Shown: positions 1 to 64,000 of the stretch, piece after piece | How positions within the stretch are numbered: the first letter of the stretch is position 1 | How the letters are laid out: each line of letters opens with the position of its first letter | Source: Bacteroidota bacterium | GTDB lineage: Bacteria > Bacteroidota > Ignavibacteria > Ignavibacteriales > Ignavibacteriaceae | Direction of reading: 5' to 3' | Assembly (NCBI GenBank): GCA_021824565.1 | Contig: JAKAKL010000050.1 | Location: 1 to 64,000, forward strand | DNA length: 64,000 nucleotides | Translations under genes and position numbers: made by a program | Notes under the pieces: model-generated | The model's input: only the letters and a program-made list of their open reading frames with translations | Databases searched by the model: none | What the model was told of the DNA's origin: nothing

Positions 1-527
1 TTAACATAACTGCAAGTGTATCGGATATTATAAAGATTACAAGTGTAATTTTTAAAATAGACGGCAATCTATTAGGCAGCGCTATTTCTTTGCCGCCGTT
101 TAGTGTATCATTGAATTCAGCCCAGCTTTCAAATGGCTCGCATACTTTAACAGCCGTAGCCGTTGATTTATTAGGCAACAGTAAGACCACTTCAATTAAT
201 ATTATTACCCAAAATTCTCTTACTGATGTTGGCTCAACTAAAGAACTGCCGGCTCAATTTAAACTTGAGCAGAATTATCCTAATCCTTTTAATCCGTCAA
301 CTAACATTGAATTTGCCCTTCCTGTTTCTTCTCATGTTGTTTTGGAAATTTATAATATGCTCGGGCAAAAGATTACCACTTTAATTGATGAGGACATGAG
401 CGCCGGACATCATACTGTTTCGTGGAATGCAGTTTCTTCTAACCGACAATTGTCAAGTGGAATTTATATTTATCAACTGCGCGCAGGGAATATGGTATTG
501 CAGAAAAAAATGAATCTGTTAAAATAA
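1..527 (+). CDS. C-terminal part of a secreted protein with T9SS sorting domain (5' end outside window)
   Basis: The frame is open from base 3, so the gene enters from the left; the TTG at 90 is internal. The visible part starts inside a bacterial Ig-like domain (pattern KIDGNLLG ... SNGSHTLTAVAVDLLGN) and ends in a T9SS type A sorting domain beginning QNYPNPFNPSTNIEFAL and finishing KKMNLLK. Both blocks closely resemble the matching domains of the chitinase at 1366-4386 (KVDGTQLGS, SNGTHSISASASDAAGN), so the two are probably paralogous secreted enzymes. The catalytic part is not visible, so its function cannot be named. It should be exported by Sec and then by T9SS to the cell surface or medium. 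Confidence 0.85.
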   Translation, partial: NITASVSDIIKITSVIFKIDGNLLGSAISLPPFSVSLNSAQLSNGSHTLTAVAVDLLGNSKTTSINIITQNSLTDVGSTKELPAQFKLEQNYPNPFNPSTNIEFALPVSSHVVLEIYNMLGQKITTLIDEDMSAGHHTVSWNAVSSNRQLSSGIYIYQLRAGNMVLQKKMNLLK

Positions 528-919
528 TTCTTGAGCGTTTATTTTCATTTAATGATTTTATCCAGTAAGGCTGTGTAAAAAACATATCTTATTTTCCGGG
601 TCCTGAATTGTATGCAGGAAAGGTTTGGCTCGGGAGATAAGAAATACCAATATGTTTATTTGCGCAGCCTCTTTTATTAAACAAGCTTTCCCTAAACATT
701 TTCAAATCCTTGTAGTAAAAACTACTACAAACTATTTTCTTTACACTACAAAAGACATACATAATTATCTACAATTAAACAGGCGCTTTTTAACATTTCT
801 AAGAACGCAAATACATACATAATTATAGTAACTCGTTCTATACCGCAGCACATACCCGCTTCCATATTTTTGATCCCACAATTAATTAACTATTTAAAAT
901 TTCAAACAAAGAAAATAAA
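528..919. other. Intergenic region with an inverted repeat
   Basis: I see no convincing gene here. Positions 710-730 hold a perfect 8-bp inverted repeat (TTGTAGTA, 5-base loop, TACTACAA), and a further ACTACAA copy lies near 745-751. It could be an operator or hairpin ahead of the receiver gene at 920, but nothing fixes its role. Confidence 0.4.
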
Positions 920-1330
920 ATGAAACTAGTTATCACCTCTGATTCGGAAGTTCTCAGCACGCGGCTTCAAAGCATATTTTCGGGAATAGTAAGCGTTGAT
1001 ATAGCGGCGCATACAAAAGATATATCGGAAGCTTTAAACGCTATAAATATTTTTGCGCCCGATGTCCTTATCCTCTCACAGCATCGCCTTGATGAATCCA
1101 TTTCAAATGATCTAAAAGAAATCAAGCTTCTGCATCCGCATCTTTTAATTATAGTTCTAAGTGATAACACTTCATCTGAGTATTTGAATTGGTGGGAAAA
1201 AGCCGGCGCCGACTACATATTCGACAAGGCTTTCCACTTTAATCGCGTAGTCGATGTACTATGCGATCTTCTCTATAAACAACAATTAGAGGCGATCCAA
1301 TCCGGACAAGCAATTCACGTAAAACATTAA
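920..1330 (+). CDS. Degenerate response-regulator receiver (pseudo-receiver) protein
   Basis: This 136-residue protein has the receiver (REC) fold pattern: N-terminal LVITSDSE strand, PDVLIL strand, LLIIVLSD strand with a Ser in place of the usual Thr, and a conserved Lys (DKAF, residue 103). The phospho-acceptor position after PDVLIL is Ser53 instead of Asp, and only one acidic residue (Asp8) remains at the N-terminal metal site. It therefore probably cannot be phosphorylated in the normal way. It has no output domain. It sits 35 bp before the chitinase gene on the same strand and may be co-transcribed with it. REC membership is fairly certain, the role unknown. Confidence 0.75.
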   Translation: MKLVITSDSEVLSTRLQSIFSGIVSVDIAAHTKDISEALNAINIFAPDVLILSQHRLDESISNDLKEIKLLHPHLLIIVLSDNTSSEYLNWWEKAGADYIFDKAFHFNRVVDVLCDLLYKQQLEAIQSGQAIHVKH

Positions 1331-1365
1331 TCCTCTATAAAGAAATTTAATTATAGGAGTACTAC

Positions 1366-4300
1366 ATGAACAAAACTGTTATCAGAAAAAAGATAAGACT
1401 GCTTAGAATATTAATGATCATATTCTTCAGTCTGGCATTTATCATAAGTTCACTTCACGCTCAAGGTAAACCCTGGGTTAGCGCATACTATGCAGGATGG
1501 ATGCAAGGACAATATAACGATGGTTATCTTACATCCCAGAATATCGACTACAGCGCTGTCTCTCAAATTATTCACTTCGCAATTGTTCCTAACAGCGACG
1601 GCACCCTGGATTCTACTTCCAACAGCGTTACTCCAACTAACTCATCTACACTTATTGCCAACGCTCATGCCGCCGGCGTTAAGGTCATCATCTCCGTTGG
1701 CGGGTGGAACAGTGAATCCTCTTACATGGGCGCTACTAGCCCGGCTAACCTATCTACCTTTGTCAACAACCTTGTCAACTTTATGAAGTACCGCGGCTAT
1801 GACGGCATTGATATCGACTGGGAAACTCTCTCTGCTGCCGATGCTGCTCAGTACATCGCCTTCATTACTGCGCTTAGAACGGCTCTCGATCAAATCTCTC
1901 CTAGACCTTTGCTTACTGCCGCTACTCAATGGCAGCCTGCTATCTTTGCCGCTGTTTACTCTAAGTTCGACCAGATCAATCTTATGAGCTACGATATGTC
2001 CGGCGCTTGGACCGGATGGGTTACCTGGCATAACTCGCCTGTCTATGACGGCGGTATTACTTTCCCGAGCACCGGCGCTCTTGTTCCTTCCATCAATGAT
2101 ATGGTCGCTTCCTTTACTACTGCAGGTATCCCTGCTAACAAACTCGGCATTGGCATTGACTTCTACGGGTATGTTTGGTCTGGCGGTTCCGGCACTCCTA
2201 CAGGTGGTGTTACCGCTCCAGATCAATCATGGTCTTCTGCGCCTTCCGTTCAGGCTAATGTTCCTTATTACACTATCATGCAGCAGTATTATCAGCCTTC
2301 TAGATACCGATGGGACTCCGGCGCTCAGGCTGCTTACCTCAGCATTGACAACTCAGGCTCCGCTAACGATATGTTCATCTCTTATGATGATACTGCTACT
2401 TGTGCCGCTAAGGTGAATTATGTCAAAAGCTCAGGTTTGGGGGGGCTTATTGTTTGGGAACTTGGTGCCGGTTACCAAAGCTCTAACCCCGCAGGGCAGC
2501 AGCAGATGCTGCTCGAATCTATTAAGAACGCTATTAATGGAGGAAGCACACCGATTGTTACTGTAAAAGATACAACAGCTCCAACCGTCGCAATTTCTTC
2601 GCCGGCTAATGGAGCAACTTTATCCGGCACGATTAATATTTCCGCTAACGCTTCAGATAATGTGGGCGTTAAGAGTTTAACTTTTAAAGTTGACGGAACA
2701 CAGTTAGGAAGTACTTTATCAGCGTCTCCGTATACCGCTTCGCTTAACACTACAACATTATCTAATGGAACTCACAGCATTAGCGCGTCTGCAAGCGATG
2801 CAGCGGGTAATACATCTACGGCGTCAATATCAGTTGTCGTATCAAACACTGTTACCGTACCGGTTTCTTCATCCGACGATTATGCCTACCAGGATAATCT
2901 AAGTTCAAACTGGACTAATATCTCATGGAGCATTACTCCAAACTTTACAAGCACAAAATATGTTTACTCCGGGACTTACTCATTAAATGTACAGCAGAAC
3001 GCCTGGGGCGCATTAAGATTGCTATCGGGTTCGTGGGCTTCGCCTCAAGAAATAAATCCTGCTAATTATACTTCACTCCAGTTTGCAGTATACGGTGAAT
3101 CATCAAACTTAAATCTAAACGTCTACGCAGAGAATACATCAAAAGGTTCATTTCCTACTGTTAATTACGGGCTTGTCCCTGCAAACCAGTGGACAATAGT
3201 TTCCATCCCGATTAAAACATTAGACCCAAATAATGCATCAATCGATCAAATTGTTATTCAGGACGTGAATGGAACTGCTGTTACTTATGATCTCGATAAT
3301 ATTAAATTCTCAGGAACCTCAACGGCAATCGTTTCAGCGCCGACACTATTGTCGCCGGCAACTAATCAAACCGGAGTATCGCTATCGCCTGCTCTAAGCT
3401 GGGATAGTGTTTCCGGAGCCGCATCTTATAATGTCCAGGTTGCTACTGATCAGGCGTTCTCAAATATATATCTGAATAAAACCGGTATTACAGCGCCGTC
3501 GCTCGCGTTAAGCGGACTAACAAACGGAAGCACATATTTCTGGAAAGTTGCATCGGTTAATTCGGCAGGAACGGCAGCCTGGTCGCAAATATGGAACTTC
3601 ACCGCAGGCAGCGCTCCTACGACAAGCGCAAGTTTGGCTGTCTATAATGATGGTCTCGTTTCGCCGTGGATAAATTCTTCATGGAGCGCCTCAATAAATT
3701 TCGCGAGCACTCAATATGTTTATCAAGGCAGCAGTTCGGCGCAAGTTGTACAGAGCGCGTGGGGCGGCTTAAGCCTGCATGACGGAAACTGGGGGTCCAA
3801 TAACTCCGTTGACATGCAGTCATATAACGCCTTGCAGTTTGCAGTTTATTCTACATCTTCTTTATCATTATCTGTTATGTTTGAAAACGACGGCGGCAGT
3901 TCATTCCCAAAGATTAATTACGGAAGCGTGCCCGCAAACGCATGGACTCTTGTTACTATTCCTCTCAGCCAGCTTAATCCAAGCAGCAGCGCGATCCAGA
4001 GGATCGACATAATGGAAATGAGCGGAGTTCAAAAGACATACTATATTGATAATCTAAGCTTTGTAAATTCAACATTGGCAAAGCCGCTTGCAGATGTCAA
4101 CAACTCGCAGCTTATACCGGATGAGTTTTCGTTAAAGCAGAATTATCCTAACCCGTTCAACCCGGCAACGACAATTGAATTCTCGATTGCAAAGTCGTCT
4201 CACGTCAGCCTGGATGTATACAACATTCTTGGTGAAAAGGTTGCAACGCTGGTTAATGATAACTTGAACGCAGGACAGCACAGTATAGTCTTTAACGCTG

Positions 4301-4386
4301 CTTCTCATCTTGCCAGCGGAATTTACATTTACCAATTACGCGCCGGCAATATGGTTGTCGAAAAGAAAATGACTTTGTTAAAATAA
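1366..4386 (+). CDS. Secreted multidomain GH18 chitinase with T9SS sorting domain
   Basis: A 1006-residue secreted endo-acting chitinase-type glycoside hydrolase. In order: signal peptide (to about residue 33), GH18 catalytic barrel (about 35-390) with the DxxDxDxE motif DGIDIDWE at 146-153 (Glu153 the expected acid), an Ig-like domain (405-495), two homologous carbohydrate-binding-like beta-sandwich modules (about 500-655 and 765-910, both with W-x-N-x-SWS and YDLDN/YYIDN patterns), a fibronectin-III-like domain between them (660-755), and a C-terminal T9SS sorting domain (QNYPNPFNPATTIEF ... KKMTLLK). The start has a good site (TAGGAG 8-10 bases upstream). GH18 also contains endo-beta-N-acetylglucosaminidases, so chitin is the likely but unproven substrate. 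The barrel region is richer in GC and pyrimidine-ending codons than the rest. Confidence 0.93.
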   Translation: MNKTVIRKKIRLLRILMIIFFSLAFIISSLHAQGKPWVSAYYAGWMQGQYNDGYLTSQNIDYSAVSQIIHFAIVPNSDGTLDSTSNSVTPTNSSTLIANAHAAGVKVIISVGGWNSESSYMGATSPANLSTFVNNLVNFMKYRGYDGIDIDWETLSAADAAQYIAFITALRTALDQISPRPLLTAATQWQPAIFAAVYSKFDQINLMSYDMSGAWTGWVTWHNSPVYDGGITFPSTGALVPSINDMVASFTTAGIPANKLGIGIDFYGYVWSGGSGTPTGGVTAPDQSWSSAPSVQANVPYYTIMQQYYQPSRYRWDSGAQAAYLSIDNSGSANDMFISYDDTATCAAKVNYVKSSGLGGLIVWELGAGYQSSNPAGQQQMLLESIKNAINGGSTPIVTVKDTTAPTVAISSPANGATLSGTINISANASDNVGVKSLTFKVDGTQLGSTLSASPYTASLNTTTLSNGTHSISASASDAAGNTSTASISVVVSNTVTVPVSSSDDYAYQDNLSSNWTNISWSITPNFTSTKYVYSGTYSLNVQQNAWGALRLLSGSWASPQEINPANYTSLQFAVYGESSNLNLNVYAENTSKGSFPTVNYGLVPANQWTIVSIPIKTLDPNNASIDQIVIQDVNGTAVTYDLDNIKFSGTSTAIVSAPTLLSPATNQTGVSLSPALSWDSVSGAASYNVQVATDQAFSNIYLNKTGITAPSLALSGLTNGSTYFWKVASVNSAGTAAWSQIWNFTAGSAPTTSASLAVYNDGLVSPWINSSWSASINFASTQYVYQGSSSAQVVQSAWGGLSLHDGNWGSNNSVDMQSYNALQFAVYSTSSLSLSVMFENDGGSSFPKINYGSVPANAWTLVTIPLSQLNPSSSAIQRIDIMEMSGVQKTYYIDNLSFVNSTLAKPLADVNNSQLIPDEFSLKQNYPNPFNPATTIEFSIAKSSHVSLDVYNILGEKVATLVNDNLNAGQHSIVFNAASHLASGIYIYQLRAGNMVVEKKMTLLK

Positions 4387-4468
4387 TCTTTAAAGCCGCT
4401 TAGCAAACATGAACCTTGCTAGCGTGCTAATGAGAAAAAGGTATATTGAAAATTCAAACTGGAAATAG

Positions 4469-4506
4469 CCCTCGCGCTGCTAAATAAGTGGAGCGAGGGT
4501 TTTTTA
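4469..4506 (+). terminator. Rho-independent terminator after the chitinase gene
   Basis: CCCTCGC at 4469-4475 pairs with GCGAGGG at 4493-4499 and is followed directly by six T residues. It lies 83 bases after the chitinase stop codon. Confidence 0.85.
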
Positions 4507-4687
4507 CTTCTTCAGGGGAAAGACTGCGATTGAAGTCATCCAATAGAAAGACTTAAGCAAAAACTCTTTAAGAATGATGAAATTTGAAAGTCCATCTTTA
4601 TGTATTTCTGACTATTTTCATATAATTTACGAAAAACATCGAAATTTAACCATTTTTGAGACTCTTTGCGCAAGTATTAAATTTAAC

Positions 4688-5086
4688 AATTCCGCTTTTA
4701 TAAATTTTATTTCTGAAATTAATAATTTTAATTATAGAAATAAAATTATTATTTCCAGAATTAATAATTTTACTTCCGGGATTAATATTTTTTATTGCAG
4801 AACTAAAATTTTCTATTCTATAATTAATATTTTTATTTACAGAATTAATATTTCTCTTTATTAAAAGTAAATTTTTTATTTTAAAATAAAAATTATTATT
4901 CCTTAAAACTATAATATTATTTCTGCAATTAGAATTATTAATCCTAGAATGTAGATTTTTATTTCTTAAATGCTAATTTTTTATTTTAGAACTATAATTA
5001 TTATTCGATGAAATAGAAATTACATTTTCTAAATTTTAAATTTCTTTTTTAGAATAGTAATTATATTTTCTGCAAAAGGAATTTAA
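4688..5086. repeat. Degenerate AT-rich tandem array, 21-bp period, about 19 units
   Basis: From 4688 the sequence falls into consecutive 21-base units of the type ATTTCCAGAATTAATAATTT plus T. Units differ at many positions but keep a 5' T-tract, a central (A)GAAxTA block and a 3' A/T tract without visible indels. The spacing of A/T tracts matches two helical turns. The array lies between the chitinase terminator and the 3' end of the minus-strand sigma54 activator gene. An apparent 96-residue reading frame across part of it simply shows the repeat as heptads. It has no CRISPR-like unique spacers. Confidence 0.75.
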
Positions 5087-5196
5087 TTGTTCGGGTTATA
5101 AAAAATAAATTTTCGCTTTTATTAGGCGTTTTGTTCGATCATAATTTATAATTCTTTATTCGATAGGCATTTTAGGAGAGATATTCGCAGGATAAT

Positions 5197-6225
5197 CTAA
5201 ATTTCATCGAACCTTCCCAGCTTGTTATATAACGCTTTCCTGCTTAAGCCCAGTATATGCGCCGCCTTCGATTTATTATTTGCAACCATAGCTAATGTTT
5301 TAAGTATAATGTCTTTCTCAGCAGACTTTAACGAAGTGCCGACCTGGATAGTGATGAAATTATCTTTCTGCTTGAATCCTGATAAATGATCGGGAAAATA
5401 GTTTGGGGTGATTACATCGTTAGGACACATTATTATCGCTCTTTCGATAACGTTGCGCAATTCGCGGACGTTGCCGGGCCAATCATACCGCACCAGCATA
5501 TTTCTCGCCTCGTCGGAAAAACGCTTGTTAAGCTTATTATGTTTTTGACTAAAGGTTATTAAAAAATGATCAAGCAGCAGCGGTACGTCTTCTTTCCTCT
5601 CGCGAAGCGGCGGCAGATAAATTTCAATGACACTAAAGCGGTAATATAGATCCTTCCTCAGCTCGCTGTTGTCGAGAGCAGCAGAAATATTTTTATTGGT
5701 AGCGGCGAGCATTCGTACGTCAACGCTGATCTCTTCTTTCCCGCCGAGCCTGCGTACGGTTTTATTTTCAATAACGCGGAGTAATTTTGCCTGCGTATCT
5801 GTATCCATCTCGGCAAGCTCATCAAAAAAGAGAGTGCCGCCGTTTGCCATTTCAAGATAGCCGGCTTTTTTAGTTGTAGCGCCTGTAAATGCTCCCTGCT
5901 CGTGCCCGAACAATTCATTCTCAAAAACATCTTTAGGAACAGCGGCGCAGTTAATAGCAATAAACGGCTGGTCTGCTCTCGGGCTTTTTAAATGAATAAG
6001 CCGCGCAACGACATCTTTGCCGCTGCCGCTCTCGCCTGTTATTAAGACCGGCGTTGTTGAGTCGGCAACCAATTGTATCATTGAATATATTTCCCTAATT
6101 ACAGGGCTGTTGCCGATAAAGTCTACTTTTATCTTTTTAGTTTTTTTCCCGTTACCGGAAAAAGGAGAGTTCTCCTCTTCATCTTTTTCAAGGGCTATTT
6201 CAGTTATCTTATTATCTGTAATCAT
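5197..6225 (-). CDS. Sigma54-dependent transcriptional activator (AAA+ and Fis-type HTH) without sensory domain
   Basis: This 342-residue enhancer-binding protein remodels sigma54 RNA polymerase by ATP hydrolysis. Visible motifs are Walker A GESGSGK (64-70), the sigma54-contact loop GAFTGA (111-116), Walker B TLFFDE (131-136), the arginine-finger region near LPPLRERKEDVP, and a C-terminal Fis-type helix-turn-helix (about 300-340, KAAHILGLSRKALYNKLGR). NtrC-class proteins are usually about 450 residues with an N-terminal receiver; here only about 35 hydrophilic residues precede the AAA+ domain. A free-standing receiver protein is encoded 63 bp upstream in the same direction, so the two may act as a split NtrC pair. 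That pairing is inference. Confidence 0.92.
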   Translation of the reverse strand: MITDNKITEIALEKDEEENSPFSGNGKKTKKIKVDFIGNSPVIREIYSMIQLVADSTTPVLITGESGSGKDVVARLIHLKSPRADQPFIAINCAAVPKDVFENELFGHEQGAFTGATTKKAGYLEMANGGTLFFDELAEMDTDTQAKLLRVIENKTVRRLGGKEEISVDVRMLAATNKNISAALDNSELRKDLYYRFSVIEIYLPPLRERKEDVPLLLDHFLITFSQKHNKLNKRFSDEARNMLVRYDWPGNVRELRNVIERAIIMCPNDVITPNYFPDHLSGFKQKDNFITIQVGTSLKSAEKDIILKTLAMVANNKSKAAHILGLSRKALYNKLGRFDEI

Positions 6226-6288
6226 TGTATCCCTTCATATTATTGAAAAAAAATCCGTTTGCTTTATTACAATTTCTTAATTGAAGAA

Positions 6289-6711
6289 TTAAGTTATATC
6301 CATCATAGTAGGACCGATTTTAGTAGGATCGGGATTTATCCTCGGAAGCAATTTTTTAAGCACTTTAGGAAGATCGTGCGATATAGACGATTTGCAAATA
6401 AATCCGTCTGCAGGCAGCGAATCGGCAAGCACCTTAAAGACAGATTCTTCATGTATGGTAACGATAACTATAAAGGTGTTCGGCAATTGCTTTTTAATTA
6501 ATTGCGCGCATGCAATGCCGTCCATTTTCGGCATTGAAATATCTATCATTACAATATCCGGCTTAAGCATAGCGGCTAAGTTTATTGTTTCTATCCCGTC
6601 TTTCGCTTCTCCGACTACTTTAAGCTTGTTTTGATTATTAATCAATTCGCTAAAGCCAACCCTGAAGTTATCATTATCATCAGCTATTAATACGCGTATG
6701 TACTTTATCAT
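6289..6711 (-). CDS. Stand-alone response regulator receiver protein
   Basis: A single-domain CheY-like receiver of 140 residues. The key residues are present: acidic pair in VLIADDND, phospho-acceptor Asp in IVMIDISMPKMDG, Thr in IVTIHEE and Lys in FICKSS. The frame extends upstream to 6762, but the ATG at 6711 is preferred because GGAGG lies 11 bases ahead of it and the receiver starts at once (MIKYIRVLIADD). There is no output domain. It precedes the receiver-less sigma54 activator (63-bp gap) and follows the NarL-type regulator gene with a 190-bp gap, so it probably has its own promoter or forms an operon with the activator. Confidence 0.88.
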   Translation of the reverse strand: MIKYIRVLIADDNDNFRVGFSELINNQNKLKVVGEAKDGIETINLAAMLKPDIVMIDISMPKMDGIACAQLIKKQLPNTFIVIVTIHEESVFKVLADSLPADGFICKSSISHDLPKVLKKLLPRINPDPTKIGPTMMDIT

Positions 6712-6901
6712 AATCTTTTTAACCTCCGGTGCTATTATAAGTATCGCATGAAGCAGAGGCAATAAGTATAAGTATTGAATTTTGTTGAGGAAATTTATTC
6801 CGCAGTATTACTTAAGAATATTAGGATAAATTAGTTACTTATAACTATAACAGCTTCGCCGATGCTTTCTTCGGTATCCGTTGATTGAATTTAGTATGAA
6901 C

Positions 6902-7579
6902 TTAAATTTTACTTTTCTGTTTTATATCAATTACATTTTTTTGAATAGCATATTTCACAAGGCTTGCCGTATCGTGAAGATTAAGCTTCTTCATCATGTT
7001 CATTCTATGGCTGTTAACCGTGCTTAAGCTTAGGAAAAGCTTTGCAGCTATTTCTTTGCCCGTCATGCCGTCAGCTATTAAGCGGAGAATCTCCACTTCT
7101 CTTTTAGTAAGCTTATTATCATAATTAACCTTAATCGTTTCGCCGTCTCTCGTTCTCTTAATCAAACCTTCAAGAAGAACTTTGGAGACTGTTGGGCTGA
7201 AGAACGTTTCGTTATTTGCAACAGCGCGAACGCCGTCAAATATTTCTTTCTTCTCAGCGTTCTTAACGACATAGCCGTCGGCGCCCGCGATGATCATTTC
7301 CTGGATATATTCTTCGTCCTCGTGAATTGTAAGGATCAGAACTTTAGTTTCGGGATAGTTTTTCTTTATAAGATTTGTCGCTTCAATTCCATTCAAGTTC
7401 GGCATAGAGATATCGAGTATCGCAACGTTCGGCTTATGCTTTGCAACAAGATTTAGAGCTTCGGCGCCGTCAGCAGCTTCTCCAACAATAACGAACTGCG
7501 GATCGCTTTTGAACAGAGACCGCAGCCCGTCTCTAACAATCCCGTGGTCGTCTGCGAAAAGAATTTTAATTTTTTTCAT
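6902..7579 (-). CDS. NarL/FixJ-type response regulator
   Basis: A 225-residue two-domain regulator. The N-terminal receiver has ADDH, the phospho-acceptor Asp in AILDISMPN, Thr in LILTIHED and Lys in YVVKNAE. The C-terminal LuxR-type helix-turn-helix (about 155-215) carries LTKREVEILRLIADGMTGKEIA and the recognition helix STVNSHRMNMMKKL. The start overlaps the 3' end of the histidine kinase gene by 14 bp, which indicates translational coupling and a cognate pair. It is the DNA-binding output of the kinase and, by operon position, of the stressosome genes upstream. Confidence 0.95.
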   Translation of the reverse strand: MKKIKILFADDHGIVRDGLRSLFKSDPQFVIVGEAADGAEALNLVAKHKPNVAILDISMPNLNGIEATNLIKKNYPETKVLILTIHEDEEYIQEMIIAGADGYVVKNAEKKEIFDGVRAVANNETFFSPTVSKVLLEGLIKRTRDGETIKVNYDNKLTKREVEILRLIADGMTGKEIAAKLFLSLSTVNSHRMNMMKKLNLHDTASLVKYAIQKNVIDIKQKSKI

Positions 7580-10124
7580 ATTTAATCTCTCCGGTTAATG
7601 GAACATTGACACTTACAGTAGTGCCTTTCCCCTTCGCAGAATTTATATTAAACACGCCTCCCATCAGTTCAGTCCTTTCGCGCATATTCATCAAGCCGAA
7701 ATGACCCGGCTCCTTTTCAGAGCGCTTAACATAATCCGCCGGATTAAATCCTGCGCCTTTATCTTTTACAATTAAACTCAACTGGCTATTCTCTTCAGTT
7801 ATTTTAAGAATTAATTCTTTTACTCTCGTATGCTTTGCGCAGTTTGAAAGCGCTTCCTGGGTGATCCTGTAAAATGCTATCTCAACATCCGGATTATATC
7901 TTCTGAACGTAGCAATGTTGGTATCAAATTTTGTTTCAATGCCGTGAAGCTTTTTAAGCTCGGTACAAAGCAAACGCATTGCGGTTACAAGCCCGAAATG
8001 ATCCAATGCAGACGGACGAAGATTTGACGAGATCGTTCTGACCTCGGATATAAGATTATTGATCTCCTTCTTAACGGAACGTAAGCGACTTAAGCTTATT
8101 TTCTTTTTATTCTGAACCGCGTCCTCGAATATATTAAGATGGAATTTCAGCGCGGTAAGACGCTGGCAAATATCGTCATGAAGCTCTCTTGAAATTCTTC
8201 TCCGCTCTTCTTCCTGCGCAAGCTGAACTGAATTAGCGAAGTTCCTCATATCTTCCGCGCGCTGTTTAGCCGCCCTGCTGATTTCCTGGAGCAGAAGCTT
8301 TCTTTCCGTAATATCCCAAAGATGGCATTGTATTAACTTGGTTCCATTGACCAAATACGCAATGCTTGTGAATTCAGCTTTCAGCAGTTTATCGTCTCTG
8401 CCGAGAATATCCACTTCCGCATAACGCGCATACTCTTTGGTTATTATTTGACGGAATATCTGTTCAGTCTCCGGCAGTCCTTTAACGGCGTTAAGCTCCC
8501 ATAATTTTCTGCCAATGAAATCTTCTTTGGGAGAACCTAGAAAATCCGTTATAAAAGGATTCACATCCGCTATTACTCCGGTTGTTGCTTCGAGCAGTAA
8601 AATCCCTTCCTTTGCGGTTTCAAAGAGACGGCGGTATTTAATTTCAGAAGTCTTTATAGATTGCCTTGCCAGTTCCTGCTCGGTAACATCCTGGCTTGTG
8701 CCGATCATTCTTAATGTAAAATCAGTTTCTTCGTGCATCGCTTTAACTCGCGTCTGCAGGATCCTCACCTCGTTGTTAGTGCGGACAATCTTATGAACCA
8801 TGCTGAATGAGCTTTGATTTGCCAGCGCATCTTTAAAAGTTCTTTGGAATTCGTTTCTATCCGCAACGGGAATAAATTTTATGAAATCCTTAAGCTGAAG
8901 CTTATACATCTCGTCTGGTAATCCAAAGATGTTCCTTATTTCTTCAGAGCAGTAAACCATATCCGTAACAGCCACCCATTCCCAGCTTCCGAGATGAGCA
9001 ATGCTCTGCGCTTCCGTAAGCTGAAGCTGGCTTTTCTTAATTTCATCTTCGCGTTTCTTTCGCTCGGTTATATCACGCTGGACTATAACAATGTGCGTCA
9101 CTAATGATTTCTTATTTCTATAAGGATAATAAGCGACTTCCATAAATCTTTTCCCGTAGGCAGGTAAATTAAGCCAGTCTTCGTATATAACTGTGTCGCC
9201 CTTGAAAGAATTATCTATTTTAGGTTTGATTACTTTATAAAAAAATTCTTCACCCATTATTGAAGCAATAGGTTTGCCCACAATATCATATTTATTAAAA
9301 GACACCGCCTTGCTGAAAGCGTCGTTCACCGCTTCATAGCAATAATTCCTATTTACAATACTCATTAATTCTTTAGAAGCATTGGCAATGAATTCATATT
9401 TCCTGCGGCTCTCCTCAATTATTCGGCGGTCGGTTATATCTCTTGAGTTTACAATTATGCCACCTATTACCGGATCGTTCAAGAGATTTTTTCCTATCGA
9501 TTCCAGTATCGTCCACTGCCCGTTTTTATGTAGAAACCGAAATTCAACCGTTGTTGTATATTCAGGGATGCTCGCTGTCTTACCAAATATTTCCAGCACA
9601 TTATCTACATCATCGGGATGAATATATTCAAAAGCGTTCTTCCCTATCAGCTCTTCCATCGAATAACCAAGAACTCTCTCAACTGCCGAGCTGTAATATT
9701 TCATTGTGCCTTTGGCATCGAGTATTGTAATAATATCAAGCGCATTCCCGATTAATGCTTTATAATATCTTTCGCTTTGCTTATAAGCTTCTTCGGCATT
9801 CTGCCGGACTACTATTTCTGTCTTAAGATTTGCTACAACATCCATGAACCCTTTAAACGTCATTTCAAACGGTGAGAGAAACTCTGAAAAGAATTCGCCT
9901 ACGGCTTTAAGAATTGCTTTCTGCTTTTCATTATTAGCAGCTTCAAAAAATATTTTGCTAACTATTTCAGAATGTACCTGTACCGCGTAAATAATCAGCT
10001 TGCCTGTTTCAAGCGCCTTCCTTCCAAGCTCATAAGCCTGCTGCAACTCTTCTTCCCCTCCCGTATTAAGATAATTCTTAATAGCTGTATCGTATTCAAC
10101 ATAAAAATCTTCGTTCGGACTCAC
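7566..10124 (-). CDS. Four-PAS histidine kinase (HisKA_3) with an RsbU-type N-terminal domain
   Basis: This 852-residue kinase has no membrane segment and is expected in the cytoplasm. Residues about 1-110 form a helical domain (FYVEYDTAIKNYL ... ELGRKALE ... AVQVHSEIVSKI ... FLSPFEMTFKGF) that resembles the RsbU N-terminal RsbT-binding four-helix domain. Four PAS/PAC modules follow (about 120-235, 236-360, 360-485, 485-610, each ending in RDITDRR/RDITERK/QDVTEQE/WDITERK). The HisKA_3 dimerisation domain has phospho-acceptor His649 (RRRISRELHDD), and the ATPase domain has an N box (QEALSNCAKH) and G box (DKGAGF). The GTG start follows the rsbX-like stop codon directly (TAAGTG). The RsbU_N assignment is by pattern and architecture and needs a profile search; the kinase call is firm. 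Confidence 0.9.
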   Translation of the reverse strand: MSPNEDFYVEYDTAIKNYLNTGGEEELQQAYELGRKALETGKLIIYAVQVHSEIVSKIFFEAANNEKQKAILKAVGEFFSEFLSPFEMTFKGFMDVVANLKTEIVVRQNAEEAYKQSERYYKALIGNALDIITILDAKGTMKYYSSAVERVLGYSMEELIGKNAFEYIHPDDVDNVLEIFGKTASIPEYTTTVEFRFLHKNGQWTILESIGKNLLNDPVIGGIIVNSRDITDRRIIEESRRKYEFIANASKELMSIVNRNYCYEAVNDAFSKAVSFNKYDIVGKPIASIMGEEFFYKVIKPKIDNSFKGDTVIYEDWLNLPAYGKRFMEVAYYPYRNKKSLVTHIVIVQRDITERKKREDEIKKSQLQLTEAQSIAHLGSWEWVAVTDMVYCSEEIRNIFGLPDEMYKLQLKDFIKFIPVADRNEFQRTFKDALANQSSFSMVHKIVRTNNEVRILQTRVKAMHEETDFTLRMIGTSQDVTEQELARQSIKTSEIKYRRLFETAKEGILLLEATTGVIADVNPFITDFLGSPKEDFIGRKLWELNAVKGLPETEQIFRQIITKEYARYAEVDILGRDDKLLKAEFTSIAYLVNGTKLIQCHLWDITERKLLLQEISRAAKQRAEDMRNFANSVQLAQEEERRRISRELHDDICQRLTALKFHLNIFEDAVQNKKKISLSRLRSVKKEINNLISEVRTISSNLRPSALDHFGLVTAMRLLCTELKKLHGIETKFDTNIATFRRYNPDVEIAFYRITQEALSNCAKHTRVKELILKITEENSQLSLIVKDKGAGFNPADYVKRSEKEPGHFGLMNMRERTELMGGVFNINSAKGKGTTVSVNVPLTGEIKYEKN

Positions 10125-10910
10125 TTATGTCTCCGATGTTTTTTTACCGAGATATTTTGCTACCATGACGAGAGCGTCATCGTTCCCTTTTCCAAACCGC
10201 TTGCCTATATATTCAGCCAATTCTTGAGGTGATATATCTCCGCTGCTGCTGCGGAACAACGTAGGCTCAGAAGCCTGCAGAAGGATTTCCGAATACACCG
10301 GTTCCTTTGAATGATGTGTAATTTCGCTGAACAGCTCGGGGTTATTTTTTTCATCCAGATGATGCATTTGTTCATGTGCATAACGAACGTCCGCCACAAC
10401 TCTTGGAATATAATCATCGCTTATTCCGTCGGTGCTGAGGATTAATATATCGCCCCTGGAAATCGGTATTACAGATGCGTATAACGGCGGCAGACGATAA
10501 CCCACCGCCCCTGAACGCATAATAATATTTTCATAAAGCGGGCTTGTTTCGGGATTTGCTTTGAGAAGCATCCCCTCTACATTTCCGACGCTTAGCCACG
10601 TTATGGTTTCATCGCGAAGATTAATGGAAACTAACGCTATTACCGCACCGCGGCTTTTTTTTAAACTCTCATGGCAAAGCTTCACCATATTTATTATCGA
10701 GCTTTCAAAATGTTCTTCCAAAACTTTAATAGCTTTTTTAGCTGCGCTCGCTGCTTCTCCGCCGTGACCTAAGCCGTCTACCACTCCGATCAATATTGTG
10801 CTTTCGGATTCTTTCACAATACACAAATCTCCGGATTCTGTCTGTCCGGGAATTGTAGTTGAAGCCACGCCGTATTCAATTGCGGAATTATGTTTCTCTT
10901 TCTTACTCAT
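10125..10910 (-). CDS. rsbX: RsbX-like PP2C-family serine phosphatase
   Basis: This 261-residue SpoIIE/PP2C-type phosphatase shows the metal-binding aspartates in TESGDLCIV, VVDGLGHGGEA, LSTDGISDDY and the final GNDDALVMVA. In Bacillus, RsbX removes phosphate from the stressosome proteins RsbR and RsbS and resets the system. Its position right after rsbT (8-bp overlap) matches that role, so RsbX is a better call than RsbU, which would carry an N-terminal RsbT-binding domain; here that domain is found on the neighbouring kinase instead. Confidence 0.88.
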   Translation of the reverse strand: MSKKEKHNSAIEYGVASTTIPGQTESGDLCIVKESESTILIGVVDGLGHGGEAASAAKKAIKVLEEHFESSIINMVKLCHESLKKSRGAVIALVSINLRDETITWLSVGNVEGMLLKANPETSPLYENIIMRSGAVGYRLPPLYASVIPISRGDILILSTDGISDDYIPRVVADVRYAHEQMHHLDEKNNPELFSEITHHSKEPVYSEILLQASEPTLFRSSSGDISPQELAEYIGKRFGKGNDDALVMVAKYLGKKTSET

Positions 10911-11313
10911 TTTGCATCACCCATTTCCTCACCGTTACAGTTGTTCCTTTCCCAACTTCCGATATGATTTCAAATTCGTCCGTCAATCTTCTTACTCCGG
11001 GCAGCCCTAATCCCAGTCCTTTCCCCGTAGAATAACCGTCATGCATTGCAAGTGTTATGTCGGGAATGCCGGGACCCTTGTCTTTTGCTATTATAATAAT
11101 TCCTTCCCTCGTGCCGTTCTTAGTTGGTCCCAATATCATTTCGCCTGTCTTAGCATAAAGAAGAATATTCCTTGCAACTTCCGAAATGATCGTTGCAATG
11201 ATTGTAAGATCGGTCGATGAGAACCCAAGAGCTTTGCCGATATTTCTGCCGTGCTCTCTCGCAGTAATTATATCTGAGACGGAAGCTATAGTAACAAAAG
11301 TCTCATTAGCCAT
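10903..11313 (-). CDS. rsbT: RsbT-like switch kinase (anti-sigma regulatory factor, GHKL fold)
   Basis: This 136-residue GHKL serine/threonine kinase has an N box (SEVARNI), G1 box (DKGPGIPD) and G2 box (GKGLGLGLPGVRRL). In the stressosome RsbT phosphorylates RsbS and RsbR, is released on stress and then activates a partner bearing an RsbU N-terminal domain. It overlaps rsbX by 8 bp and follows rsbS after a 2-bp gap, which is the normal rsbR-S-T-X order. Confidence 0.93.
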   Translation of the reverse strand: MANETFVTIASVSDIITAREHGRNIGKALGFSSTDLTIIATIISEVARNILLYAKTGEMILGPTKNGTREGIIIIAKDKGPGIPDITLAMHDGYSTGKGLGLGLPGVRRLTDEFEIISEVGKGTTVTVRKWVMQNE

Positions 11314-11315
11314 TC

Positions 11316-11678
11316 TTAGACCTCTCTTCTTTTGCTAAGCATAAGAAGAGCGAGACCTTCCTCCAAGTCAAGCGCAGTAGAAATCCCTTCAAGCGTTAAG
11401 CCTAATTGAACCATCGTAAATGCAACCTCGGGCTGAATACCGCATATTACTGTAGTTGCGCCTCGTAATCTAACCATGTGCGCAAGCGATCTTAAAGTAC
11501 GTGTGGCAAAGGAGTCAAGCACGTCCAGTGCAGTAACGTCTATTATTACTCCTTTAGAACGCTGCTTCCCTACCTTTTCTACCAAAGCGTAATGAAGCTT
11601 CAGCAGGTCGGCATCCGTAAGCGCGGCTTGTATAGTTGCAATTAGATAATCACCTTGCTTAAGAATTGGAACTTCCAC
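11316..11678 (-). CDS. rsbS: RsbS-like stressosome scaffold (STAS domain)
   Basis: A single STAS domain of 120 residues. The phosphorylatable serine is present as Ser56 in LDVLDSFATRTL, followed by the usual GIQPEVAFTMVQLG segment. RsbS forms the stressosome core with RsbR and holds RsbT until phosphorylated. It starts 1 bp after the rsbR-like stop codon. Confidence 0.93.
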   Translation of the reverse strand: MEVPILKQGDYLIATIQAALTDADLLKLHYALVEKVGKQRSKGVIIDVTALDVLDSFATRTLRSLAHMVRLRGATTVICGIQPEVAFTMVQLGLTLEGISTALDLEEGLALLMLSKRREV

Positions 11679-11679
11679 T

Positions 11680-12600
11680 TTATCTCCTTTGATCTTCTAT
11701 TGCTGCTTCTCCTACCGGCACAACTTTATAGCCGAGGAATCTTTCAGCTTCTTCAATTCCTCCCTGGAGATCGCCCACGGTGTTCATCTTACTTAGGTCT
11801 ACGCCGATAGTAACAAGTGTCTGAGCTATTTCCGGCGAGAGACCGGTAACGATAACTGATGCGCCGAGAAGACGTGAAGCCTCTACGGTTTGTACAAGGT
11901 TATTGGCAACGTTTGAGTCCATTGCGGCAACACCCGTAATATCAATAACTACAAGCTTAGCGCGGTTGGTTCTAATACCGCGTAAAAGCTGCTCCGTCAA
12001 CTGGCGCGCGCGCTGAGGATCTATTACTCCGATTATAGGAAGAATCAGCAAACGGTCGCGTACTTGTAACACCGGCGTTGAAAGCTCACGGATAGCTTCC
12101 TGCTGCTGCCTGATCGTACGCTCACGTTCCTGCACAAAGCTTACTGCTACCGTATTAGCAATTCTGTTTGCCGCAGGTTCGTAAGCATCTAAAATTCTAT
12201 TAAGAAGTGCAAAGTCATGCTGATATTTAGCAAACAAAGACCGCGCAAGAACGTCACGCAAAAGCAAAACGATTCCAATAACTTCATGCGTCTCTACGCC
12301 TCGCGGTATAATTCTTTCTGATAGATCGCGCGCGTATGTTTGCAGCGCCTCAAATGTTCCGGACTGGAGCGCATCAACATAGTTATCATATATCGTTGTT
12401 GCCTCGGCGAATATTTCATCCTGGCTCATTGCGGTAAGCAATTTCGCTTCGGTTATACGCCGCGCCCATTCCTGTCTTAATTGTGTTCTGTTCTCGCGTA
12501 AGTGTGCCACAAGCTGCCGCAGCAGCTCGCTTCTGGATTCGTCAGAAGTATCTACATTTGTCTTTCCTTCAAATTGTAAGGCATCTTTTTTTGTAGGCAT
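11680..12600 (-). CDS. rsbR: RsbR-like stressosome sensor (helical N-domain plus STAS)
   Basis: A 306-residue RsbR paralogue. Residues about 20-165 form an all-helical sensory domain (DEIFAEATTIYDNYVDALQSG ... IIPRGVETHEVIGIVLLLRDVL). A linker (RTIRQQQEAIRELSTPVLQVRD) leads to a C-terminal STAS domain. The two positions matching the phosphorylated residues of Bacillus RsbRA are Ser229 (VAAMDSNVAN) and Thr261 (PEIAQTLV). It is the first gene of a six-gene minus-strand operon through rsbS, rsbT, rsbX, kinase and regulator. The N-terminal domain presumably senses the stress; the ligand is unknown. Confidence 0.92.
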   Translation of the reverse strand: MPTKKDALQFEGKTNVDTSDESRSELLRQLVAHLRENRTQLRQEWARRITEAKLLTAMSQDEIFAEATTIYDNYVDALQSGTFEALQTYARDLSERIIPRGVETHEVIGIVLLLRDVLARSLFAKYQHDFALLNRILDAYEPAANRIANTVAVSFVQERERTIRQQQEAIRELSTPVLQVRDRLLILPIIGVIDPQRARQLTEQLLRGIRTNRAKLVVIDITGVAAMDSNVANNLVQTVEASRLLGASVIVTGLSPEIAQTLVTIGVDLSKMNTVGDLQGGIEEAERFLGYKVVPVGEAAIEDQRR

Positions 12601-13236
12601 TTTTTCCTCACTATAATTAATTATTAATATTTATTTTGAATTCCGCTGGGGTCTTTTACTTTTATTCTAAATTGAATATCGTCTTATACGATTATTATTT
12701 AATCGCTAAAACACTGATGTACGATATACATTTTAAAACCGTGAAAAACATACCCACGCCATAATTCAAAATCAATTATAGAAAGTGTGTATTTTATTTT
12801 AATCATATAAAACTATTAGTTCTCCCTATTTAATATTAGTGTGTTTATATGATTCGTCTTTTTAAGAACAAGGCGAAAGATCAATTATACTTATGAGCTG
12901 CTCGCCTGCATTTATGAAAGCTCTGTTTGAAGACTTATCCGCGCCGGTAACTTAAAGTACATTTCAATTAAATTAGAGGATATATATCACAGGTCAAAAT
13001 TATATTAAATGGAAATCTATTTTATTCCAACAGGACTAATTATGTGCTCTCATTCTTTCTTAAAGCTTACATGACTTAACGGTTTCAGCCGTTTCATTTT
13101 TATCTTTACAAAAAAATTATTCAAAAATTCCTTGCTTCTAACAGACAATAATATTTTTAGAATAAGTTTTAATAATTACAAAATCTGACCCTTGCTTTTA
13201 GAAACCTCAACAGTATTTATGAAATACGCTACTTGG
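12601..13236. other. Long intergenic region upstream of the stressosome operon
   Basis: About 630 AT-rich bases separate the rsbR start from the 21-bp repeat array. I found no open frame with a ribosome site. It should hold the promoter of the stressosome operon, but no consensus stands out. A weak hairpin (AACGG, loop TTTCAG, CCGTT) lies near 13079-13095. Confidence 0.4.
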
Positions 13237-13593
13237 AAAAGGAAACTGTGAGCTAAGAAAAGGAAACTCTGAACCTGGAAAAGGAATCTGTGAACCTGGA
13301 AAAGGAATCTGTGAACCTGGAAAAGGAATCTGTGAGCTAAGAAAAGGAAACAGCGAGCTAAGAAAAGGAAACAGCGAGCTAAGAAAAGGAAACAGCGAGC
13401 TAAGAAAAGGAAACAGTGGGCTAAGAAAAGGAAACGGCGGGCTAAGAAAAGGAAACGGCGAGTTAAGAAAAGGAAACTCTGAACCTGGAAAAGGAAACTC
13501 TGAACCTGGAAAAGGAATCTGTGAGCTAAGAAAAGGAAACAGCGAGCTAAGAAAAGGAAACAGCGAGCTAAGAAAAGGAAACAGCGGGCTGAC
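13237..13593. repeat. Perfectly phased 21-bp minisatellite, 17 units
   Basis: Seventeen head-to-tail 21-bp units each begin AAAAGGAA (at 13237, 13258, 13279 and so on to 13573) with no indel. The other bases come in two main endings, GAGCTAAG and GAACCTGG, and in the variants CAGC, CTCT, CTGT and CGGC. Unit types occur in runs (units 6-8 identical; 3-4 identical; 12-13 identical; 15-16 identical), as expected from unequal crossing-over or gene-conversion-like spread. One plus frame reads as ELRKGNS / EPGKGI(N) heptads but has no start codon, and both minus frames are open only because 21 is a multiple of 3. It lies 3' of the M16 peptidase gene. Confidence 0.92.
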
Positions 13594-13618
13594 AAAGTAA
13601 AATAGCCTGCCTAATCTT

Positions 13619-13651
13619 AAACATGACATCTCTTCAAGAAATGTCATGTTT
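13619..13651. repeat. Long hairpin beside the 21-bp array
   Basis: AAACATGACAT at 13619-13629 pairs perfectly with ATGTCATGTTT at 13641-13651, and the intervening bases continue the stem (TCTT, C, AAGA) after one mismatch. It lies between the array and the peptidase terminator and could mark the array edge or form an RNA 3' end. Confidence 0.7.
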
Positions 13652-13659
13652 ATACAAAG

Positions 13660-13687
13660 AAAAAGCCCATCTGTTAATGGGCTTTTT
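13660..13687 (-). terminator. Bidirectional terminator after the M16 peptidase gene
   Basis: AAAAAGCCCAT at 13660-13670 pairs with ATGGGCTTTTT at 13677-13687 around a 6-base loop, with T-tracts on both strands. It lies 29 bases past the peptidase stop on the minus strand. Confidence 0.9.
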
Positions 13688-13715
13688 CGCTTCATATATC
13701 CTCGCTAACTCAATC

Positions 13716-16430
13716 CTATTTGGGATTAGGACCTTCAGTCACCAGCACAAAATCTTCCGGTCTCACCCATTTTGAAAATGCGTTCATAACATCTTCAGCC
13801 GTAAGCTTCAAATATTTTTTTGCCGCTACCGTAGGCTCGTCCAGAGGCAGATCATTAACCGAGCGCGAAAGCAAACCTCCAGCAATGCTCGACAGGCTTG
13901 CTTCCGAAAGCGGAATCTCGCGCATCAGCATTGCCTTTGCCTGCTCTAGCTCATGAGGAGTAACAAGCGTTGTCTGCATCTGCTTCAAATCATTCTCCAC
14001 AATCTTCTTCGCCTTCGATACATTAGGAGGATCGCAGCCGTAATTTACTTCGTACGTCGATCTTGTCTTTCCTATGTTGAATGAAGAACCTACATAATAA
14101 ACCAGACCGGAATTTTCTCTTAGGTCTTTATAGAATCTTGTCGCATAAAACGCCCCGCCAAGTACATGGTTGCCTAATTCAAGCGCATAATAGTCGGGAT
14201 CTGATCTCGTTAAACCTAATGTTTCTCCAAGCATAACTTTATCCTGAACGCGGCTTACATCCGGCACCGAGGATATGGAAGATTTATTCAGAGGAACTGA
14301 AGGAAGTTCCGTCTCAGGCTTGTCGCCCGACGCTTTCCAGTCTCCAAAATATTTTTCAATAACGCTCTTCGCGCTGTCCGGATTGACGTTCCCGATTACA
14401 ACGATTGTAGCTAAGTCCGGTCGAAAAACTTTTTGATAATATGCTTTTACATCGTCGAGCGTTATAGTTGCAATTGTCTCTGGTGTAGTTTGTCTTTGCA
14501 CCGGATCATTCTCAGGATAAAGCGCTTTGGTTAGTGCCCGACCGGTAAGATAATCCGGGCTTTTCAATTCGCCCGCAACTGTCGCCGAAGTCTGCGCCTT
14601 AATTACATTAAAAGCATTCTCCGGCAATCCTGGATTTAATTCATTATCGGCTAATAGCTGAACAGCTTTATCAAAATTATTTGAAAGACTCTGAACTGAA
14701 AAAGATGTTCCGGCTGATTCATAAGCGCCGATATCATCAAGTGCTTTTTGGAAATCTACCCTGTTCAATGTCTTGGTTCCATATCCGAACAAGTCGCCAA
14801 GTATGCTCGCAGTGCCGTCTTTCTCTTTCGGAGTTTCAAGCAAAGAATTATTTTTTATCTCACCGTATACCGTAATCGTGTTGCTGATTGATTCAGGCTG
14901 CACAATTAGCTTTATGCCGTTTGATAATGTTGTTACAACCGGATTAACTACAGATTCCGGCACAGTTAATCTTCCAAGAGCCGTGCTTGCCCAATCCGGA
15001 AGACTGACTGCTTTCGGATTCTTCGGCGCAAATGACTCCTGCCCGCCGAATCCTTTTTTTGAAATCGGCTTTCCGGATGACTGCGGCGTTAATACCGTGA
15101 ATATTGCGTGGCTGAAATCAAGATACTTCTCCGCTGCGCGGTTCACATCTTCAACTGTAACTTTCTTTAATGCATTTAAATCGTCATCCGGCGAATTTCT
15201 TCCTTCAACTGCAACAGCTTCAGACCATGCCGAGGCTAACCCCGAAATAGAATTCTTCTGAAACTCGGCGTCGGATATCTCATGACGTTTTTCCGCCTCG
15301 ACTAAGTCTTCCGATAAGCCATGCTTTATTTCATCTTTCAATATAGATTGAACTTCTTTCAACAATGATTGTGCATCGGCGCCTTTTGGAAATACAGAGA
15401 GCGCAAAACCTAAGCCCGTCTGCGGCAGATCGCTGTATTGAAATCCCGCATAGAGCGCTTTCCCGGTAGGAACCAGCTTTGAATAAAGGTCGCCGCGCTG
15501 ATTGCTTAAAACATCGCCTAATATTTGCGCGGCTGCATAATCCGGGCTGTCCGATCCGGGCATTCTAAATGTAATTAAAGCTAATCCGTACGGCAGATCA
15601 GTTTTTAAATTCAGAGTATCGGGATTAACAGTCTGAAGATTTACCGCCGGTCTCTTGGGAATCTCTCTTGACGGTATGTCTTCAAATAATTTTTTTACCT
15701 CATCTAAAGCCGACTCCGGATGTACATTCCCTACAATTACAAGTACGGCATTGTTAGGCGCATACCACGTATCATGAAACTTCTTTAGCATCGCTCCGGA
15801 TGTCTTATCAAAAGAAGGACGCGTTCCAAGAGCATCATGTTCATAGGGTGTTCCTTTAAAAACTTGACTCAACAGCTTTTTATAGAAAACATATTCGGGA
15901 TTAGAAAGATCGGAAGCTACTTCCTGCTCGATTGCGCCTCTCTCGTTTTTCCAGAGCGAGTCCGTCGCAAGCAAACTTTTCATTCTAATTGCTTCTATGT
16001 GAAGAGCGACGTCGAGATCTTCGGAAGGTATCGTGAAAAAATATTGAGTTACTGTCTGTCTTGTATCCGCGTTAAAATCACCGCCCATTGCCGCCGTAAT
16101 ATCGGCAAGCTGATCGGCTGAAAGCTCTTTGCTTCCGCGGAACATCATGTGTTCAAGTGCGTGAGCTGTTCCCGGAAAACCTTTTGGAGCTTCGTTTGAT
16201 CCTACAAGATAATTAATTTCCGTTGTAACAACCGGCGCTAATGTATTTCTAACTATTATTACCTGCAATCCGTTTTTAAGAGTTGCGCGAAGAACATCGT
16301 TTTGATCTGTCTTTGCAAAATTCACTACTGAAAATAAAACAATAATTAAAGGAACTATTGCAAGAATGCGCTGCAGTTGGGCAAACAGTTGCTTATGCAA
16401 TTTTCTCTTTGAGAAATAAGATTCATTCAT
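13716..16430 (-). CDS. M16-family zinc metallopeptidase, two fused repeats, exported
   Basis: A 904-residue pitrilysin-family peptidase. An N-terminal hydrophobic segment (about 21-38) follows a basic stretch, so it is exported or membrane-anchored. The inverted zinc motif HxxEH is HALEH at 90-94, and the third ligand is probably Glu170 (ERGAIEQEV). The second half (from about residue 500) is the M16 C-domain repeat and lacks the zinc motif, with the usual R/Y pair region (RFYKDLRENSGLVYYVGSS). Such two-repeat proteins degrade small peptides in the periplasm. It lies alone between the repeat array and the tiny membrane protein genes. Confidence 0.94.
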   Translation of the reverse strand: MNESYFSKRKLHKQLFAQLQRILAIVPLIIVLFSVVNFAKTDQNDVLRATLKNGLQVIIVRNTLAPVVTTEINYLVGSNEAPKGFPGTAHALEHMMFRGSKELSADQLADITAAMGGDFNADTRQTVTQYFFTIPSEDLDVALHIEAIRMKSLLATDSLWKNERGAIEQEVASDLSNPEYVFYKKLLSQVFKGTPYEHDALGTRPSFDKTSGAMLKKFHDTWYAPNNAVLVIVGNVHPESALDEVKKLFEDIPSREIPKRPAVNLQTVNPDTLNLKTDLPYGLALITFRMPGSDSPDYAAAQILGDVLSNQRGDLYSKLVPTGKALYAGFQYSDLPQTGLGFALSVFPKGADAQSLLKEVQSILKDEIKHGLSEDLVEAEKRHEISDAEFQKNSISGLASAWSEAVAVEGRNSPDDDLNALKKVTVEDVNRAAEKYLDFSHAIFTVLTPQSSGKPISKKGFGGQESFAPKNPKAVSLPDWASTALGRLTVPESVVNPVVTTLSNGIKLIVQPESISNTITVYGEIKNNSLLETPKEKDGTASILGDLFGYGTKTLNRVDFQKALDDIGAYESAGTSFSVQSLSNNFDKAVQLLADNELNPGLPENAFNVIKAQTSATVAGELKSPDYLTGRALTKALYPENDPVQRQTTPETIATITLDDVKAYYQKVFRPDLATIVVIGNVNPDSAKSVIEKYFGDWKASGDKPETELPSVPLNKSSISSVPDVSRVQDKVMLGETLGLTRSDPDYYALELGNHVLGGAFYATRFYKDLRENSGLVYYVGSSFNIGKTRSTYEVNYGCDPPNVSKAKKIVENDLKQMQTTLVTPHELEQAKAMLMREIPLSEASLSSIAGGLLSRSVNDLPLDEPTVAAKKYLKLTAEDVMNAFSKWVRPEDFVLVTEGPNPK

Positions 16431-16578
16431 GGAAATGATTTCCCTTCAAGCGTTAAATTGATTAATGAGTTAAATGCTTTTTGCTTATTAAAAGTAGATA
16501 AAGCCTAAATAATGATATGTAAAGCTTAGCACAAAGATAAAAAGGAAGGTATAAACTAAAAAGGTAACGTGGTAAAAA

Positions 16579-16689
16579 TTAATTGTTCTTATTTCTAACC
16601 TTATATGCTATATAAGAGCCGCCGATAACAACCACAGCGGAGCCAAAAAATATTGCTGCCGAAGAAAAAATTACAGAAGTGATATCCAT
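16579..16689 (-). CDS. 36-residue single-span membrane protein (paralogue of next gene)
   Basis: A short frame with ATG at 16689 and an AAGGAA ribosome site about 6 bases upstream. The protein is one hydrophobic helix (SSAAIFFGSAVVVIGGSYIAY) with a basic tail (KVRNKNN). It shares AA-I/L-FFG-A/S-A, then SYI-x-Y-K/R-x-R, with the protein encoded 19 bp upstream, so the pair arose by duplication. Function is unknown; such peptides often bind a larger membrane complex. Confidence 0.7.
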   Translation of the reverse strand: MDITSVIFSSAAIFFGSAVVVIGGSYIAYKVRNKNN

Positions 16690-16708
16690 TGTTGGTTCCT
16701 TTGCTTGA

Positions 16709-16837
16709 TTAAATATTCTGGAATTTGTTAGTCTTTCTTTTTCTAATCCGGTAAAAGATGTATGATAGAAAAAGTGAAATAAAAGCTGCGCCGAAAAATA
16801 ATGCCGCTAAATAAACTGCCGACTTATAACTATCCAT
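16709..16837 (-). CDS. 42-residue single-span membrane protein (paralogue of previous gene)
   Basis: The ATG at 16837 has an AGGAGA site 5-6 bases ahead. The sequence is a hydrophobic helix (AVYLAALFFGAAFISLFLSYIFY) followed by a strongly basic tail (RIRKRKTNK). Its core aligns with the 36-residue protein encoded downstream. Two adjacent, related, well-initiated microproteins are unlikely by chance. Function is unknown. Confidence 0.7.
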   Translation of the reverse strand: MDSYKSAVYLAALFFGAAFISLFLSYIFYRIRKRKTNKFQNI

Positions 16838-17079
16838 TTCGTTCTCCTATCTTCGTCAATAAATTGAGAAGATAATATTAAATAACGTGAAAACAGAAAT
16901 AATTTATGTGCAAATAAAATGATATTAATTTCCGATGTAATGTATTTTTCGCCTAATGGCATTATCATCCGACAAAAGGAATAAATTAAAAGGCAAAATA
17001 TCTTTACAGAAATAATGTGAAAATTATTGCAGCATCATTAGAAAATTTTCTTTTTTGTTTTGTTATAACACAAAATAAA
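16838..17079. other. AT-rich intergenic region
   Basis: It presumably holds the promoter for the two tiny membrane protein genes (minus strand). I see no gene in it. Confidence 0.4.
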
Positions 17080-17104
17080 AAAGGCGGACGCCGGGTCCGC
17101 CTTT
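17080..17104 (-). terminator. Terminator after the multihaem cytochrome gene
   Basis: AAAGGCGGAC at 17080-17089 pairs perfectly with GTCCGCCTTT at 17095-17104, and an A-rich run at 17071-17080 gives the T-tract on the minus strand. It lies 29 bases after the cytochrome stop codon. Confidence 0.9.
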
Positions 17105-17132
17105 CAGTTAGGCATGACGAAACGGGGTCCCT

Positions 17133-19520
17133 TTATTTCATCAGTACCATTTTCTTAGTGTCTCTGAATGTTTTTGATCCGTCAAGCGAAGTAGCTTCGA
17201 TTGAATAGAAGTAAACACCCGAAGACATCTGTATTTTTGATGTATTTGTATTTAGAACAACTTCATGGTCGCCGGAAGATTGAACTCCGTTAACAAGTGT
17301 TTGTATAACCGAACCGGTAATTGAATATACGACAACCTTAACATTGCTTTCATAAGGCAATGAGAATTTAATTATTGTTGATGGGTTAAATGGATTCGGA
17401 TAATTCTGAGATAACTCATAATTTGTCGGTCCTGCATTTAGTGTTACATCTACCTCTTTCGACAAATGTGAAGTTCCATTTAAGTCAACCTGGTTTATAC
17501 GATATGCAACATTTCCATTTAAAGAAGATGTTGTATTATCTACAAAAGAATAGTTGGAAATTTTCGTGCTTGTTCCATTTCCATTCTTAAAGCCGATAGC
17601 TTTCCAGGACGATCCTACTTTTCTTTGAATCTCAAATCCTTTGTTATTGATTTCAGAAGCTGTTTCCCAGGAAATAACAACAGAGCCGTTAGCATAAGCG
17701 GCTTGCAATGATGTTAATTCAACAGGTGTAATGCCGCCAAGTGCAAATATAGCTGATTGCAATATTGCCGTTGTGTATTTTGGATTATGTACGCCGTAGC
17801 TTCCGTCATTCTTTACAAAATAATAAGTGTATATACCGCGAACAACATTTGGTTTATTCTTAACCAGCGAAGAATCATACATAAAGTTGCATGGTTCACC
17901 GCTTCCCTTTGAATCCAGAGGTAATAATGATTTCAGTTCACTTAACATACCCTGTACTTCAGTTTGGAATCCTTCGATCTTGCCGTTGCCATCTAAATCC
18001 GAATTTGCAAGAATGTCGTTAAATGAATTAATATTTGCGCCGTGGCAGCTTCTGCAGGCTACAACAAAATCTGTTGAAACGCCGCCGGTTGTATCAACCA
18101 TGCTCATAGCATGATTTGCACTGGAACCTTTGGTAGCCATGTGGCAGGTAGCGCAGGCATCTGTTGTTGCGCCGTGAGTCATTAAGCCTGTCAAACCATC
18201 ATTACCATATTGATAAGCATTCTGTCCGAAGAACATATCAGACTGTGGTCCATGATGCGGTCCAAAGCGATCTTTGAATCCATAATAAGGTGCTGTATTT
18301 GTTATTGTAGTATTAACATTATTTCTATCCTGATGGCATGTCATACAAATTTGACCCATGCCGCCGGAAGTAACAGCATAACCGTTCTTTAATGTTACGC
18401 TAACTTGGCGAAGACCTAAATTAGTACTGACATGCGGATCGTGGCAAGCCACACAAGAAATGGGCTTGGAACCATCTGCAGAACTAAATCCAGGTGTTGT
18501 TGGATTCTTTGCATATTTTACAAAAGCGCTTCCGCTATGGCACGGGAAGCATGAAGTTGATGTTGCATGCGATCCGGCTAACGGCATTGTTGCATGATTA
18601 GATGCTAAATAATATGCTCCTACCATATGATGCGTAGGTGCATTATGACATTGCAGGCACACTCCAGCATCAGTAGTAACATCTATATATGTAGGATCGC
18701 CATAATGTGTAACGTGTCCTGTCGCTGGTCCATGGCACTGTTCGCATTCAATTGAAGAGACATGATAAGCTGTTTGATATGGAGTAGTATTTAAAAGATT
18801 CCACGCTGTTTGGTCGCCCTGTAAAATTTGATAAGAACCGCTAACTAAAGTTGCGTTCTTAAACATCATTGTATCATATCCCGTTTGATGAGCTGCATAG
18901 CCAAAGTTTCCGTTATTCAAGCTTGGATCCCATCCGGTGGTATGGCATTTAACGCATGAAGCTGAATATGTACCAACCATTTGACCGTTTGTATTAGGAG
19001 CTACTTCAAGTTCTCCTGTAATTCCCTCTTGAAATATTTGCGCATGAGGAGTAGTTTTCCAGGTATCCCACTTATCTAAATCACCTGTATGGCACGGAGC
19101 GCAATTGTTCTGCGTAGTACAGCCATAATAAAGCTCTGCATATATTGTATCTACTGAAGGTGAGCCTGCGCTTCCAGTTACAGATAATACATACATACCA
19201 ACCAAATCAGGAGTAAAAATTGGATTCTGTATTGTAGTTGAATTAAAAGAACCGGTTGAGCCTGTAGGGCGTGATATTACTGACCATGTAAAACTTGTAA
19301 TAGTACCGGTAGTATCAGCCGTATAATAAACTTTAGAACCGACACCAACGACTCTTAATCCGCCTGATATTGGATAAGTGCCTGCAGGATAGGTTCCTAA
19401 TTGAGGTGGAGCCATAGCTAATCTTCTTGCCTTTACTGTTTGCGCAGAAGATGTTCCTAATGGTTCCAAAACCAGAAAACACAGCACTAAAGCTGTTAAA
19501 AGTAATCTAATTTGTTTCAT
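17133..19520 (-). CDS. Secreted nine-haem c-type cytochrome with T9SS sorting domain
   Basis: A 795-residue exported electron-transfer protein. After a signal peptide (to about residue 27) comes a PKD-like beta domain, then nine CxxCH haem motifs: CAPCH, CVKCH, CEQCH, CLQCH, CFPCH, CVACH, CMTCH, CATCH and CRSCH. A fibronectin-like domain (VELTSLQAAYANGSVVISWETASEINNKGFEIQRK) follows, and the T9SS sorting domain starts QNYPNPFNPSTIIKFSLP. The sorting domain indicates cell-surface or extracellular location, so extracellular electron transfer or surface reduction is plausible. No other electron-transport gene is adjacent, so the partner is unknown. Confidence 0.93.
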   Translation of the reverse strand: MKQIRLLLTALVLCFLVLEPLGTSSAQTVKARRLAMAPPQLGTYPAGTYPISGGLRVVGVGSKVYYTADTTGTITSFTWSVISRPTGSTGSFNSTTIQNPIFTPDLVGMYVLSVTGSAGSPSVDTIYAELYYGCTTQNNCAPCHTGDLDKWDTWKTTPHAQIFQEGITGELEVAPNTNGQMVGTYSASCVKCHTTGWDPSLNNGNFGYAAHQTGYDTMMFKNATLVSGSYQILQGDQTAWNLLNTTPYQTAYHVSSIECEQCHGPATGHVTHYGDPTYIDVTTDAGVCLQCHNAPTHHMVGAYYLASNHATMPLAGSHATSTSCFPCHSGSAFVKYAKNPTTPGFSSADGSKPISCVACHDPHVSTNLGLRQVSVTLKNGYAVTSGGMGQICMTCHQDRNNVNTTITNTAPYYGFKDRFGPHHGPQSDMFFGQNAYQYGNDGLTGLMTHGATTDACATCHMATKGSSANHAMSMVDTTGGVSTDFVVACRSCHGANINSFNDILANSDLDGNGKIEGFQTEVQGMLSELKSLLPLDSKGSGEPCNFMYDSSLVKNKPNVVRGIYTYYFVKNDGSYGVHNPKYTTAILQSAIFALGGITPVELTSLQAAYANGSVVISWETASEINNKGFEIQRKVGSSWKAIGFKNGNGTSTKISNYSFVDNTTSSLNGNVAYRINQVDLNGTSHLSKEVDVTLNAGPTNYELSQNYPNPFNPSTIIKFSLPYESNVKVVVYSITGSVIQTLVNGVQSSGDHEVVLNTNTSKIQMSSGVYFYSIEATSLDGSKTFRDTKKMVLMK

Positions 19521-19888
19521 AGGAAAGACCCATATGATTATTATAAAATGTTATTTATGTGACAAAATGTTGCAACAATCATACCGACAATGAATATAAA
19601 ATTAGATTAACTATTTTTTACTATTAGTTAGTAAATATAAATATAGTTTCCATTAAGTAAGAATTATATATTATGAATTTTCATTAGTGGGACTACATTT
19701 TATTTATATATTATTAAATTTTAAAATTTTATGTAATGAAAAATTAGTTGCTAAATACAAAATATTTTGAAAAGACAAGTATATTGCTTTTTGTAAATAG
19801 TCTTCTTTTCATTTGAGGTTTCTTTATTATATAGTAAATTACTTGCGTCAATATTTTTATTAAAGTTTTTTGTTTTTAGGAGTTTTTT
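19521..19888. promoter_or_regulatory. Divergent intergenic region between the cytochrome gene and purM
   Basis: This AT-rich stretch of 368 bp separates divergent genes and must hold both promoters. No clear consensus boxes are visible. An AGGAG at 19878-19882 is the ribosome site that supports the TTG start of purM at 19889. Confidence 0.5.
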
Positions 19889-20890
19889 TTGGACAGCACA
19901 TACAAATCAGCTGGCGTAGACATAGAAGCCGGTGACGAAACAGTAAGAAAGATTAAAGTCCATGCCAGATCAACTTTCGGCAAGAACGTTTTATCCGATA
20001 TTGGTTTATTCGGCGGATTTTATGAATTGGATTTATCCGGCTGTGCAAACCCCGTATTAGTTTCAAGCGTCGACGGAGTCGGTACGAAATTAAAGGTAGC
20101 CTTTATGACGAACACTCATAATACGGTTGGGCAGGACCTGGTTAATCATTGTGTAAACGATATTGCTGTATGCGGCGCTAAGCCTCTTTATTTTTTAGAC
20201 TACCTTGCTTTTGGAAAATTAAACCCGGAAACTGCCGAAAAAATAGTAGAAGGATTTTCAAAAGCTTGCCGCGAGAATTCATGCGCACTGATCGGAGGCG
20301 AAACTGCTGAGATGCCCGGATTATATGATGAAAATGAATATGACATGTCGGGAACAATTGTCGGCATCGTGGATAAATCAAAAATTATAAACGGAAGCCA
20401 TATTAAAGAAGGCGATATTTTAATCGGTTATTCCTCTAACGGGCTTCACACAAACGGATACTCACTTGCTAGAAAAGTATTGTTTGATAAATATTCCGTT
20501 CAGACAAAACTTGATACATTGACTAAAACTCTCGGCGAAGAATTATTGAATGTGCACAAATCTTATTTGAAACTTATAGAGCATCTTAAAGAAAATATTT
20601 CTATAAAAGGATTCTCACATATAACAGGCGGCGGAATCGTAGGAAATACTAACCGTATATTACCCAAAGGACTGCAACTAAAAATAGACTGGAACGCATG
20701 GCAGTGGCTTGAAATATTTAAAGTAATTAAAGATGCCGGAAAAATTTCTGATGAAGAAATGCGGCTTGTATTTAATCTCGGAATCGGTTTAATAGCGGTC
20801 GTGGCAAAAGAAGATGCTGCAAAAGTAATTGATCTTTCCGGAGACTTAAATGAAGCGGCAGCGGTAATCGGCGAAGTAGTTAAAATTTAA
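19889..20890 (+). CDS. purM: Phosphoribosylformylglycinamidine cyclo-ligase (AIR synthetase)
   Basis: PurM makes aminoimidazole ribotide from FGAM and ATP in purine synthesis. The 333 residues match the family length of about 340. Typical segments are present: YKSAGVDIEAGDE at the N-terminus, SSVDGVGTKLKVA, NHCVNDIAVCGAKPLYFLDY, ALIGGETAEMPG, GYSSNGLHTNGYSLAR and ITGGGIVGNTNRILP. The TTG start is accepted because AGGAG lies six bases ahead and the N-terminus is complete. Confidence 0.97.
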   Translation: MDSTYKSAGVDIEAGDETVRKIKVHARSTFGKNVLSDIGLFGGFYELDLSGCANPVLVSSVDGVGTKLKVAFMTNTHNTVGQDLVNHCVNDIAVCGAKPLYFLDYLAFGKLNPETAEKIVEGFSKACRENSCALIGGETAEMPGLYDENEYDMSGTIVGIVDKSKIINGSHIKEGDILIGYSSNGLHTNGYSLARKVLFDKYSVQTKLDTLTKTLGEELLNVHKSYLKLIEHLKENISIKGFSHITGGGIVGNTNRILPKGLQLKIDWNAWQWLEIFKVIKDAGKISDEEMRLVFNLGIGLIAVVAKEDAAKVIDLSGDLNEAAAVIGEVVKI

Positions 20891-20904
20891 TCAAACCATT
20901 TTGG

Positions 20905-21432
20905 ATGATGAATCGGAAAAAATATTTTTCATTTCTTTTCATCTTAATTTCGTTGCAAGTTCTAACCGGGTGCGGAAAAGGAATTTCGCCCGCATCTGCA
21001 GAATCGGAACAACAAAAAGCTGGTTTTAGCGGGACCATTACTTTTGTCGGAACATGGCCCGACAGCGTTCAACGTACGCATTTAGTTGTCTTCAAAAGTC
21101 CGCTTAATTCTATCGGCGACTTTAATATTTTGAATCTAAGTTATCTTAGTTTATCCATCCCTGCCGGAACAAAGAGTATTAATTTTAGCTCGCTTGATTC
21201 TTCCTATGTTCCAATTGGACCGGGAGAATATTCTTATATTGCAGTCGCACAATCTAAAACGCCTCAGGTTTCATTTAACCGCGCAGACTGGTACGTTGTC
21301 GGAGTTTATTACGCAAATGGAGATACTACAAAGCCCGGGAAATTAATTATTCCCGAAAATACTGTTGTTAGTAATATTAATATCACTTGCGATTTTAATC
21401 ATCTGCCGCCTCAGCCGCCTGGAGGGAATTAA
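20905..21432 (+). CDS. Putative lipoprotein of unknown function
   Basis: A 175-residue protein with a basic N-terminus, hydrophobic stretch and lipobox LTGC (Cys near residue 23), so it should be a lipidated envelope protein. The rest is beta-rich with no recognised motif and ends in a proline/glycine tail (PPQPPGGN). It lies 14 bp after purM and 10 bp before the TonB receptor start, so it may be an accessory lipoprotein of that receptor. Confidence 0.8.
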   Translation: MMNRKKYFSFLFILISLQVLTGCGKGISPASAESEQQKAGFSGTITFVGTWPDSVQRTHLVVFKSPLNSIGDFNILNLSYLSLSIPAGTKSINFSSLDSSYVPIGPGEYSYIAVAQSKTPQVSFNRADWYVVGVYYANGDTTKPGKLIIPENTVVSNINITCDFNHLPPQPPGGN

Positions 21433-21442
21433 AAACCCGCTT

Positions 21443-23611
21443 ATGAAGATTCTTTTTACAGTAATATATTTTTATTCTTTATCAGTTCTGATCTTCGCGC
21501 AAAATTATAATTTAGGCGGTTCAGTTCAAGATTCAACAGGACAGCCGGTTGTCGGCGCAAATGTATTATTATCCGGGACAAAGATTGGAAGAGTTTCAGA
21601 TCTATCGGGTAAATTTTCTTTTCAAAATTTAAAACCTGGAAAATACTCGCTTGATATTTCATGCATCGGTTATTCAACTTTAAAAGTTCCGGATATTATT
21701 TTAAAAAATAAATCCGTTTCTCTGATATTGATTTTACACCAGGTAGCAATTCAAGCAGAGCAGGTAGTTGTTACAGCAAGCAAGTATGAACAAGAAATCG
21801 GGAATCTTCCAGTAAGCGCCGAAATAATTTCATCGAATGAATTTTTTAAAAAAGACATTACAAATTTGTCCGATGCTATGCGTTACGCACCCGGCGTCAG
21901 CATGATTGATGATCAAATAAGCATACGCGGCTCAAGCGGTTACAGCAGAGGCGTGGGAACACGTGTGCTGCTGGAAATTGACGGCATTCCTTATTACGCA
22001 GGAGACAACGGCGACATATCTTGGGAAGCAATACCCGTTAATGCGATTGATCATGTTGAAATAATTAAAGGAGCGGCAAGTTCGCTTTACGGATCTTCGG
22101 CAATTGGAGGAGTTGTAAACGTAATTACGAAAAATATTCCCCGGCAGCCGACAACTTATCTTAAGACTAACTTTGGTTTTTATGACAAACCTTCCTATTC
22201 AATTTGGGATTGGTCTAAAGAATTAAGAACGTACACAGGCTTAACTCTTTCTCATTCAGAAAAAATTGGAAAGCTTGGACTCGCATTTTCTATTTCAAGA
22301 TTATCAGATATGAGCTACGAACAAAGCGGATTTTATACGCGTTATGTAGGATTTATAAAAGGCGATTATGATTTTTCTTCCAGCTCGGCTTTATCTTTCT
22401 TCTTTAACAGCTTAAATCAAGATCACGGAAATTTTTTATACTGGAAAGACTCGCGCAACGCACTTGTCCCGCCGGACGCTGATCAAGGAGAAAGCGTTTT
22501 TTCAGATAGATATATGTTCGGAGCGGAATATAAAAATATTATTTCTCAAAATGTTTTTTTCAATTTTAGAGGAAGCTATTATAATACATACTGGCACGAT
22601 CAAACTTCATCTTATAATTCTTCAAAGACAAATTTGTTTCGAGGCGAAGCACAGATAACGGCGAGTGTCAGTAAAAGCGCTGTATTAATCTCCGGGATCG
22701 AAGCAACTACTTCAAAAGTGAATTCAAATATTTTCAGCACCCCGTCTGCCTACACGTTTGGAGTTTATTCTCAATTTGATTTCAAGCCTGAAGGAGCATT
22801 TTCAATATCAACAGGAATCAGATTTGATTTAAGCAAGCTTGATACCCTTGCGGAAACAAATGCGGTTTCTCCTAAGCTTGGCTTAAATTATAGACTGTCC
22901 GGAAAACTGTCTCTGCGTGCTTCTATCGGCACAGGCTTTCGCGCTCCGACTTTAGCCGAAGCATACACTTCCACTTCTGCCGGAGGTCTTGTAATTAAAC
23001 CCAACCCTTATGTAAAGCCGGAAAAAAGTTTGAATGTCGAATTCGGAACAAACTACCAGCTAACGGATTTTATAAATATTGATGCCGCAATTTTTCAGAA
23101 CGAATTTTATAATTTTATTGAGCCCGCAGTTGATCCGAAAGACGGATTAGTATTTTTTAACAACGTTACACGCGCAAGGATTCAAGGCGCTGAACTGAAT
23201 ATGAACGGCGGCTTTCTTTCAAACAAGCTGCACTTTTCACTTAATTATATTTATCTCTGGGCAAGAGATCTTCAACTTAATCAAGCCTTAAAATACCGAC
23301 CGCGAAATTCAGTTACGGCAAGTATGGATTATAATTTTTCCAATTTTGATTTCGGCGCCGATTTCAGATACTGGAGCCGTGTTGAACAGATGGACTTTGA
23401 ACTTGTCGACCTTGGCTTACTTAAAGATGGAAGAGATCGAGTTGCTGTTTACGTTCTTGATCTGCGCGCAGGCTCGGCATTTATTTTTTTAGAAATTCCA
23501 TTTAAAGCTTCGCTGAATATCAACAATGTTTTAAATTATAATTATGTCGAGTTAATCGGCAACCTCGCTCCAATTAGGAATTATTCTCTTAGCCTCGAAT
23601 TTTCCTTTTAA
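21443..23611 (+). CDS. TonB-dependent receptor with carboxypeptidase-like N-terminal domain
   Basis: An outer-membrane receptor of 722 residues. The start chosen is ATG 21443 (MKILFTVIYFYSLSVLIFAQ, a signal peptide); the frame extends further upstream without support. A CarboxypepD_reg-like domain (NLGGSVQDSTGQPVVGANVLLSGTK) precedes the plug (VSMIDDQISIRGSSGYSRGVGTRVLLEIDGIP ... VEIIKGAASSLYGSSAIGGVVNVITK) and a beta-barrel ending in a C-terminal Phe (LSLEFSF). The substrate is not clear; the preceding lipoprotein gene may belong to the same uptake unit. The architecture suggests import of a metal chelate, vitamin or small glycan. Confidence 0.92.
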   Translation: MKILFTVIYFYSLSVLIFAQNYNLGGSVQDSTGQPVVGANVLLSGTKIGRVSDLSGKFSFQNLKPGKYSLDISCIGYSTLKVPDIILKNKSVSLILILHQVAIQAEQVVVTASKYEQEIGNLPVSAEIISSNEFFKKDITNLSDAMRYAPGVSMIDDQISIRGSSGYSRGVGTRVLLEIDGIPYYAGDNGDISWEAIPVNAIDHVEIIKGAASSLYGSSAIGGVVNVITKNIPRQPTTYLKTNFGFYDKPSYSIWDWSKELRTYTGLTLSHSEKIGKLGLAFSISRLSDMSYEQSGFYTRYVGFIKGDYDFSSSSALSFFFNSLNQDHGNFLYWKDSRNALVPPDADQGESVFSDRYMFGAEYKNIISQNVFFNFRGSYYNTYWHDQTSSYNSSKTNLFRGEAQITASVSKSAVLISGIEATTSKVNSNIFSTPSAYTFGVYSQFDFKPEGAFSISTGIRFDLSKLDTLAETNAVSPKLGLNYRLSGKLSLRASIGTGFRAPTLAEAYTSTSAGGLVIKPNPYVKPEKSLNVEFGTNYQLTDFINIDAAIFQNEFYNFIEPAVDPKDGLVFFNNVTRARIQGAELNMNGGFLSNKLHFSLNYIYLWARDLQLNQALKYRPRNSVTASMDYNFSNFDFGADFRYWSRVEQMDFELVDLGLLKDGRDRVAVYVLDLRAGSAFIFLEIPFKASLNINNVLNYNYVELIGNLAPIRNYSLSLEFSF

Positions 23612-23673
23612 AATTTCAAGTGTTAAATTTGTTAAAAATTATATAAAAGAAATTCGCACCGGATAAGTTTATT

Positions 23674-25035
23674 ATGTTTATCGATACACACGCACATTTG
23701 TTCTATCCTAATTTTGAAAATGATCTGGATGATGTTATAAAAAATTCTGTCGAAGCAGGCGTTGATAAAATTATTGTTCCCGCAACGGATATTCCGACAT
23801 CGGAGAAAGTTTTAGAGCTTGTAAAAAAATATGATTTTATTTACGGCGCCGTAGGAGTTCATCCCCACGACACTAAAGATTGGTCCAATGAATTAATTGA
23901 AAAGATAGAACAGCTTGCTGATCATGATAAAATTGTCGCCATCGGAGAAATCGGTCTTGATTATCATTATGATTTTTCTCCGAAAGATAAACAGATTGAA
24001 GCTTTTAAGGCGCAGATTGAGCTTGCAATAAAAATTAACAAGCCGGTAATAATTCATAACCGTGAATCGGATGAAGATATGATGAAAATTATTCGATCAT
24101 ATGCCGATACGAATTTGAGGGCGCAGTTTCACTGCTTCAATGGCTCGTTGGACAATGCTAAAGAGATTGTTAAGATGAATCATTTCATCTCATTCACAGG
24201 CAATATTACTTTTAAAAATGCGGACAGCGTAAGAAACATAGCTTCCAATATTAGCGTCGAACACATAATGCTTGAGACTGACTCTCCGTTTATGACTCCC
24301 GAACCTCACCGAGGCAAACGAAATGAACCGGCTTACGTAAAATATGTTGCTGAAAAGATTGCAGAAGTTCACCGGTTAAAAGTCGAAGACATTGCCCGGG
24401 TAACTTCGTTCAATGTATTCAGGATGTTTGGGATCGGCAATAAACCTGAGACAAGTTTTACTTACGTAATCGGCGATAACCTTTATTTAAATATAACAAA
24501 CAGATGCAATGCTCATTGTACGTTCTGCGACAGGAACGGCGAAGCGGAAGTAAGCGGCTATAATTTGAAAATGAGTAAAAATGAAGAGCCGGATGCAGAA
24601 TATTATATTAAAGAAATCGGCGACCCGGCAAAATATAATGAAATAATTTTCTGCGGTTACGGCGAGCCTACAATCCGCTGGCAGACAGTAAAAGAAGTTG
24701 CGAGACATATTAAAGAAGCAGGCGGAAAGACGCGGCTAAATACAAACGGTCACGGCAGTTTAATTAATAAAAAAGATATAACCCCGGAATTCAAAGGATT
24801 GATTGATACTGTTTCCATCAGCTTAAACAGCGGCGATCCGCGCCAGTATGCAGAAATGATGGGACTCGATACAAATCATTTTAATGAAATGATCATGTTT
24901 GCTAAGAACGCAAGAAAATTTGCTGGACACGTGGTAATGACTATTGTTTCCGTTGATAATGTTGACGTTGAACGAGCAAGAAAAGTCGCCGAAGAAAAAA
25001 TCGGCGCCGAATTTAGAATTAGACATTTCTTTTAA
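23674..25035 (+). CDS. TatD-type metallohydrolase fused to a radical SAM domain
   Basis: A 453-residue two-domain protein. Residues 1-258 are a TatD nuclease-like metal hydrolase (DTHAHLF, IGEIGLDYHYDFSP, IIHNRESDED, FHCFNG, LETDSPFMTPEPHRG). Residues 262-453 are a radical SAM domain with the 4Fe-4S motif CNAHCTFC (C-x3-C-x2-C) and a CGYGEPT glycine-rich segment. Radical SAM proteins linked to TatD are a known family, usually as neighbouring genes or as this fusion; the joint reaction is not established as far as I know. The C-terminus (RIRHFF) is complete. Confidence 0.93.
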   Translation: MFIDTHAHLFYPNFENDLDDVIKNSVEAGVDKIIVPATDIPTSEKVLELVKKYDFIYGAVGVHPHDTKDWSNELIEKIEQLADHDKIVAIGEIGLDYHYDFSPKDKQIEAFKAQIELAIKINKPVIIHNRESDEDMMKIIRSYADTNLRAQFHCFNGSLDNAKEIVKMNHFISFTGNITFKNADSVRNIASNISVEHIMLETDSPFMTPEPHRGKRNEPAYVKYVAEKIAEVHRLKVEDIARVTSFNVFRMFGIGNKPETSFTYVIGDNLYLNITNRCNAHCTFCDRNGEAEVSGYNLKMSKNEEPDAEYYIKEIGDPAKYNEIIFCGYGEPTIRWQTVKEVARHIKEAGGKTRLNTNGHGSLINKKDITPEFKGLIDTVSISLNSGDPRQYAEMMGLDTNHFNEMIMFAKNARKFAGHVVMTIVSVDNVDVERARKVAEEKIGAEFRIRHFF

Positions 25036-25074
25036 ATCAATTTTATTTCTTCATAAATCTTTTCAAAATTATCG

Positions 25075-26505
25075 ATGAAAAAAAAGCTGCTTATCTTTTT
25101 ATTTTTTTGCACAGCCGCGCTTGCGCAAAATTCCATAAGTGAATTAGCTTCAAGAATTGATTCTGTATATGGTAATCACTTTCTTAAAAGCTCTGTCATG
25201 GGAGTTGATGTTATTGATCTTACTTCGGGCAAAACTTTACTCCAAAAATACGAAAAGATGCTTTTAACGCCGGCGTCAAATTTAAAAATAATTACAACGG
25301 CGGCTGGGCTTTTATTTCTGCATCCAGATTATAACTTTCAAACCTCTGTTTATTATACCGGCGAAATTATTAACGGTACTCTTTACGGAAGCCTATTTGT
25401 AAAAGGCGGAGGCGACCCGGAGTTTTCAACTTCTGATCTTGAAAAAATTTCCGCCGTAATTAAAAAACTTAGAATCAAAGAAATAACAGGGAATCTTTAC
25501 GGCGATGTTTCAATGATGGATTCATTGTTCTGGGGCAACGGATGGATGTGGGACGATGATCCTTCTACCGACGCGCCTTATCTGACTCCGCTCGACATTA
25601 ATGCAAATGCAATTGGTGTTATTGTAAAAGGATCAAAGTTAGGAGATAAAGGGAGTGTCGAATTAATCCCGCGGAATAATTTCATAAAAGTTTTTAATCA
25701 GTCCACAACTGTTCCTGCCGACAGCCCATCTGCTTTGATTGTAACGAGAGACTGGCTGAACAGGAAAAATAAAATTCTTATCAGCGGCGGAGTAAAATTA
25801 TCCGTACCGGATTCTTTAATCGATACCACATGGATAAATATTTATAAACCGGAAAATTTTTTCTTATCATTGCTGAAAGAAAAATTAGAAGAAGACGGAA
25901 TTACAGTGACCGGGAAAAATTATATTGCCGTTACGCCGGATTATGCTAAAAATATTTTTAATATTAATAGAACTTTGGATTCCGTAATTATTTATACAAA
26001 CAAAATCAGCTACAATCTCGGCGCAGAGATGATCCTTTATTCGCTTGCAGAAAAATTTTACGGAAAGCCTGCGCACTGGCAGAACGGAGTTAGTATGATC
26101 GACAGTTTAATTTCTTTATGCGGGCTTGATCCGAAAGATTACAGAATTGTCGACGGCTCCGGCGTATCGCACTATAATTTAATTTCCACGGAGCTTATTA
26201 CCGCGATTCTAAAATATTTTTATTCAAACAACCCGGAACTATTTAAAATACTTTATTCATCTTTCCCAGTCGCAGGAGTCGATGGGACTTTAAGAAACAG
26301 GATGAAAAATTCCCCGGCAGAAAATAACGTGCATGGAAAGACCGGCTCGCTCAGCGGCGCTTCAAGTCTAAGCGGCTTTCTGCACTCCGCCAACAATCAT
26401 CTTGTAGCTTTCAGTATTATAATAAATAATTTTGTTCAAAGCTCTTCAAAAGCAAGAGACATTCAGGATGAAATATGCAACATCCTTTGCGGCATGAACT
26501 TCTAA
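25075..26505 (+). CDS. dacB: D-alanyl-D-alanine carboxypeptidase/endopeptidase (PBP4, S13 family)
   Basis: This 476-residue penicillin-binding protein cuts peptidoglycan cross-links and terminal D-Ala in the periplasm. A signal peptide (to about residue 18) is followed by the three active-site motifs: SxxK as SNLK at 68-71, SxN as SYN (in NKISYNLGAEM) and KTG in HGKTGSLSG. The large insert between the first and second motif is typical of class C PBP4 enzymes. It lies in a plus-strand run between the TatD/radical SAM fusion and prmA. Confidence 0.95.
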   Translation: MKKKLLIFLFFCTAALAQNSISELASRIDSVYGNHFLKSSVMGVDVIDLTSGKTLLQKYEKMLLTPASNLKIITTAAGLLFLHPDYNFQTSVYYTGEIINGTLYGSLFVKGGGDPEFSTSDLEKISAVIKKLRIKEITGNLYGDVSMMDSLFWGNGWMWDDDPSTDAPYLTPLDINANAIGVIVKGSKLGDKGSVELIPRNNFIKVFNQSTTVPADSPSALIVTRDWLNRKNKILISGGVKLSVPDSLIDTTWINIYKPENFFLSLLKEKLEEDGITVTGKNYIAVTPDYAKNIFNINRTLDSVIIYTNKISYNLGAEMILYSLAEKFYGKPAHWQNGVSMIDSLISLCGLDPKDYRIVDGSGVSHYNLISTELITAILKYFYSNNPELFKILYSSFPVAGVDGTLRNRMKNSPAENNVHGKTGSLSGASSLSGFLHSANNHLVAFSIIINNFVQSSSKARDIQDEICNILCGMNF

Positions 26506-26527
26506 AAAAAATATTAGGAAATTTTCA

Positions 26528-27379
26528 TTGAAATATTATAAAGAATTTATCGTAACGGCGGAACCTTTTATCCCGGAAATACTGAGCAGCATTCTCTGGC
26601 AGCTCGAAATAACCGGCGTAAACGAAGAAGTAAATTGTATTAAGGTTTTTGCGGACAGCGGCAGCAAGCTTAATTCAGAAGCGCTGTCGGCGGAATTAAA
26701 CAAGCTCGTCAAAGAAAATTTAATCCGAAATTTTATTGTTGAAGAAAATTTAATAGAAGATAAAAACTGGAATGAAGAATGGGAAAAAAGTCTTAAAGTA
26801 ATTAATATAACAGACAAAATTGTTATCAAGCCTACATTCCGGGAATACGAGCAAAAGCCGGGTGAAATTGTAATTAACATTGTTCCTAAAATGTCTTTCG
26901 GCACCGGCGAGCATCAGACGACAAAACTTGTAATAATATTTCTTGAAAAATATTTGAACGATAATGATAAAATACTTGACGTCGGTTCAGGGACAGGCAT
27001 ACTTTCGATAGCGGCAATCAAACTTGGCGCGTCTTCCGCAGTTGCTGTTGATAATGATGGATGGTGTTATGAGAACGGTACTGAAAATTGTTTGTTGAAT
27101 AATGTCGATGATAAAATTAAAGTTGTCCTTGGTGAGATTGAAGATATTAAAGAAACAAATTTTGATTTGATAACCGCCAACATCCAGAAAAATATTTTAA
27201 TTCAGATTGCTCCTGAACTGAAACAGCATTTGAAGAAAAAAGGAATTATAATTTTGTCCGGTCTGCTTATTAGCGATGAAGAAGAGATTAACAGCGTTTA
27301 TAATAAAGCGGGATTTGAGTTGATAGAGAAAAAACAAATGGACGAATGGATGGCATTCGTATTTAAGCTGATCCGCTGA
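26528..27379 (+). CDS. prmA: Ribosomal protein L11 methyltransferase
   Basis: PrmA trimethylates ribosomal protein L11 with S-adenosylmethionine. The 283 residues match the family length. The SAM site is seen as PKMSFGTGEHQTT and ILDVGSGTGILSIAAIKLGA, and the catalytic NPPF-like motif is replaced by the family form LITANIQKNIL. The start is TTG 26528 with AGGAA about ten bases upstream; no in-frame ATG fits better. Confidence 0.95.
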   Translation: MKYYKEFIVTAEPFIPEILSSILWQLEITGVNEEVNCIKVFADSGSKLNSEALSAELNKLVKENLIRNFIVEENLIEDKNWNEEWEKSLKVINITDKIVIKPTFREYEQKPGEIVINIVPKMSFGTGEHQTTKLVIIFLEKYLNDNDKILDVGSGTGILSIAAIKLGASSAVAVDNDGWCYENGTENCLLNNVDDKIKVVLGEIEDIKETNFDLITANIQKNILIQIAPELKQHLKKKGIIILSGLLISDEEEINSVYNKAGFELIEKKQMDEWMAFVFKLIR

Positions 27380-27392
27380 AAATTTTCAGAAA

Positions 27393-28148
27393 TTATTTCC
27401 CGCTGATTTGAGATAATACTACCGCCAAAGCGCTCGCCACATTTAACGATTCTGCCCTGCCGTATTTTGGAATCGATATTATTTCATCCGAAATATTTAT
27501 AAGCTCTTCAGTCGCACCATTGGACTCATTCGAAAAAACTATAACCGACTTTTCGTTTACTTTTGTTTGAAATAAATTTTTCCCGTTCAAATCCGTAGAA
27601 TAAATTTTATATCCCCCACGTTTTAAGCCGGTAAGCTCGTTAATCAGTTTTGTATTCTCAAAAAAACTGAGATGAAAGATCGAGCCCATGCTTGCGCGGA
27701 TTGTCTTGGGATTATAAACTTCGGCGCAGCCTTCGCTTAAAATAATTTCCTTAATGCCGAACCAGTCGCAGCTTCGTATTATCGTACCTACATTGCCGGG
27801 ATCGGAAATGTTTTCAAGCGCAACGATCAAACCGGACTTCAGTTCGATATCTTTTTTCCTGCCGTAAAAAACTGCCGCAACTCCCTGCGGATTTACCGTG
27901 TCGCAAAGTTTTTGAAATTCTTTTTCTTTCAAAATTTCATAAGGAATGTTTTGACTTTTCAATCTGCTTATAAATTCCGGGTTTGACTCGTCAAAATTTT
28001 TAGAAAGAAAAACTACCTCGCAGCTTCTATTATTTTCAAGACCTTCTTCGACAACCTTTTTGCCTTCGACAATAAATTTATTTTCATCAAGCCTGTGTTT
28101 CTTCTGAAGCAGCGACGAATAATATTTTAGATCGTTTTTAGAAATCAT
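27393..28148 (-). CDS. TrmH/SpoU-family RNA 2'-O-methyltransferase
   Basis: A 251-residue SPOUT methyltransferase acting on rRNA or tRNA ribose. An N-terminal substrate-binding domain (KYYSSLLQKKHRLDENKFIVEGKKVVEEGL) is followed by the knotted SAM-binding domain with ALENISDPGNVGTIIRSCDWFG, VIVFSNESNGATEEL and ISIPKYGRAESLNVASALAV. The frame extends to 28220, but ATG 28148 is preferred because it overlaps the DUF971 stop as ATGA and the conserved protein starts there. It could be RlmB-like; the exact target nucleotide cannot be told from sequence. Confidence 0.93.
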   Translation of the reverse strand: MISKNDLKYYSSLLQKKHRLDENKFIVEGKKVVEEGLENNRSCEVVFLSKNFDESNPEFISRLKSQNIPYEILKEKEFQKLCDTVNPQGVAAVFYGRKKDIELKSGLIVALENISDPGNVGTIIRSCDWFGIKEIILSEGCAEVYNPKTIRASMGSIFHLSFFENTKLINELTGLKRGGYKIYSTDLNGKNLFQTKVNEKSVIVFSNESNGATEELINISDEIISIPKYGRAESLNVASALAVVLSQISGK

Positions 28149-28489
28149 TGAATAAGGTCCGTATAATTTTGTTTGCCGTTTTCGCTTTGACCGGCTTCGA
28201 GCTTTTTCAAATATTCCCACGAATAAATTCCGGTGTCGTGCCCGTCCTGCCAGGTTATTTGAATTGCATATCCGCCGACAGGAGTTATACTTTTTATCTT
28301 GAACATATTTTCCGAAGTAATTACCGGTTTAGGCGGACGGTAGGTTTTTAGAAGCACCGTTTCGCCTTTACAGCCGGCGCACGGACATTCTTCGCGGAGA
28401 TATTTTAATTTTATTTTACTTTCCGTGTCATCGCTCCATTTTATATAGAGCGAATCTTTGTCGGCGATTTTAATTTGCTTAGCAGTCAT
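28145..28489 (-). CDS. DUF971 domain protein
   Basis: A 114-residue protein with a DUF971 (GBBH-like N-terminal) domain: LYIKWSDDTESKIKLKYLREECPCAGC and the later GGYAIQITWQDGHDTGIYSWEYLKKL. Such domains occur alone or linked to Fe-S proteins; the Cys pair PCAGC may bind metal. It is translationally coupled to the methyltransferase by an ATGA overlap. Confidence 0.9.
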   Translation of the reverse strand: MTAKQIKIADKDSLYIKWSDDTESKIKLKYLREECPCAGCKGETVLLKTYRPPKPVITSENMFKIKSITPVGGYAIQITWQDGHDTGIYSWEYLKKLEAGQSENGKQNYTDLIQ

Positions 28490-28686
28490 ACTTTTTAATA
28501 ATATTTAAAACGAGCTTCCCCAAAAATAATTTTTTAATTAACGAGCGCAAAGAGATTGCGTAAATTTCTTGCAAAGGAAGATAAAATATTTTAATTTTGG
28601 TCACTAAATTTTTGCTGATAATTTATAACAAATCGTACAGCTTCAGAAAATCAGTGTAAAATTTAGAAGCAAATAGACAAATACAT

Positions 28687-28759
28687 GCTGGCGTAGCTCA
28701 GCTGGTAGAGCAGCTGATTTGTAATCAGCCGGTCGGCGGTTCAAATCCGTCCGCCAGCT
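28687..28759 (+). tRNA. tRNA-Thr (anticodon TGT)
   Basis: A complete cloverleaf: acceptor GCTGGCG with CGCCAGC, D-arm AGCTCAGCTGGTAGAGC, anticodon stem GCTGA/TCAGC with loop TTTGTAA (anticodon TGT) and T-arm GCGGTTCAAATCCGT. CCA is not encoded. The integrase gene starts its 3' end about 190 bp downstream, so the tRNA 3' half is the likely attachment site. Confidence 0.96.
28720..28759. other. Probable attL of the mobile element in the tRNA-Thr 3' half
   Basis: Tyrosine-recombinase elements commonly integrate into the 3' part of a tRNA gene and restore it, and the integrase is next to this tRNA and points toward it. I could not find a second copy of this 3' end elsewhere in the window, so the call rests on position only. 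Confidence 0.45.
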
Positions 28760-28765
28760 CAAGAA

Positions 28766-28798
28766 AAGCTCGATTTTGAATAAGAATCGGGCTTTTTT
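28766..28798 (+). terminator. Terminator after tRNA-Thr
   Basis: AAGCTCGATT at 28766-28775 pairs with AATCGGGCTT at 28785-28794 (one G-U pair), followed by a T-run. Confidence 0.85.
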
Positions 28799-28858
28799 GT
28801 TTTTGAGAATGTGACTTCAATTACACGATTTACCTATTTTTCATACACTTTTCTTTAA

Positions 28859-28882
28859 AAACTACTTCAGAAACTACTTCAG
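28859..28882. repeat. Tandem 12-bp direct repeat beside attL
   Basis: AAACTACTTCAG occurs twice in direct succession (28859-28870 and 28871-28882) between the tRNA and the integrase. Position and form fit arm-type binding sites for integrase or excisionase; that role is inference. Confidence 0.5.
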
Positions 28883-28931
28883 TGAATGTTAATGTTTAGA
28901 ATTTTGGTAAGCAAAAATCTTAGTGATGATA

Positions 28932-28959
28932 TAAAAAAAAGGCGCTTATTCAGCGCCTT
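28932..28959 (-). terminator. Terminator overlapping the integrase stop codon
   Basis: AAGGCGCT and AGCGCCTT (28939-28946 and 28952-28959) form a perfect 8-bp stem with a 5-base loop, and an A-run at 28932-28940 gives the T-tract on the minus strand. The stem contains the last codons and stop of the integrase gene. Confidence 0.85.
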
Positions 28960-29989
28960 CTATTCCTTTGAACTTATCAAGTTCTTTCTTTTTTCGTTGC
29001 AAATCTACTTTGTTATAGTACTTCGCTGTTGTTGTTATTTGTTTATGTCCAACCAGCTGAGATACTGTCGAAAGATCCATAACTTGACTTGCATTCGTTA
29101 TGAATGTCTTCCTAAATATTCTCATACTGTAGCCTCTGCCGTCCAGCCCGAGTACTTTTAGATAGCGGTTAAACGCTTTGTTCATGTTATCGTAATCATG
29201 GTAGACCAAAAGATTACCGTGCTTTACTTCCTCAACTCTTTTCCTAAGTATAGGGACAAGCTTTTCATGAATGGGAATAATAAGGTATCTTTTTGTCTTT
29301 GGTGAATAATAGCTTAAAGTCTTTGCGTCCAAGTCAACTCTATCAACTGTAATAGTTAGTATATCGGAAGAACGAAGCCCAGTATAATAAGCTAGGTAAA
29401 TCATCGTATAAAAGTTTGAGTTCTTATCTTTAAGATTATTAAAAATAGTTCTTAAATCTTCATCAGAGAAAACAATTATTTCTTTTACTTCCGGTTTTGT
29501 TTTGACAGAAGTATTTATCTTAAACATTGGAACATAGTTGTACTCAAATAAGAAGTTTAAGAAGTGATTACACTGCTTGAAATAACCGTGAATAGTATTC
29601 TGCTGATATGGCAGAACTTTAATTCTGTTTATCCAGCTCTCAATGCCGATCTTATCTATAACAGTACATTGGCTATCTTCACTGAAAGTTTTAATGAACA
29701 AATTATAGAATCTCCGGTAATCCTTAATTGTCTTACTATGTTTGGTCGAATTGTTCTGCAAGAAATGCTCAAATGCACTTTTGATAGTAGACTTCTTGAC
29801 CAGAGATTGTTTCTCATACTCTTGCTTCTTTTTGTCAAGTTCCGATTGGAGCATCTCGGCGAGTTTCTTGGCTTTGTCCATATTAGTCGGAGTATAGTCC
29901 AGCTTAGTAGATTTGTTCTGGGTTTTGCTTTTGGCCCAGTCATACCATGATATATATATTTTTCCTTTTTTGTTAAATACACTAGCCAT
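28946..29989 (-). CDS. Tyrosine recombinase / integrase
   Basis: A 347-residue phage-type integrase. It has an N-terminal DNA-binding region (about 1-60), a SAM-like core-binding domain (70-160) and a catalytic domain with Arg206 (YTGLRSSD), a Lys in SPKTKRYL, Arg293 (RIFRKTF), His315 (LVGHKQ) and the probable nucleophile Tyr324 (TTAKYY). The first His of the usual HxxR motif is replaced by Arg290 (RIFR), an uncommon form. It overlaps the upstream HTH gene as TAATG, so the two are co-translated. It likely integrates the element at the tRNA-Thr gene. Confidence 0.95.
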   Translation of the reverse strand: MASVFNKKGKIYISWYDWAKSKTQNKSTKLDYTPTNMDKAKKLAEMLQSELDKKKQEYEKQSLVKKSTIKSAFEHFLQNNSTKHSKTIKDYRRFYNLFIKTFSEDSQCTVIDKIGIESWINRIKVLPYQQNTIHGYFKQCNHFLNFLFEYNYVPMFKINTSVKTKPEVKEIIVFSDEDLRTIFNNLKDKNSNFYTMIYLAYYTGLRSSDILTITVDRVDLDAKTLSYYSPKTKRYLIIPIHEKLVPILRKRVEEVKHGNLLVYHDYDNMNKAFNRYLKVLGLDGRGYSMRIFRKTFITNASQVMDLSTVSQLVGHKQITTTAKYYNKVDLQRKKKELDKFKGIEGAE

Positions 29990-30387
29990 TAGTTAATTTC
30001 CTCCAAAAGTTGATTGAATATCAGCTGGCTGTCAACTGATAATATGCTGTTGTTTTTATCCTCCTTTCCGTGTGTAAAATATTCAACATCACGATCGGTG
30101 AATTTATCCGGGACAAAAGAAGAAACTTTTCTTTCAGTGTTCTCATTGATAAAGCGATGAAGTTCCATGTAAGATATTTTTCTTCTTTTTCCTTGATGGA
30201 TAGTTCCGATCATTCCGATGTCAATAAAATAATGTAGCGTGGTAATCCCAATACCAAGTATATTTTTTGCTTGGTTTAATGAGTACAGCCTAAGTTTATC
30301 TGTACTTTGGTTTAATAAGTTTTGCTGGCCGTGAGAGGCAAGAGCATCCGAAAGGATGCCGCTGGGGTTAGTATCTGAATTAGTCAA
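29989..30387 (-). CDS. Excisionase-like helix-turn-helix protein
   Basis: A 132-residue protein with an HTH_17/MerR-like domain (LYSLNQAKNILGIGITTLHYFIDIGMIGTIHQGKRRKISYMELHRFI, about residues 33-83). This form is typical of recombination directionality factors encoded beside integrases. The stop overlaps the integrase ATG as TAATG. Confidence 0.85.
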   Translation of the reverse strand: MTNSDTNPSGILSDALASHGQQNLLNQSTDKLRLYSLNQAKNILGIGITTLHYFIDIGMIGTIHQGKRRKISYMELHRFINENTERKVSSFVPDKFTDRDVEYFTHGKEDKNNSILSVDSQLIFNQLLEEIN

Positions 30388-30481
30388 TATTTAATACCTA
30401 AGAAATTTTCTCTACTTTCTTATACCAGAAAAATCATCCGGTTTTACGTAGGAATGAAAGTGAGGTTAATTCCTTTTTGTA

Positions 30482-30510
30482 AAAATAGCATTTTACATAT
30501 TATTTGTCAA
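30482..30510 (-). promoter_or_regulatory. Sigma70-type promoter for the excisionase-integrase operon
   Basis: On the minus strand TTGACA (30510-30505), a 17-base spacer and TATTTT (30487-30482) form a near-consensus promoter about 95 bases before the HTH start. The direct repeat CATATTATTT at 30496-30505 and 30521-30530 overlaps and flanks the -35 box and may be a repressor site. Confidence 0.65.
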
Positions 30511-30622
30511 GCATATTTGGCATATTATTTATATTATTAGTCATTATATAAATGTCAATAAATTTTCTATTGCATATAATTTAATTTATGCCGATAATTG
30601 TGATAAATATCTGGAGATAAAT

Positions 30623-31045
30623 ATGTCATTAGCACTACTCAGAAAAGAAAAAGGATTCTCTTCAATTAAAATTTCAAATCATCTTGGTATCTCACAAGGT
30701 CATTATAGTCATCTTGAAAACGGAACCAGAAAGTTCACTGAAGATCTAAAAATAAAGCTATCCGAAATACTAGAAGTCCCGATAAGTGTAATTGAGGCTG
30801 AAATAATAAATATTGAAAGTAAAGCTTTTTATTCAAACAGTTGGATATCAAAGATAAAGATTTGGGATCAGCCGGTTACAGAAGCTTTCTTGGATGATCT
30901 GCGCTTTAACCCGCTGAAAGAAAAGAATAAAGAAGAGCTAACGTTTCGCTTAGTCGAATTTGTCGAGAAGAACATAAGAGGGGCGCTTCTGTCCGAGTTA
31001 AAGAAAGACGATGAGATAATAAATTATATCTTTATTAAATCTTAA
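30623..31045 (+). CDS. Cro/CI-like transcriptional regulator (HTH-XRE)
   Basis: A 140-residue protein with an N-terminal XRE helix-turn-helix (LLRKEKGFSSIKISNHLGISQGHYSHLENGTRKFTEDLKIKLSEILEV, residues 4-50) and an uncharacterised C-terminal half. It has a clear ribosome site (GGAG 7 bases ahead). It is divergent from the integrase operon across a region with direct repeats, as expected for a regulator of element maintenance. Confidence 0.88.
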   Translation: MSLALLRKEKGFSSIKISNHLGISQGHYSHLENGTRKFTEDLKIKLSEILEVPISVIEAEIINIESKAFYSNSWISKIKIWDQPVTEAFLDDLRFNPLKEKNKEELTFRLVEFVEKNIRGALLSELKKDDEIINYIFIKS

Positions 31046-31336
31046 GTCATACAGAAGTGAGACTTTTATTAATAATTTCTTAAGAAATTAAACCGAACAA
31101 GTTTTCTATATTTGATGGATATTTTCTTCTAGCGGCAATGATATTCTTTGAGCGGTTAACATTTATTACTGCACTTCAAATTGTTAATGGAGATTTTTGG
31201 GGGGGGGGAATAAAAAAAACTATTGACAAATAAATTTCTAATGTCTATAATTTATTATACATTGAAAAATGTAGTTGTTTCTTCAAGAGGGACCACCCAC
31301 TTAAGACGAAAAAAAATAATAAAAAAGGATTTATAA
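31046..31336 (+). promoter_or_regulatory. Regulatory region with G10 tract and consensus sigma70 promoter
   Basis: A homopolymer of ten G (31199-31208) is followed 14 bases later by TTGACA (31223-31228), a 17-base spacer and TATAAT (31246-31251), a perfect sigma70 promoter. It drives the genes from 31337 on. The G-tract sits right upstream of the -35 box, where a length change could alter promoter activity. Confidence 0.75.
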
Positions 31337-31786
31337 ATGGAAGAATATACAATTCTTCAAAGATATTCACTTAGGGCAGTGTACAAATTTAATGGTGGAG
31401 ACCTAACTCTATCAACCGAAATTTCAGAAAAAGAAAGACGTGCTCTTGAGGCTATCAGTCAATACGGAAGTAAAAGAAGTATGCCGGCATCATTAAGATT
31501 CGAGTTGTTTAGCCCGGAATTTGAGATCGCTAAGAAAATACGTGAGCTTCTAGAGAAATACTCAAAAGTAAATGAAGTAAGGGCTAAAGCTGAAGTTATA
31601 TTAGAAATTATAGATGAAGAATATAAATTCTTTAATAGAACAAGAAAGATAAAAAAAAGAAATATTGACTTCGATAAATTTTGCAAACTATATAAATCTT
31701 TGCTTTATCCGGCTACCGGGAATTTCGGCAGCGAAATATATAATCAAGTCGTAGAATTATACTCGGAGAAATATGAAGGAATTTAA
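31337..31786 (+). CDS. Hypothetical element protein
   Basis: A 149-residue, charged, mostly helical protein with no domain I recognise (EISEKERRALEAISQYG ... KIRELLEKYSKVNEVRAKAEVILEIIDEEYKFFNRTRK). It is the first gene after the consensus promoter and overlaps the following HTH gene by 14 bp, so the two are coupled and may work together. Confidence 0.75.
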   Translation: MEEYTILQRYSLRAVYKFNGGDLTLSTEISEKERRALEAISQYGSKRSMPASLRFELFSPEFEIAKKIRELLEKYSKVNEVRAKAEVILEIIDEEYKFFNRTRKIKKRNIDFDKFCKLYKSLLYPATGNFGSEIYNQVVELYSEKYEGI

Positions 31787-32033
31787 TAAAAGATATAGTG
31801 AAAGCTTTAAGCTTGATTTGCTGAATAAGCTTTCAACCGGAGAAATAAAAAGTATTGAGGAAGCAAGAAGGCTTTACAATATCGGCGGTAAGATGACAGT
31901 CCAGAAATGGATGAGGAAGCTTAACCCGGGGAAAGACAGACAAAACTATCTAAAAGATGAAAACAAGGAGCTGCTTATTGCGCTCGGCAGACTAACGCTC
32001 AAGTTAATGAGAGTTAGTGATATGAAAACATAA
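31773..32033 (+). CDS. Small helix-turn-helix protein resembling transposase OrfA
   Basis: An 86-residue protein with the start of IS3/IS911-type OrfA proteins (KRYSESFKLDLLNKLSTGEIKSIEEARRLYNIGGKMTVQKWMRKL) and a short helical tail (ENKELLIALGRLTLKLMR). No OrfB or inverted repeats are present, so it is not an intact insertion sequence. It more likely serves as a DNA-binding protein of the element. Confidence 0.75.
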   Translation: MKEFNKRYSESFKLDLLNKLSTGEIKSIEEARRLYNIGGKMTVQKWMRKLNPGKDRQNYLKDENKELLIALGRLTLKLMRVSDMKT

Positions 32034-32052
32034 ACACGTTGTACTGTTATTT

Positions 32053-32114
32053 CTGCTCCTGTCAAAATAGGAGCAGCGAAAACCACATCAAGATTATTTG
32101 TTGTGGTTTTTTTG
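32053..32114 (+). terminator. Two consecutive hairpins, the second a rho-independent terminator
   Basis: CTGCTCCT (32053-32060) pairs with AGGAGCAG (32069-32076). Immediately after, AAAACCACA (32079-32087) pairs with TGTGGTTTT (32102-32110) and a T-run follows. The pair separates the promoter-proximal genes from the DUF5659 gene. Confidence 0.8.
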
Positions 32115-32139
32115 TTTTTAAAAATTCATAGGAGAATAA

Positions 32140-32412
32140 ATGAAGAAGAAATTTACAAACCGGGATTTTTATTTCTCGGCTTTCTTAATTGCCAACGGCC
32201 AAAAACTTTTATCTCACACCAGAGAAAGCGGAATAACAACTTTCATGTTTGAAGACAATAAGGAGATAGCAGAGCTATCCTCCCGTTACTACTCTTTGAA
32301 CGCCCTCGTTGAGCCAATGAGCTACGGTAATGCGCTTAAAACACTTAAGAGCATTATTCACAGCACGAATACAAATACAAGGATTTACAATAATGAGCCA
32401 AGTAAAAGATGA
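32140..32412 (+). CDS. DUF5659-like small protein
   Basis: A 90-residue protein matching the DUF5659 pattern: DFYFSAFLIANGQKLLSHTRESGITTFMFED, then a tail with ALKTLKSIIHS. Such proteins are frequent in phages and plasmids; the function is unknown. It overlaps the primase start by 20 bp. Confidence 0.75.
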   Translation: MKKKFTNRDFYFSAFLIANGQKLLSHTRESGITTFMFEDNKEIAELSSRYYSLNALVEPMSYGNALKTLKSIIHSTNTNTRIYNNEPSKR

Positions 32413-34651
32413 TAAAAATTCATCTAGAATAAACGATAAGTATCCTTACTCAAAAACTGTTTCGGTATCTTATGCCGACAAGGCGCACTATAGCCAGATG
32501 AAAGTCACCGATCTTAGCTGGGTATTTGCTAATATAACTTCTGATGTATGGAAGAAGAATATTGAAAAGATTAGACAAGCTGCAGATGCAGAAGAGAAAA
32601 GACGTCTCAAGCAGAGTTCTCTCGGTTACTTTATCATCGGTACCTTCAAAGACAATAAACGTTCAATAGAGAATTTCATAAACACGGAGTTTATGATATT
32701 AGATTTTGACCACGTGAGTGAAAATATTTCTTCATTCAAAGGAAGGCTAATGAAAGAAGAAAATGTATATGCCGCATTTGTCTCTCCGGGCGGTGACGGG
32801 ATGAAAGTAATATATAGATTTGACCATCCGGTAAATGACCCCCGTTTATTCTCTTCCCTTTATAAACATTATTCATCTGTAATGGCGGGGCGTTTAGGTC
32901 AAAAAGCTGATGCCACTCCGGACGCTTCAAGAGCATGTTTCTTTAGTTATGACCCGGGACTATATGTTAATGAAAGTGCCGTGACGTTAGGCGTTAATAT
33001 TGGATTCACAAATATGGACATGCCTGTAATATCCAAAGTTATCCAGCACGACGAGAGTGATAATCTGTGGGATGGAGTCGGTGAAGGTCATAGAACTACA
33101 CGAAGAGGTAAGCTGATTGGTATGTTGCTTAACAAAGAGGTAAAGCAAGACCATGCCACGGAAATCTTACTCATGTATAACGATAGATGCTTGCCGCCGG
33201 AAGACAAAGTAAAAATAAAAGAAGAAGTTGCCTATTACTATAAGCGGTATGGAAGTGATAAAAAAGAAGATGAATTTTGGGAGATAAAATCAAAAGAAGG
33301 AGAAAGATATGCACAAATCAGTTATATAAAGCTTTTCTCTGTAATTGAGCAAGCCGGTTTCGGAAAGATATATAGAAACAATTCTGACTATTTAGTTAGA
33401 GTTGATAAAAACATTATGGATACTGCCGTGATGCCTCAGATAAAAGATTACTTGAGGGGAATTGTTGAAGAAAGAAAATACTCCGTGCAGATTAATAGTA
33501 TGATTCTTGAACAACTTATTTGTCATACCGGAAGAATACTCAGCGATTCATCTGTGGAGTTCATAAAAACTTATGATTCCCTTGTTAAGAAAGATAGTAA
33601 AGATAAAGCCTCTCTATACTATAGGAATTGTTATGTTGAGATCGATAGAAACGGCGGAGTAAGCGTTAAAGATTATACCACACTAGACCGTATAGTTTGG
33701 AAATCTCAGATTCTGCAACGAGATTTTAAACTGCTGGAAGGAGAGCAAAGAAAGTCCGACTTTGAAATATTCTTGCAGAATGTAATGAGAGGAGATAATG
33801 AGAGAATTAAATCAATAAAGTCAGCGATTGGTTACTTGATCCATGACTACAAGAACCCGGCTGAAGGGAAAGCTGTGGTGCTTTGCGATGAGAAAATCTC
33901 AGAGAACCCCAATGGACGTACAGGCAAGAGTATAATCGGTAAGGCTGTTCAGAAGATGCGTAAAAGTGCGAGAGTTGACGGAAAGAACTTCAAGTTCGAC
34001 CGGTTCAGCTTTCAACAGATAGAACTGGATACAAAAGTTATTGACTTCAACGACGTTAATAAGAACTTTGACTTTGAAAAATTGTTTTCCATAGTTACTG
34101 ACGAACTTGTAGTTGAGAAAAAAAACTTACCTTCCTTTAGCCTGTCTTTTGATGAATCTCCGAAGATACTTATCAGCACCAATTACACTCTGAAGGGTGA
34201 AGGTGCAAGTTATCGGGCAAGGATGTATGACCTTGAGTTTTCCGACTACTATAACGAGAGACATAAACCAGTAGATGATTTCGGCAAAATATTCTTTGAT
34301 GAATGGAATGAAGAAGATTGGCTTTTGTTTGACAACTTTATGGTAGAATGTGTATTGTACTTTTTGCAGAACGGATTGGTTGAGGAAGTTAACGTTAATC
34401 TTAATAAAAGAAAGTTCATCGACAACACAAACTCCAGCTTCGTAAGCTTCATTGAAACGCAGAGCGAAATTCTTAATGAAAGAATTTCAAAGAACGACTT
34501 TTATATGAAGTTTATTACTGAGTTCGATGATTTCACCCGCCTTACGAAGAATACATTTACGAAATGGTTAAAGACATATGCTTCGTATGAAGGGCTGTCA
34601 TACCGGGAAGAAAAAAGCAACGGCAAACAGTACTTTATTTTCAGTAAGTGA
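32393..34651 (+). CDS. Primase-helicase of the BT4734/VirE-N and DUF5906 type
   Basis: A 752-residue replication protein. The ATG at 32393 (MSQVKDDKN) is chosen over the longer frame from 32330 because AAGGA precedes it. The N-terminal half resembles BT4734-like primase domains (EFMILDFDHV with the Asp pair, SPGGDGMKVIYRFDHP, DASRACFFSYDP). The C-terminal half has a DUF5906-type ATPase region with a P-loop-like GRTGKSIIGKAVQ, the acidic FNDVNKNFDFEKLF segment and sensor-like ILISTNYTLKGEG. It would start replication of the excised element at the repeat cluster just downstream. Confidence 0.85.
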   Translation: MSQVKDDKNSSRINDKYPYSKTVSVSYADKAHYSQMKVTDLSWVFANITSDVWKKNIEKIRQAADAEEKRRLKQSSLGYFIIGTFKDNKRSIENFINTEFMILDFDHVSENISSFKGRLMKEENVYAAFVSPGGDGMKVIYRFDHPVNDPRLFSSLYKHYSSVMAGRLGQKADATPDASRACFFSYDPGLYVNESAVTLGVNIGFTNMDMPVISKVIQHDESDNLWDGVGEGHRTTRRGKLIGMLLNKEVKQDHATEILLMYNDRCLPPEDKVKIKEEVAYYYKRYGSDKKEDEFWEIKSKEGERYAQISYIKLFSVIEQAGFGKIYRNNSDYLVRVDKNIMDTAVMPQIKDYLRGIVEERKYSVQINSMILEQLICHTGRILSDSSVEFIKTYDSLVKKDSKDKASLYYRNCYVEIDRNGGVSVKDYTTLDRIVWKSQILQRDFKLLEGEQRKSDFEIFLQNVMRGDNERIKSIKSAIGYLIHDYKNPAEGKAVVLCDEKISENPNGRTGKSIIGKAVQKMRKSARVDGKNFKFDRFSFQQIELDTKVIDFNDVNKNFDFEKLFSIVTDELVVEKKNLPSFSLSFDESPKILISTNYTLKGEGASYRARMYDLEFSDYYNERHKPVDDFGKIFFDEWNEEDWLLFDNFMVECVLYFLQNGLVEEVNVNLNKRKFIDNTNSSFVSFIETQSEILNERISKNDFYMKFITEFDDFTRLTKNTFTKWLKTYASYEGLSYREEKSNGKQYFIFSK

Positions 34652-34935
34652 CAAAGTGAAAAAGCAGTGACAAATTATAACCAGGTTTGTCACTGCATTT
34701 CTTTAGAATTTAGCTTAAAAAGAAACAAAAGTGATAAAGTGATAAAGTTTTTACTATTTGGAGAAGAAAATAAAATTTAATATATAAAGTGCGGCAGCCA
34801 ATAATACCCACTATAGTAAGTGCATATAGAAGATATTTATCACTTTGTCACTTTTCTTCTATAATGAATCAAAATCAAAAGAAATCGAGTGAAAACTCCT
34901 TCTAAAATTATCACTTTTACCCCAAACTTTATCAC
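34648..34935. repeat. Iteron-like cluster of GTGAYAAAG repeats, candidate replication origin
   Basis: About nine copies of a 9-mer GTGA(C/T)AAA(G/T) occur in both orientations: plus at 34648, 34667, 34731 and 34739; minus (CTTTGTCAC or TTTATCAC) near 34686, 34836, 34843, 34908 and 34927. Two overlap in direct tandem (34731-34747) and two lie back to back (34836-34851). One pair also forms a perfect 11-bp hairpin (GCAGTGACAAA with TTTGTCACTGC, 34664-34696). The cluster begins at the primase-helicase stop codon, the usual place for an origin. Confidence 0.65.
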
Positions 34936-35038
34936 TGGGGGGGTATTAGGCTAAGCCTCGTGAGCTTCTGGCCGTTGTTAAAATACAGTTATTGTTTTAA
35001 CACAATAAATCAAAAAATACATTTATAAAAGGAAAAAA

Positions 35039-35473
35039 ATGAATCAACAAATCAATATAAAAATATATAAAATTGACGACTTAAGCCGTCTGAAAAATTC
35101 AACTCTTAGTGATGATTATTTAGTTATATGTATGGGAGAAAATTATGGTATCTGGTATCCCTTCAGATTTATGATCTGGGAGGAAGAATCTTACGAATAC
35201 TTTATAGAGAAGCTTGGAATTTATGATCCGGAAGAATTACGTTTCATTATCCAACAGCTTAACAAAGCTGTTCGAGAAAGTTCGTATACAACAATTACAC
35301 TTACCGATATTATTGAAATAAATAATTTAACTATAGCATATTCCGATAACGGTTTAGCCTTTACAAATATGTTCTGCATTAAACCAAATGGATTTTTGTG
35401 GCATAGAAGATTTAGCGAGGCGGACATGAAGTTAGAAAAAGAGTTGAAGCATAGGTATTGTTCGTTGGATTAG
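35039..35473 (+). CDS. Hypothetical element protein
   Basis: A 144-residue acidic protein with an AAAGGAA ribosome site and no domain I recognise (NQQINIKIYKIDDLSRLK ... YLVICMGENYGIWYPFRFMIWEEESY). It is the last plus-strand gene of the element's left half and ends before a terminator. Confidence 0.7.
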   Translation: MNQQINIKIYKIDDLSRLKNSTLSDDYLVICMGENYGIWYPFRFMIWEEESYEYFIEKLGIYDPEELRFIIQQLNKAVRESSYTTITLTDIIEINNLTIAYSDNGLAFTNMFCIKPNGFLWHRRFSEADMKLEKELKHRYCSLD

Positions 35474-35491
35474 AGAGTTGCCGAATAAAGA

Positions 35492-35525
35492 AAGGCTGTC
35501 TTTGTAAGAGGCAGCCTTATTCTAA
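35492..35525 (+). terminator. Terminator after the hypothetical gene at 35039
   Basis: AAGGCTG (35492-35498) pairs with CAGCCTT (35512-35518), extended by an inner CTT/AAG stem, with a T-rich tail. Confidence 0.75.
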
Positions 35526-35707
35526 ATTTTAGTTTAAGTCTTGATATTATTATTATCAAGATAATATCTTAGATACATCATCATACTTAATATTAAAAAT
35601 ACCATCATGAATTATCAATATTTTTTCACAAAAATGCCGAATGGGTAAATGCTTACCTGCATCACTCAATTGTTCGCAAAAATCCAGTCACTTAATAGAC
35701 TAACATT

Positions 35708-37813
35708 TCATTTCAACAGAATAAGTTTCTTTGTCTCAACAAAACTACCGGACTTCATTGTGTACAAATATACACCGCTAGCTAATTTACTTGCGTTAAA
35801 ATTAACTGTATAATTACCCGGACTTTTATTCTCGTTCACTAAAGTCGCAACTTTTCTCCCTAGTATATTATAAACATTGATAGCCACAAAACTGGTTACC
35901 GGTACAGAATATTCTATTGTACAATTCGGATTAAAAGGGTTTGGATAGTTTTGCAAAAGTATATAATTGCTAGGTAAATTATTTTGCTTCTTACTTACAC
36001 TTGAAATAATTTCCGACAACGGACGTCGCCAAACGCCAAGACCTTCAACGCCAGCAAAGATTAATGAATCTGTAACACTAATTGATTCCACTGAAATGTT
36101 AGCAATATTTGGTAGACCCTCATTCATTTCAATCCAATTATTTCCAAAATTATTTGAATAAAATATTCCTCCATCGGCACACGCAAAAAGATAATTGTTA
36201 TGGATTAATAATTTTCTAATAATTCTTGTTGTAGTAAAATTTGAATCGACAGCATATTTTAAACCATTATTTACTGAAACCCAATCAGCACCATAGTCAG
36301 ATGAAAGATATACACCGCTAATTGTACCCGCATATATATCTGTCCCCATTACAGCAAGCGTATTTACCAATAACGGATACTGAGAACCTTCAATTATCGG
36401 TAATCCATTATTTACACTTTTCCAACTCTTACCGGAATCAGAGGATTGAAACACTCCACCTTGAGTACCGGCAAAAAGGTAATTCCCAATTGCTGCAAAA
36501 GATGTTACAGCTAAATATGGATACATTGATTTATTATCAAGAATAGTCCAATTACTATCATTATTAGTATTTATATAAGACCCGCCTCCGTTGGTCCCGG
36601 CAAAAAGATTATTTCCAGAACTAAAAAGAGTTAAGATATTTTTATTCAAAATTCCTTGGTCAGTTTCTATCCAGTTATTTCCTTTATTTGTTGAATGAAA
36701 TATTCCATCTGCTGTTCCAATGTAAAGGCTATTACTGCTTACATTGATATCATAGGTCTCAAAATTACTTAATCCGTTATTTATTTCTTCCCATGTGTTT
36801 CCGTTGTCATTTGAGATGCTGATTCCTCTTCCATTAGTGGCAGCAAATAAAGTATCCTCAGTTTTCCCCAATGAAAAAACTGTAACGCTATTGAAACCAT
36901 TGTTAATTGGACTCCAATTGCTTCCGTTATCCTTTGACACGAATATTCCTCCGTCAGTTCCGGCATAAAGATTTCCTCCCTTAGGTAGTATTGACCATAC
37001 TGTAAGATTAGTCAATCCATTATTCTTAGCTGCCCAATTGGAACCGTTATCTGAGGATAAAAAGATTCCGCCACCTCGAGTACCCACGTAAATATCTGTC
37101 CCTATAATTGTAATAGATCCAATTCCTAAAGTAGTTAACCCATTGCTGATATTTATCCATGTTGCACCGTTATCTTTCGAAAGATATACACCTTCACTTA
37201 CAGTACCCACAATAATATTTGTGTCTTGTACAGCAATTGTCCAGGCATTCAAAAGATTGCTTTTGCAAGCATTCCAATTAGCTCCTTCATCAGTAGAAAA
37301 AAATATGCCTCCAGAGGTCGCCACAAAGATCTTGCTCGGCGTTGAAGTCATATACCAAACTGTTAGGTTAGTCAATCCATTATTAGATTGGATCCAATTC
37401 TTACCATCGTCAGTAGAAATAAAAATGCCTGAGTTATATGTACCGGATAAAATATTCTTTCCATCTAATAACAATGATGATATGGATGTTCCCGTGGGTA
37501 TTCCATTATTTGTAAGTGTCCAAGTGTGCCCATTATCTTTAGAACGGAAAATGCCATCGAAAGTCCCCGCAAATACTGCACTATCGCTTATGACAATGGA
37601 CTGGACATTAGAACTTTTAAGATTAGAATTTTCCCAATTAACTCCATCATTGGTGGAATAGTATAAGCCGGAATAAGCTCCAAGAAATAATATAGAGTCG
37701 TTCGTTGCAAAACTTCTTACACTGCCGCCATAAGGTCCGTTAGTCTGTACCCACTGTGCATAAACTATAATTGTTGGAAATAATAAGAAAAGAAAAAATA
37801 ACCTTTTTAACAT
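35708..37813 (-). CDS. Secreted Asp-box (BNR-type) beta-propeller protein with T9SS sorting domain
   Basis: A 701-residue secreted protein. ATG 37813 is preferred over 37837 because GGAGG lies just ahead and a signal peptide follows (MLKRLFFLFLLFPTIIVYAQ). Thirteen Asp-box-like repeats (SKDNGSNW, SSDNGSNW, STDDGKNW and so on) occur every 40-50 residues, predicting one or two beta-propellers as in sialidases, Vps10 or photosystem assembly factor-like proteins. Sialidase catalytic residues are not evident. The C-terminus is a T9SS sorting domain (QNYPNPFNPNCTIEYSVP ... KKLILLK). It is host-like in style although it lies within the presumed element. Confidence 0.9.
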   Translation of the reverse strand: MLKRLFFLFLLFPTIIVYAQWVQTNGPYGGSVRSFATNDSILFLGAYSGLYYSTNDGVNWENSNLKSSNVQSIVISDSAVFAGTFDGIFRSKDNGHTWTLTNNGIPTGTSISSLLLDGKNILSGTYNSGIFISTDDGKNWIQSNNGLTNLTVWYMTSTPSKIFVATSGGIFFSTDEGANWNACKSNLLNAWTIAVQDTNIIVGTVSEGVYLSKDNGATWINISNGLTTLGIGSITIIGTDIYVGTRGGGIFLSSDNGSNWAAKNNGLTNLTVWSILPKGGNLYAGTDGGIFVSKDNGSNWSPINNGFNSVTVFSLGKTEDTLFAATNGRGISISNDNGNTWEEINNGLSNFETYDINVSSNSLYIGTADGIFHSTNKGNNWIETDQGILNKNILTLFSSGNNLFAGTNGGGSYINTNNDSNWTILDNKSMYPYLAVTSFAAIGNYLFAGTQGGVFQSSDSGKSWKSVNNGLPIIEGSQYPLLVNTLAVMGTDIYAGTISGVYLSSDYGADWVSVNNGLKYAVDSNFTTTRIIRKLLIHNNYLFACADGGIFYSNNFGNNWIEMNEGLPNIANISVESISVTDSLIFAGVEGLGVWRRPLSEIISSVSKKQNNLPSNYILLQNYPNPFNPNCTIEYSVPVTSFVAINVYNILGRKVATLVNENKSPGNYTVNFNASKLASGVYLYTMKSGSFVETKKLILLK

Positions 37814-37970
37814 AGAGCCTCCACTTGTTAAAATCACTAAAGGAAAAAGCCTTCATAATTACTTAGACTAATTTACTTTATTATTTTAATATAGTGCAAG
37901 AAAAAAAATCATTGAAATATCTTTTAATCTATTTATAATCTTATGCATTCTTCACAAAAATATTTTTCTT

Positions 37971-38071
37971 AAAAAACCCATGCAATATAATTTTGCCCTA
38001 TCCCAACTGTAAAAGAGTGCCTACCGGCTCACCAAACAAACTTGATTTTCCAAAGGGGGAATAGCCCTCAA
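37971..38071 (-). repeat. Structured 100-bp repeat, copy A (3' of small membrane protein gene)
   Basis: Positions 37982-38025 match 41121-41164 at 43 of 44 bases. The next about 38 bases differ but can form a stem in both copies (GGCT with AGCC here), after which GCCCTCAA is shared (38064-38071). On the minus strand both copies lie 60-80 bp past the stop of a paralogous small membrane protein gene and end in a T-run, so they may be conserved 3' UTRs or small RNAs. Confidence 0.7.
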
Positions 38072-38143
38072 TAAAATCGAGATCTAGAAAAAGGAATAAA
38101 AAAATTTTCAATTCCATTTTTTAAGGGCTGCTCTTAAACATTC

Positions 38144-38422
38144 TTATGAACTAATTAACAGGATCATTAGTATCCCAACTATTACGCTAATTATCACTAC
38201 AGGAAAAGTACTCCATCCATGTATTATGTGTAAATACCGAAATGCCATTGCTGCTGCTCCCAAAGCCGTTAGATGCACACGATGTATCCAAATCGAAAAA
38301 GCGTAGAATAATAAGCTCAATAAAAAGCAAGAAAGTACTATTACAACAAAATTAGAGTATGTCAATAAATTGAGAACTGATAACGTTACAAAAATTAAAA
38401 AACTAATTACTTTTCGTGCCAT
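38144..38422 (-). CDS. Small membrane protein, paralogue of the protein at 41282
   Basis: A 92-residue protein with about three hydrophobic helices. The frame extends to 38488, but ATG 38422 has an AGGAG site nine bases ahead. It shares the motif FRYLHIIHGWS with YRYFHIVLHWN of the 41282 protein, in the same position before the last helix. Both are followed by the same structured repeat. Function is unknown. Confidence 0.7.
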   Translation of the reverse strand: MARKVISFLIFVTLSVLNLLTYSNFVVIVLSCFLLSLLFYAFSIWIHRVHLTALGAAAMAFRYLHIIHGWSTFPVVIISVIVGILMILLISS

Positions 38423-38445
38423 GTAGATAAAACTCCTATAAAATC

Positions 38446-38655
38446 TCAATTGATTATACTTTGTATTATCGATAAGTGTGTTAACCAATTCTTTATGAAA
38501 GCCTCCATTTTTTCAAATGCCTCATCAATGTTACCCGAGGGTAATGAGAATCTTATCTTGTTAAAGATTCCGTCATCACTTCTTAATAAAAGAATCGAAA
38601 TTTCATTCAGGTATTCATTATTTTATAATAACTTTTTGTATCTAAAAATTGCCAT
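38446..38655 (-). pseudogene. Small gene interrupted by an in-frame TAA
   Basis: Starting at ATG 38655, the frame reads MAIFRYKKLL, then TAA, then continues in the same frame for 58 codons (NNEYLNEISILLLRSDDGIFNKIRF ... KNWLTH). The start follows the previous frame's stop as TAAATG, typical of operon genes, so this looks like a real gene with one nonsense change. Confidence 0.55.
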
Positions 38656-38978
38656 TTAAAACCTTAGCTCACTTTCATTCTCAAAAGCAAAAGGATCTTT
38701 AAGGACAAGCTTTACATCTTTATAAATTTTTTCATTTTCCATTTCAGAAATTGCACTTATACATTCTTCAAATTCAATTTGACACTACCGGCAGTCAAGA
38801 TTTTCAGGAACTTCCTTTCCTTCATTATATACTGTTATTGTAAAGTAACCGTATACTTCACTTGCATATCTGAGCTGACAAAGTCATTCTCATCTTTTTT
38901 CCAATCAAAATAATATTCGCCAATTCTTTCAGGAATATTTTCTTCACTTCTTAATAGTTCTTTAAAGTCCTTAGTCAT
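38656..38978 (-). pseudogene. Small gene with a frameshift and an in-frame TAG
   Basis: From ATG 38978 (ribosome site GGGAG) the frame reads MTKDFKELLRSEENIPERIGEYYFDWKKDENDF, then needs a frameshift to continue as RYASEVYGYFTITVYNEGKEVPENLDC, meets a TAG, and goes on as CQIEFEECISAISEMENEKIYKDVKL to a TAA at 38656. Protein-like composition on both sides supports a decayed gene of about 105 codons. I recognise no family. Confidence 0.6.
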
Positions 38979-39013
38979 TATTTTCTCCCTATTAGTAATT
39001 TCAATATTTCATT

Positions 39014-39445
39014 TCATAAAATTTTTTTTAACGACATAATCACCTCTTCTTTAATATAAATTTTATCATCTTCGACTTTAAGGACTATTTTTGTAAATTC
39101 ATTTACGAAGTTCTTAAATGCTATATACATCCATTCCTTTGAAATTTTTACATCTTCAAATAGAAAAAATACTTCACTATTTGTCGATAATAAATTATTT
39201 AATGCAATGTCGATTTTAATATCGGATGTTTCTCCCTTTAATAATACTGATAACATTAAGTGTTTATCCTTAGTTATTTTGAAGCTGGCTTCTTCTATCA
39301 TTTCTTTTACTTTTTTTACATTTATTATTAATTTATTTTTTCCCTTTGGTATCAATATTTTCATAGGCGGCCATAAAAAGTCGAATAGACTTGAGAATTT
39401 TCTCCCGGCGATATTTATCAAATTTCTTTTTATTGAATTAAACAT
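39014..39445 (-). CDS. Hypothetical protein
   Basis: A 143-residue basic protein without recognisable domain (LINIAGRKFSSLFDFLWPPMKILIPKGKNKL ... KEEVIMSLKKIL); it looks like an alpha/beta fold with one amphipathic N-terminal region. It lies downstream of the two-helix membrane protein and EcsC-family genes on the same strand and may form a group with them. Confidence 0.6.
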   Translation of the reverse strand: MFNSIKRNLINIAGRKFSSLFDFLWPPMKILIPKGKNKLIINVKKVKEMIEEASFKITKDKHLMLSVLLKGETSDIKIDIALNNLLSTNSEVFFLFEDVKISKEWMYIAFKNFVNEFTKIVLKVEDDKIYIKEEVIMSLKKIL

Positions 39446-39500
39446 AATACTCTTTAATTTTTTTTAGTAAACAATTACTCTATCATAACCCTTGGACAAT

Positions 39501-39911
39501 CTATTTTCGTGATCGTGGTTCAAGTATCCATTCGTACTTACCTGTTTCCTTGTTAAAGGTCATTATTGATTTGTATTTAGCCCTTGTTATCAAGATTGTT
39601 ATAATTACACCACCACCTGCTAATGTCATAATAGTTCCACCAATAACTAGAGTACCTAGTTTTGTAGTGGGCTCTGGATCCAGAAAAGCTAATACTAATG
39701 CCCCTGCTCCAATCAACATCATAGTACCTCCACCTGCTGCACCTATCCATTTATCTGCAGAATATCTGTCATAACCAAGCGGGTTAAATTTTTTATCATC
39801 GGTTGAAATAATAAAAGTTTCTTTATTCTTCATAGCTTTCGCAATTTCGTTTAAAGAAGTTTTATCTTTATACTCAATTTTTTTTGTTCCATCAAAATTC
39901 TGATCGGTCAT
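39501..39911 (-). CDS. Two-helix membrane protein
   Basis: A 136-residue protein with a soluble N-terminus (about 55 residues) and two glycine-rich membrane helices (WIGAAGGGTMMLIGAGALVLAFL and LVIGGTIMTLAGGGVIITILI), then a short basic tail. No family is recognised. It sits between the EcsC-family gene and a hypothetical gene in one direction. Confidence 0.7.
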   Translation of the reverse strand: MTDQNFDGTKKIEYKDKTSLNEIAKAMKNKETFIISTDDKKFNPLGYDRYSADKWIGAAGGGTMMLIGAGALVLAFLDPEPTTKLGTLVIGGTIMTLAGGGVIITILITRAKYKSIMTFNKETGKYEWILEPRSRK

Positions 39912-39969
39912 TTTTACACTCCTAATTAATGTTGATAAAAATATTGTTATTTAGTTTATGAACTTTATT

Positions 39970-40752
39970 TTATTTAATATTATCATAAGTTAATTTCACT
40001 TCTTCTAAACCATATTTTCTTTCAAGACGTCTTATGGTAAAATGGCCGAGTGCCATATCTTGAAAATGATCTATAAATAAAGTGTTAATTAGTGCTCCTC
40101 CAGCTGCTCCAATTAATGGCAGTGCTTCCGCTGCTAATTTTTCAGACACTTGGACACTAAAACGTTCTGCTATTTGTATTATTAGTCGAACAAGCGGAGG
40201 GGCTCCTTCTTCAACCAATCCCTTTTCAGCAATATATTCAGCTGCTTTTGTTACTGTCCTTGCAAGTGCAGTGCGAATGGCAAAATATTTAGATTTAGAA
40301 GCATCATCACTATTGCTCTCACCACCTAAAGCAAAAACTTCAATGGCGGCCATTTTAGATTCAACGCTTCTTATATCTTCCCCTTCACTTCTTGCAATAT
40401 CTAAAATAGATCTCAACATAATTGTTGTTGAAATTGGAAGTTCTACTGCTAAGGCAGGTAACCCGAAAAATCCACCTATGAATCCCGTTGTTGCAACTGA
40501 AATAGTATGCCACAAATTTATTGATTTTTTACCAGGCATTTCATTCATTGAAAATACTGCGACATCTGCAGCTTTAATCAATGATGTTTGAGTTATTATA
40601 CTAACTTCCTTTTTCCAATTGTTAGGCAATAAATCAAATCCTTTTCCAATTGGCTTCCCAAACACTTCTGTAATCTTAGCTGCAATACCAGGGTTTTCCA
40701 AAAGCTGTTTTGCGTCTCTTAAAGCATTCATATCATCTGGATGAAAAATCAT
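39970..40752 (-). CDS. EcsC-family protein
   Basis: A 260-residue protein of the EcsC family: helical N-terminus, then the characteristic HTISVATTGFIGGFFGLPALAVELPISTTIMLRSILDIARSEGEDI segment and a C-terminal hydrophobic GAAGGALINTLFIDHFQDMALGHFTIRRLER. EcsC proteins are membrane-associated with unclear function, found beside ABC transporters or alone. The gene has an AAGGAA site and starts 56 bp after a terminator-like hairpin that ends a structured leader RNA. Confidence 0.88.
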   Translation of the reverse strand: MIFHPDDMNALRDAKQLLENPGIAAKITEVFGKPIGKGFDLLPNNWKKEVSIITQTSLIKAADVAVFSMNEMPGKKSINLWHTISVATTGFIGGFFGLPALAVELPISTTIMLRSILDIARSEGEDIRSVESKMAAIEVFALGGESNSDDASKSKYFAIRTALARTVTKAAEYIAEKGLVEEGAPPLVRLIIQIAERFSVQVSEKLAAEALPLIGAAGGALINTLFIDHFQDMALGHFTIRRLERKYGLEEVKLTYDNIK

Positions 40753-40807
40753 AATAATTGTTCCTTATGTATCTAACAAAATATTTATTTCAAGAGTTAG
40801 TTTTAAA

Positions 40808-40970
40808 TAAAAAAGGACGCAACCCAACTTTACGTCCGATATCGAGGTACTGGTATACCTTTGACAAGACTATAAAATAGGCTGCGTCCCATGGGGGACG
40901 CAATCCTACCGCTCGTTTTGTCATGTGAAAATTACCAGTTTTCGATATCAAACGATGCGTAAAGACCACG
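40808..40970 (-). ncRNA. Highly structured leader RNA with terminator, candidate attenuator or riboswitch
   Basis: Read on the minus strand, five nested helices form one long arm: CTTTACG/CGTAAAG (40958-40964 with 40828-40834), GATATCGA/TCGATATC (40942-40949 with 40838-40845), CTGGTA/TACCAG (40933-40938 with 40850-40855), TTGTCA/TGACAA (40918-40923 with 40862-40867) and GCGTCCC/GGGACGC (40895-40901 with 40884-40890). The strand then makes GGACG (40837-40833) and CGTCC (40819-40815) plus six T (40814-40809), a rho-independent terminator. Bases 40828-40837 take part in both the outer helix and the terminator, so the two folds compete. The EcsC-family start codon is 56 bases further on. It matches no RNA family I can name. 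Confidence 0.65.
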
Positions 40971-41109
40971 CAATATTATTTAATAATATATATTTTTTTA
41001 GTTAAACAATTTTCCTTTTTTATTCTGGATAATATTAGAAAAGAATATAGTAATTTGCAAGGAACAGCTTAATTATTCTTGGCGAATCTTTTTTGTTTTT
41101 GATAATTAA

Positions 41110-41212
41110 AAAAAACCCCTGCAATATAATTTTGCCCTATTCCAACTGTAAAAGAGTGCCTACCTATTCATCAAATGAACTTAAGTTTTCATCTGATGGG
41201 GTAAGCCCTCAA
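41110..41212 (-). repeat. Structured 100-bp repeat, copy B (3' of small membrane protein gene)
   Basis: The partner of copy A at 37971-38071: 41121-41164 match with one change, the middle differs but forms its own stem (CATCA with TGATG), and GCCCTCAA is shared (41205-41212). It lies about 70 bp past the stop of the 41282 gene, as copy A does for the 38144 gene. Confidence 0.7.
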
Positions 41213-41281
41213 GTTATTTCAAATACTAAAAACCGTTTCCTAAATTTTTTCGTCCCCAATTTCTCAGTTCCCATATTATTA

Positions 41282-41593
41282 TTATAATCTCTTAATAGCA
41301 TTTTTATCCAAGATCATAAATAATAAAAAATATACTCCAATGCCTATCAAAATTGCTAAGCAGATATTCCAGTGTAAGACGATGTGAAAATATCTATAAC
41401 TGCTAAACCCGGCTAGCGGCAATATTACCCTTTGGGAATCTATTAACACTAAAATTTTTATTAGAAATAAGATTACGATAAAACTAATTGAAAATTCTAA
41501 AATTAAATTCAAAAAACTGACCCGCGTATAAAAATTAAGTTGTAACAAAACAGTTAACAACAGGCTACTGATTATGTATCCGCACAGCCTCAT
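41282..41593 (-). CDS. Small membrane protein, paralogue of the protein at 38144
   Basis: A 103-residue protein with about three membrane helices. ATG 41593 with AAGGAG six bases ahead is preferred over 41617. It shares the R-Y-F/L-H-I-V/I-x-H-W-N region with the 38144 protein. Gene plus downstream repeat form a duplicated unit flanking the EcsC group. Function is unknown. Confidence 0.7.
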   Translation of the reverse strand: MRLCGYIISSLLLTVLLQLNFYTRVSFLNLILEFSISFIVILFLIKILVLIDSQRVILPLAGFSSYRYFHIVLHWNICLAILIGIGVYFLLFMILDKNAIKRL

Positions 41594-41630
41594 AAATACT
41601 CCTTTTTCTCTAAACACAACTTTATAATAT

Positions 41631-41650
41631 AAGGGAGCTTTCGCTCCCTT
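41631..41650 (-). terminator. Terminator after the lipoprotein gene at 41664
   Basis: AAGGGAGC (41631-41638) pairs perfectly with GCTCCCTT (41643-41650) around a 4-base loop, 13 bases past the lipoprotein stop on the minus strand. Confidence 0.75.
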
Positions 41651-41663
41651 CTAGTATATTACT

Positions 41664-42113
41664 CTACTTATTTTCTATCGGATTAAGTTTGATCTTATAG
41701 TATAATTCAGTTTCGTCCGGAAAATTATCTTCACCCCAAACTAGATTCTTTACATCAACTGACTCAGGCAAATCATACATTTCCCAGAGCGGGGATGACT
41801 CCTCAAGCGGCTGTAAGTCTGAAGATGCTCCGTCTATTGGTTTATATAATCTTCCTTCTTTATCTGAAACTGCATAAACAGGGCCAAAGAAATAGATTTC
41901 TTTTTTACCGTTGTTTATAATTTGCCAATTTACCAAAAGCCTTATTCTGCCGGAGACTTTTTGATATGAGGAATTTATGACCATAACTTTTACATCATAT
42001 TTACCGGAGGAATAATTATACTCACACCACTTGCCTTCTGTGCCTACTTTGCTAGCGCAGCCGAAATAAAATATTGAGAAAATAATATATGGTAGTAATA
42101 ATAGTTTCTTCAT
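41664..42113 (-). CDS. Putative lipoprotein, DUF4352-like beta domain
   Basis: A 149-residue protein with a signal peptide and lipobox YFGC (Cys19). The mature part is beta-rich (YDVKVMVINSSYQKVSGRIRLLVNWQIINNGKKEIYF ... YKPIDGASSDLQPLEESS), resembling Ig-like DUF4352-type domains seen in mobile-element lipoproteins. The domain call is tentative. It is followed by a terminator. Confidence 0.7.
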   Translation of the reverse strand: MKKLLLLPYIIFSIFYFGCASKVGTEGKWCEYNYSSGKYDVKVMVINSSYQKVSGRIRLLVNWQIINNGKKEIYFFGPVYAVSDKEGRLYKPIDGASSDLQPLEESSPLWEMYDLPESVDVKNLVWGEDNFPDETELYYKIKLNPIENK

Positions 42114-42228
42114 TGTGATTCCTTAGTTTTAATTATATGATTAATTTTTAGGGCTGCGTGGCAGCAAGCTGATGTAATTAGCATCTAGTCCGCATTTAAT
42201 CAGGCTCCTGCCCGAACCCTTATTTATT

Positions 42229-42429
42229 TTAATTTGATCGTAACCCCAGTAGCTCCCGAACTCTCTGTTCATCAAACTTAGTTTCTGGATAAGTAAATTC
42301 AATAATCGGATCTTCACCGATATTCTTGCTGTCCATATCTACAACTACAATTTTCTGATTAGCTTTTGAAGAGTAAACTTCTGTTATCATACCTTTTAAT
42401 ATTACAAGCACTACTAATTCATTATCCAT
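42229..42429 (-). CDS. Small hypothetical protein
   Basis: A 66-residue protein (MDNELVVLVILKGMITEVYSSKANQK ... RVRELLGLRSN) that starts 7 bp after the DUF932 gene stop with GGAG close to the ATG. No domain is recognised. Operon position supports it as real. Confidence 0.6.
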   Translation of the reverse strand: MDNELVVLVILKGMITEVYSSKANQKIVVVDMDSKNIGEDPIIEFTYPETKFDEQRVRELLGLRSN

Positions 42430-42435
42430 AACTCC

Positions 42436-43191
42436 TCAAAGTTTAAATATCTGACTCACTCTCATTTCATAATAAGCCCTTTGTCTCTGATTTATGAGAT
42501 GGCTTATATAAAACGTAAGCATGTTATAAAGTACCCACTGATTCTGTGGTGGAATTTGTCCTTCAATATATTTTGACAGAGTTTTTCCCATTCTATTTTT
42601 TATTTCCTCTCTTATCTCTTCTGTTACATTAAGATTCTGAAGTACGTTAATGCGTTCTTTAATTACTGGAACCTGATCATAAGTTTTTTCAATCTGTCCT
42701 TTGATATTACCGAGATCAATTCCGCTAGTGTGTTTAGAATAAAACTGTGCAAGCACCTGTCCAAATACCATCCCATTGCCGCAAAGAAATCTTATCGCGC
42801 CCCAAAAGATTCTTACACCCTCAGAACCATCGTATGAGTTATGAAGAAAGAGTGAGAGTGCAATTTCACTTTTTCCGTCGCTAAGCGTAAGATCGGGAAA
42901 AGTAATTTGGAGCCTCATTCGTTTTGAATCTACAAATGAATGCGAATTATCAAAGTGCCATCTGGTATCAAGCTGATGAAGCTGCTCAAGCAGCGGCATT
43001 ATTACATCGCGGTTAGGAATGAGTTTGTAACTATCCTGCATTATCGAGATAAGTTTATTTTTATCACTCCTAACTATGGCTTTGTATTCTTTAGCTGCTC
43101 TGGGATTTTCTTCGAGGTTCTCGAAGTATACTTTTCTTTCCTCAACTGGGAACAAAAATTTGTTCATTCTTCTTTCTATTTGGTGATTCAT
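42436..43191 (-). CDS. DUF932 (phage/plasmid-like) protein
   Basis: A 251-residue protein of the DUF932 family, with DTRWHFDNSHSFVDSKRMRLQITFPDL, ALSLFLHNSYDGSEGVRIFWGAIRFLCGNGMVFG and a helical C-terminus. The family is frequent on phages and plasmids beside recombination genes; its molecular role is not established. AAGGAG precedes the start. It lies in a minus-strand operon running from the amidoligase to 42229. Confidence 0.88.
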   Translation of the reverse strand: MNHQIERRMNKFLFPVEERKVYFENLEENPRAAKEYKAIVRSDKNKLISIMQDSYKLIPNRDVIMPLLEQLHQLDTRWHFDNSHSFVDSKRMRLQITFPDLTLSDGKSEIALSLFLHNSYDGSEGVRIFWGAIRFLCGNGMVFGQVLAQFYSKHTSGIDLGNIKGQIEKTYDQVPVIKERINVLQNLNVTEEIREEIKNRMGKTLSKYIEGQIPPQNQWVLYNMLTFYISHLINQRQRAYYEMRVSQIFKL

Positions 43192-43207
43192 AAAAATTCA
43201 ACTCCTT

Positions 43208-43675
43208 TCAGTTATATCCGTTGCCGTTTATCTTACTGCGGGCAATAAATAAAGTAATAGCTATTCGGTTGACATCGACCATACCGTTCAGCTTCTCTTG
43301 TATCTTCATTGCGTCCTCGTAACTGTGAAGCATTGATTGAAAGTAAGTATCCTTACCATTGATAAGTGTTTCTTTCTTATCTAATACTTCTGCTTTCACA
43401 GGCAATAGTTTCACGTCATATTTAGTAATTACCTTTGTCCCCTTTTGCTCAGCAAGCTTGACGATCTCAAATCGATCTCCTTTGTGAAGATCCTTTATTT
43501 TTTCATGTACATCCTCTGGTGCAAAGAATGATAGCTCTTCGTTTGTTCCGTTCTTAACATTATACAAAAAGTAATCGCCGTAGGTTGAAGTACCCTTTAT
43601 GCATTCATCATACAGCAGTTCTAATACTGTCAGCTTGTTCAGCTCTAACTCCAGTTTCTTCTTCTTCTCTGGCAT
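43208..43675 (-). CDS. Hypothetical protein, possible OB-fold ssDNA-binding protein
   Basis: A 155-residue protein with a charged N-terminus and a beta-rich middle (YGDYFLYNVKNGTNEELSFFAPEDVHEKIKDLHKGDRFEIVKLAEQKGTKVITKYDV) that looks like an OB-fold, then a helical tail. It overlaps the Gam-like gene by 68 bp and precedes DUF932. An ssDNA-binding role fits these neighbours but is inference. Confidence 0.6.
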   Translation of the reverse strand: MPEKKKKLELELNKLTVLELLYDECIKGTSTYGDYFLYNVKNGTNEELSFFAPEDVHEKIKDLHKGDRFEIVKLAEQKGTKVITKYDVKLLPVKAEVLDKKETLINGKDTYFQSMLHSYEDAMKIQEKLNGMVDVNRIAITLFIARSKINGNGYN

Positions 43676-44174
43676 CGTTTCCGTCCTTTCTAATTTTATA
43701 AGTAAATTCTTCTTTGCCTAGTATTACCGTTATTCCTTTAGGCACTGGTCTCGTTTTTATGTAAGCCTTAATCTTGTTAAGGTCTGGCTTAACAGTCTCT
43801 GGAATAACAGTAACAAGTTCTGGTTTTGCATTCTGAAGGAATAATTCAAGATCACTTACCTCGACCTTATCTGGTCTCTTATGCATTTTAAGAATGCCGT
43901 TCGGGAGGTCTATTGTCTTTTCTCCTCGCTCAAGAATAAATGCTCTGAGTTTAAGTTCTAAGAATTTTATTTTCTCGTTAATCTGAGCATTCTTAGTAAG
44001 CGCCCAGTTGTTAATTAAGCTGCATTCCTTCTCAGCTTCACAAAAATTATTCTCTATCTGAAATGAAAGAGTTTTAATTTGCATAAGGACCAAATCATAA
44101 TAAGCCTCCGTTTGCTCTTCCTCTTTTTCTTCCGCCTCATTTATAAGTTCGTCAAGAAAATTCTCATCACTCAT
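43608..44174 (-). CDS. Mu Gam-like host-nuclease inhibitor
   Basis: A 188-residue Gam-family protein, which binds DNA ends and shields linear DNA from host exonucleases. The family pattern is clear: helical N-terminal part, KTIDLPNGILKMHKRPDKVEVSDLELFL, then PDLNKIKAYIKTRPVPKGITVI. An acidic/basic tail of about 25 residues follows. The start lies 4 bp after the stop of a 29-residue frame. Confidence 0.9.
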   Translation of the reverse strand: MSDENFLDELINEAEEKEEEQTEAYYDLVLMQIKTLSFQIENNFCEAEKECSLINNWALTKNAQINEKIKFLELKLRAFILERGEKTIDLPNGILKMHKRPDKVEVSDLELFLQNAKPELVTVIPETVKPDLNKIKAYIKTRPVPKGITVILGKEEFTYKIRKDGNDAREEEETGVRAEQADSIRTAV

Positions 44175-44177
44175 CGT

Positions 44178-44267
44178 CTATCCTTTCTTCTTCTTTTTGC
44201 TGCTTTCGCTAAGCAGAGCCGTAACAAAAGCAGCTAATGTTTCAAGGGCTACTATCCACCAGTTCAT
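44178..44267 (-). CDS. 29-residue membrane peptide
   Basis: ATG 44267 has GGAGGAAGG about seven bases ahead. The product MNWWIVALETLAAFVTALL then a Ser/Lys tail (ESSKKKKKG) is one hydrophobic helix with a basic end. It sits between two coupled genes (TAATG with the upstream frame; 4 bp to Gam). Translation is likely; the role is unknown. Confidence 0.55.
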   Translation of the reverse strand: MNWWIVALETLAAFVTALLSESSKKKKKG

Positions 44268-44380
44268 TATTTACCTTCCTCCTTTTTCTTCTCATCTCCC
44301 AGGATTTCCTTCTTCAGCACTTTTAAAATTGCGTTCGTTATTTTGATCGCCAGCTTCACTAAATCTATGCTTTGTTTCAT
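44267..44380 (-). CDS. 37-residue amphipathic peptide
   Basis: ATG 44380 has AAAGGAG seven bases ahead. The product is one amphipathic helix with a charged tail (MKQSIDLVKLAIKITNAILKV ... EKKKEEGK). It ends as TAATG on the start of the next microgene. It overlaps the 3' part of the CopG-like gene in another frame by 89 bp, so one of the two may be longer or shorter than drawn. Confidence 0.5.
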   Translation of the reverse strand: MKQSIDLVKLAIKITNAILKVLKKEILGDEKKKEEGK

Positions 44381-44516
44381 CACTGCTCCTTTTATCTAAA
44401 TATTCTTCTACTGCTTCGTTAACTAATTTTGTCATTGGAGTCTTGTTAGGATGTGAATGCTTATATATGTAAAGCCTTCTTACTAAATTCGGATTTATCT
44501 TAGGGCTATATGACAT
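44292..44516 (-). CDS. Small protein, possibly ribbon-helix-helix type
   Basis: A 74-residue frame from ATG 44516 (GAGGAGG ahead; preferred over 44534). Residues 1-43 (YSPKINPNLVRRLYIYKHSHPNKTPMTKLVNEAVEEYLDKR) fit a CopG/ribbon-helix-helix pattern; the tail is polar and low in complexity. It overlaps the amidotransferase stop by 11 bp. Confidence 0.6.
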   Translation of the reverse strand: MSYSPKINPNLVRRLYIYKHSHPNKTPMTKLVNEAVEEYLDKRSSDETKHRFSEAGDQNNERNFKSAEEGNPGR

Positions 44517-45399
44517 TATATAAATCCTCCTCATCTATCTCGACTCCGCAGACCTCACACCTGTTGGATTGTTTTTCACAATCGTATTTCGTTTGAGAGA
44601 AACACCAGGGACATTCAACTTTATCCCGCTCCGATTCATAGTTATAAAATCGTCTGTCGTACCAATTTCCTCTCGGAACGTATCTCTGATATGCTTCAAC
44701 TCCATCTTTATTTATTATCAGTGAATGGTTATTATTCATTTCATAAAAATGATAATTACTTTCTCCGATATTAAAGCCCATCTTTGTCATGCCTTTAATC
44801 CCTAAAGCCTCCTGCATAATGTACCTTTCGCTACAGAAATAAAATATCTCACTTTCCGAATCGAAATAAAGATCTATTGGGTTATCTTTCTTAATCAGAA
44901 TAAGTTTATCTCTTTCAGAGCTGTTTAATATGGCAACCGCAAAAGAGCCTTCTATTTTATCAAAGAGTCTTTTTATTTTATCTCCTTTATATTTAAGCGA
45001 CAGAAGCTGCAAGATCGCTTCCGAATCAACTTCTCCATCCCTTTGCTTTTTGCCGATTATTTCCTCATCGTTATGAATGATCCCGTTATGAACTATTGCG
45101 ATTCCCAGTTTGTTAAACAAAGGGTGGTTGTTCATATTGTTTTTCTCTGATCCTTGTGTTTTCATCCTACAATGCATGATCATTGACTTGGGAAGCAGAA
45201 GCTTTTTCCATTCCTCTGTCTTTATCATCTCAGACGCCTTTATCGGTGCTTTATGAATATTAAGGTTTCCGTCTTCGTTTATATAAGCAAAACCAGAAGC
45301 ATCACGGCCTCTGGTTTCAAGTAAACTAAACATTTTTGAAAGTTTGTTTTTATCGGGCAGCTCTTTCCCGAATGAGTAATAGCCCATTATTCCGCACAT
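44506..45399 (-). CDS. Class II glutamine amidotransferase with C-terminal zinc ribbon
   Basis: A 297-residue Ntn-type glutaminase domain. Cys2 (MCGIMGYYSF) is the expected nucleophile after Met removal. Family motifs are TRGRDASGFAYI, MHCRMKTQGS, IVHNGIIHND, VDSEAILQLL and GSFAVAIL. The C-terminal about 35 residues carry CPWC and CEVCG, a zinc ribbon. There is no sugar-isomerase or synthetase domain, so it supplies ammonia to a partner. The amidoligase encoded two genes upstream is the obvious candidate. AGGAG precedes the start. Confidence 0.9.
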   Translation of the reverse strand: MCGIMGYYSFGKELPDKNKLSKMFSLLETRGRDASGFAYINEDGNLNIHKAPIKASEMIKTEEWKKLLLPKSMIMHCRMKTQGSEKNNMNNHPLFNKLGIAIVHNGIIHNDEEIIGKKQRDGEVDSEAILQLLSLKYKGDKIKRLFDKIEGSFAVAILNSSERDKLILIKKDNPIDLYFDSESEIFYFCSERYIMQEALGIKGMTKMGFNIGESNYHFYEMNNNHSLIINKDGVEAYQRYVPRGNWYDRRFYNYESERDKVECPWCFSQTKYDCEKQSNRCEVCGVEIDEEDLYNVI

Positions 45400-45435
45400 T
45401 GTTATTCTCCTACGATTTAATTATTTGTTTGTTTA

Positions 45436-46032
45436 TTAGGCTGGAACGAGTTCTTTAACTTTGGTGATTTGTTTTATGAGTTCGATTATTTCGTGCCTGT
45501 TGTTCTCCCTTAATGAAAGACTAACACCTAATCTGCTGCTGCCTATACCTTCTACAATTATTACGCCTGATAGATTAAGCAAAGCATATTCTCGAACTTC
45601 CTCTATTATATTACTGCTCGCTGAAATTTGATATTCATCTCTATCCCTTAGCCCAAATAAATAAATAGAGCTTTCAACCAAACCGACTTTCTCTCTTATC
45701 AACTTAAGATGAAGATCCTTATCATTTATATTTATGAATCTTCTGTAGTCAGTCTTGCCTTCAAGCCACGTTCTTGATAGATGAATAATGTAAGTTCGGT
45801 CGCTTTCTGTTACCTCTGGATTTTCTGGAGCGTTGTCATCATAAGTCTCTGACCAGCATTCCTCGCAGTATGGATCTCCGTCCTGGTAATGAGTCGATGA
45901 ACTTGTAATTAGTTCATCGCAATGGCAGCAGTGATTAAAGAGATCATCAAAGCAGCTTTCGCAGTACGGTTCATCCCATGCATAGCGAACCTCATCGTCC
46001 AATAATAAATTTTCACAGCTTGAACATCTCAT
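45436..46032 (-). CDS. LIM-like double zinc-finger protein
   Basis: A 198-residue protein. The first about 60 residues hold two LIM-like treble-clef fingers (CSSC ... YCESC, then CCHC ... YCEEC, with nearby His and Asp ligands). The remainder is an alpha/beta domain with no known match (IIHLSRTWLEGKTDYRRF ... KEVRELVPA-like end). It lies 1 bp after the amidoligase stop with GGAGGG ahead and just before the amidotransferase, so the three genes form a cassette. It may bind the substrate peptide or tether the two enzymes. Confidence 0.75.
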   Translation of the reverse strand: MRCSSCENLLLDDEVRYAWDEPYCESCFDDLFNHCCHCDELITSSSTHYQDGDPYCEECWSETYDDNAPENPEVTESDRTYIIHLSRTWLEGKTDYRRFININDKDLHLKLIREKVGLVESSIYLFGLRDRDEYQISASSNIIEEVREYALLNLSGVIIVEGIGSSRLGVSLSLRENNRHEIIELIKQITKVKELVPA

Positions 46033-46033
46033 A

Positions 46034-46741
46034 TTATGCTGCCCTCCTATTTAATCCCCAATTTGGAAGAATATCTTCATTCCAATTAAGCTTCTTCGAA
46101 AGAAGCAGATCAAGTTCTTTAAGCCCTTCTTTTGAATCATCCGGAATTGTGTGCAGATTTTGTTTAAGCTGTTTAAGAAACGTTAAACTATGCTGTCTGT
46201 TTTTAAGCTGAACAAAATCCAGTTGATCTTCAATGACACCAAGAACAGTAAGCTTCGCTAGTGTTAGTGTAACAAGAGTAACACTAGGAGAAAGCAAGAA
46301 TGAGCCTGGCGTCCGATATTCAAAGCCGTAGCTTTTCTTTCTGTAAGCGCCTTTCTTCCCATAACCGGAGTGTTCACGCTTTAGTCTTTGTTCTTTATTG
46401 TCAATGCAGTTTGATAAGCTCCCAAGCACTACATCAAGGGCACTGATAATTTCTTCTCCTGGTTCTACCGATATATGAATATGCCCGCCTATCGGGTACT
46501 CGACATAATGACCTGCGTAGAATTCGAGCTCAGGCGCTTTGTCGTGCCCATAGTCTAGTATCTGGTAAATTTTATGTGTGAGGTCTACTGGCGATTCTGA
46601 ATAGCCAGGGCGAATTTCAGCAGTACAAGCGCAGCCGTCAAGACCCATTGAACTATTTGAGGCAAAGTAATTTTCGGCAGAAACAAATCTGCCGTTTAGC
46701 TTACAAATAAGCTCCGGATCGCAGCCTATTGTGAATGACAT
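46034..46741 (-). CDS. COOH-NH2 ligase (amidoligase, phage phiEco32 type)
   Basis: A 235-residue protein with the glutamine-synthetase-like amidoligase motifs: GCDPEL (6-11), TAEIRP (40-45), GGHIHI (85-90) and GFEYRTPGS (139-147). These match the phage phiEco32-like COOH-NH2 ligase type 2, predicted to join an amine to a carboxylate with ATP. Family studies report association with class II amidotransferases, as here. TAGGAG lies ahead of the ATG, and it is the first gene of the minus-strand operon. The substrate (cell-wall peptide, protein tail or small metabolite) is unknown. Confidence 0.85.
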   Translation of the reverse strand: MSFTIGCDPELICKLNGRFVSAENYFASNSSMGLDGCACTAEIRPGYSESPVDLTHKIYQILDYGHDKAPELEFYAGHYVEYPIGGHIHISVEPGEEIISALDVVLGSLSNCIDNKEQRLKREHSGYGKKGAYRKKSYGFEYRTPGSFLLSPSVTLVTLTLAKLTVLGVIEDQLDFVQLKNRQHSLTFLKQLKQNLHTIPDDSKEGLKELDLLLSKKLNWNEDILPNWGLNRRAA

Positions 46742-47288
46742 AATAACTCCTATTTGTTGTTAGTATATCATTCTTATACCAGATAATCAGAAATAATTAT
46801 GAAGAGTATTGGAAAGGTTGCTCAAAGGAATGGAAATATTATAGAAAACACACCCATTTATTACTTAAAGATAATCCGAAATGTTCTAAATGATAGACAA
46901 TATATAAGACAATCAATAACCTAACATTGACAAATTGTCGTACCCTTTAACCTATTGATTATACATGAATTAGCCTATTAGGATTTGAAAAAAAGAAAAA
47001 TAAATAAAAATTTAATTAAAATGTTAATTACATTTTTGATTTTAAATTGAAGTTTAATCCAAAAAAAGAAAAAAATAAAAAAAATTAGTAGAATTATTAA
47101 ATGTGATTTAATATAATGAGCGCAAAGCAGCTTCAATTTTATAAAAATAATATTATCGTCAAAAAAAGTTCATGAAGTTAGTGCTACTCGAAACAATTAA
47201 GTGATGTCATTTGGAAATATTTTAAGGAAAAAAGTAGTATATGATTTTCAGTCATTCTTTTCTTTTATCCAATTGGCGGACAGTTTTT

Positions 47289-47316
47289 GCGGAGTGAAGA
47301 GTCACCGCGATTTTTT
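47289..47316 (+). terminator. Terminator-like hairpin in the gene-poor flank
   Basis: GCGG(A)GTGA (47289-47297) pairs with TCACCGC (47302-47308) with one bulge, followed by six T. It points right, although no plus-strand gene is seen upstream. Confidence 0.55.
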
Positions 47317-47498
47317 AAGATAGGTTTCCCGTGAGTTGTATTAGCTCAGCGCAAAATGGAATATCAAGCTGATTAGGAAAAGTAAAAAATTAATTAGCAT
47401 GTCTCTCATTGCGTCGAGCTTCGCCAGTTAAGAATAAGTTAGGTATTGTTATGATAGCTAAATACGAAAAAGGAAAAAATGAAGGGGTGTTATAAAAA

Positions 47499-47525
47499 AA
47501 TCCCATCTGAGGACCAGATGGGATT
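47499..47525. terminator. Bidirectional terminator-like hairpin
   Basis: AATCCCATCTG (47499-47509) pairs perfectly with CAGATGGGATT (47515-47525) around a 5-base loop, flanked by an A-run on the left and a T-rich stretch on the right. Confidence 0.7.
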
Positions 47526-47668
47526 ATAAATTTTTCAAAAGCACCTTAAAGGGGGGAATAAGATGCCGGACTATAATAAGCAGATAATTTTTGTAAGTCA
47601 AGAGAAGTAGAAAAATAGGGAGAGAGCAAAGGAAGAGCAATTAGGTAATGAGAAAAAACTGAAAGCTG

Positions 47669-47806
47669 CGACGGCTTAAGAACGAGCTTAGGGCATTGCG
47701 AACCCGTCTAGGGCCGGACAGGTAAGCGAGGGCTTAAGCGCAATGAGCGAGCTAAGGCGATTCGACTTAGCGAAGCGAAGAAGCAGGAGCAGCGGAGAAT
47801 GGCGGG
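47669..47806. other. GC-rich, possibly structured patch of unknown nature
   Basis: This stretch is much richer in G and C than its surroundings and holds two paired segments: CTTAG(GG)CATTGCG at 47687-47700 with CGCAATG (47739-47745) and CTAAG (47752-47756), plus repeated GGCTTAAG and AGCGA(A/G) words. It has no reading frame of note. A structured RNA or the remnant of a mobile-element end are possible. Confidence 0.4.
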
Positions 47807-48173
47807 TGGTAAAATGTTTGTAGTGGGCGGTTTGTTGTTGTCTAAACTAAAAAAATAATTATTCAATAACAATACTGAAAATTATTAAGCATATTGTATT
47901 TTCATTTTACTCTATCAACTCTAATAACTCCTAAGAAAAGTTGTTGTTTGAATGCAAAAGAATATTGAAATTTTATGCTCAGTAAAAATCTCTTTCAAAA
48001 AATTAAAGATAAAGAGATATCCCCAGCATTTACTTAAAATTCTCTTTTTATAAAATAGAGTTGATTTACTATTTATTCGTTGAAGTTGTTGATTTTGTTA
48101 ATTATCTTTTACTCATCCTTTCTTGCGAAAAATCCCTAATAAATAATAAGTATCATTTAATTATTCCAAATTT

Positions 48174-50249
48174 TCAATTAGCTTTATCACTAACAATTTT
48201 TAACAACTTAACTCTATCTTTCGGAACTGAAATCATTAAGATATTTTTGTCTTGTTTTCGTATTGAAACATAAATTTTACCTGAAATTAAATCTTCAAAA
48301 TTATATATATGACTTAATTTCAAATCGCTTGTATCTGTACTAAGATCTATTTTTTTACTTTCGTTTGAAGAATTGTATACCGTAAAATATATTCCATCTT
48401 TTATATTTTTGCCAAAGCGCTCAACGTAAACATCTTTTGATTTTGTAGACATATAGGTAACAGGCTGCCAGCCTGCGGCAGCAATTAATTTTATAAGAGG
48501 AATATATTTTTTGAAGAATGGTCTTCCTTCATCATATCTTGTAGAATCTGCCCAATAAGGATCACTCGATGAATTAGTGCTAAAGAACGACGGGAAGAAA
48601 CCGTATGATAACAGCTTCTCAAAATATTTCTCGTAGCCGGAATATGGTGGTTTGGTAAATGCTGTGTCGTCAAGTCCTTCGTTCAATAAAAACTCAATCG
48701 ATTTCTGATCCGAGATAGACCTAATAAACTGAAATCTTTTCTTTCCTGATTCTTGTTTTGCATACCAATTAAATTCTGACCCGAATAAATCTAAAACGCC
48801 CGGTGCAAACGGAGTCCATGCAAATCCATTACCCATTGTTAATTTTCCCTTCAAATGCATCTCATCGGAAATGTTCTTCATCATTGCATACTCTGACGCA
48901 TAATTCCATATAGCAGGTCTCGGATGATTCAAAGAAGATGAAAAAGTAAGCGGATAGTTTGATGAAGCAAATTGATCTTGGTTATAATTCAAATCATAAT
49001 GCCAATTCCACTCCATTGAATCGAAATAAATCCCGTCAACATCAAGTTTAATTGCAGGATCAATTTCATTTTTTCTTACAGCATCATACTTGTTGAATCC
49101 GTGGATGTAAGGATCAGCGTTAGTGGTAATGCTTACTGCCCAGCCGGTTTTGAACCATGGCGTTTGAAGTTTGCGCGTCTGCCAGAGAGCGTCTTTATCC
49201 AGAGCCACGCTGTTTTTCAGAAACTCTCTATCCCGCTGCGGAATTACCTTATCGCTTACAACATCTTTATAATTCATATTCCGATTCGTAATTGGTATTT
49301 GGATATCCCACGGTTCGGTATATTGAAAGCTGTAAACACCTCCTTGTTTATCTGATTCAATAGTCGGCTCATTATTTAATCCTCTGTCCTTTGCGTTCCA
49401 ATCGGTCTCGTTGAAAGCAAAGCCGAAGTCATTAAAATTTTTAATCGTATATAAAGGTACAAAAGGCAGCCAGATTCCTTCCTTGTTTGCTCTCTTCTTA
49501 AAAAATTCAGGATTGATCTTGTAATATTGTTCAAGCGCCGATCTGAAGTGCCAATCCGGCTTATGTTCAAAAAGCTGAAGCTTGAAAAATGCGCGGTTAG
49601 GAAATTTAAAAGTCTCTTTCACTGCTGCAAGATCAAATTCTGCAATCATTCCTTCAGAAGGATTAAATGATAATCTATAAACTTCAGGCAATCCTAAATC
49701 TATTCCCCAACCCAATCCAAAATTATAATTAGAAATTGAAGCTAACGGATAGAAAGACATTTCACCTTCTCCAACTTTATCTCCGTATCCGCCGTTATTA
49801 TTCTCCGTTGAATCAAATGCACCGTCGGGCGGAATAACTGTTTCGGCTTCAACGTAATTGCTGTAGCTTTTTTTCTGTCTTACTAAAACGCTGTTGTCCG
49901 GATCATTATCCCAATAAATAGATTTCTCTTCCTGCAATGGAAAAATTATTTTGATGGTAAAACATATATTACTCTTACTAAGATTATTTATGTTTCCATT
50001 TAGCTCCACATAGTTAGAAAAATATTTGAAAGATAAAAGGACATTTAAACTGTCGTCGCCAAAAGTTTCTGTCATGCCCAGTCCCTTACCGGAGGAATTA
50101 ATGCGCTTAAGTAAAATATAACTGTCTATCTTTACCGGCGAGTAATATTTAATTTCAACTTTAGTATTCGGTATAATCTTTTTCCACAGGGTTAGTTGTG
50201 AAAAAGAAATTGAGTTTAAAATTAGAATTAAAGATACAAGTGTTTTCAT
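48174..50249 (-). CDS. Secreted TIM-barrel glycosidase-like protein, family not recognised
   Basis: A 691-residue protein with a signal peptide (to about residue 18), an N-terminal beta-sandwich region (about 20-220) and a barrel-like region from about 250 with the catalytic-type segment VDGIYFDSMEWNWHYDLNY and later LTMGNGFAWTPFAPGVLDLFGSEFNW. The C-terminal about 80 residues form a beta domain. The layout resembles glycoside hydrolases, and it is the last gene of a polysaccharide operon. I cannot assign a CAZy family; the two Asp/Glu in DSMEW are the candidate catalytic residues. Confidence 0.7.
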   Translation of the reverse strand: MKTLVSLILILNSISFSQLTLWKKIIPNTKVEIKYYSPVKIDSYILLKRINSSGKGLGMTETFGDDSLNVLLSFKYFSNYVELNGNINNLSKSNICFTIKIIFPLQEEKSIYWDNDPDNSVLVRQKKSYSNYVEAETVIPPDGAFDSTENNNGGYGDKVGEGEMSFYPLASISNYNFGLGWGIDLGLPEVYRLSFNPSEGMIAEFDLAAVKETFKFPNRAFFKLQLFEHKPDWHFRSALEQYYKINPEFFKKRANKEGIWLPFVPLYTIKNFNDFGFAFNETDWNAKDRGLNNEPTIESDKQGGVYSFQYTEPWDIQIPITNRNMNYKDVVSDKVIPQRDREFLKNSVALDKDALWQTRKLQTPWFKTGWAVSITTNADPYIHGFNKYDAVRKNEIDPAIKLDVDGIYFDSMEWNWHYDLNYNQDQFASSNYPLTFSSSLNHPRPAIWNYASEYAMMKNISDEMHLKGKLTMGNGFAWTPFAPGVLDLFGSEFNWYAKQESGKKRFQFIRSISDQKSIEFLLNEGLDDTAFTKPPYSGYEKYFEKLLSYGFFPSFFSTNSSSDPYWADSTRYDEGRPFFKKYIPLIKLIAAAGWQPVTYMSTKSKDVYVERFGKNIKDGIYFTVYNSSNESKKIDLSTDTSDLKLSHIYNFEDLISGKIYVSIRKQDKNILMISVPKDRVKLLKIVSDKAN

Positions 50250-50279
50250 CTATAGCCACAAAGAAATTAGTAATGAGTT

Positions 50280-51329
50280 TTACATGCTTTTGAATTTAGG
50301 AAATACTTTTTCCGCATTTCTCCGGTATATTTTGTCGATAACTGACTTGGGTAATTGAAGACCTTTAATAGTTTCTTTCAAATCCGGCACTTTAAATTCA
50401 TCATCCGTGCAAAAGTATCTCCAATCGTTTAGCCAAAGTTTATGGGATTCGTTTGCAAAGACTTCCGCATTCTCGTTGTTCATTTGCATTATGTCAGTTG
50501 CATATAAAACTCTATCCTGAAATTTGATTAAAAAGTTTCTGACAAGTTCTCTATCTTTTAATGATTGATACTGAAGCTGCCCGATTCGTGCGGCGGCATC
50601 GACATAAGATCCCGGGAATCTTATTAAGAATTCCGAAATCTTCTTCACGCTCCATTCAAGGCTTGCCAGATGTGCTCCTACAAAAATCATGTCTTTGTGT
50701 TTTGCCAGCATATTGTCTCTTGCATTCATTTGGTCTTCATATGACGGCAGCTCGGGATGAAGATACATATGATATTGAGAATGATGCGTAAAATATTCTC
50801 TGTCGTAATCAACAGTCATTTCTTCAAGCGGAAGCCAGCAGTTTCGCGGCTCGCCTAGGTGCCCTATTACCGGAATATTTCTTTTTTTAATATGATTAAA
50901 GACAGCATCTAATCTTGGGTCGTCTATCATTACAAGTTTACCGGATTTATCCCGGAAATCCATACCGATATTTTTCCAGACTTTGATTGCAACAGCGCCT
51001 TCGTCTATTCTCTTATCAATAAACTCAATCGTCTTTTCCGTCCATCCGGGCTCATCCCATCCATCCATATGGAATGTAGCCACATAGGCAAGCTGTTTAG
51101 GATATTTTTTTGATAAATTACTTGCGACTTCATTCTGTATTTCTATCGATGGGAAATCGGAATAGTCAACATTAATTGTAAGCAGTTTAAAATTGTCTTT
51201 CTCAGCTTGATGAAGTAATTGTTTTCCTTCAGTGTTGACATGAAGGTGAGCATCTATTTTGCTTACCTTTTCATAATCTTCCAAAGTATAAAAATCAGAT
51301 TTATTTTTTTCATGTATATCAGCAGCCAT
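50280..51329 (-). CDS. Amidohydrolase-2 family metal-dependent hydrolase
   Basis: A 349-residue TIM-barrel hydrolase without signal peptide, so cytoplasmic. Metal-site motifs are IDAHLHV, VIGHLGEP, FVGAHLAS and ATDIMQM. It resembles the exported amidohydrolase at 58123. The GH neighbours suggest it acts on a sugar-derived lactone, acid or amide, but the substrate cannot be named. It lies between the symporter and the glycosidase-like gene. Confidence 0.88.
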   Translation of the reverse strand: MAADIHEKNKSDFYTLEDYEKVSKIDAHLHVNTEGKQLLHQAEKDNFKLLTINVDYSDFPSIEIQNEVASNLSKKYPKQLAYVATFHMDGWDEPGWTEKTIEFIDKRIDEGAVAIKVWKNIGMDFRDKSGKLVMIDDPRLDAVFNHIKKRNIPVIGHLGEPRNCWLPLEEMTVDYDREYFTHHSQYHMYLHPELPSYEDQMNARDNMLAKHKDMIFVGAHLASLEWSVKKISEFLIRFPGSYVDAAARIGQLQYQSLKDRELVRNFLIKFQDRVLYATDIMQMNNENAEVFANESHKLWLNDWRYFCTDDEFKVPDLKETIKGLQLPKSVIDKIYRRNAEKVFPKFKSM

Positions 51330-51398
51330 AAAAATCTCCGCTCTGTAAATTTATTTATTTATTTAATTCTATATTCGTTTTTGGGAATCAACTAAAAA

Positions 51399-53045
51399 TT
51401 AGTTAGTAAAAGCTTTCATCAGCCCGCCTGCAAAGTACATTAGCATGCCTACTACGCTTATTACAGAAGCAAGCTGCAATCCCTCGCTGCCCATAACGAT
51501 GCCTATAAGAAAAATTACTAATCCGGAAAAGAAAATTACCAAGCTGAATTTTCCCATTGCTGATTTTGGTATAATATGATAAACAACATTACTTGCTTTT
51601 TCTTCATCGCTGATTTGCTTAGCTTTCCAAATTGTAGATAGTTTTTCGCTTTGCTCATTCTTCGTCATCAGGCTTACTATTGGCGTAATTATCAGTGCAG
51701 CTCCGGCAGAAATAAATGTTGTAAGATTGAAATCCAGCTTATAAAAATATTGACCAATTACGCCGGCAACAGCTCCGCTTAAGTAACCGACAATAGCACC
51801 TTTCCAGTTAGCTCTCTTCCAGAGCAGCCCGTAAACAACTGCAATAATGAATAGAGGCATATCCATAATTGCTATGACTGTTAAATAAGCATTAACAGCA
51901 CCACCTAAAACCGGAACTGCATATGCAAACACTATCATTACTATACCGGCTAAGACAGTTATTATTCTGGCAACAAGAATAACATCCTTGTCGGTTGCTT
52001 TGCGGTTTAATACATTCTCATAAATATCGCTTGTGAAAACCGTAGCAATACCATTTAAATTTCCTGAGGTTGCAGAAAGCTGGGAAGAAAATAATCCTAC
52101 AACAATAATTCCTAAAATTATGTTCGGAATAAAATGGGAAAGCAATAGTGGTACCGCTTGATCGGCGTTTGCCAGGTGCGGAAAGATTATTCTTGCAGCC
52201 AAGCCGGGTAAATTCCACAACAGCGCAAACGGAGTTGTAATAATAGCCGCCAAGACAAGACCTTTAGCAACTGTCTTTGTATTTTCTGCACCAAAAGCTC
52301 TTTGCAGTAAACCCTGGTCAACACAAGCCCATTCAATTCCAAGTAAGAAAATTGCCAGTACAAACTTCCAACTATACTTTCCGGTCTGTTGAACTAATGT
52401 TAAAGAATTGCTCGGTAGTTTTGCAACTAATCCAGGCCACCACCCAACAAAACTCATAGCTATCGGCAGAAGTATTAAAGCGCCGCTAAGCATTAAAATA
52501 AATTGAATAACATCTGTAAGCGCAACCGACCACATTCCGCCTAACATCGTATAAATAATAACAACAATAGATAAGATTAGTACCAGCACAGTGAAAGAAT
52601 GGACTCCGGTAATTATTTGCGCAGCAGTAACAGCTGTGTAAAGAATTACTCCAAGCCAGAAGGCTAATCTGAAAACCCAGATAATTGCAACCAAAGTTCT
52701 TACACCTTTGCTGTATCTGACTTCTAAAAATTCAGGTATCGTTCTTATTCTAAGCCGCCTGAAAATCGGTATAACAAACAGACCTGAAAAAACCATAGCC
52801 ATGTTGCCTGTCCACGTCTGCCATATAATTGGAATTCCATATTTATATGCAATTCCGGATTGCCCGATAAAGCTATAGAGATTTATGTTGGTGGCAGCTA
52901 AAACAGCTGCTAAAATAAATGGCGTCAGATTTCGTCCCGCTAAATAGAAATCATCGGAAGTTCCGACCCACTTGTAAAATATAGAACCGATAAAAAAAAT
53001 AGTGCCTAAAAAAGCAATTACGATTAGATAATCAACAATATTCAA
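51399..53045 (-). CDS. Sodium:solute symporter (SSS/SGLT family)
   Basis: A 548-residue protein with about 14 membrane helices, and SSS family signatures such as FYLAGRNLTPFILAAVLAATNINLYSFIGQSG and the later SSQLSATSGNLNGIATVFTSDIY. It should take up a sugar or sugar derivative made by the operon enzymes. The TTG start at 53045 is supported by GGAGAG four bases ahead, and a 42-residue membrane peptide gene precedes it by 14 bp. Confidence 0.94.
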   Translation of the reverse strand: MNIVDYLIVIAFLGTIFFIGSIFYKWVGTSDDFYLAGRNLTPFILAAVLAATNINLYSFIGQSGIAYKYGIPIIWQTWTGNMAMVFSGLFVIPIFRRLRIRTIPEFLEVRYSKGVRTLVAIIWVFRLAFWLGVILYTAVTAAQIITGVHSFTVLVLILSIVVIIYTMLGGMWSVALTDVIQFILMLSGALILLPIAMSFVGWWPGLVAKLPSNSLTLVQQTGKYSWKFVLAIFLLGIEWACVDQGLLQRAFGAENTKTVAKGLVLAAIITTPFALLWNLPGLAARIIFPHLANADQAVPLLLSHFIPNIILGIIVVGLFSSQLSATSGNLNGIATVFTSDIYENVLNRKATDKDVILVARIITVLAGIVMIVFAYAVPVLGGAVNAYLTVIAIMDMPLFIIAVVYGLLWKRANWKGAIVGYLSGAVAGVIGQYFYKLDFNLTTFISAGAALIITPIVSLMTKNEQSEKLSTIWKAKQISDEEKASNVVYHIIPKSAMGKFSLVIFFSGLVIFLIGIVMGSEGLQLASVISVVGMLMYFAGGLMKAFTN

Positions 53046-53059
53046 TTTCTCTCCAGTAT

Positions 53060-53188
53060 TTATTTGGTTAAATCTTTTTTCCTTTTCTTCAGAAGATTCT
53101 TAAATTCTCTAACTGGAACAATAATCCATGTTACCAGAATTATAAATCCGATTAGCCATATCCCCCATGTTCTCCAGTCAAAATACAT
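53060..53188 (-). CDS. 42-residue membrane peptide, probable symporter accessory
   Basis: ATG 53188 has GGAGG four bases ahead. The product has an aromatic N-terminus (MYFDWRTWGIW), one membrane helix (LIGFIILVTWIIVPV) and a basic tail (KNLLKKRKKDLTK). It lies directly before the SSS symporter, and small accessory peptides encoded next to SSS transporters are known, so this role is likely but unproven. Confidence 0.7.
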   Translation of the reverse strand: MYFDWRTWGIWLIGFIILVTWIIVPVREFKNLLKKRKKDLTK

Positions 53189-53199
53189 TGTGCCTCCGG

Positions 53200-55833
53200 T
53201 TATAACTTATTTTTCTTAATAGGTATAATTATTTTTTGAATGTCTGCAGGGTAAGGTTTTGCGGGCATAAGTTCGTTGTCAGACGATGAAACATCCTCTA
53301 ACTTTTTACTTTGCAATTCTTCATCGGCAAAAATCCAGGAACTTATTTTCCCGCTGACTTTATTTTTAAAATTAACTTTGTATGAGACATTATTTTTCCC
53401 CGTCTCTAAGTCTGCAATTACCCAAAACCACTTCCCGGTTTCTTCTTCAACTTTTACTTTTTGCTGCTTTCCGTTCACCTCTATTTCCATTTCCGGTTTT
53501 AGTTTATCCTGAAGCTTTACATCAGGTTCAAGTAGGAAAGCAAATTTCGCATTTTTAAAATTAGCAGGGACTTTAATACTAACTTTAGAGACAAACGCCC
53601 TGCCGCTGTTGATTAGAGGTAAGTTTTCTATGAATTTGACTTTCCTTCTTGAACCTTTAAAATTTATTTCACCAAGATTTTTTTCACTAACCGATAAAAT
53701 TTTTTCTTTTTCACCTGGTTCGCCATAGACTACCAAACCGTTTTTATCTTCTGAATACTTTATTCCAACAGGCAGACCTTTATCAATTTTATCCGATGGA
53801 ATAATCTCAGCAGTTAAGACTTCGTATCCTTGAAGATTGATTGATAATTCCTGGTTCATCGTTACCGGCTTTGGAAGAATCATGTTGTATGGATAGATTA
53901 CTTTAACATAATATTTAGCCGATGGATTTATATCGCCGAGATCAGGAGTTAGTTTGATTTTTACATTGCGTGATTCAACGTCCGGGTTTCTTAGCAAAAG
54001 AATTCCTTTATCTTTTGTCAAATGAAGATAGCCGTAAGTTTCGCGCTTCAGCGGATCACCTAAAATCATTTTTGTTTTTTCAAGAACGTTCTTGTTTGCT
54101 TCTGCCCACTTAACCGAAGACGCGATTGCCTTCCATTCATTATCTGACAATAAATCGGGTGAAACATAAAGTTCCCACATCATTACCCCGCGTCCGAAAT
54201 ACATCATTACTTCGTTGCTGAACGAATCAAGCGATTCATTTTTGCCGCCAAGAAAATTCAATCTGCCTTTTATGATTCCATGCGTCATTAAACTCGACAT
54301 CGGAAAAAGCAGATGCTGCTTTTGTAAATCATCCCAGAGAACCGCATCCCGGTAAGTAATTGCTTTGTCTCTATCATTTATTGAAGGAACATCTTCAGCA
54401 TAAGCATAATCGGCTCCTTGCATCCAGATGCAGTCGGCGTACTTCAGCCACCAGGGCGAAAGCCAGGTTCCGGTTGTTATATTTAAATAGATTTTCGGAT
54501 TGACCTTCCTTACCGCTTTTATTATATCAATGTATGTTGAAACGTTAGCTTCTCTCGAATAGATTCCAGGCAGATGACCATGATCGGGTTCATTGCATGA
54601 AAGTAAAAATCCATCCCACTTAAAGTAGCCGAGGTCATAGTCTTTTGTGTAATCCACCATCCTTTTCTTGAATGCGGCTTTATATTTTGTTCCGGCGAAA
54701 CAAAGAAAATCTCCGACCTTTTCATAACCGTGTGCCGCACCCCAGTTAACTCGTGTATCTCTATTTGAATATCCGCAAAATGGCGATGCCCAAATTCCAA
54801 GCTCGGTATGCATAGGTTTTAAAGCATTGACCAGTGGTGCAAATCCGTTTGGAAATCGTGTTGAATCAATTGCCCACATACTTCTATAATTATCCCAGCC
54901 GTCATCAAGCACGAAAGCATTTAGAGCGATATCATATTTATCGAACATATATTTTTTGAATGTTACAATTCTGTTCAAAACATTTTTTTCATTCATCACG
55001 CTCGCAGAATCGTCTACAATCTCCGGGTTCCTGAAATCATACCATGAGTTATACAGTAAATATGGATGAGTGCCATTCACTTTTATTCCATCAACATAAT
55101 CCATGAATGTCTGCTCAAGTTTCACTTTAGATGGTGAAGCGCCGATAATAGAAGTATGACTTACAAACGGTTTCTTTTTGATTTCTTTACCAACTACATA
55201 GCCAATCATTACCTTGCTGTCGGTTATTGTATTTTCTACAGTCGGATATTCAACTCCTAAAAAGATGTCCTTATTAAAAACCGGCTGTCCAAACTGCCCG
55301 TGCGAAAAATCTTTATCCTCGAACGTCATTGACTCAACATAAACCTTATCGAGGAATTGAATTCCAGCGGAAGAATCGGCAACTTCAATCCATTTTCTTA
55401 ATGAGAATTCTTTTGGAAAGACTTCGTAATTGACAGTTAACCTGAAAGCTGTATAATCCCAATCAAACTTAAAGTCCAGTGATAATTTTTTGCCTCCATC
55501 GTCAATATCACTTTCTTTATAACCGGTATATTGAAAATCTTTGTTAGTTAGAAGAACAGGATTTTCTCCGTTCTGTTCCATTTTAGGCGCAGGTCCTACT
55601 CCGGAAAAGACTATCCGCAGTGCAAATTCATCAGACTTAACGTTGTAAACTTTCCCGGAAATTCTGTTTTTAATTTGAATAGTTCCAACGTCATTTGGTA
55701 ATAAACTAATTACTCTTTCAACGTATTTATTCCCGATTGCGATCTGGTTTGCTTCCTTTTTTATGAAAGCCTTATTCTGCGCAAATACAGAGATAATGCT
55801 AAATAACAAGACAGGAAATAATTTTTTCAGCAT
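53200..55833 (-). CDS. Clan GH-D alpha-galactosidase-like glycoside hydrolase (GH36-like), 877 residues
   Basis: An exported enzyme with a signal peptide (to about residue 18), an N-terminal beta-supersandwich, a catalytic TIM barrel from about 290 (NAFVLDDGWDNYRSMWAIDSTRFPNGF, ELGIWASPFCGY, GYFKWDGFLLSCNEPDHGH, NITTGTWLSPWW) and C-terminal beta domains. KWDG holds the expected Asp nucleophile, and the later acid/base lies in the MQGADYAYAED region. The 2-bp gap to the next enzyme gene implies joint expression. Galactose- or GalNAc-specific activity is inferred from the clan. Confidence 0.88.
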   Translation of the reverse strand: MLKKLFPVLLFSIISVFAQNKAFIKKEANQIAIGNKYVERVISLLPNDVGTIQIKNRISGKVYNVKSDEFALRIVFSGVGPAPKMEQNGENPVLLTNKDFQYTGYKESDIDDGGKKLSLDFKFDWDYTAFRLTVNYEVFPKEFSLRKWIEVADSSAGIQFLDKVYVESMTFEDKDFSHGQFGQPVFNKDIFLGVEYPTVENTITDSKVMIGYVVGKEIKKKPFVSHTSIIGASPSKVKLEQTFMDYVDGIKVNGTHPYLLYNSWYDFRNPEIVDDSASVMNEKNVLNRIVTFKKYMFDKYDIALNAFVLDDGWDNYRSMWAIDSTRFPNGFAPLVNALKPMHTELGIWASPFCGYSNRDTRVNWGAAHGYEKVGDFLCFAGTKYKAAFKKRMVDYTKDYDLGYFKWDGFLLSCNEPDHGHLPGIYSREANVSTYIDIIKAVRKVNPKIYLNITTGTWLSPWWLKYADCIWMQGADYAYAEDVPSINDRDKAITYRDAVLWDDLQKQHLLFPMSSLMTHGIIKGRLNFLGGKNESLDSFSNEVMMYFGRGVMMWELYVSPDLLSDNEWKAIASSVKWAEANKNVLEKTKMILGDPLKRETYGYLHLTKDKGILLLRNPDVESRNVKIKLTPDLGDINPSAKYYVKVIYPYNMILPKPVTMNQELSINLQGYEVLTAEIIPSDKIDKGLPVGIKYSEDKNGLVVYGEPGEKEKILSVSEKNLGEINFKGSRRKVKFIENLPLINSGRAFVSKVSIKVPANFKNAKFAFLLEPDVKLQDKLKPEMEIEVNGKQQKVKVEEETGKWFWVIADLETGKNNVSYKVNFKNKVSGKISSWIFADEELQSKKLEDVSSSDNELMPAKPYPADIQKIIIPIKKNKL

Positions 55834-55835
55834 AG

Positions 55836-58073
55836 TTATAACTTTTCCACTTTTATTAGTAAATAATGTTTAAAATTAATTTTTATTCGGGGACTTTGAG
55901 AATTCAGATCTGCAATAAAACTCTCATCGTCAAGTTTGTTTAAATTGTTTTTACTTACGGCATAGCCTTGCGAACTAACATCGGTAAGAAGCTTTCCGGT
56001 GTATAAATCAATCACTTTGTACTTGCCCTTTGCAAGCCCACGCAGCTCAACTGTTCCGTCAAATGGGTCATTCGAAAAGAAAGTATAATAATAATTATTG
56101 CCTTTCTTTATCAGATGAGTCTCCGGTTTATTAAAAGCGATGTCATAAAGATTTAAATATTTACCTTCGCTCATCTTTTCGTCATTGTAGATTTGCATCC
56201 ATTTAGCATAATACTCTTGCTGTGTGGAATTAAGAATCATTGTCGAATCAGCCTGAGGAATTCCACTAATCGTAAACTTCGATGCCGGAATTCCTCCGAC
56301 TGCCAGCGTAGACGCAAAATCAGCCTTGCCGTTTGGAATAAATTTTTGAAGCTCATCATTCCAGATATGATTAGTCAGTTCAACATGATCACCGCTGTAA
56401 GCTTCTTTATCACCATACAAGGCTCTGAAAGTTTTTCCTTTTAATCTTACCTGCCATGAATTTAACGGATCTGAAGCAACAGTTTGATTAACATATGGAA
56501 GATTATAAATTGAAAAATTTGTTCCGCAGGGGCATGCCTGCAAAACAAAGTTCGGATTTAACTTCATCGCTTCATCATATATAGCTTTGAAGTATCCGGC
56601 GACTCCTTGAGTAGATGCAAGTGGATTTTCATGATGATGCAATGGATTATAACATCGCGGCACTTCATTTAAATTCTGACCGTCCATTTTGAAGCCATCG
56701 ATTTTCCATTTTAAAATTGCCTTCTTAAGAAACGCCAGATAGTATTGTCTAACTTGCGGTAGTGCCGGACAAAGCAAATATGAATTCCACCATGAAACCT
56801 GAATCCTGTTTCCATTCTTATCTAAAATAAACCAATCAGGATGTTCAAGAGCAATTTCACTTTGAATTTTCATCCCGTATTCATTTAGTCTGTCCGGGTA
56901 ATGCTTTACGCTGTAAGAAGAGTCTTGTGCTGTAAATGGAACCCACCAAATTCGTACTTTTAATCCAAAAGAATGAATCTTATTAATAAAATTTAAAAAA
57001 TCTTTTTCGCCGCCGGGAAATTTTTTCAGATTAGGCTCCCAATCGCCGTCAGCATTCTGCCAGCCGTCGTCTAAAGTCACCCATTTGAAGCCAAGCTTTT
57101 TAACTTCGGGCAAAGTCTTTAAAATCTGTTCTTTGTTGAAATGTCTTTCATAGCCCCAGGCACACCACTCCGGCTGGTAGGCATCCGCAGGCGCTTTAGG
57201 AAATGAGAAACCTTCACGCTGCATTAATTCAGAATAAGTTCTTAGTCCATTAAAATAATCTCCATGATGTAGGATAATCGCACAAGGTACTTGACTAAAT
57301 TTTTGAAGAGCTCCGATTACAATTCGATTAGAATCTTTTAAAGAGAATGAAACGATGCCGCCTTCTTCAACTTTTACCGGTAGCGAAATTAACTGGGATT
57401 CCTTTGCTAAGGAAGCGAACGCAATTCCCTGTTCTTTAGTCCATAAGTCTACAACAGGAATGCCGCCTCCATAATCAGGCTCGTTCATACCTTGATAATT
57501 CTCTCTGAAGTAATTTTTAGTTAGGGGGAATATCCAGTCGTATCTTTCTATATAACTGCCGCCCTGGAAGCTCCAGAACTTATAAGAACTGTCGGCTTGA
57601 AAATTCTTCGCATCAAGATTAAAATTCATAGCACCATAGCTGTTCAATGTCAAGACATCATCGGTTAGATTTTCAATTGATGCATTGCAGATTATAGTAT
57701 TAGGAAATTTCTCCGGAATAAAAAATTTGTAATCTAGTTTCAGCTTTGACCCGTCAGTAGAGTATGTTACACTTAGGAATTTGCATTCTCCATAAATTCC
57801 GGAATGAAATTTTCCTTCTGTACTTTTTTCAAATTTGAAATTTGTTAATTTGTTCCCATCAGAGTTTAGAAGATAAGCAAACGGTTTAGCTTCCGTTAAA
57901 AGATGCCATCCGCCCTTTTGAAACGCATAAAGTCTGGCGTCAAAATTTTTAGCAAGCACCAGCTTAAAATTTGAATTCGTTAACTCCGGTTCTGTACCGG
58001 AATAAGCCGCTGCTGAACCGCTTACAGCAAAGCAAAACAATAGTATTAAAACTGAATAAATTGTTCTTTTCAT
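55836..58073 (-). CDS. Clan GH-D alpha-galactosidase-like glycoside hydrolase, 745 residues
   Basis: Exported by a signal peptide ending near VSGSAAA. Barrel motifs are FKWVTLDDGWQNADGDWEPN, HSFGLKVRIWWVPF, KIDGFKMDGQNLNEVP (Asp of KMDG the expected nucleophile) and LQACPCGTNFS. It resembles GH36/GH27 enzymes but is distinct from its neighbour. Two such enzymes in tandem point to a polymer rich in alpha-linked galactose or galactosamine. Confidence 0.88.
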   Translation of the reverse strand: MKRTIYSVLILLFCFAVSGSAAAYSGTEPELTNSNFKLVLAKNFDARLYAFQKGGWHLLTEAKPFAYLLNSDGNKLTNFKFEKSTEGKFHSGIYGECKFLSVTYSTDGSKLKLDYKFFIPEKFPNTIICNASIENLTDDVLTLNSYGAMNFNLDAKNFQADSSYKFWSFQGGSYIERYDWIFPLTKNYFRENYQGMNEPDYGGGIPVVDLWTKEQGIAFASLAKESQLISLPVKVEEGGIVSFSLKDSNRIVIGALQKFSQVPCAIILHHGDYFNGLRTYSELMQREGFSFPKAPADAYQPEWCAWGYERHFNKEQILKTLPEVKKLGFKWVTLDDGWQNADGDWEPNLKKFPGGEKDFLNFINKIHSFGLKVRIWWVPFTAQDSSYSVKHYPDRLNEYGMKIQSEIALEHPDWFILDKNGNRIQVSWWNSYLLCPALPQVRQYYLAFLKKAILKWKIDGFKMDGQNLNEVPRCYNPLHHHENPLASTQGVAGYFKAIYDEAMKLNPNFVLQACPCGTNFSIYNLPYVNQTVASDPLNSWQVRLKGKTFRALYGDKEAYSGDHVELTNHIWNDELQKFIPNGKADFASTLAVGGIPASKFTISGIPQADSTMILNSTQQEYYAKWMQIYNDEKMSEGKYLNLYDIAFNKPETHLIKKGNNYYYTFFSNDPFDGTVELRGLAKGKYKVIDLYTGKLLTDVSSQGYAVSKNNLNKLDDESFIADLNSQSPRIKINFKHYLLIKVEKL

Positions 58074-58122
58074 CTCTTGTCTCTACAACATTCGTGACAG
58101 AAAATTTCCTGTCTTTGCATTT

Positions 58123-59220
58123 TCATTTCTTACCTAACATAAGCTTTATAGCGTTATCCCAATAGATTTTTTTCAAAGTTTTATTGCTTAAGTCTAAGCC
58201 GTACAGCGCCCAATGATAACCGTAATCAAAAATATAAAAGTGCTCATCGCGTGTTTGAAGTATTCTAAATGTATCTCTGTACATTTGTTTGCTGGGATAA
58301 TTATCTGTGCCATAAAAAATTCTGTTGTTATATTTTTCGATAAAAGCTTTCGCGTATCTCGGCACCGGTGCAATTTCTCCATATCTCGCTCCTAAATCGG
58401 CATAAAGATTGGGATACTTAACGAACAGTTTTCCTAATATAGCAAGGTCGGTAACCTGGTTTGCAAGATGACATGCAATGAAAATTGTTTTAGGATGACT
58501 TTCTACCGCATTTGCAAAATGTTCTAATTCCTGATCTAAATTTAAAATTCCTTTCTGATTATCCAATCTCCAATTATATGCATTCATTAATCCGTCGTTT
58601 GTTGAATCCATCGGTTCATAAAACCATTCCGGCTCGCCGACATGTATACTTACTGGCATATGCAGCTTTGCGCATTCGTCAAGCAGAGGATCCATACGGG
58701 GATCATCTATATGCATTCCCCATGCAGGCGGATTGCAATAATACAATCCCTTTCCTTTATCGCCGAGCTCACCGACTCCTCTTGCACCTTCCTTATAACA
58801 TCTTTCTAATTCTTTAACAGCAGCAGGACCAAATCCCGGTTTGTTATATCCCGAATAATCAAACCCGCAATACATAATAAATCTGCCCGGATATCTTGAA
58901 TAGAATGTTACTAAAGAATCAAACTGCCTGCCGTATGCCATTGTAAGTATAATAACTTTTTTTATTCCGCACGCATCCATATCCTTTACCCACTCATCCA
59001 AATCTTTTTCTGATTTTACATACGGATGCGAATGCATATCGATTACAGGATATTGGGCTTTCTTAGCATTTGTAACTGGAACATGGTAAATACTTTTCGG
59101 GCGATAATTCTTTAATAATAAATCGTCCGGATTAGTTTGACTGTAGAGAATGCCATTTGTACTTAGAATCGTAAAAATTAGTACGAAAATCCCAAATGAG
59201 ATTATTTTCATATTCTGCAA
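58123..59220 (-). CDS. Exported amidohydrolase-2 family hydrolase
   Basis: A 365-residue hydrolase with a signal peptide (to about residue 28) and metal-site motifs VIDMHSHP, VSIHVGEPEW, FIACHLANQ and YGTDNYPS. It is the first gene of a minus-strand operon that runs through two GH-D enzymes, symporter pair, cytoplasmic amidohydrolase and glycosidase-like protein. It is related to the protein at 50280 but acts outside the cytoplasm. Confidence 0.88.
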   Translation of the reverse strand: MQNMKIISFGIFVLIFTILSTNGILYSQTNPDDLLLKNYRPKSIYHVPVTNAKKAQYPVIDMHSHPYVKSEKDLDEWVKDMDACGIKKVIILTMAYGRQFDSLVTFYSRYPGRFIMYCGFDYSGYNKPGFGPAAVKELERCYKEGARGVGELGDKGKGLYYCNPPAWGMHIDDPRMDPLLDECAKLHMPVSIHVGEPEWFYEPMDSTNDGLMNAYNWRLDNQKGILNLDQELEHFANAVESHPKTIFIACHLANQVTDLAILGKLFVKYPNLYADLGARYGEIAPVPRYAKAFIEKYNNRIFYGTDNYPSKQMYRDTFRILQTRDEHFYIFDYGYHWALYGLDLSNKTLKKIYWDNAIKLMLGKK

Positions 59221-59254
59221 ATTACTTTAAATAAATATTAACATAAAAATTTAT

Positions 59255-59273
59255 CATAGTTGATTTTACTATG
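59255..59273. promoter_or_regulatory. Inverted repeat in the promoter region of the polysaccharide operon
   Basis: CATAGT (59255-59260) and ACTATG (59268-59273) form a 6-bp inverted repeat 35 bases before the 58123 gene start. Further upstream on the minus strand TTGACT lies 17 bases before TGTATA, a possible promoter, and a TCAGATA/TATCTGA pair flanks it. These may be operator sites. Confidence 0.4.
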
Positions 59274-59351
59274 GTCAGATATACAATTTTTTATATCTAT
59301 AAAGTCAACTTTATTTATCTGATATATTTCCCTAGCATTATTCTCATATGT

Positions 59352-59397
59352 CGGACTGGAGTTCATAAGCTAATAGCATAATGAATACTCCAGTCCG
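59352..59397. repeat. Long hairpin between the GH135-like gene and the GH operon
   Basis: CGGACTGGAGT (59352-59362) pairs perfectly with ACTCCAGTCCG (59387-59397) around a 24-base loop that itself has a TTCAT/ATGAA pair. It lies 19 bases past the 59417 gene stop. There is no T-run on the minus strand, so it may stabilise the 3' end instead of terminating. Confidence 0.65.
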
Positions 59398-59416
59398 CTT
59401 AACGTGATTTTCTATA

Positions 59417-60523
59417 TTACTTCAAAAGAACCATCTTTTTCGTAATAACTTGATTGTTCTGAGTCAAGGTATAGACGTATATTCCGCTTGATAAATTGTC
59501 CATATTAATGTTATATGTATAGTCACCTTTATCTTTGTGGACATTGTCTACAATAGTTTTAACTAACTCACCCATAACATTGTAAACCTTCAAACTTACA
59601 TTACCTGCTTCTGCCAAGCTGAATTTAATGTTAGTTGATGGGTTGAATGGATTCGGGTAATTTGATGAGAGTGAAAAAACTATAGGAACAACATTATCAT
59701 TTTTAATGAAGATAGCCTTCTTAGATATGATACCAGTTGCAACGTAGCTACATTCCTCATCAAAATATGAAGGTAGCGTGTTGTATGGATTCGGTGTGTT
59801 AGCATCCGTAACATAAATCCACCCTATATTTAACGATGACGCTCTATCAACTGTACTTACCCATTCTGTGTCTGGAATATCATAAGGAATAGCATAAAAA
59901 TTAGTTCTGCTATAGTTACTGCACCAAGAAGATGGTACCCAAGTGTTAAAACCTGTAGTCTCAAAAATACAAAGCACATCGGCTACCCTACTTCCATTAT
60001 AGTATAAGTAAGTTTCAAGAGTATTTGTACCGGGATTTCCAACTACTAATGCAGCAGAGTTTTTTTGTTTTACATAATTGTACAGTGTTTGATAGAAAGA
60101 TTCCTTGCCGGATGAAGAAGCCATACCGTCAAAAAAAATACCATCAATAGTTGGATAGAAGGAGTACCACGTATCAATTAATGACTCAACTTTATTTATT
60201 GTAGTACGGCCATAATTTGTCCAAACATAACCAATCACATGACCACTATTACCATGCATACTATCAATTACAGCAGCATAAGCAGAATTAAAGCTCTTAC
60301 CAGGACCACTACTTGGGTTAGCTATGGCGTAAATGCGATCTGGGAATTTTGAAGATTGCACTTTTAATGAATCCCAATAAGTCGAGGATGATGGATCAAA
60401 ATATGCCGGGACCATAATCTTGATATTAAGTGTATCAATTCCTGACTGTGCGAAGTTCTTTCCTGACAGCATAAGGACGAGAACAAAAAAGATTGAAATA
60501 TCATAAATTATTTGGCTTTTCAT
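59417..60523 (-). CDS. Spherulin-4 / GH135-like secreted protein with T9SS sorting domain
   Basis: A 368-residue protein; ATG 60523 with AAGGAA ahead is preferred over 60583 because a signal peptide follows (MKSQIIYDISIFFVLVLMLSG). Residues about 35-270 match the spherulation-specific family 4 pattern (IMVPAYFDPSSSTYWDSL, IYAIANPSSGPG, VIGYVWTNYGR, PTIDGIFFDGMASS, VVGNPGTN). The fungal member Sph3 (GH135) cleaves galactosaminogalactan, an alpha-1,4 galactose/GalNAc polymer. The C-terminus is a T9SS sorting domain (NYPNPFNPSTNIKFSL), nearly the same as that of the next protein. Confidence 0.88.
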   Translation of the reverse strand: MKSQIIYDISIFFVLVLMLSGKNFAQSGIDTLNIKIMVPAYFDPSSSTYWDSLKVQSSKFPDRIYAIANPSSGPGKSFNSAYAAVIDSMHGNSGHVIGYVWTNYGRTTINKVESLIDTWYSFYPTIDGIFFDGMASSSGKESFYQTLYNYVKQKNSAALVVGNPGTNTLETYLYYNGSRVADVLCIFETTGFNTWVPSSWCSNYSRTNFYAIPYDIPDTEWVSTVDRASSLNIGWIYVTDANTPNPYNTLPSYFDEECSYVATGIISKKAIFIKNDNVVPIVFSLSSNYPNPFNPSTNIKFSLAEAGNVSLKVYNVMGELVKTIVDNVHKDKGDYTYNINMDNLSSGIYVYTLTQNNQVITKKMVLLK

Positions 60524-60660
60524 GATTAAAATTCCTTTGCGTAATAATCTTGTGTTCTTGAAGCGTAATAAAATATTATCCAATCTTACGCCTCGCTTCG
60601 ATTAGCGTAAGATTGAATATTAATGACCACGAATATTCTAGCACATTATCCCTGTTGTTG

Positions 60661-62409
60661 CTATTTTAGCAGAACCATTTTTTTGGTAACAACTTGATTT
60701 CCTTGAATAAGCGTATAGAAATAAACTCCACTTGATATATTATCCATGCTAATATTATAAGTGTAGTCACCTTTATTCTTATAAACATTGTTTACAATAG
60801 TTTTGACTAACTGACCCATAACATTGTAAATCTTCAAGCTAACATTACCAGCTTTTGCCAAACTGAACTTAATGTTTGTTGATGGATTAAATGGATTCGG
60901 ATACGCATTATAAAGATCAAACTTTTCAGGTAATTGATTTGGAGTTTTCGCAATGCCGGTATAACCCCCTGTAAACCAGCCTTCATCTCCAACAGCTTTT
61001 CCATCCGTTCCGCCTGTCTTTAAAGCAGAGTTTGTATATTGCATATCCTGTAATTCAGGAAGCGGCCATTGGGGAATCCAATTTGAACCGGAGACACTAG
61101 ATAATTGATACCCGTATATGTCTGTTGAAGCTGTGTTACCTCTGATATCCATGAAGTATTGAAATTCTCCGACACCATTACCTTTACCACTATATAACAT
61201 ATTTAAAATTGAAGGGCCAAAACTTGGGTCAATACTCGTGTTCCCAGATTGTGTTAAACCAGGCCAATGTGTTTTATCGTTAAACATATTTGTAGTACGA
61301 TTATTCATCCACCTTGAAAAATACAAAGAGTCATCCCCATGTGCAGTATCATCATATGTTTGCCAGAAAGAAGTTACTTCTTGAGGTTCGTAAAAATTAT
61401 TATTCATTACTTCAATTTGTCTTTTAGATTCTGCAAGCCATTTAAAATTTGCATTACTCGAATCCTGCGGATCAAACATTTTTGGTATATCACCGCCAAG
61501 AGTGTCCAAATCTAAAACAGAAGGAATATCTAATGATCGCAATTCATCCCAATACTGAACATATTCGATCTGGGTAATTCCACCCAACCATGTTCCATAA
61601 AACATATTGTTATCAATTTTAGCTGTTGTTACATTGAAAATCCAGAAAGGGTTTTGAAAAGTCATGATATCACTGTTATGTTCAAAGTCGAAATATCTAA
61701 CAAAGCTTGCTGTTACAGGGCATGCGTCATAACAATTCATTGCGAGAAATGTATTATTACGCATTACAATTGAATCAGTTATGGCTGTGTTGCTTGAATT
61801 TCGCAAGGCTTCACCGGAAAACCATTGTGTAGCAGAGATAAGATTTCTAAACTTGCAATTGGTTATAAAAAAACTATCCCAATTACCGGTATAGCCGATA
61901 ACTTCATCAGTAAAATCTGAAAAAACGACATTATCCACATATAGTTTAACTGAATCAGCCGAGACTTGAATCATTGACCCAATACCATTCACATTAAGTG
62001 CATTAATTGTATTATTCGTCGCTAATCCCGTGATATAAAGATTCTTAAATACTGCAACTGTACCTGCTCCATTAATAATGAATAGATAATACGGTAAAGA
62101 CCCGTCTTGTAATACTCCAGATTGAATACATGGAGGTCTACCATTAGTGCCTAATACACCTATAACTTCGAAATTAGATCTAACAGTAGCTGGACCAAGC
62201 CAAAGGTAAGTAGTGTCTAACGAAACAAGTTTATATACAGAATGTTGCTGTAATCCAGATGTAGTTGTGTCGCTGGTAATCACTTGGTCAATGCTGGGAC
62301 CGTTTGCATAAACAACAAGCGTGTCATTCCCCGCAGCAATAATTTTACTAGGTATTATGAATAACACTAGCACTACTATTGCGGTTATGATTGTGGAGAT
62401 TGTTCTCAT
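60661..62409 (-). CDS. Secreted beta-helix protein with T9SS sorting domain
   Basis: A 582-residue exported protein (signal peptide to about residue 25). Residues about 110-300 look like a right-handed beta-helix (FKNLYITGLATNNTINALNVNGIG, LYVDNVVFSDFTDEV, FFITNCKFRNLISATQW, VMRNNTFLAMNCYDACPV, IDNNMFYGTW), as in pectate-lyase-like or structural proteins. The C-terminal sorting domain matches that of the 59417 protein almost residue for residue, indicating recent copying. No catalytic residues can be named. Confidence 0.85.
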   Translation of the reverse strand: MRTISTIITAIVVLVLFIIPSKIIAAGNDTLVVYANGPSIDQVITSDTTTSGLQQHSVYKLVSLDTTYLWLGPATVRSNFEVIGVLGTNGRPPCIQSGVLQDGSLPYYLFIINGAGTVAVFKNLYITGLATNNTINALNVNGIGSMIQVSADSVKLYVDNVVFSDFTDEVIGYTGNWDSFFITNCKFRNLISATQWFSGEALRNSSNTAITDSIVMRNNTFLAMNCYDACPVTASFVRYFDFEHNSDIMTFQNPFWIFNVTTAKIDNNMFYGTWLGGITQIEYVQYWDELRSLDIPSVLDLDTLGGDIPKMFDPQDSSNANFKWLAESKRQIEVMNNNFYEPQEVTSFWQTYDDTAHGDDSLYFSRWMNNRTTNMFNDKTHWPGLTQSGNTSIDPSFGPSILNMLYSGKGNGVGEFQYFMDIRGNTASTDIYGYQLSSVSGSNWIPQWPLPELQDMQYTNSALKTGGTDGKAVGDEGWFTGGYTGIAKTPNQLPEKFDLYNAYPNPFNPSTNIKFSLAKAGNVSLKIYNVMGQLVKTIVNNVYKNKGDYTYNISMDNISSGVYFYTLIQGNQVVTKKMVLLK

Positions 62410-62504
62410 AAATTAGTTCCTTTCATATTATTTTAAAGTTATTGATTAATTGAACATTTTTTAATTGAATTCTCTTCGTTAAATAAGATTTTATCTAATT
62501 GCTT

Positions 62505-64000
62505 TTAAAAATTCCAACTCAATCCAAGATGAGCCGTCATTCCATAACTTTGTTCAGATTCAGGCACTCCGCCTCCCTCGATAATGCTTACGTCATTTGC
62601 GCTATTCATATTGTATATATCGCCAAATAATCCAACGCCTCGCCATGGTAATCCCTGCTTGAATGAAACATCCCAGCGAGAATATGCGGCAGTATAACTT
62701 CTTATCTGAGGCCAAAAATTCGGTCCTGTAAATATGTTATCCTGATACAGCCATGACACTCTTATTGAGAATTCTTTGTAGTCTAAACCAACTGATATAT
62801 TAACGATGTTATCTGGCTGGTATAACAATCTATCGGAGAATGTTGTATCAACATAATTTACTGTTCGACCATTGGAACTTATTTTTAGATATGGATATTC
62901 TGCTTTGGAAAAAATATGAGAATAGTTAGCACCCAATACAAGCCCTGAAAGTATTCCAGGCAAATACCAAAAGTGTGTTTCCCAATCGACTTCTATTCCG
63001 TAATCGTTAATTACTGCTGAATCATTAACAGTGGTGTTAATCTGATAAGTTCCTGAAGGAGTTGTTGAACCTAAAAGACTATAAGGATAATACTGAATAG
63101 CATCTTTGCCTGAAACATAAAATGTCCATGGATAAATTAAATCACTAATATTTTTCCAAAATCCTCCAACCGTGAATAACCCTATGCTATTATCATAAAA
63201 CGATAAATATAAATCGTAATTAGTAGAATGAGTTGGTACTAGTTTAGAATTATTCCAAGAAATTGCCCCGGTTCCTACATCTATTCTCGGAATAATTGCA
63301 TTATAGTCAGGATATGCCAATGTGTTGCTGTAAGCTAATCTTACATCGAACCATAAGGAAGGTTTATACCTAATAGAAATATCCGGCAAATAATAGCCAT
63401 GATTCTGGACGACAGTTGTGTCATAAAAATTATAAGAACTTACCGCACTACGTGTTTCTATACCTCTTGCTCCGTTGTATGAGGTCTGAAGATTCTGGTA
63501 TCTTAAGCCGGGAATAAGAATTATTTCCGGGCCGATATTTATAACGGACATTAGATAAAATGCCGACTGGTTTTCATGACCAAAATAATTATACGTCGTA
63601 GATGCTAAAGCGTCGTGCCCGTAAGACTGCGTACCATGATTATTTGCAATATATTGTGCACTATCTTGCAGCAGTGTTGCCATTCGATCCAGCATACCAT
63701 AGTTTAGTGGTTCAACCATTTGATAATCACCGCCAAGAAATTTCCCGTAGCTAAAACTTTGATCAGTAAAGTATGTTATTGGAATTTTATATTTTACAGT
63801 GGCAGGTAGATTAAACCAATTAATTATTAGATCATTAACTACTCCTGAACCGCCATACTGAAGCCCTCCTCCGTCAAAGACATCCTGTTGATAATATCTT
63901 GACTGATATTGATACTTCCCACCAAATTTTATCTCCGCATTAACTAATTCTGAAAAGGTAATGTTTGTTTTAAAATCCAATGATCCCGTAATTACATCAG
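62505..64000 (-). CDS. TonB-dependent receptor beta-barrel (5' end outside window)
   Basis: The frame runs to the right edge of the window, so the plug domain and signal peptide are missing; the TTG at 63980 is internal. The visible 498 codons are an outer-membrane barrel with aromatic girdles (ISIRYKPSLWFDVRLAYSNTLAYPDYNAI, IVNISVGLDYKEFSIRVSWLYQDNIF) and the C-terminal LGLSWNF typical of barrel proteins. It probably imports oligosaccharides for the adjacent GH locus. Confidence 0.9.
   Translation of the reverse strand, partial: DVITGSLDFKTNITFSELVNAEIKFGGKYQYQSRYYQQDVFDGGGLQYGGSGVVNDLIINWFNLPATVKYKIPITYFTDQSFSYGKFLGGDYQMVEPLNYGMLDRMATLLQDSAQYIANNHGTQSYGHDALASTTYNYFGHENQSAFYLMSVINIGPEIILIPGLRYQNLQTSYNGARGIETRSAVSSYNFYDTTVVQNHGYYLPDISIRYKPSLWFDVRLAYSNTLAYPDYNAIIPRIDVGTGAISWNNSKLVPTHSTNYDLYLSFYDNSIGLFTVGGFWKNISDLIYPWTFYVSGKDAIQYYPYSLLGSTTPSGTYQINTTVNDSAVINDYGIEVDWETHFWYLPGILSGLVLGANYSHIFSKAEYPYLKISSNGRTVNYVDTTFSDRLLYQPDNIVNISVGLDYKEFSIRVSWLYQDNIFTGPNFWPQIRSYTAAYSRWDVSFKQGLPWRGVGLFGDIYNMNSANDVSIIEGGGVPESEQSYGMTAHLGLSWNF

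Follow-up and report, generated by a model that had tools for sequence, protein, structure and literature searches.

A candidate two-state transcription attenuator in 5' leaders, widespread in Bacteroidota and found ahead of an EcsC-family gene

The window, a stretch of 64,000 nucleotides from a member of the Ignavibacteriaceae (Bacteroidota), carries on its minus strand a 166-nt RNA (40809-40974; model positions 1-166) which ends at its 3' side in a U-run and belongs to a genuine RNA family, for which Rfam and the literature searches gave no earlier description. We argue that this RNA is a cis-acting two-state transcription attenuator situated in a 5' leader that has a promoter of its own, and from the comparison and folding of sequences we give this reading a probability of roughly 0.7. 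Two features expected of such an attenuator were observed: mutually exclusive helices, one of them a terminator, were indicated by comparison and folding, and a promoter upstream together with a downstream gene devoid of its own promoter was indicated by a sequence motif in 75 divergent copies. The pairing kept among relatives indicates that state 1 is one long rod, in which the helices P1-P4 join the 5' half to the 3' half, and that in state 2 each half is folded on itself, the 3' half becoming a long terminator before the U-run. Compensatory changes argue that both of these folds are under selection.

The RNA of the window, its EcsC gene and a probable mobile element around it

A preliminary description of this DNA, made from the sequence alone, had proposed nested helices on the minus strand, and these are indeed present, as the minus strand of 40800-40975 folds at -65.8 kcal/mol against a mean of -39.07 (sd 3.81) for shuffled sequences (z -7.02; 0 of 200 shuffles as good). 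The window copy matched the covariance model of the family with 137.3 bits. The rho-independent terminator of that description, GGACGTAA/TTGCGTCC followed by T6, was also confirmed as a local hairpin at 40809-40837, with 56 nt between the U-run and the EcsC start codon (ATG at 40752). Read on the minus strand, the RNA begins with segment 1, the 5' hairpin h1 (40956-40973), an arm of which would pair in state 2 with the region of segment 2. It is followed by the 5' strand (40949-40955) of a helix of GUUC:GAAC type, which belongs to state 2 and is a pseudoknot relative to state 1; the 3' strand (40913-40918) was assigned by partner-shuffle tests and by the fold of the 5' half. In the window this helix consists of UCGUUU with AAACGA, which was paired when the 5' half of the window copy was folded alone; a simple score chose another, G-U-rich helix. 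Helix P1 of state 1 joins 40942-40949 to 40838-40845, as judged from compensatory changes, and P3 joins 40918-40923 to 40862-40867, as judged from compensatory changes and the window fold. Tip hairpin A, GAAAA[CUGGUAA]UUUUC (40927-40943), and tip hairpin B, GGUA[UACCAG]UACC (40846-40859), in which the pair 133-142 covaries, have loops (bracketed) that pair with each other, and this pairing is P2 of state 1. Segment 2, or a1 (40895-40906), is the 5' arm of the apical helix P4 according to the partner-shuffle test of a1:a2, and segment 3, or a2 (40877-40890), is the shared segment, which would have a1 as its partner in state 1 or t2 in state 2. The short local terminator has t1 (40828-40837) as its 5' arm, which would pair in state 2 with the flank of a2, and segment 4, or t2, forms with the U-run (40809-40825) the 3' arm of the terminator, as supported by partner-shuffle tests and folding. 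Three folds of the window copy were computed to lie within about 5 kcal/mol of each other, namely the rod with the short terminator (-65.8), the rod with t2 free (-62.4) and the two-hairpin fold (-60.7).

The EcsC-family gene behind this RNA (39970-40752, minus strand; Pfam PF12787, 3.8e-25) would be controlled by the leader, and on account of their spacing two small genes on the same strand (39014-39911), which are without a Pfam match, probably form an operon with it. The preliminary description had tied the RNA to EcsC and had proposed a search upstream of other EcsC genes. By BLASTN the RNA was found in none of the 80 EcsC loci of other genomes, where the only two matches, 15 and 18 nt long, were put down to chance, and EcsC relatives were not found in the viral contigs. 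Since the genes downstream of other copies are also varied (see below), we rejected an EcsC-specific regulatory RNA, and with it the special link to this gene. The only other association with EcsC was seen at a truncated copy (L108, genome G024), whose EcsC relative is 46% identical; in this copy the truncation runs from TGCGTCC in a1 to its repeat in t2, so that the switch is removed and the U-run and the EcsC relative remain.

The window copy probably lies inside an integrated mobile element (28687-46741) beside a tRNA-Thr gene (28687-28760). The gene order runs from tRNA-Thr through a tyrosine integrase, HTH proteins and a BT4734-like primase to Mu Gam-like, GATase and phage-type COOH-NH2 ligase genes; a far attachment repeat or other end of the element was looked for around tRNA-Thr and not found. 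At three other loci (L114, L196 and L197) the RNA begins 88-116 nt after the end of a homologue of the element's DUF932 gene (52-60% identical) and is followed by different genes; the RNA therefore seems to stand where the core of the element gives way to its cargo. Within the window an 82-nt repeat (87% identical; 37971-38052 and 41110-41191) lies just downstream of two small membrane-protein genes (38144-38488 and 41282-41617), which look like paralogues. An imperfect inverted repeat was also noticed by eye on the minus strand at 42151-42220, in the gap that separates the DUF932 gene from a small lipoprotein-like gene, and is possibly another structured leader or a cassette end.

Two incompatible folds among relatives

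Relatives were gathered in three sets. Set A1 holds 22 full-length copies from 10 genomes, leaving out the BLASTN places L003 (truncated), L011, L012 and L013 (short); A2 holds 68 matches, of which 62 are sense and six are antisense matches of this near-palindrome; and A3 holds 66 sense copies with E up to 1e-8, for which part of the places from the phylum scan with model R1 was used, leaving out L143, L153, L189, other low scorers of the R1 scan of the family and antisense matches. In A1 the 40 pairs of state 1 were paired in 90.8% of the cells, and the compensatory changes that the preliminary description had wished to see in homologues were observed, both-sided change occurring in 22 of the 40 pairs against 16.0 (sd 1.6) after shuffling (0 of 500). 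The covariation score of this fold was 0.425 against 0.196 for shuffled alignments, and it was at most 0.107 when the pairing was slid by 1-3 columns. As A3 was fitted to the state-1 model, its counts for state 1 lean that way; the pairs of state 2 were absent from the fitting model, except the loop-loop pairing, which is the same as P2 of state 1.

The partner-shuffle tests of A3, which leave kinship in, gave for the GUUC:GAAC-type helix an own score of 15.4 against 12.4 (sd 0.38) with shuffled partners, the best of 300 shuffles reaching 13.5. Its matching sequences are diverse, for example GUCCC:GGGAC, AUCUCG:CGAGAU and CCGUUCUU:GAGAACGG. The values were -20.5 against -15.0 for a1:a2, -18.6 against -13.4 (sd 0.43) for a2:t2, -15.6 against -12.0 for h1 with the a1 region and -9.4 against -7.0 for the a2 flank with t1, each with 0 of 200 shuffles as good. 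The strands of P2 are the loops of two small hairpins, GAAAA[CUGGYAA]UUUUC (A) and GGYA[URCCAG]URCC (B); each of the five pairs of hairpin A was formed in 50-65 of the 66 copies, the third pair of hairpin B (133-142) was UA in 32, CG in 29 and UG in 2, and the six pairs between the loops were kept in 62-65. When folded alone, the 3' half gave a mean z of -5.8 with z below -2 in all 66 copies and ended at the U-run (in the window copy it has 27 bp outside the tip hairpin), and the 5' half gave a weaker hairpin with a mean z of -2.6 and z below -2 in 44 of the 66.

Similar behaviour was noticed in 54 further copies from 53 sources (10 viral loci, three named genomes and 40 picked places of the R2 phylum scan outside A3), which were never used to build the broader model R2; this model holds state 1 and t1:t2 only. 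With the reservation that several copies from genome G285 are near-identical and make the effective number smaller, and that they and the kinship of the copies inflate the tests to some extent, the values were -18.2 against -13.3 shuffled for a2:t2, -7.3 against -4.3 for the GUUC:GAAC type, -12.2 against -8.3 for h1 with the a1 region and -8.7 against -5.9 for the a2 flank with t1 (0 of 300 shuffles in each case). The short local hairpin t1:t2, at -6.4 against -6.0 (16 of 300), is not general, and in 8 of 21 divergent copies it was weaker than -4 kcal/mol while a2:t2 stood at -17 or lower. The pair 133-142 of hairpin B was less regular here (n=51: UA 26, CG 10, GC 3, UG 2 and unpaired 10, standard in 41 of 51).

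Thus two competing folds in a leader, of which one is a terminator, as the preliminary description had proposed, are upheld by covariation and folding in relatives; its switching pair is not supported. This pair, CTTTACG at 40958-40964 with CGTAAAG inside 40828-40837, exists in the window copy but is not kept in relatives: for h1:t1 the observed value was reached by 179 of 200 partner shuffles in the 66 copies, and in the 54 further copies the own value was -5.3 against -6.1 shuffled (299 of 300). The comparison places the conserved shared segment at 40877-40890 and not at 40828-40837. Helix and loop sequences mostly differ among paralogues of one genome while the pairing within each copy is kept, which is as expected for cis action.

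Promoter motif, downstream genes and distribution

The surroundings were counted for 117 copies (63 earlier places and the 54 further ones) with ORFs of at least 60 aa, contig ends excluding five copies downstream and three upstream. An ATG ORF on the same strand began within 60 nt past the end of the match in 47 of 112 copies, and within 40 nt in 28, and no such ORF of 60 aa was found within 600 nt in 8 of the 112. On the divergent upstream side an ORF started within 60 nt in 1 of 114 copies. The motif TAnnTTTG, which we take to be the sigma-ABfr -7 box of Bacteroidota promoters, was present upstream in 58 of 75 divergent copies (7.4 in shuffled sequence), and downstream in 1 of these within 60 nt (shuffled 2.8) and in 3 within 110 nt (shuffled 4.8). 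In the branch of the window itself 15 of 45 copies have the upstream motif, as against 4.3 in shuffled sequence, which is weaker than in the divergent copies, and the promoter is therefore less clear in this branch; a simple sigma-70 scan gave no site at the right place.

The 104 downstream genes fell into 56 clusters, the largest of which, going by names read from the sequences, are of T9SS/secreted type (16), SusC/TonB-like (14) and single-domain response regulators (7). The start codons of the SusC/TonB-like genes lie 208-579 nt from the RNA in the 14 copies. At four loci (L123, L187, L199 and L207) an imperfect palindrome was noticed by eye between the RNA and the gene, which presumably resembles attC; an integron integrase passed the cut-off in both of the genomes scanned for it, those of L123 and L187, and some upstream neighbours at these four loci look like toxin-antitoxin genes.

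Among 80 genomes of the same family as the window, BLASTN gave matches in 13, in three of them short ones only, and R1, a covariance model derived from the full-length copies of A1, found the RNA in 17 (E up to 0.01), with nine matches in genome G009. Across 395 sampled Bacteroidota genomes R1 (E up to 0.001) detected it in 49 and R2 (E up to 1e-4) in 65, the latter covering 37 of 171 genera with at most seven copies per genome. The genome of the window has a second copy (G000:C11:6830-6992) ahead of a response-regulator gene. Among 50 named EcsC-carrying genomes R2 found the RNA in 3 of the 18 belonging to the Bacteroidota group (Chlorobiota and Ignavibacteria included), namely Joostella, a Chryseobacterium MAG and a Bacteroidales MAG, and in none of the 32 others, the grouping being read from record titles. 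It was also present in 10 viral contigs and in plasmid records of Parabacteroides distasonis, Phocaeicola massiliensis, Bacteroides ovatus and Rhizosphaericola mali; R2 confirmed four plasmid records, and a second P. massiliensis record rests on BLASTN only. In the INPHARED phage records BLASTN found nothing with either of two different queries. In the P. distasonis and B. ovatus records the RNA lies between a primase/helicase gene, followed in B. ovatus by an HTH gene, and a gene annotated as 'dihydrofolate reductase family protein', near RteC-domain genes.

Three prophage-like contigs (L228, L232 and L235) have the RNA near integrase-like or HTH repressor-like genes, by names read from the sequence, and in L228 and L235 a short Cys-rich ORF begins 45-48 nt past the U-run and overlaps an opposite-strand HTH gene. 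In the viral contig L230 a partial second 3' half (hairpin B, t2 and U-run) was seen by eye about 200-310 nt past the full copy.

The family is widespread in Bacteroidota, a dominant phylum in gut and soil, for which to our knowledge few classes of cis-regulatory RNA have been described. It occurs in chromosomes as well as in viral contigs and plasmid records, and the genes that it precedes encode surface proteins, regulators and cargo whose function is unknown. We suggest tentatively, holding it rather less probable than its opposite, that the RNA is a phylum-wide, horizontally carried module of promoter and two-state switch, by which one general cell signal gates unrelated cargo of mobile elements, phages and host; it would then be a large riboswitch or attenuator class in which nearly every conserved base is paired in one of two folds. 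If there is one such signal, its identification would reveal a joint switching of many unrelated and mobile genes, and the RNA would offer a compact natural two-state molecule for folding studies.

Proposed mechanism, rival explanations and known RNA classes

We propose that four interchangeable segments, 1 (h1), 2 (a1), 3 (a2) and 4 (t2), would govern the switch. In state 1 the halves would zip into the rod P1-P4, which contains 2:3. In state 2 the 5' half would form 1:2 together with tip hairpin A and the GUUC:GAAC-type helix, and the 3' half would form 3:4 with tip hairpin B, which makes the long terminator before the U-run. The complementary loops of hairpins A and B probably start the interconversion by a kissing contact, from which the rod would follow. 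State 2 would stop transcription and state 1 would allow it, and a diffusible signal, either a small molecule or an RNA-binding protein, may shift the balance. Over 120 copies the computed energies averaged -62.6 for state 1 and -53.5 for state 2, state 1 being favoured by 9.0 kcal/mol (sd 7.9), and state 2 was the lower-energy fold in 15 copies. Because state 1 is lower in the other 105, we lean slightly towards state 1 as the default read-through fold, with a signal that would stabilise the 5' hairpin and thereby turn expression OFF. Since the rod is usually the computed ground state, state 2 would need kinetics or a factor which holds the 5' hairpin. Counting against an attenuator, formation of the terminator in competition with the rod would involve a long loop. 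The weaker promoter motif in the branch of the window, the distance of the SusC/TonB-like genes, the copies that lack an ORF behind them, the weaker 5' half and the less regular hairpin B of the further copies count against it as well. The short hairpin t1:t2 of the window copy may act as a second stop within state 1.

A classical metabolite riboswitch, in which one fold forms a ligand pocket and the other an expression platform, would be a special case of this attenuator, and the leader position, the terminator, the two folds with several helices and the loop-loop contact would all suit it. However, those unpaired bases which are best conserved in state 1 (AA, CC, UU and GG) are explained by the tip hairpins of state 2, which leaves little for a pocket, a conserved unpaired core marking such a pocket was not evident in the comparison of 120 copies, and the 56 clusters of downstream genes have no evident common pathway; we consider this special case doubtful. 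The preliminary description had named a stand-alone small RNA as the alternative. A trans-acting molecule of some 165 nt, which carries a promoter and a terminator of its own and has the next gene as a mere neighbour, would agree with the promoter motif and strong terminator, with the several copies per genome, with the distance of the SusC-type genes and with the multicopy small RNAs of other kinds which Bacteroides has (FopS, as described in passages of PMC11697453). But the clustering of start codons after the U-run with the promoter motif nearly absent in between, the paralogues that differ in sequence and keep their pairing, which suits cis action, and the preservation of two incompatible folds all disfavour it, and we hold it to be improbable, allowing that terminated transcripts would exist as such.

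A merely strong, constitutive terminator or insulator would agree with the terminator-like 3' half seen in all 66 copies, but it leaves unexplained both P1-P3, which join the halves in state 1, and the gene start right behind without a promoter motif, and is very unlikely. Leader-peptide attenuation of the trp type, in which ribosome stalling would choose between 1:2 with 3:4 and 2:3, has the same segment logic and is less likely still; an ORF that opens with ATG, has six or more codons and enters the RNA was present in 16 of 120 copies as against 63.7 in base-shuffled sequence, and on this ground we rejected it. An equally slight chance is given to an element acting as DNA, be it a recombination site, a nested palindrome or a cassette end. 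The palindromic nature with weak antisense matches of the model, the presence on mobile DNA and the integron integrases of some relatives, which passed the cut-off in 5 of the 10 genomes scanned for them, would speak for it. On the other hand, the helix cells of the 66 copies hold 130 G-U against 26 A-C, a five-fold excess on one strand, and therefore selection acts on the RNA of that strand; the genome of the window has no integron integrase over the cut-off, and the promoter motif and the gene are positioned as for a leader. An integron attC or other DNA recombination site was rejected on the G-U excess and the lack of such an integrase in this genome.

With respect to known classes, the remark of the preliminary description that it knew of no RNA class with this layout agrees with the Rfam searches. 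Over the window no family reached its gathering score except a tRNA; between 40750 and 41250 there were only two chance-level matches (E up to 5), whose 17.7 and 14.3 bits fell far short of the respective gathering scores (50 and 70); and among relatives (20 loci, and 13 divergent loci) only a neighbouring rteR reached the gathering score. Membership of the RNA in any family of Rfam 15 was rejected accordingly, since neither the window copy nor the relatives searched came close to a gathering score. A description of the family was not found in the literature covered, namely titles, abstract openings and passages of PMC11697453, PMC9723704, PMC2864571 and PMC7366714; a published set of thousands of microbiome candidates (PMC8040213) may contain the RNA. 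According to the passages seen of PMC11697453, the FopS/GibS RNAs of Bacteroides are multicopy, have a sigma-ABfr promoter and a terminator, and have a sequence reported in a phage too, and in these respects they resemble our RNA as multicopy Bacteroidota RNAs with promoter and terminator. FopS is described there as a trans-acting RNA with a single-stranded 5' stretch and a terminator hairpin, unlike the present RNA, which is structured throughout and would have two folds in a leader; by this description and in the absence of an Rfam match we did not assign it to the FopS family. The Flavo-1 motif (RF01705) is likewise a widespread structured RNA of Bacteroidota, going by passages of PMC9723704 and PMC2864571, and gave no Rfam match in the window or in the 13 divergent loci (E up to 2). 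The rteR RNA of CTnDOT (RF04181) neighbours two copies (L178 and L179); it is a gene in its own right from a different family, and its match lies in another part of these loci. Transcriptional riboswitches with terminator platforms have a structured 5' leader, mutually exclusive helices, a U-run and a gene just behind. The leader, the exclusive helices, the U-run and the adjoining gene recur in the present RNA, which differs from them in having no recognised class, no common pathway and no evident unpaired ligand core. In the attenuator of the trp operon, segments 1:2 and 3:4 alternate with 2:3, and the RNA described here would share this four-segment logic with 3:4 as the terminator; unlike the trp attenuator it has neither a leader peptide nor a single downstream pathway, and is instead distinguished by its long-range rod and by the loop-loop pairing between its two halves.
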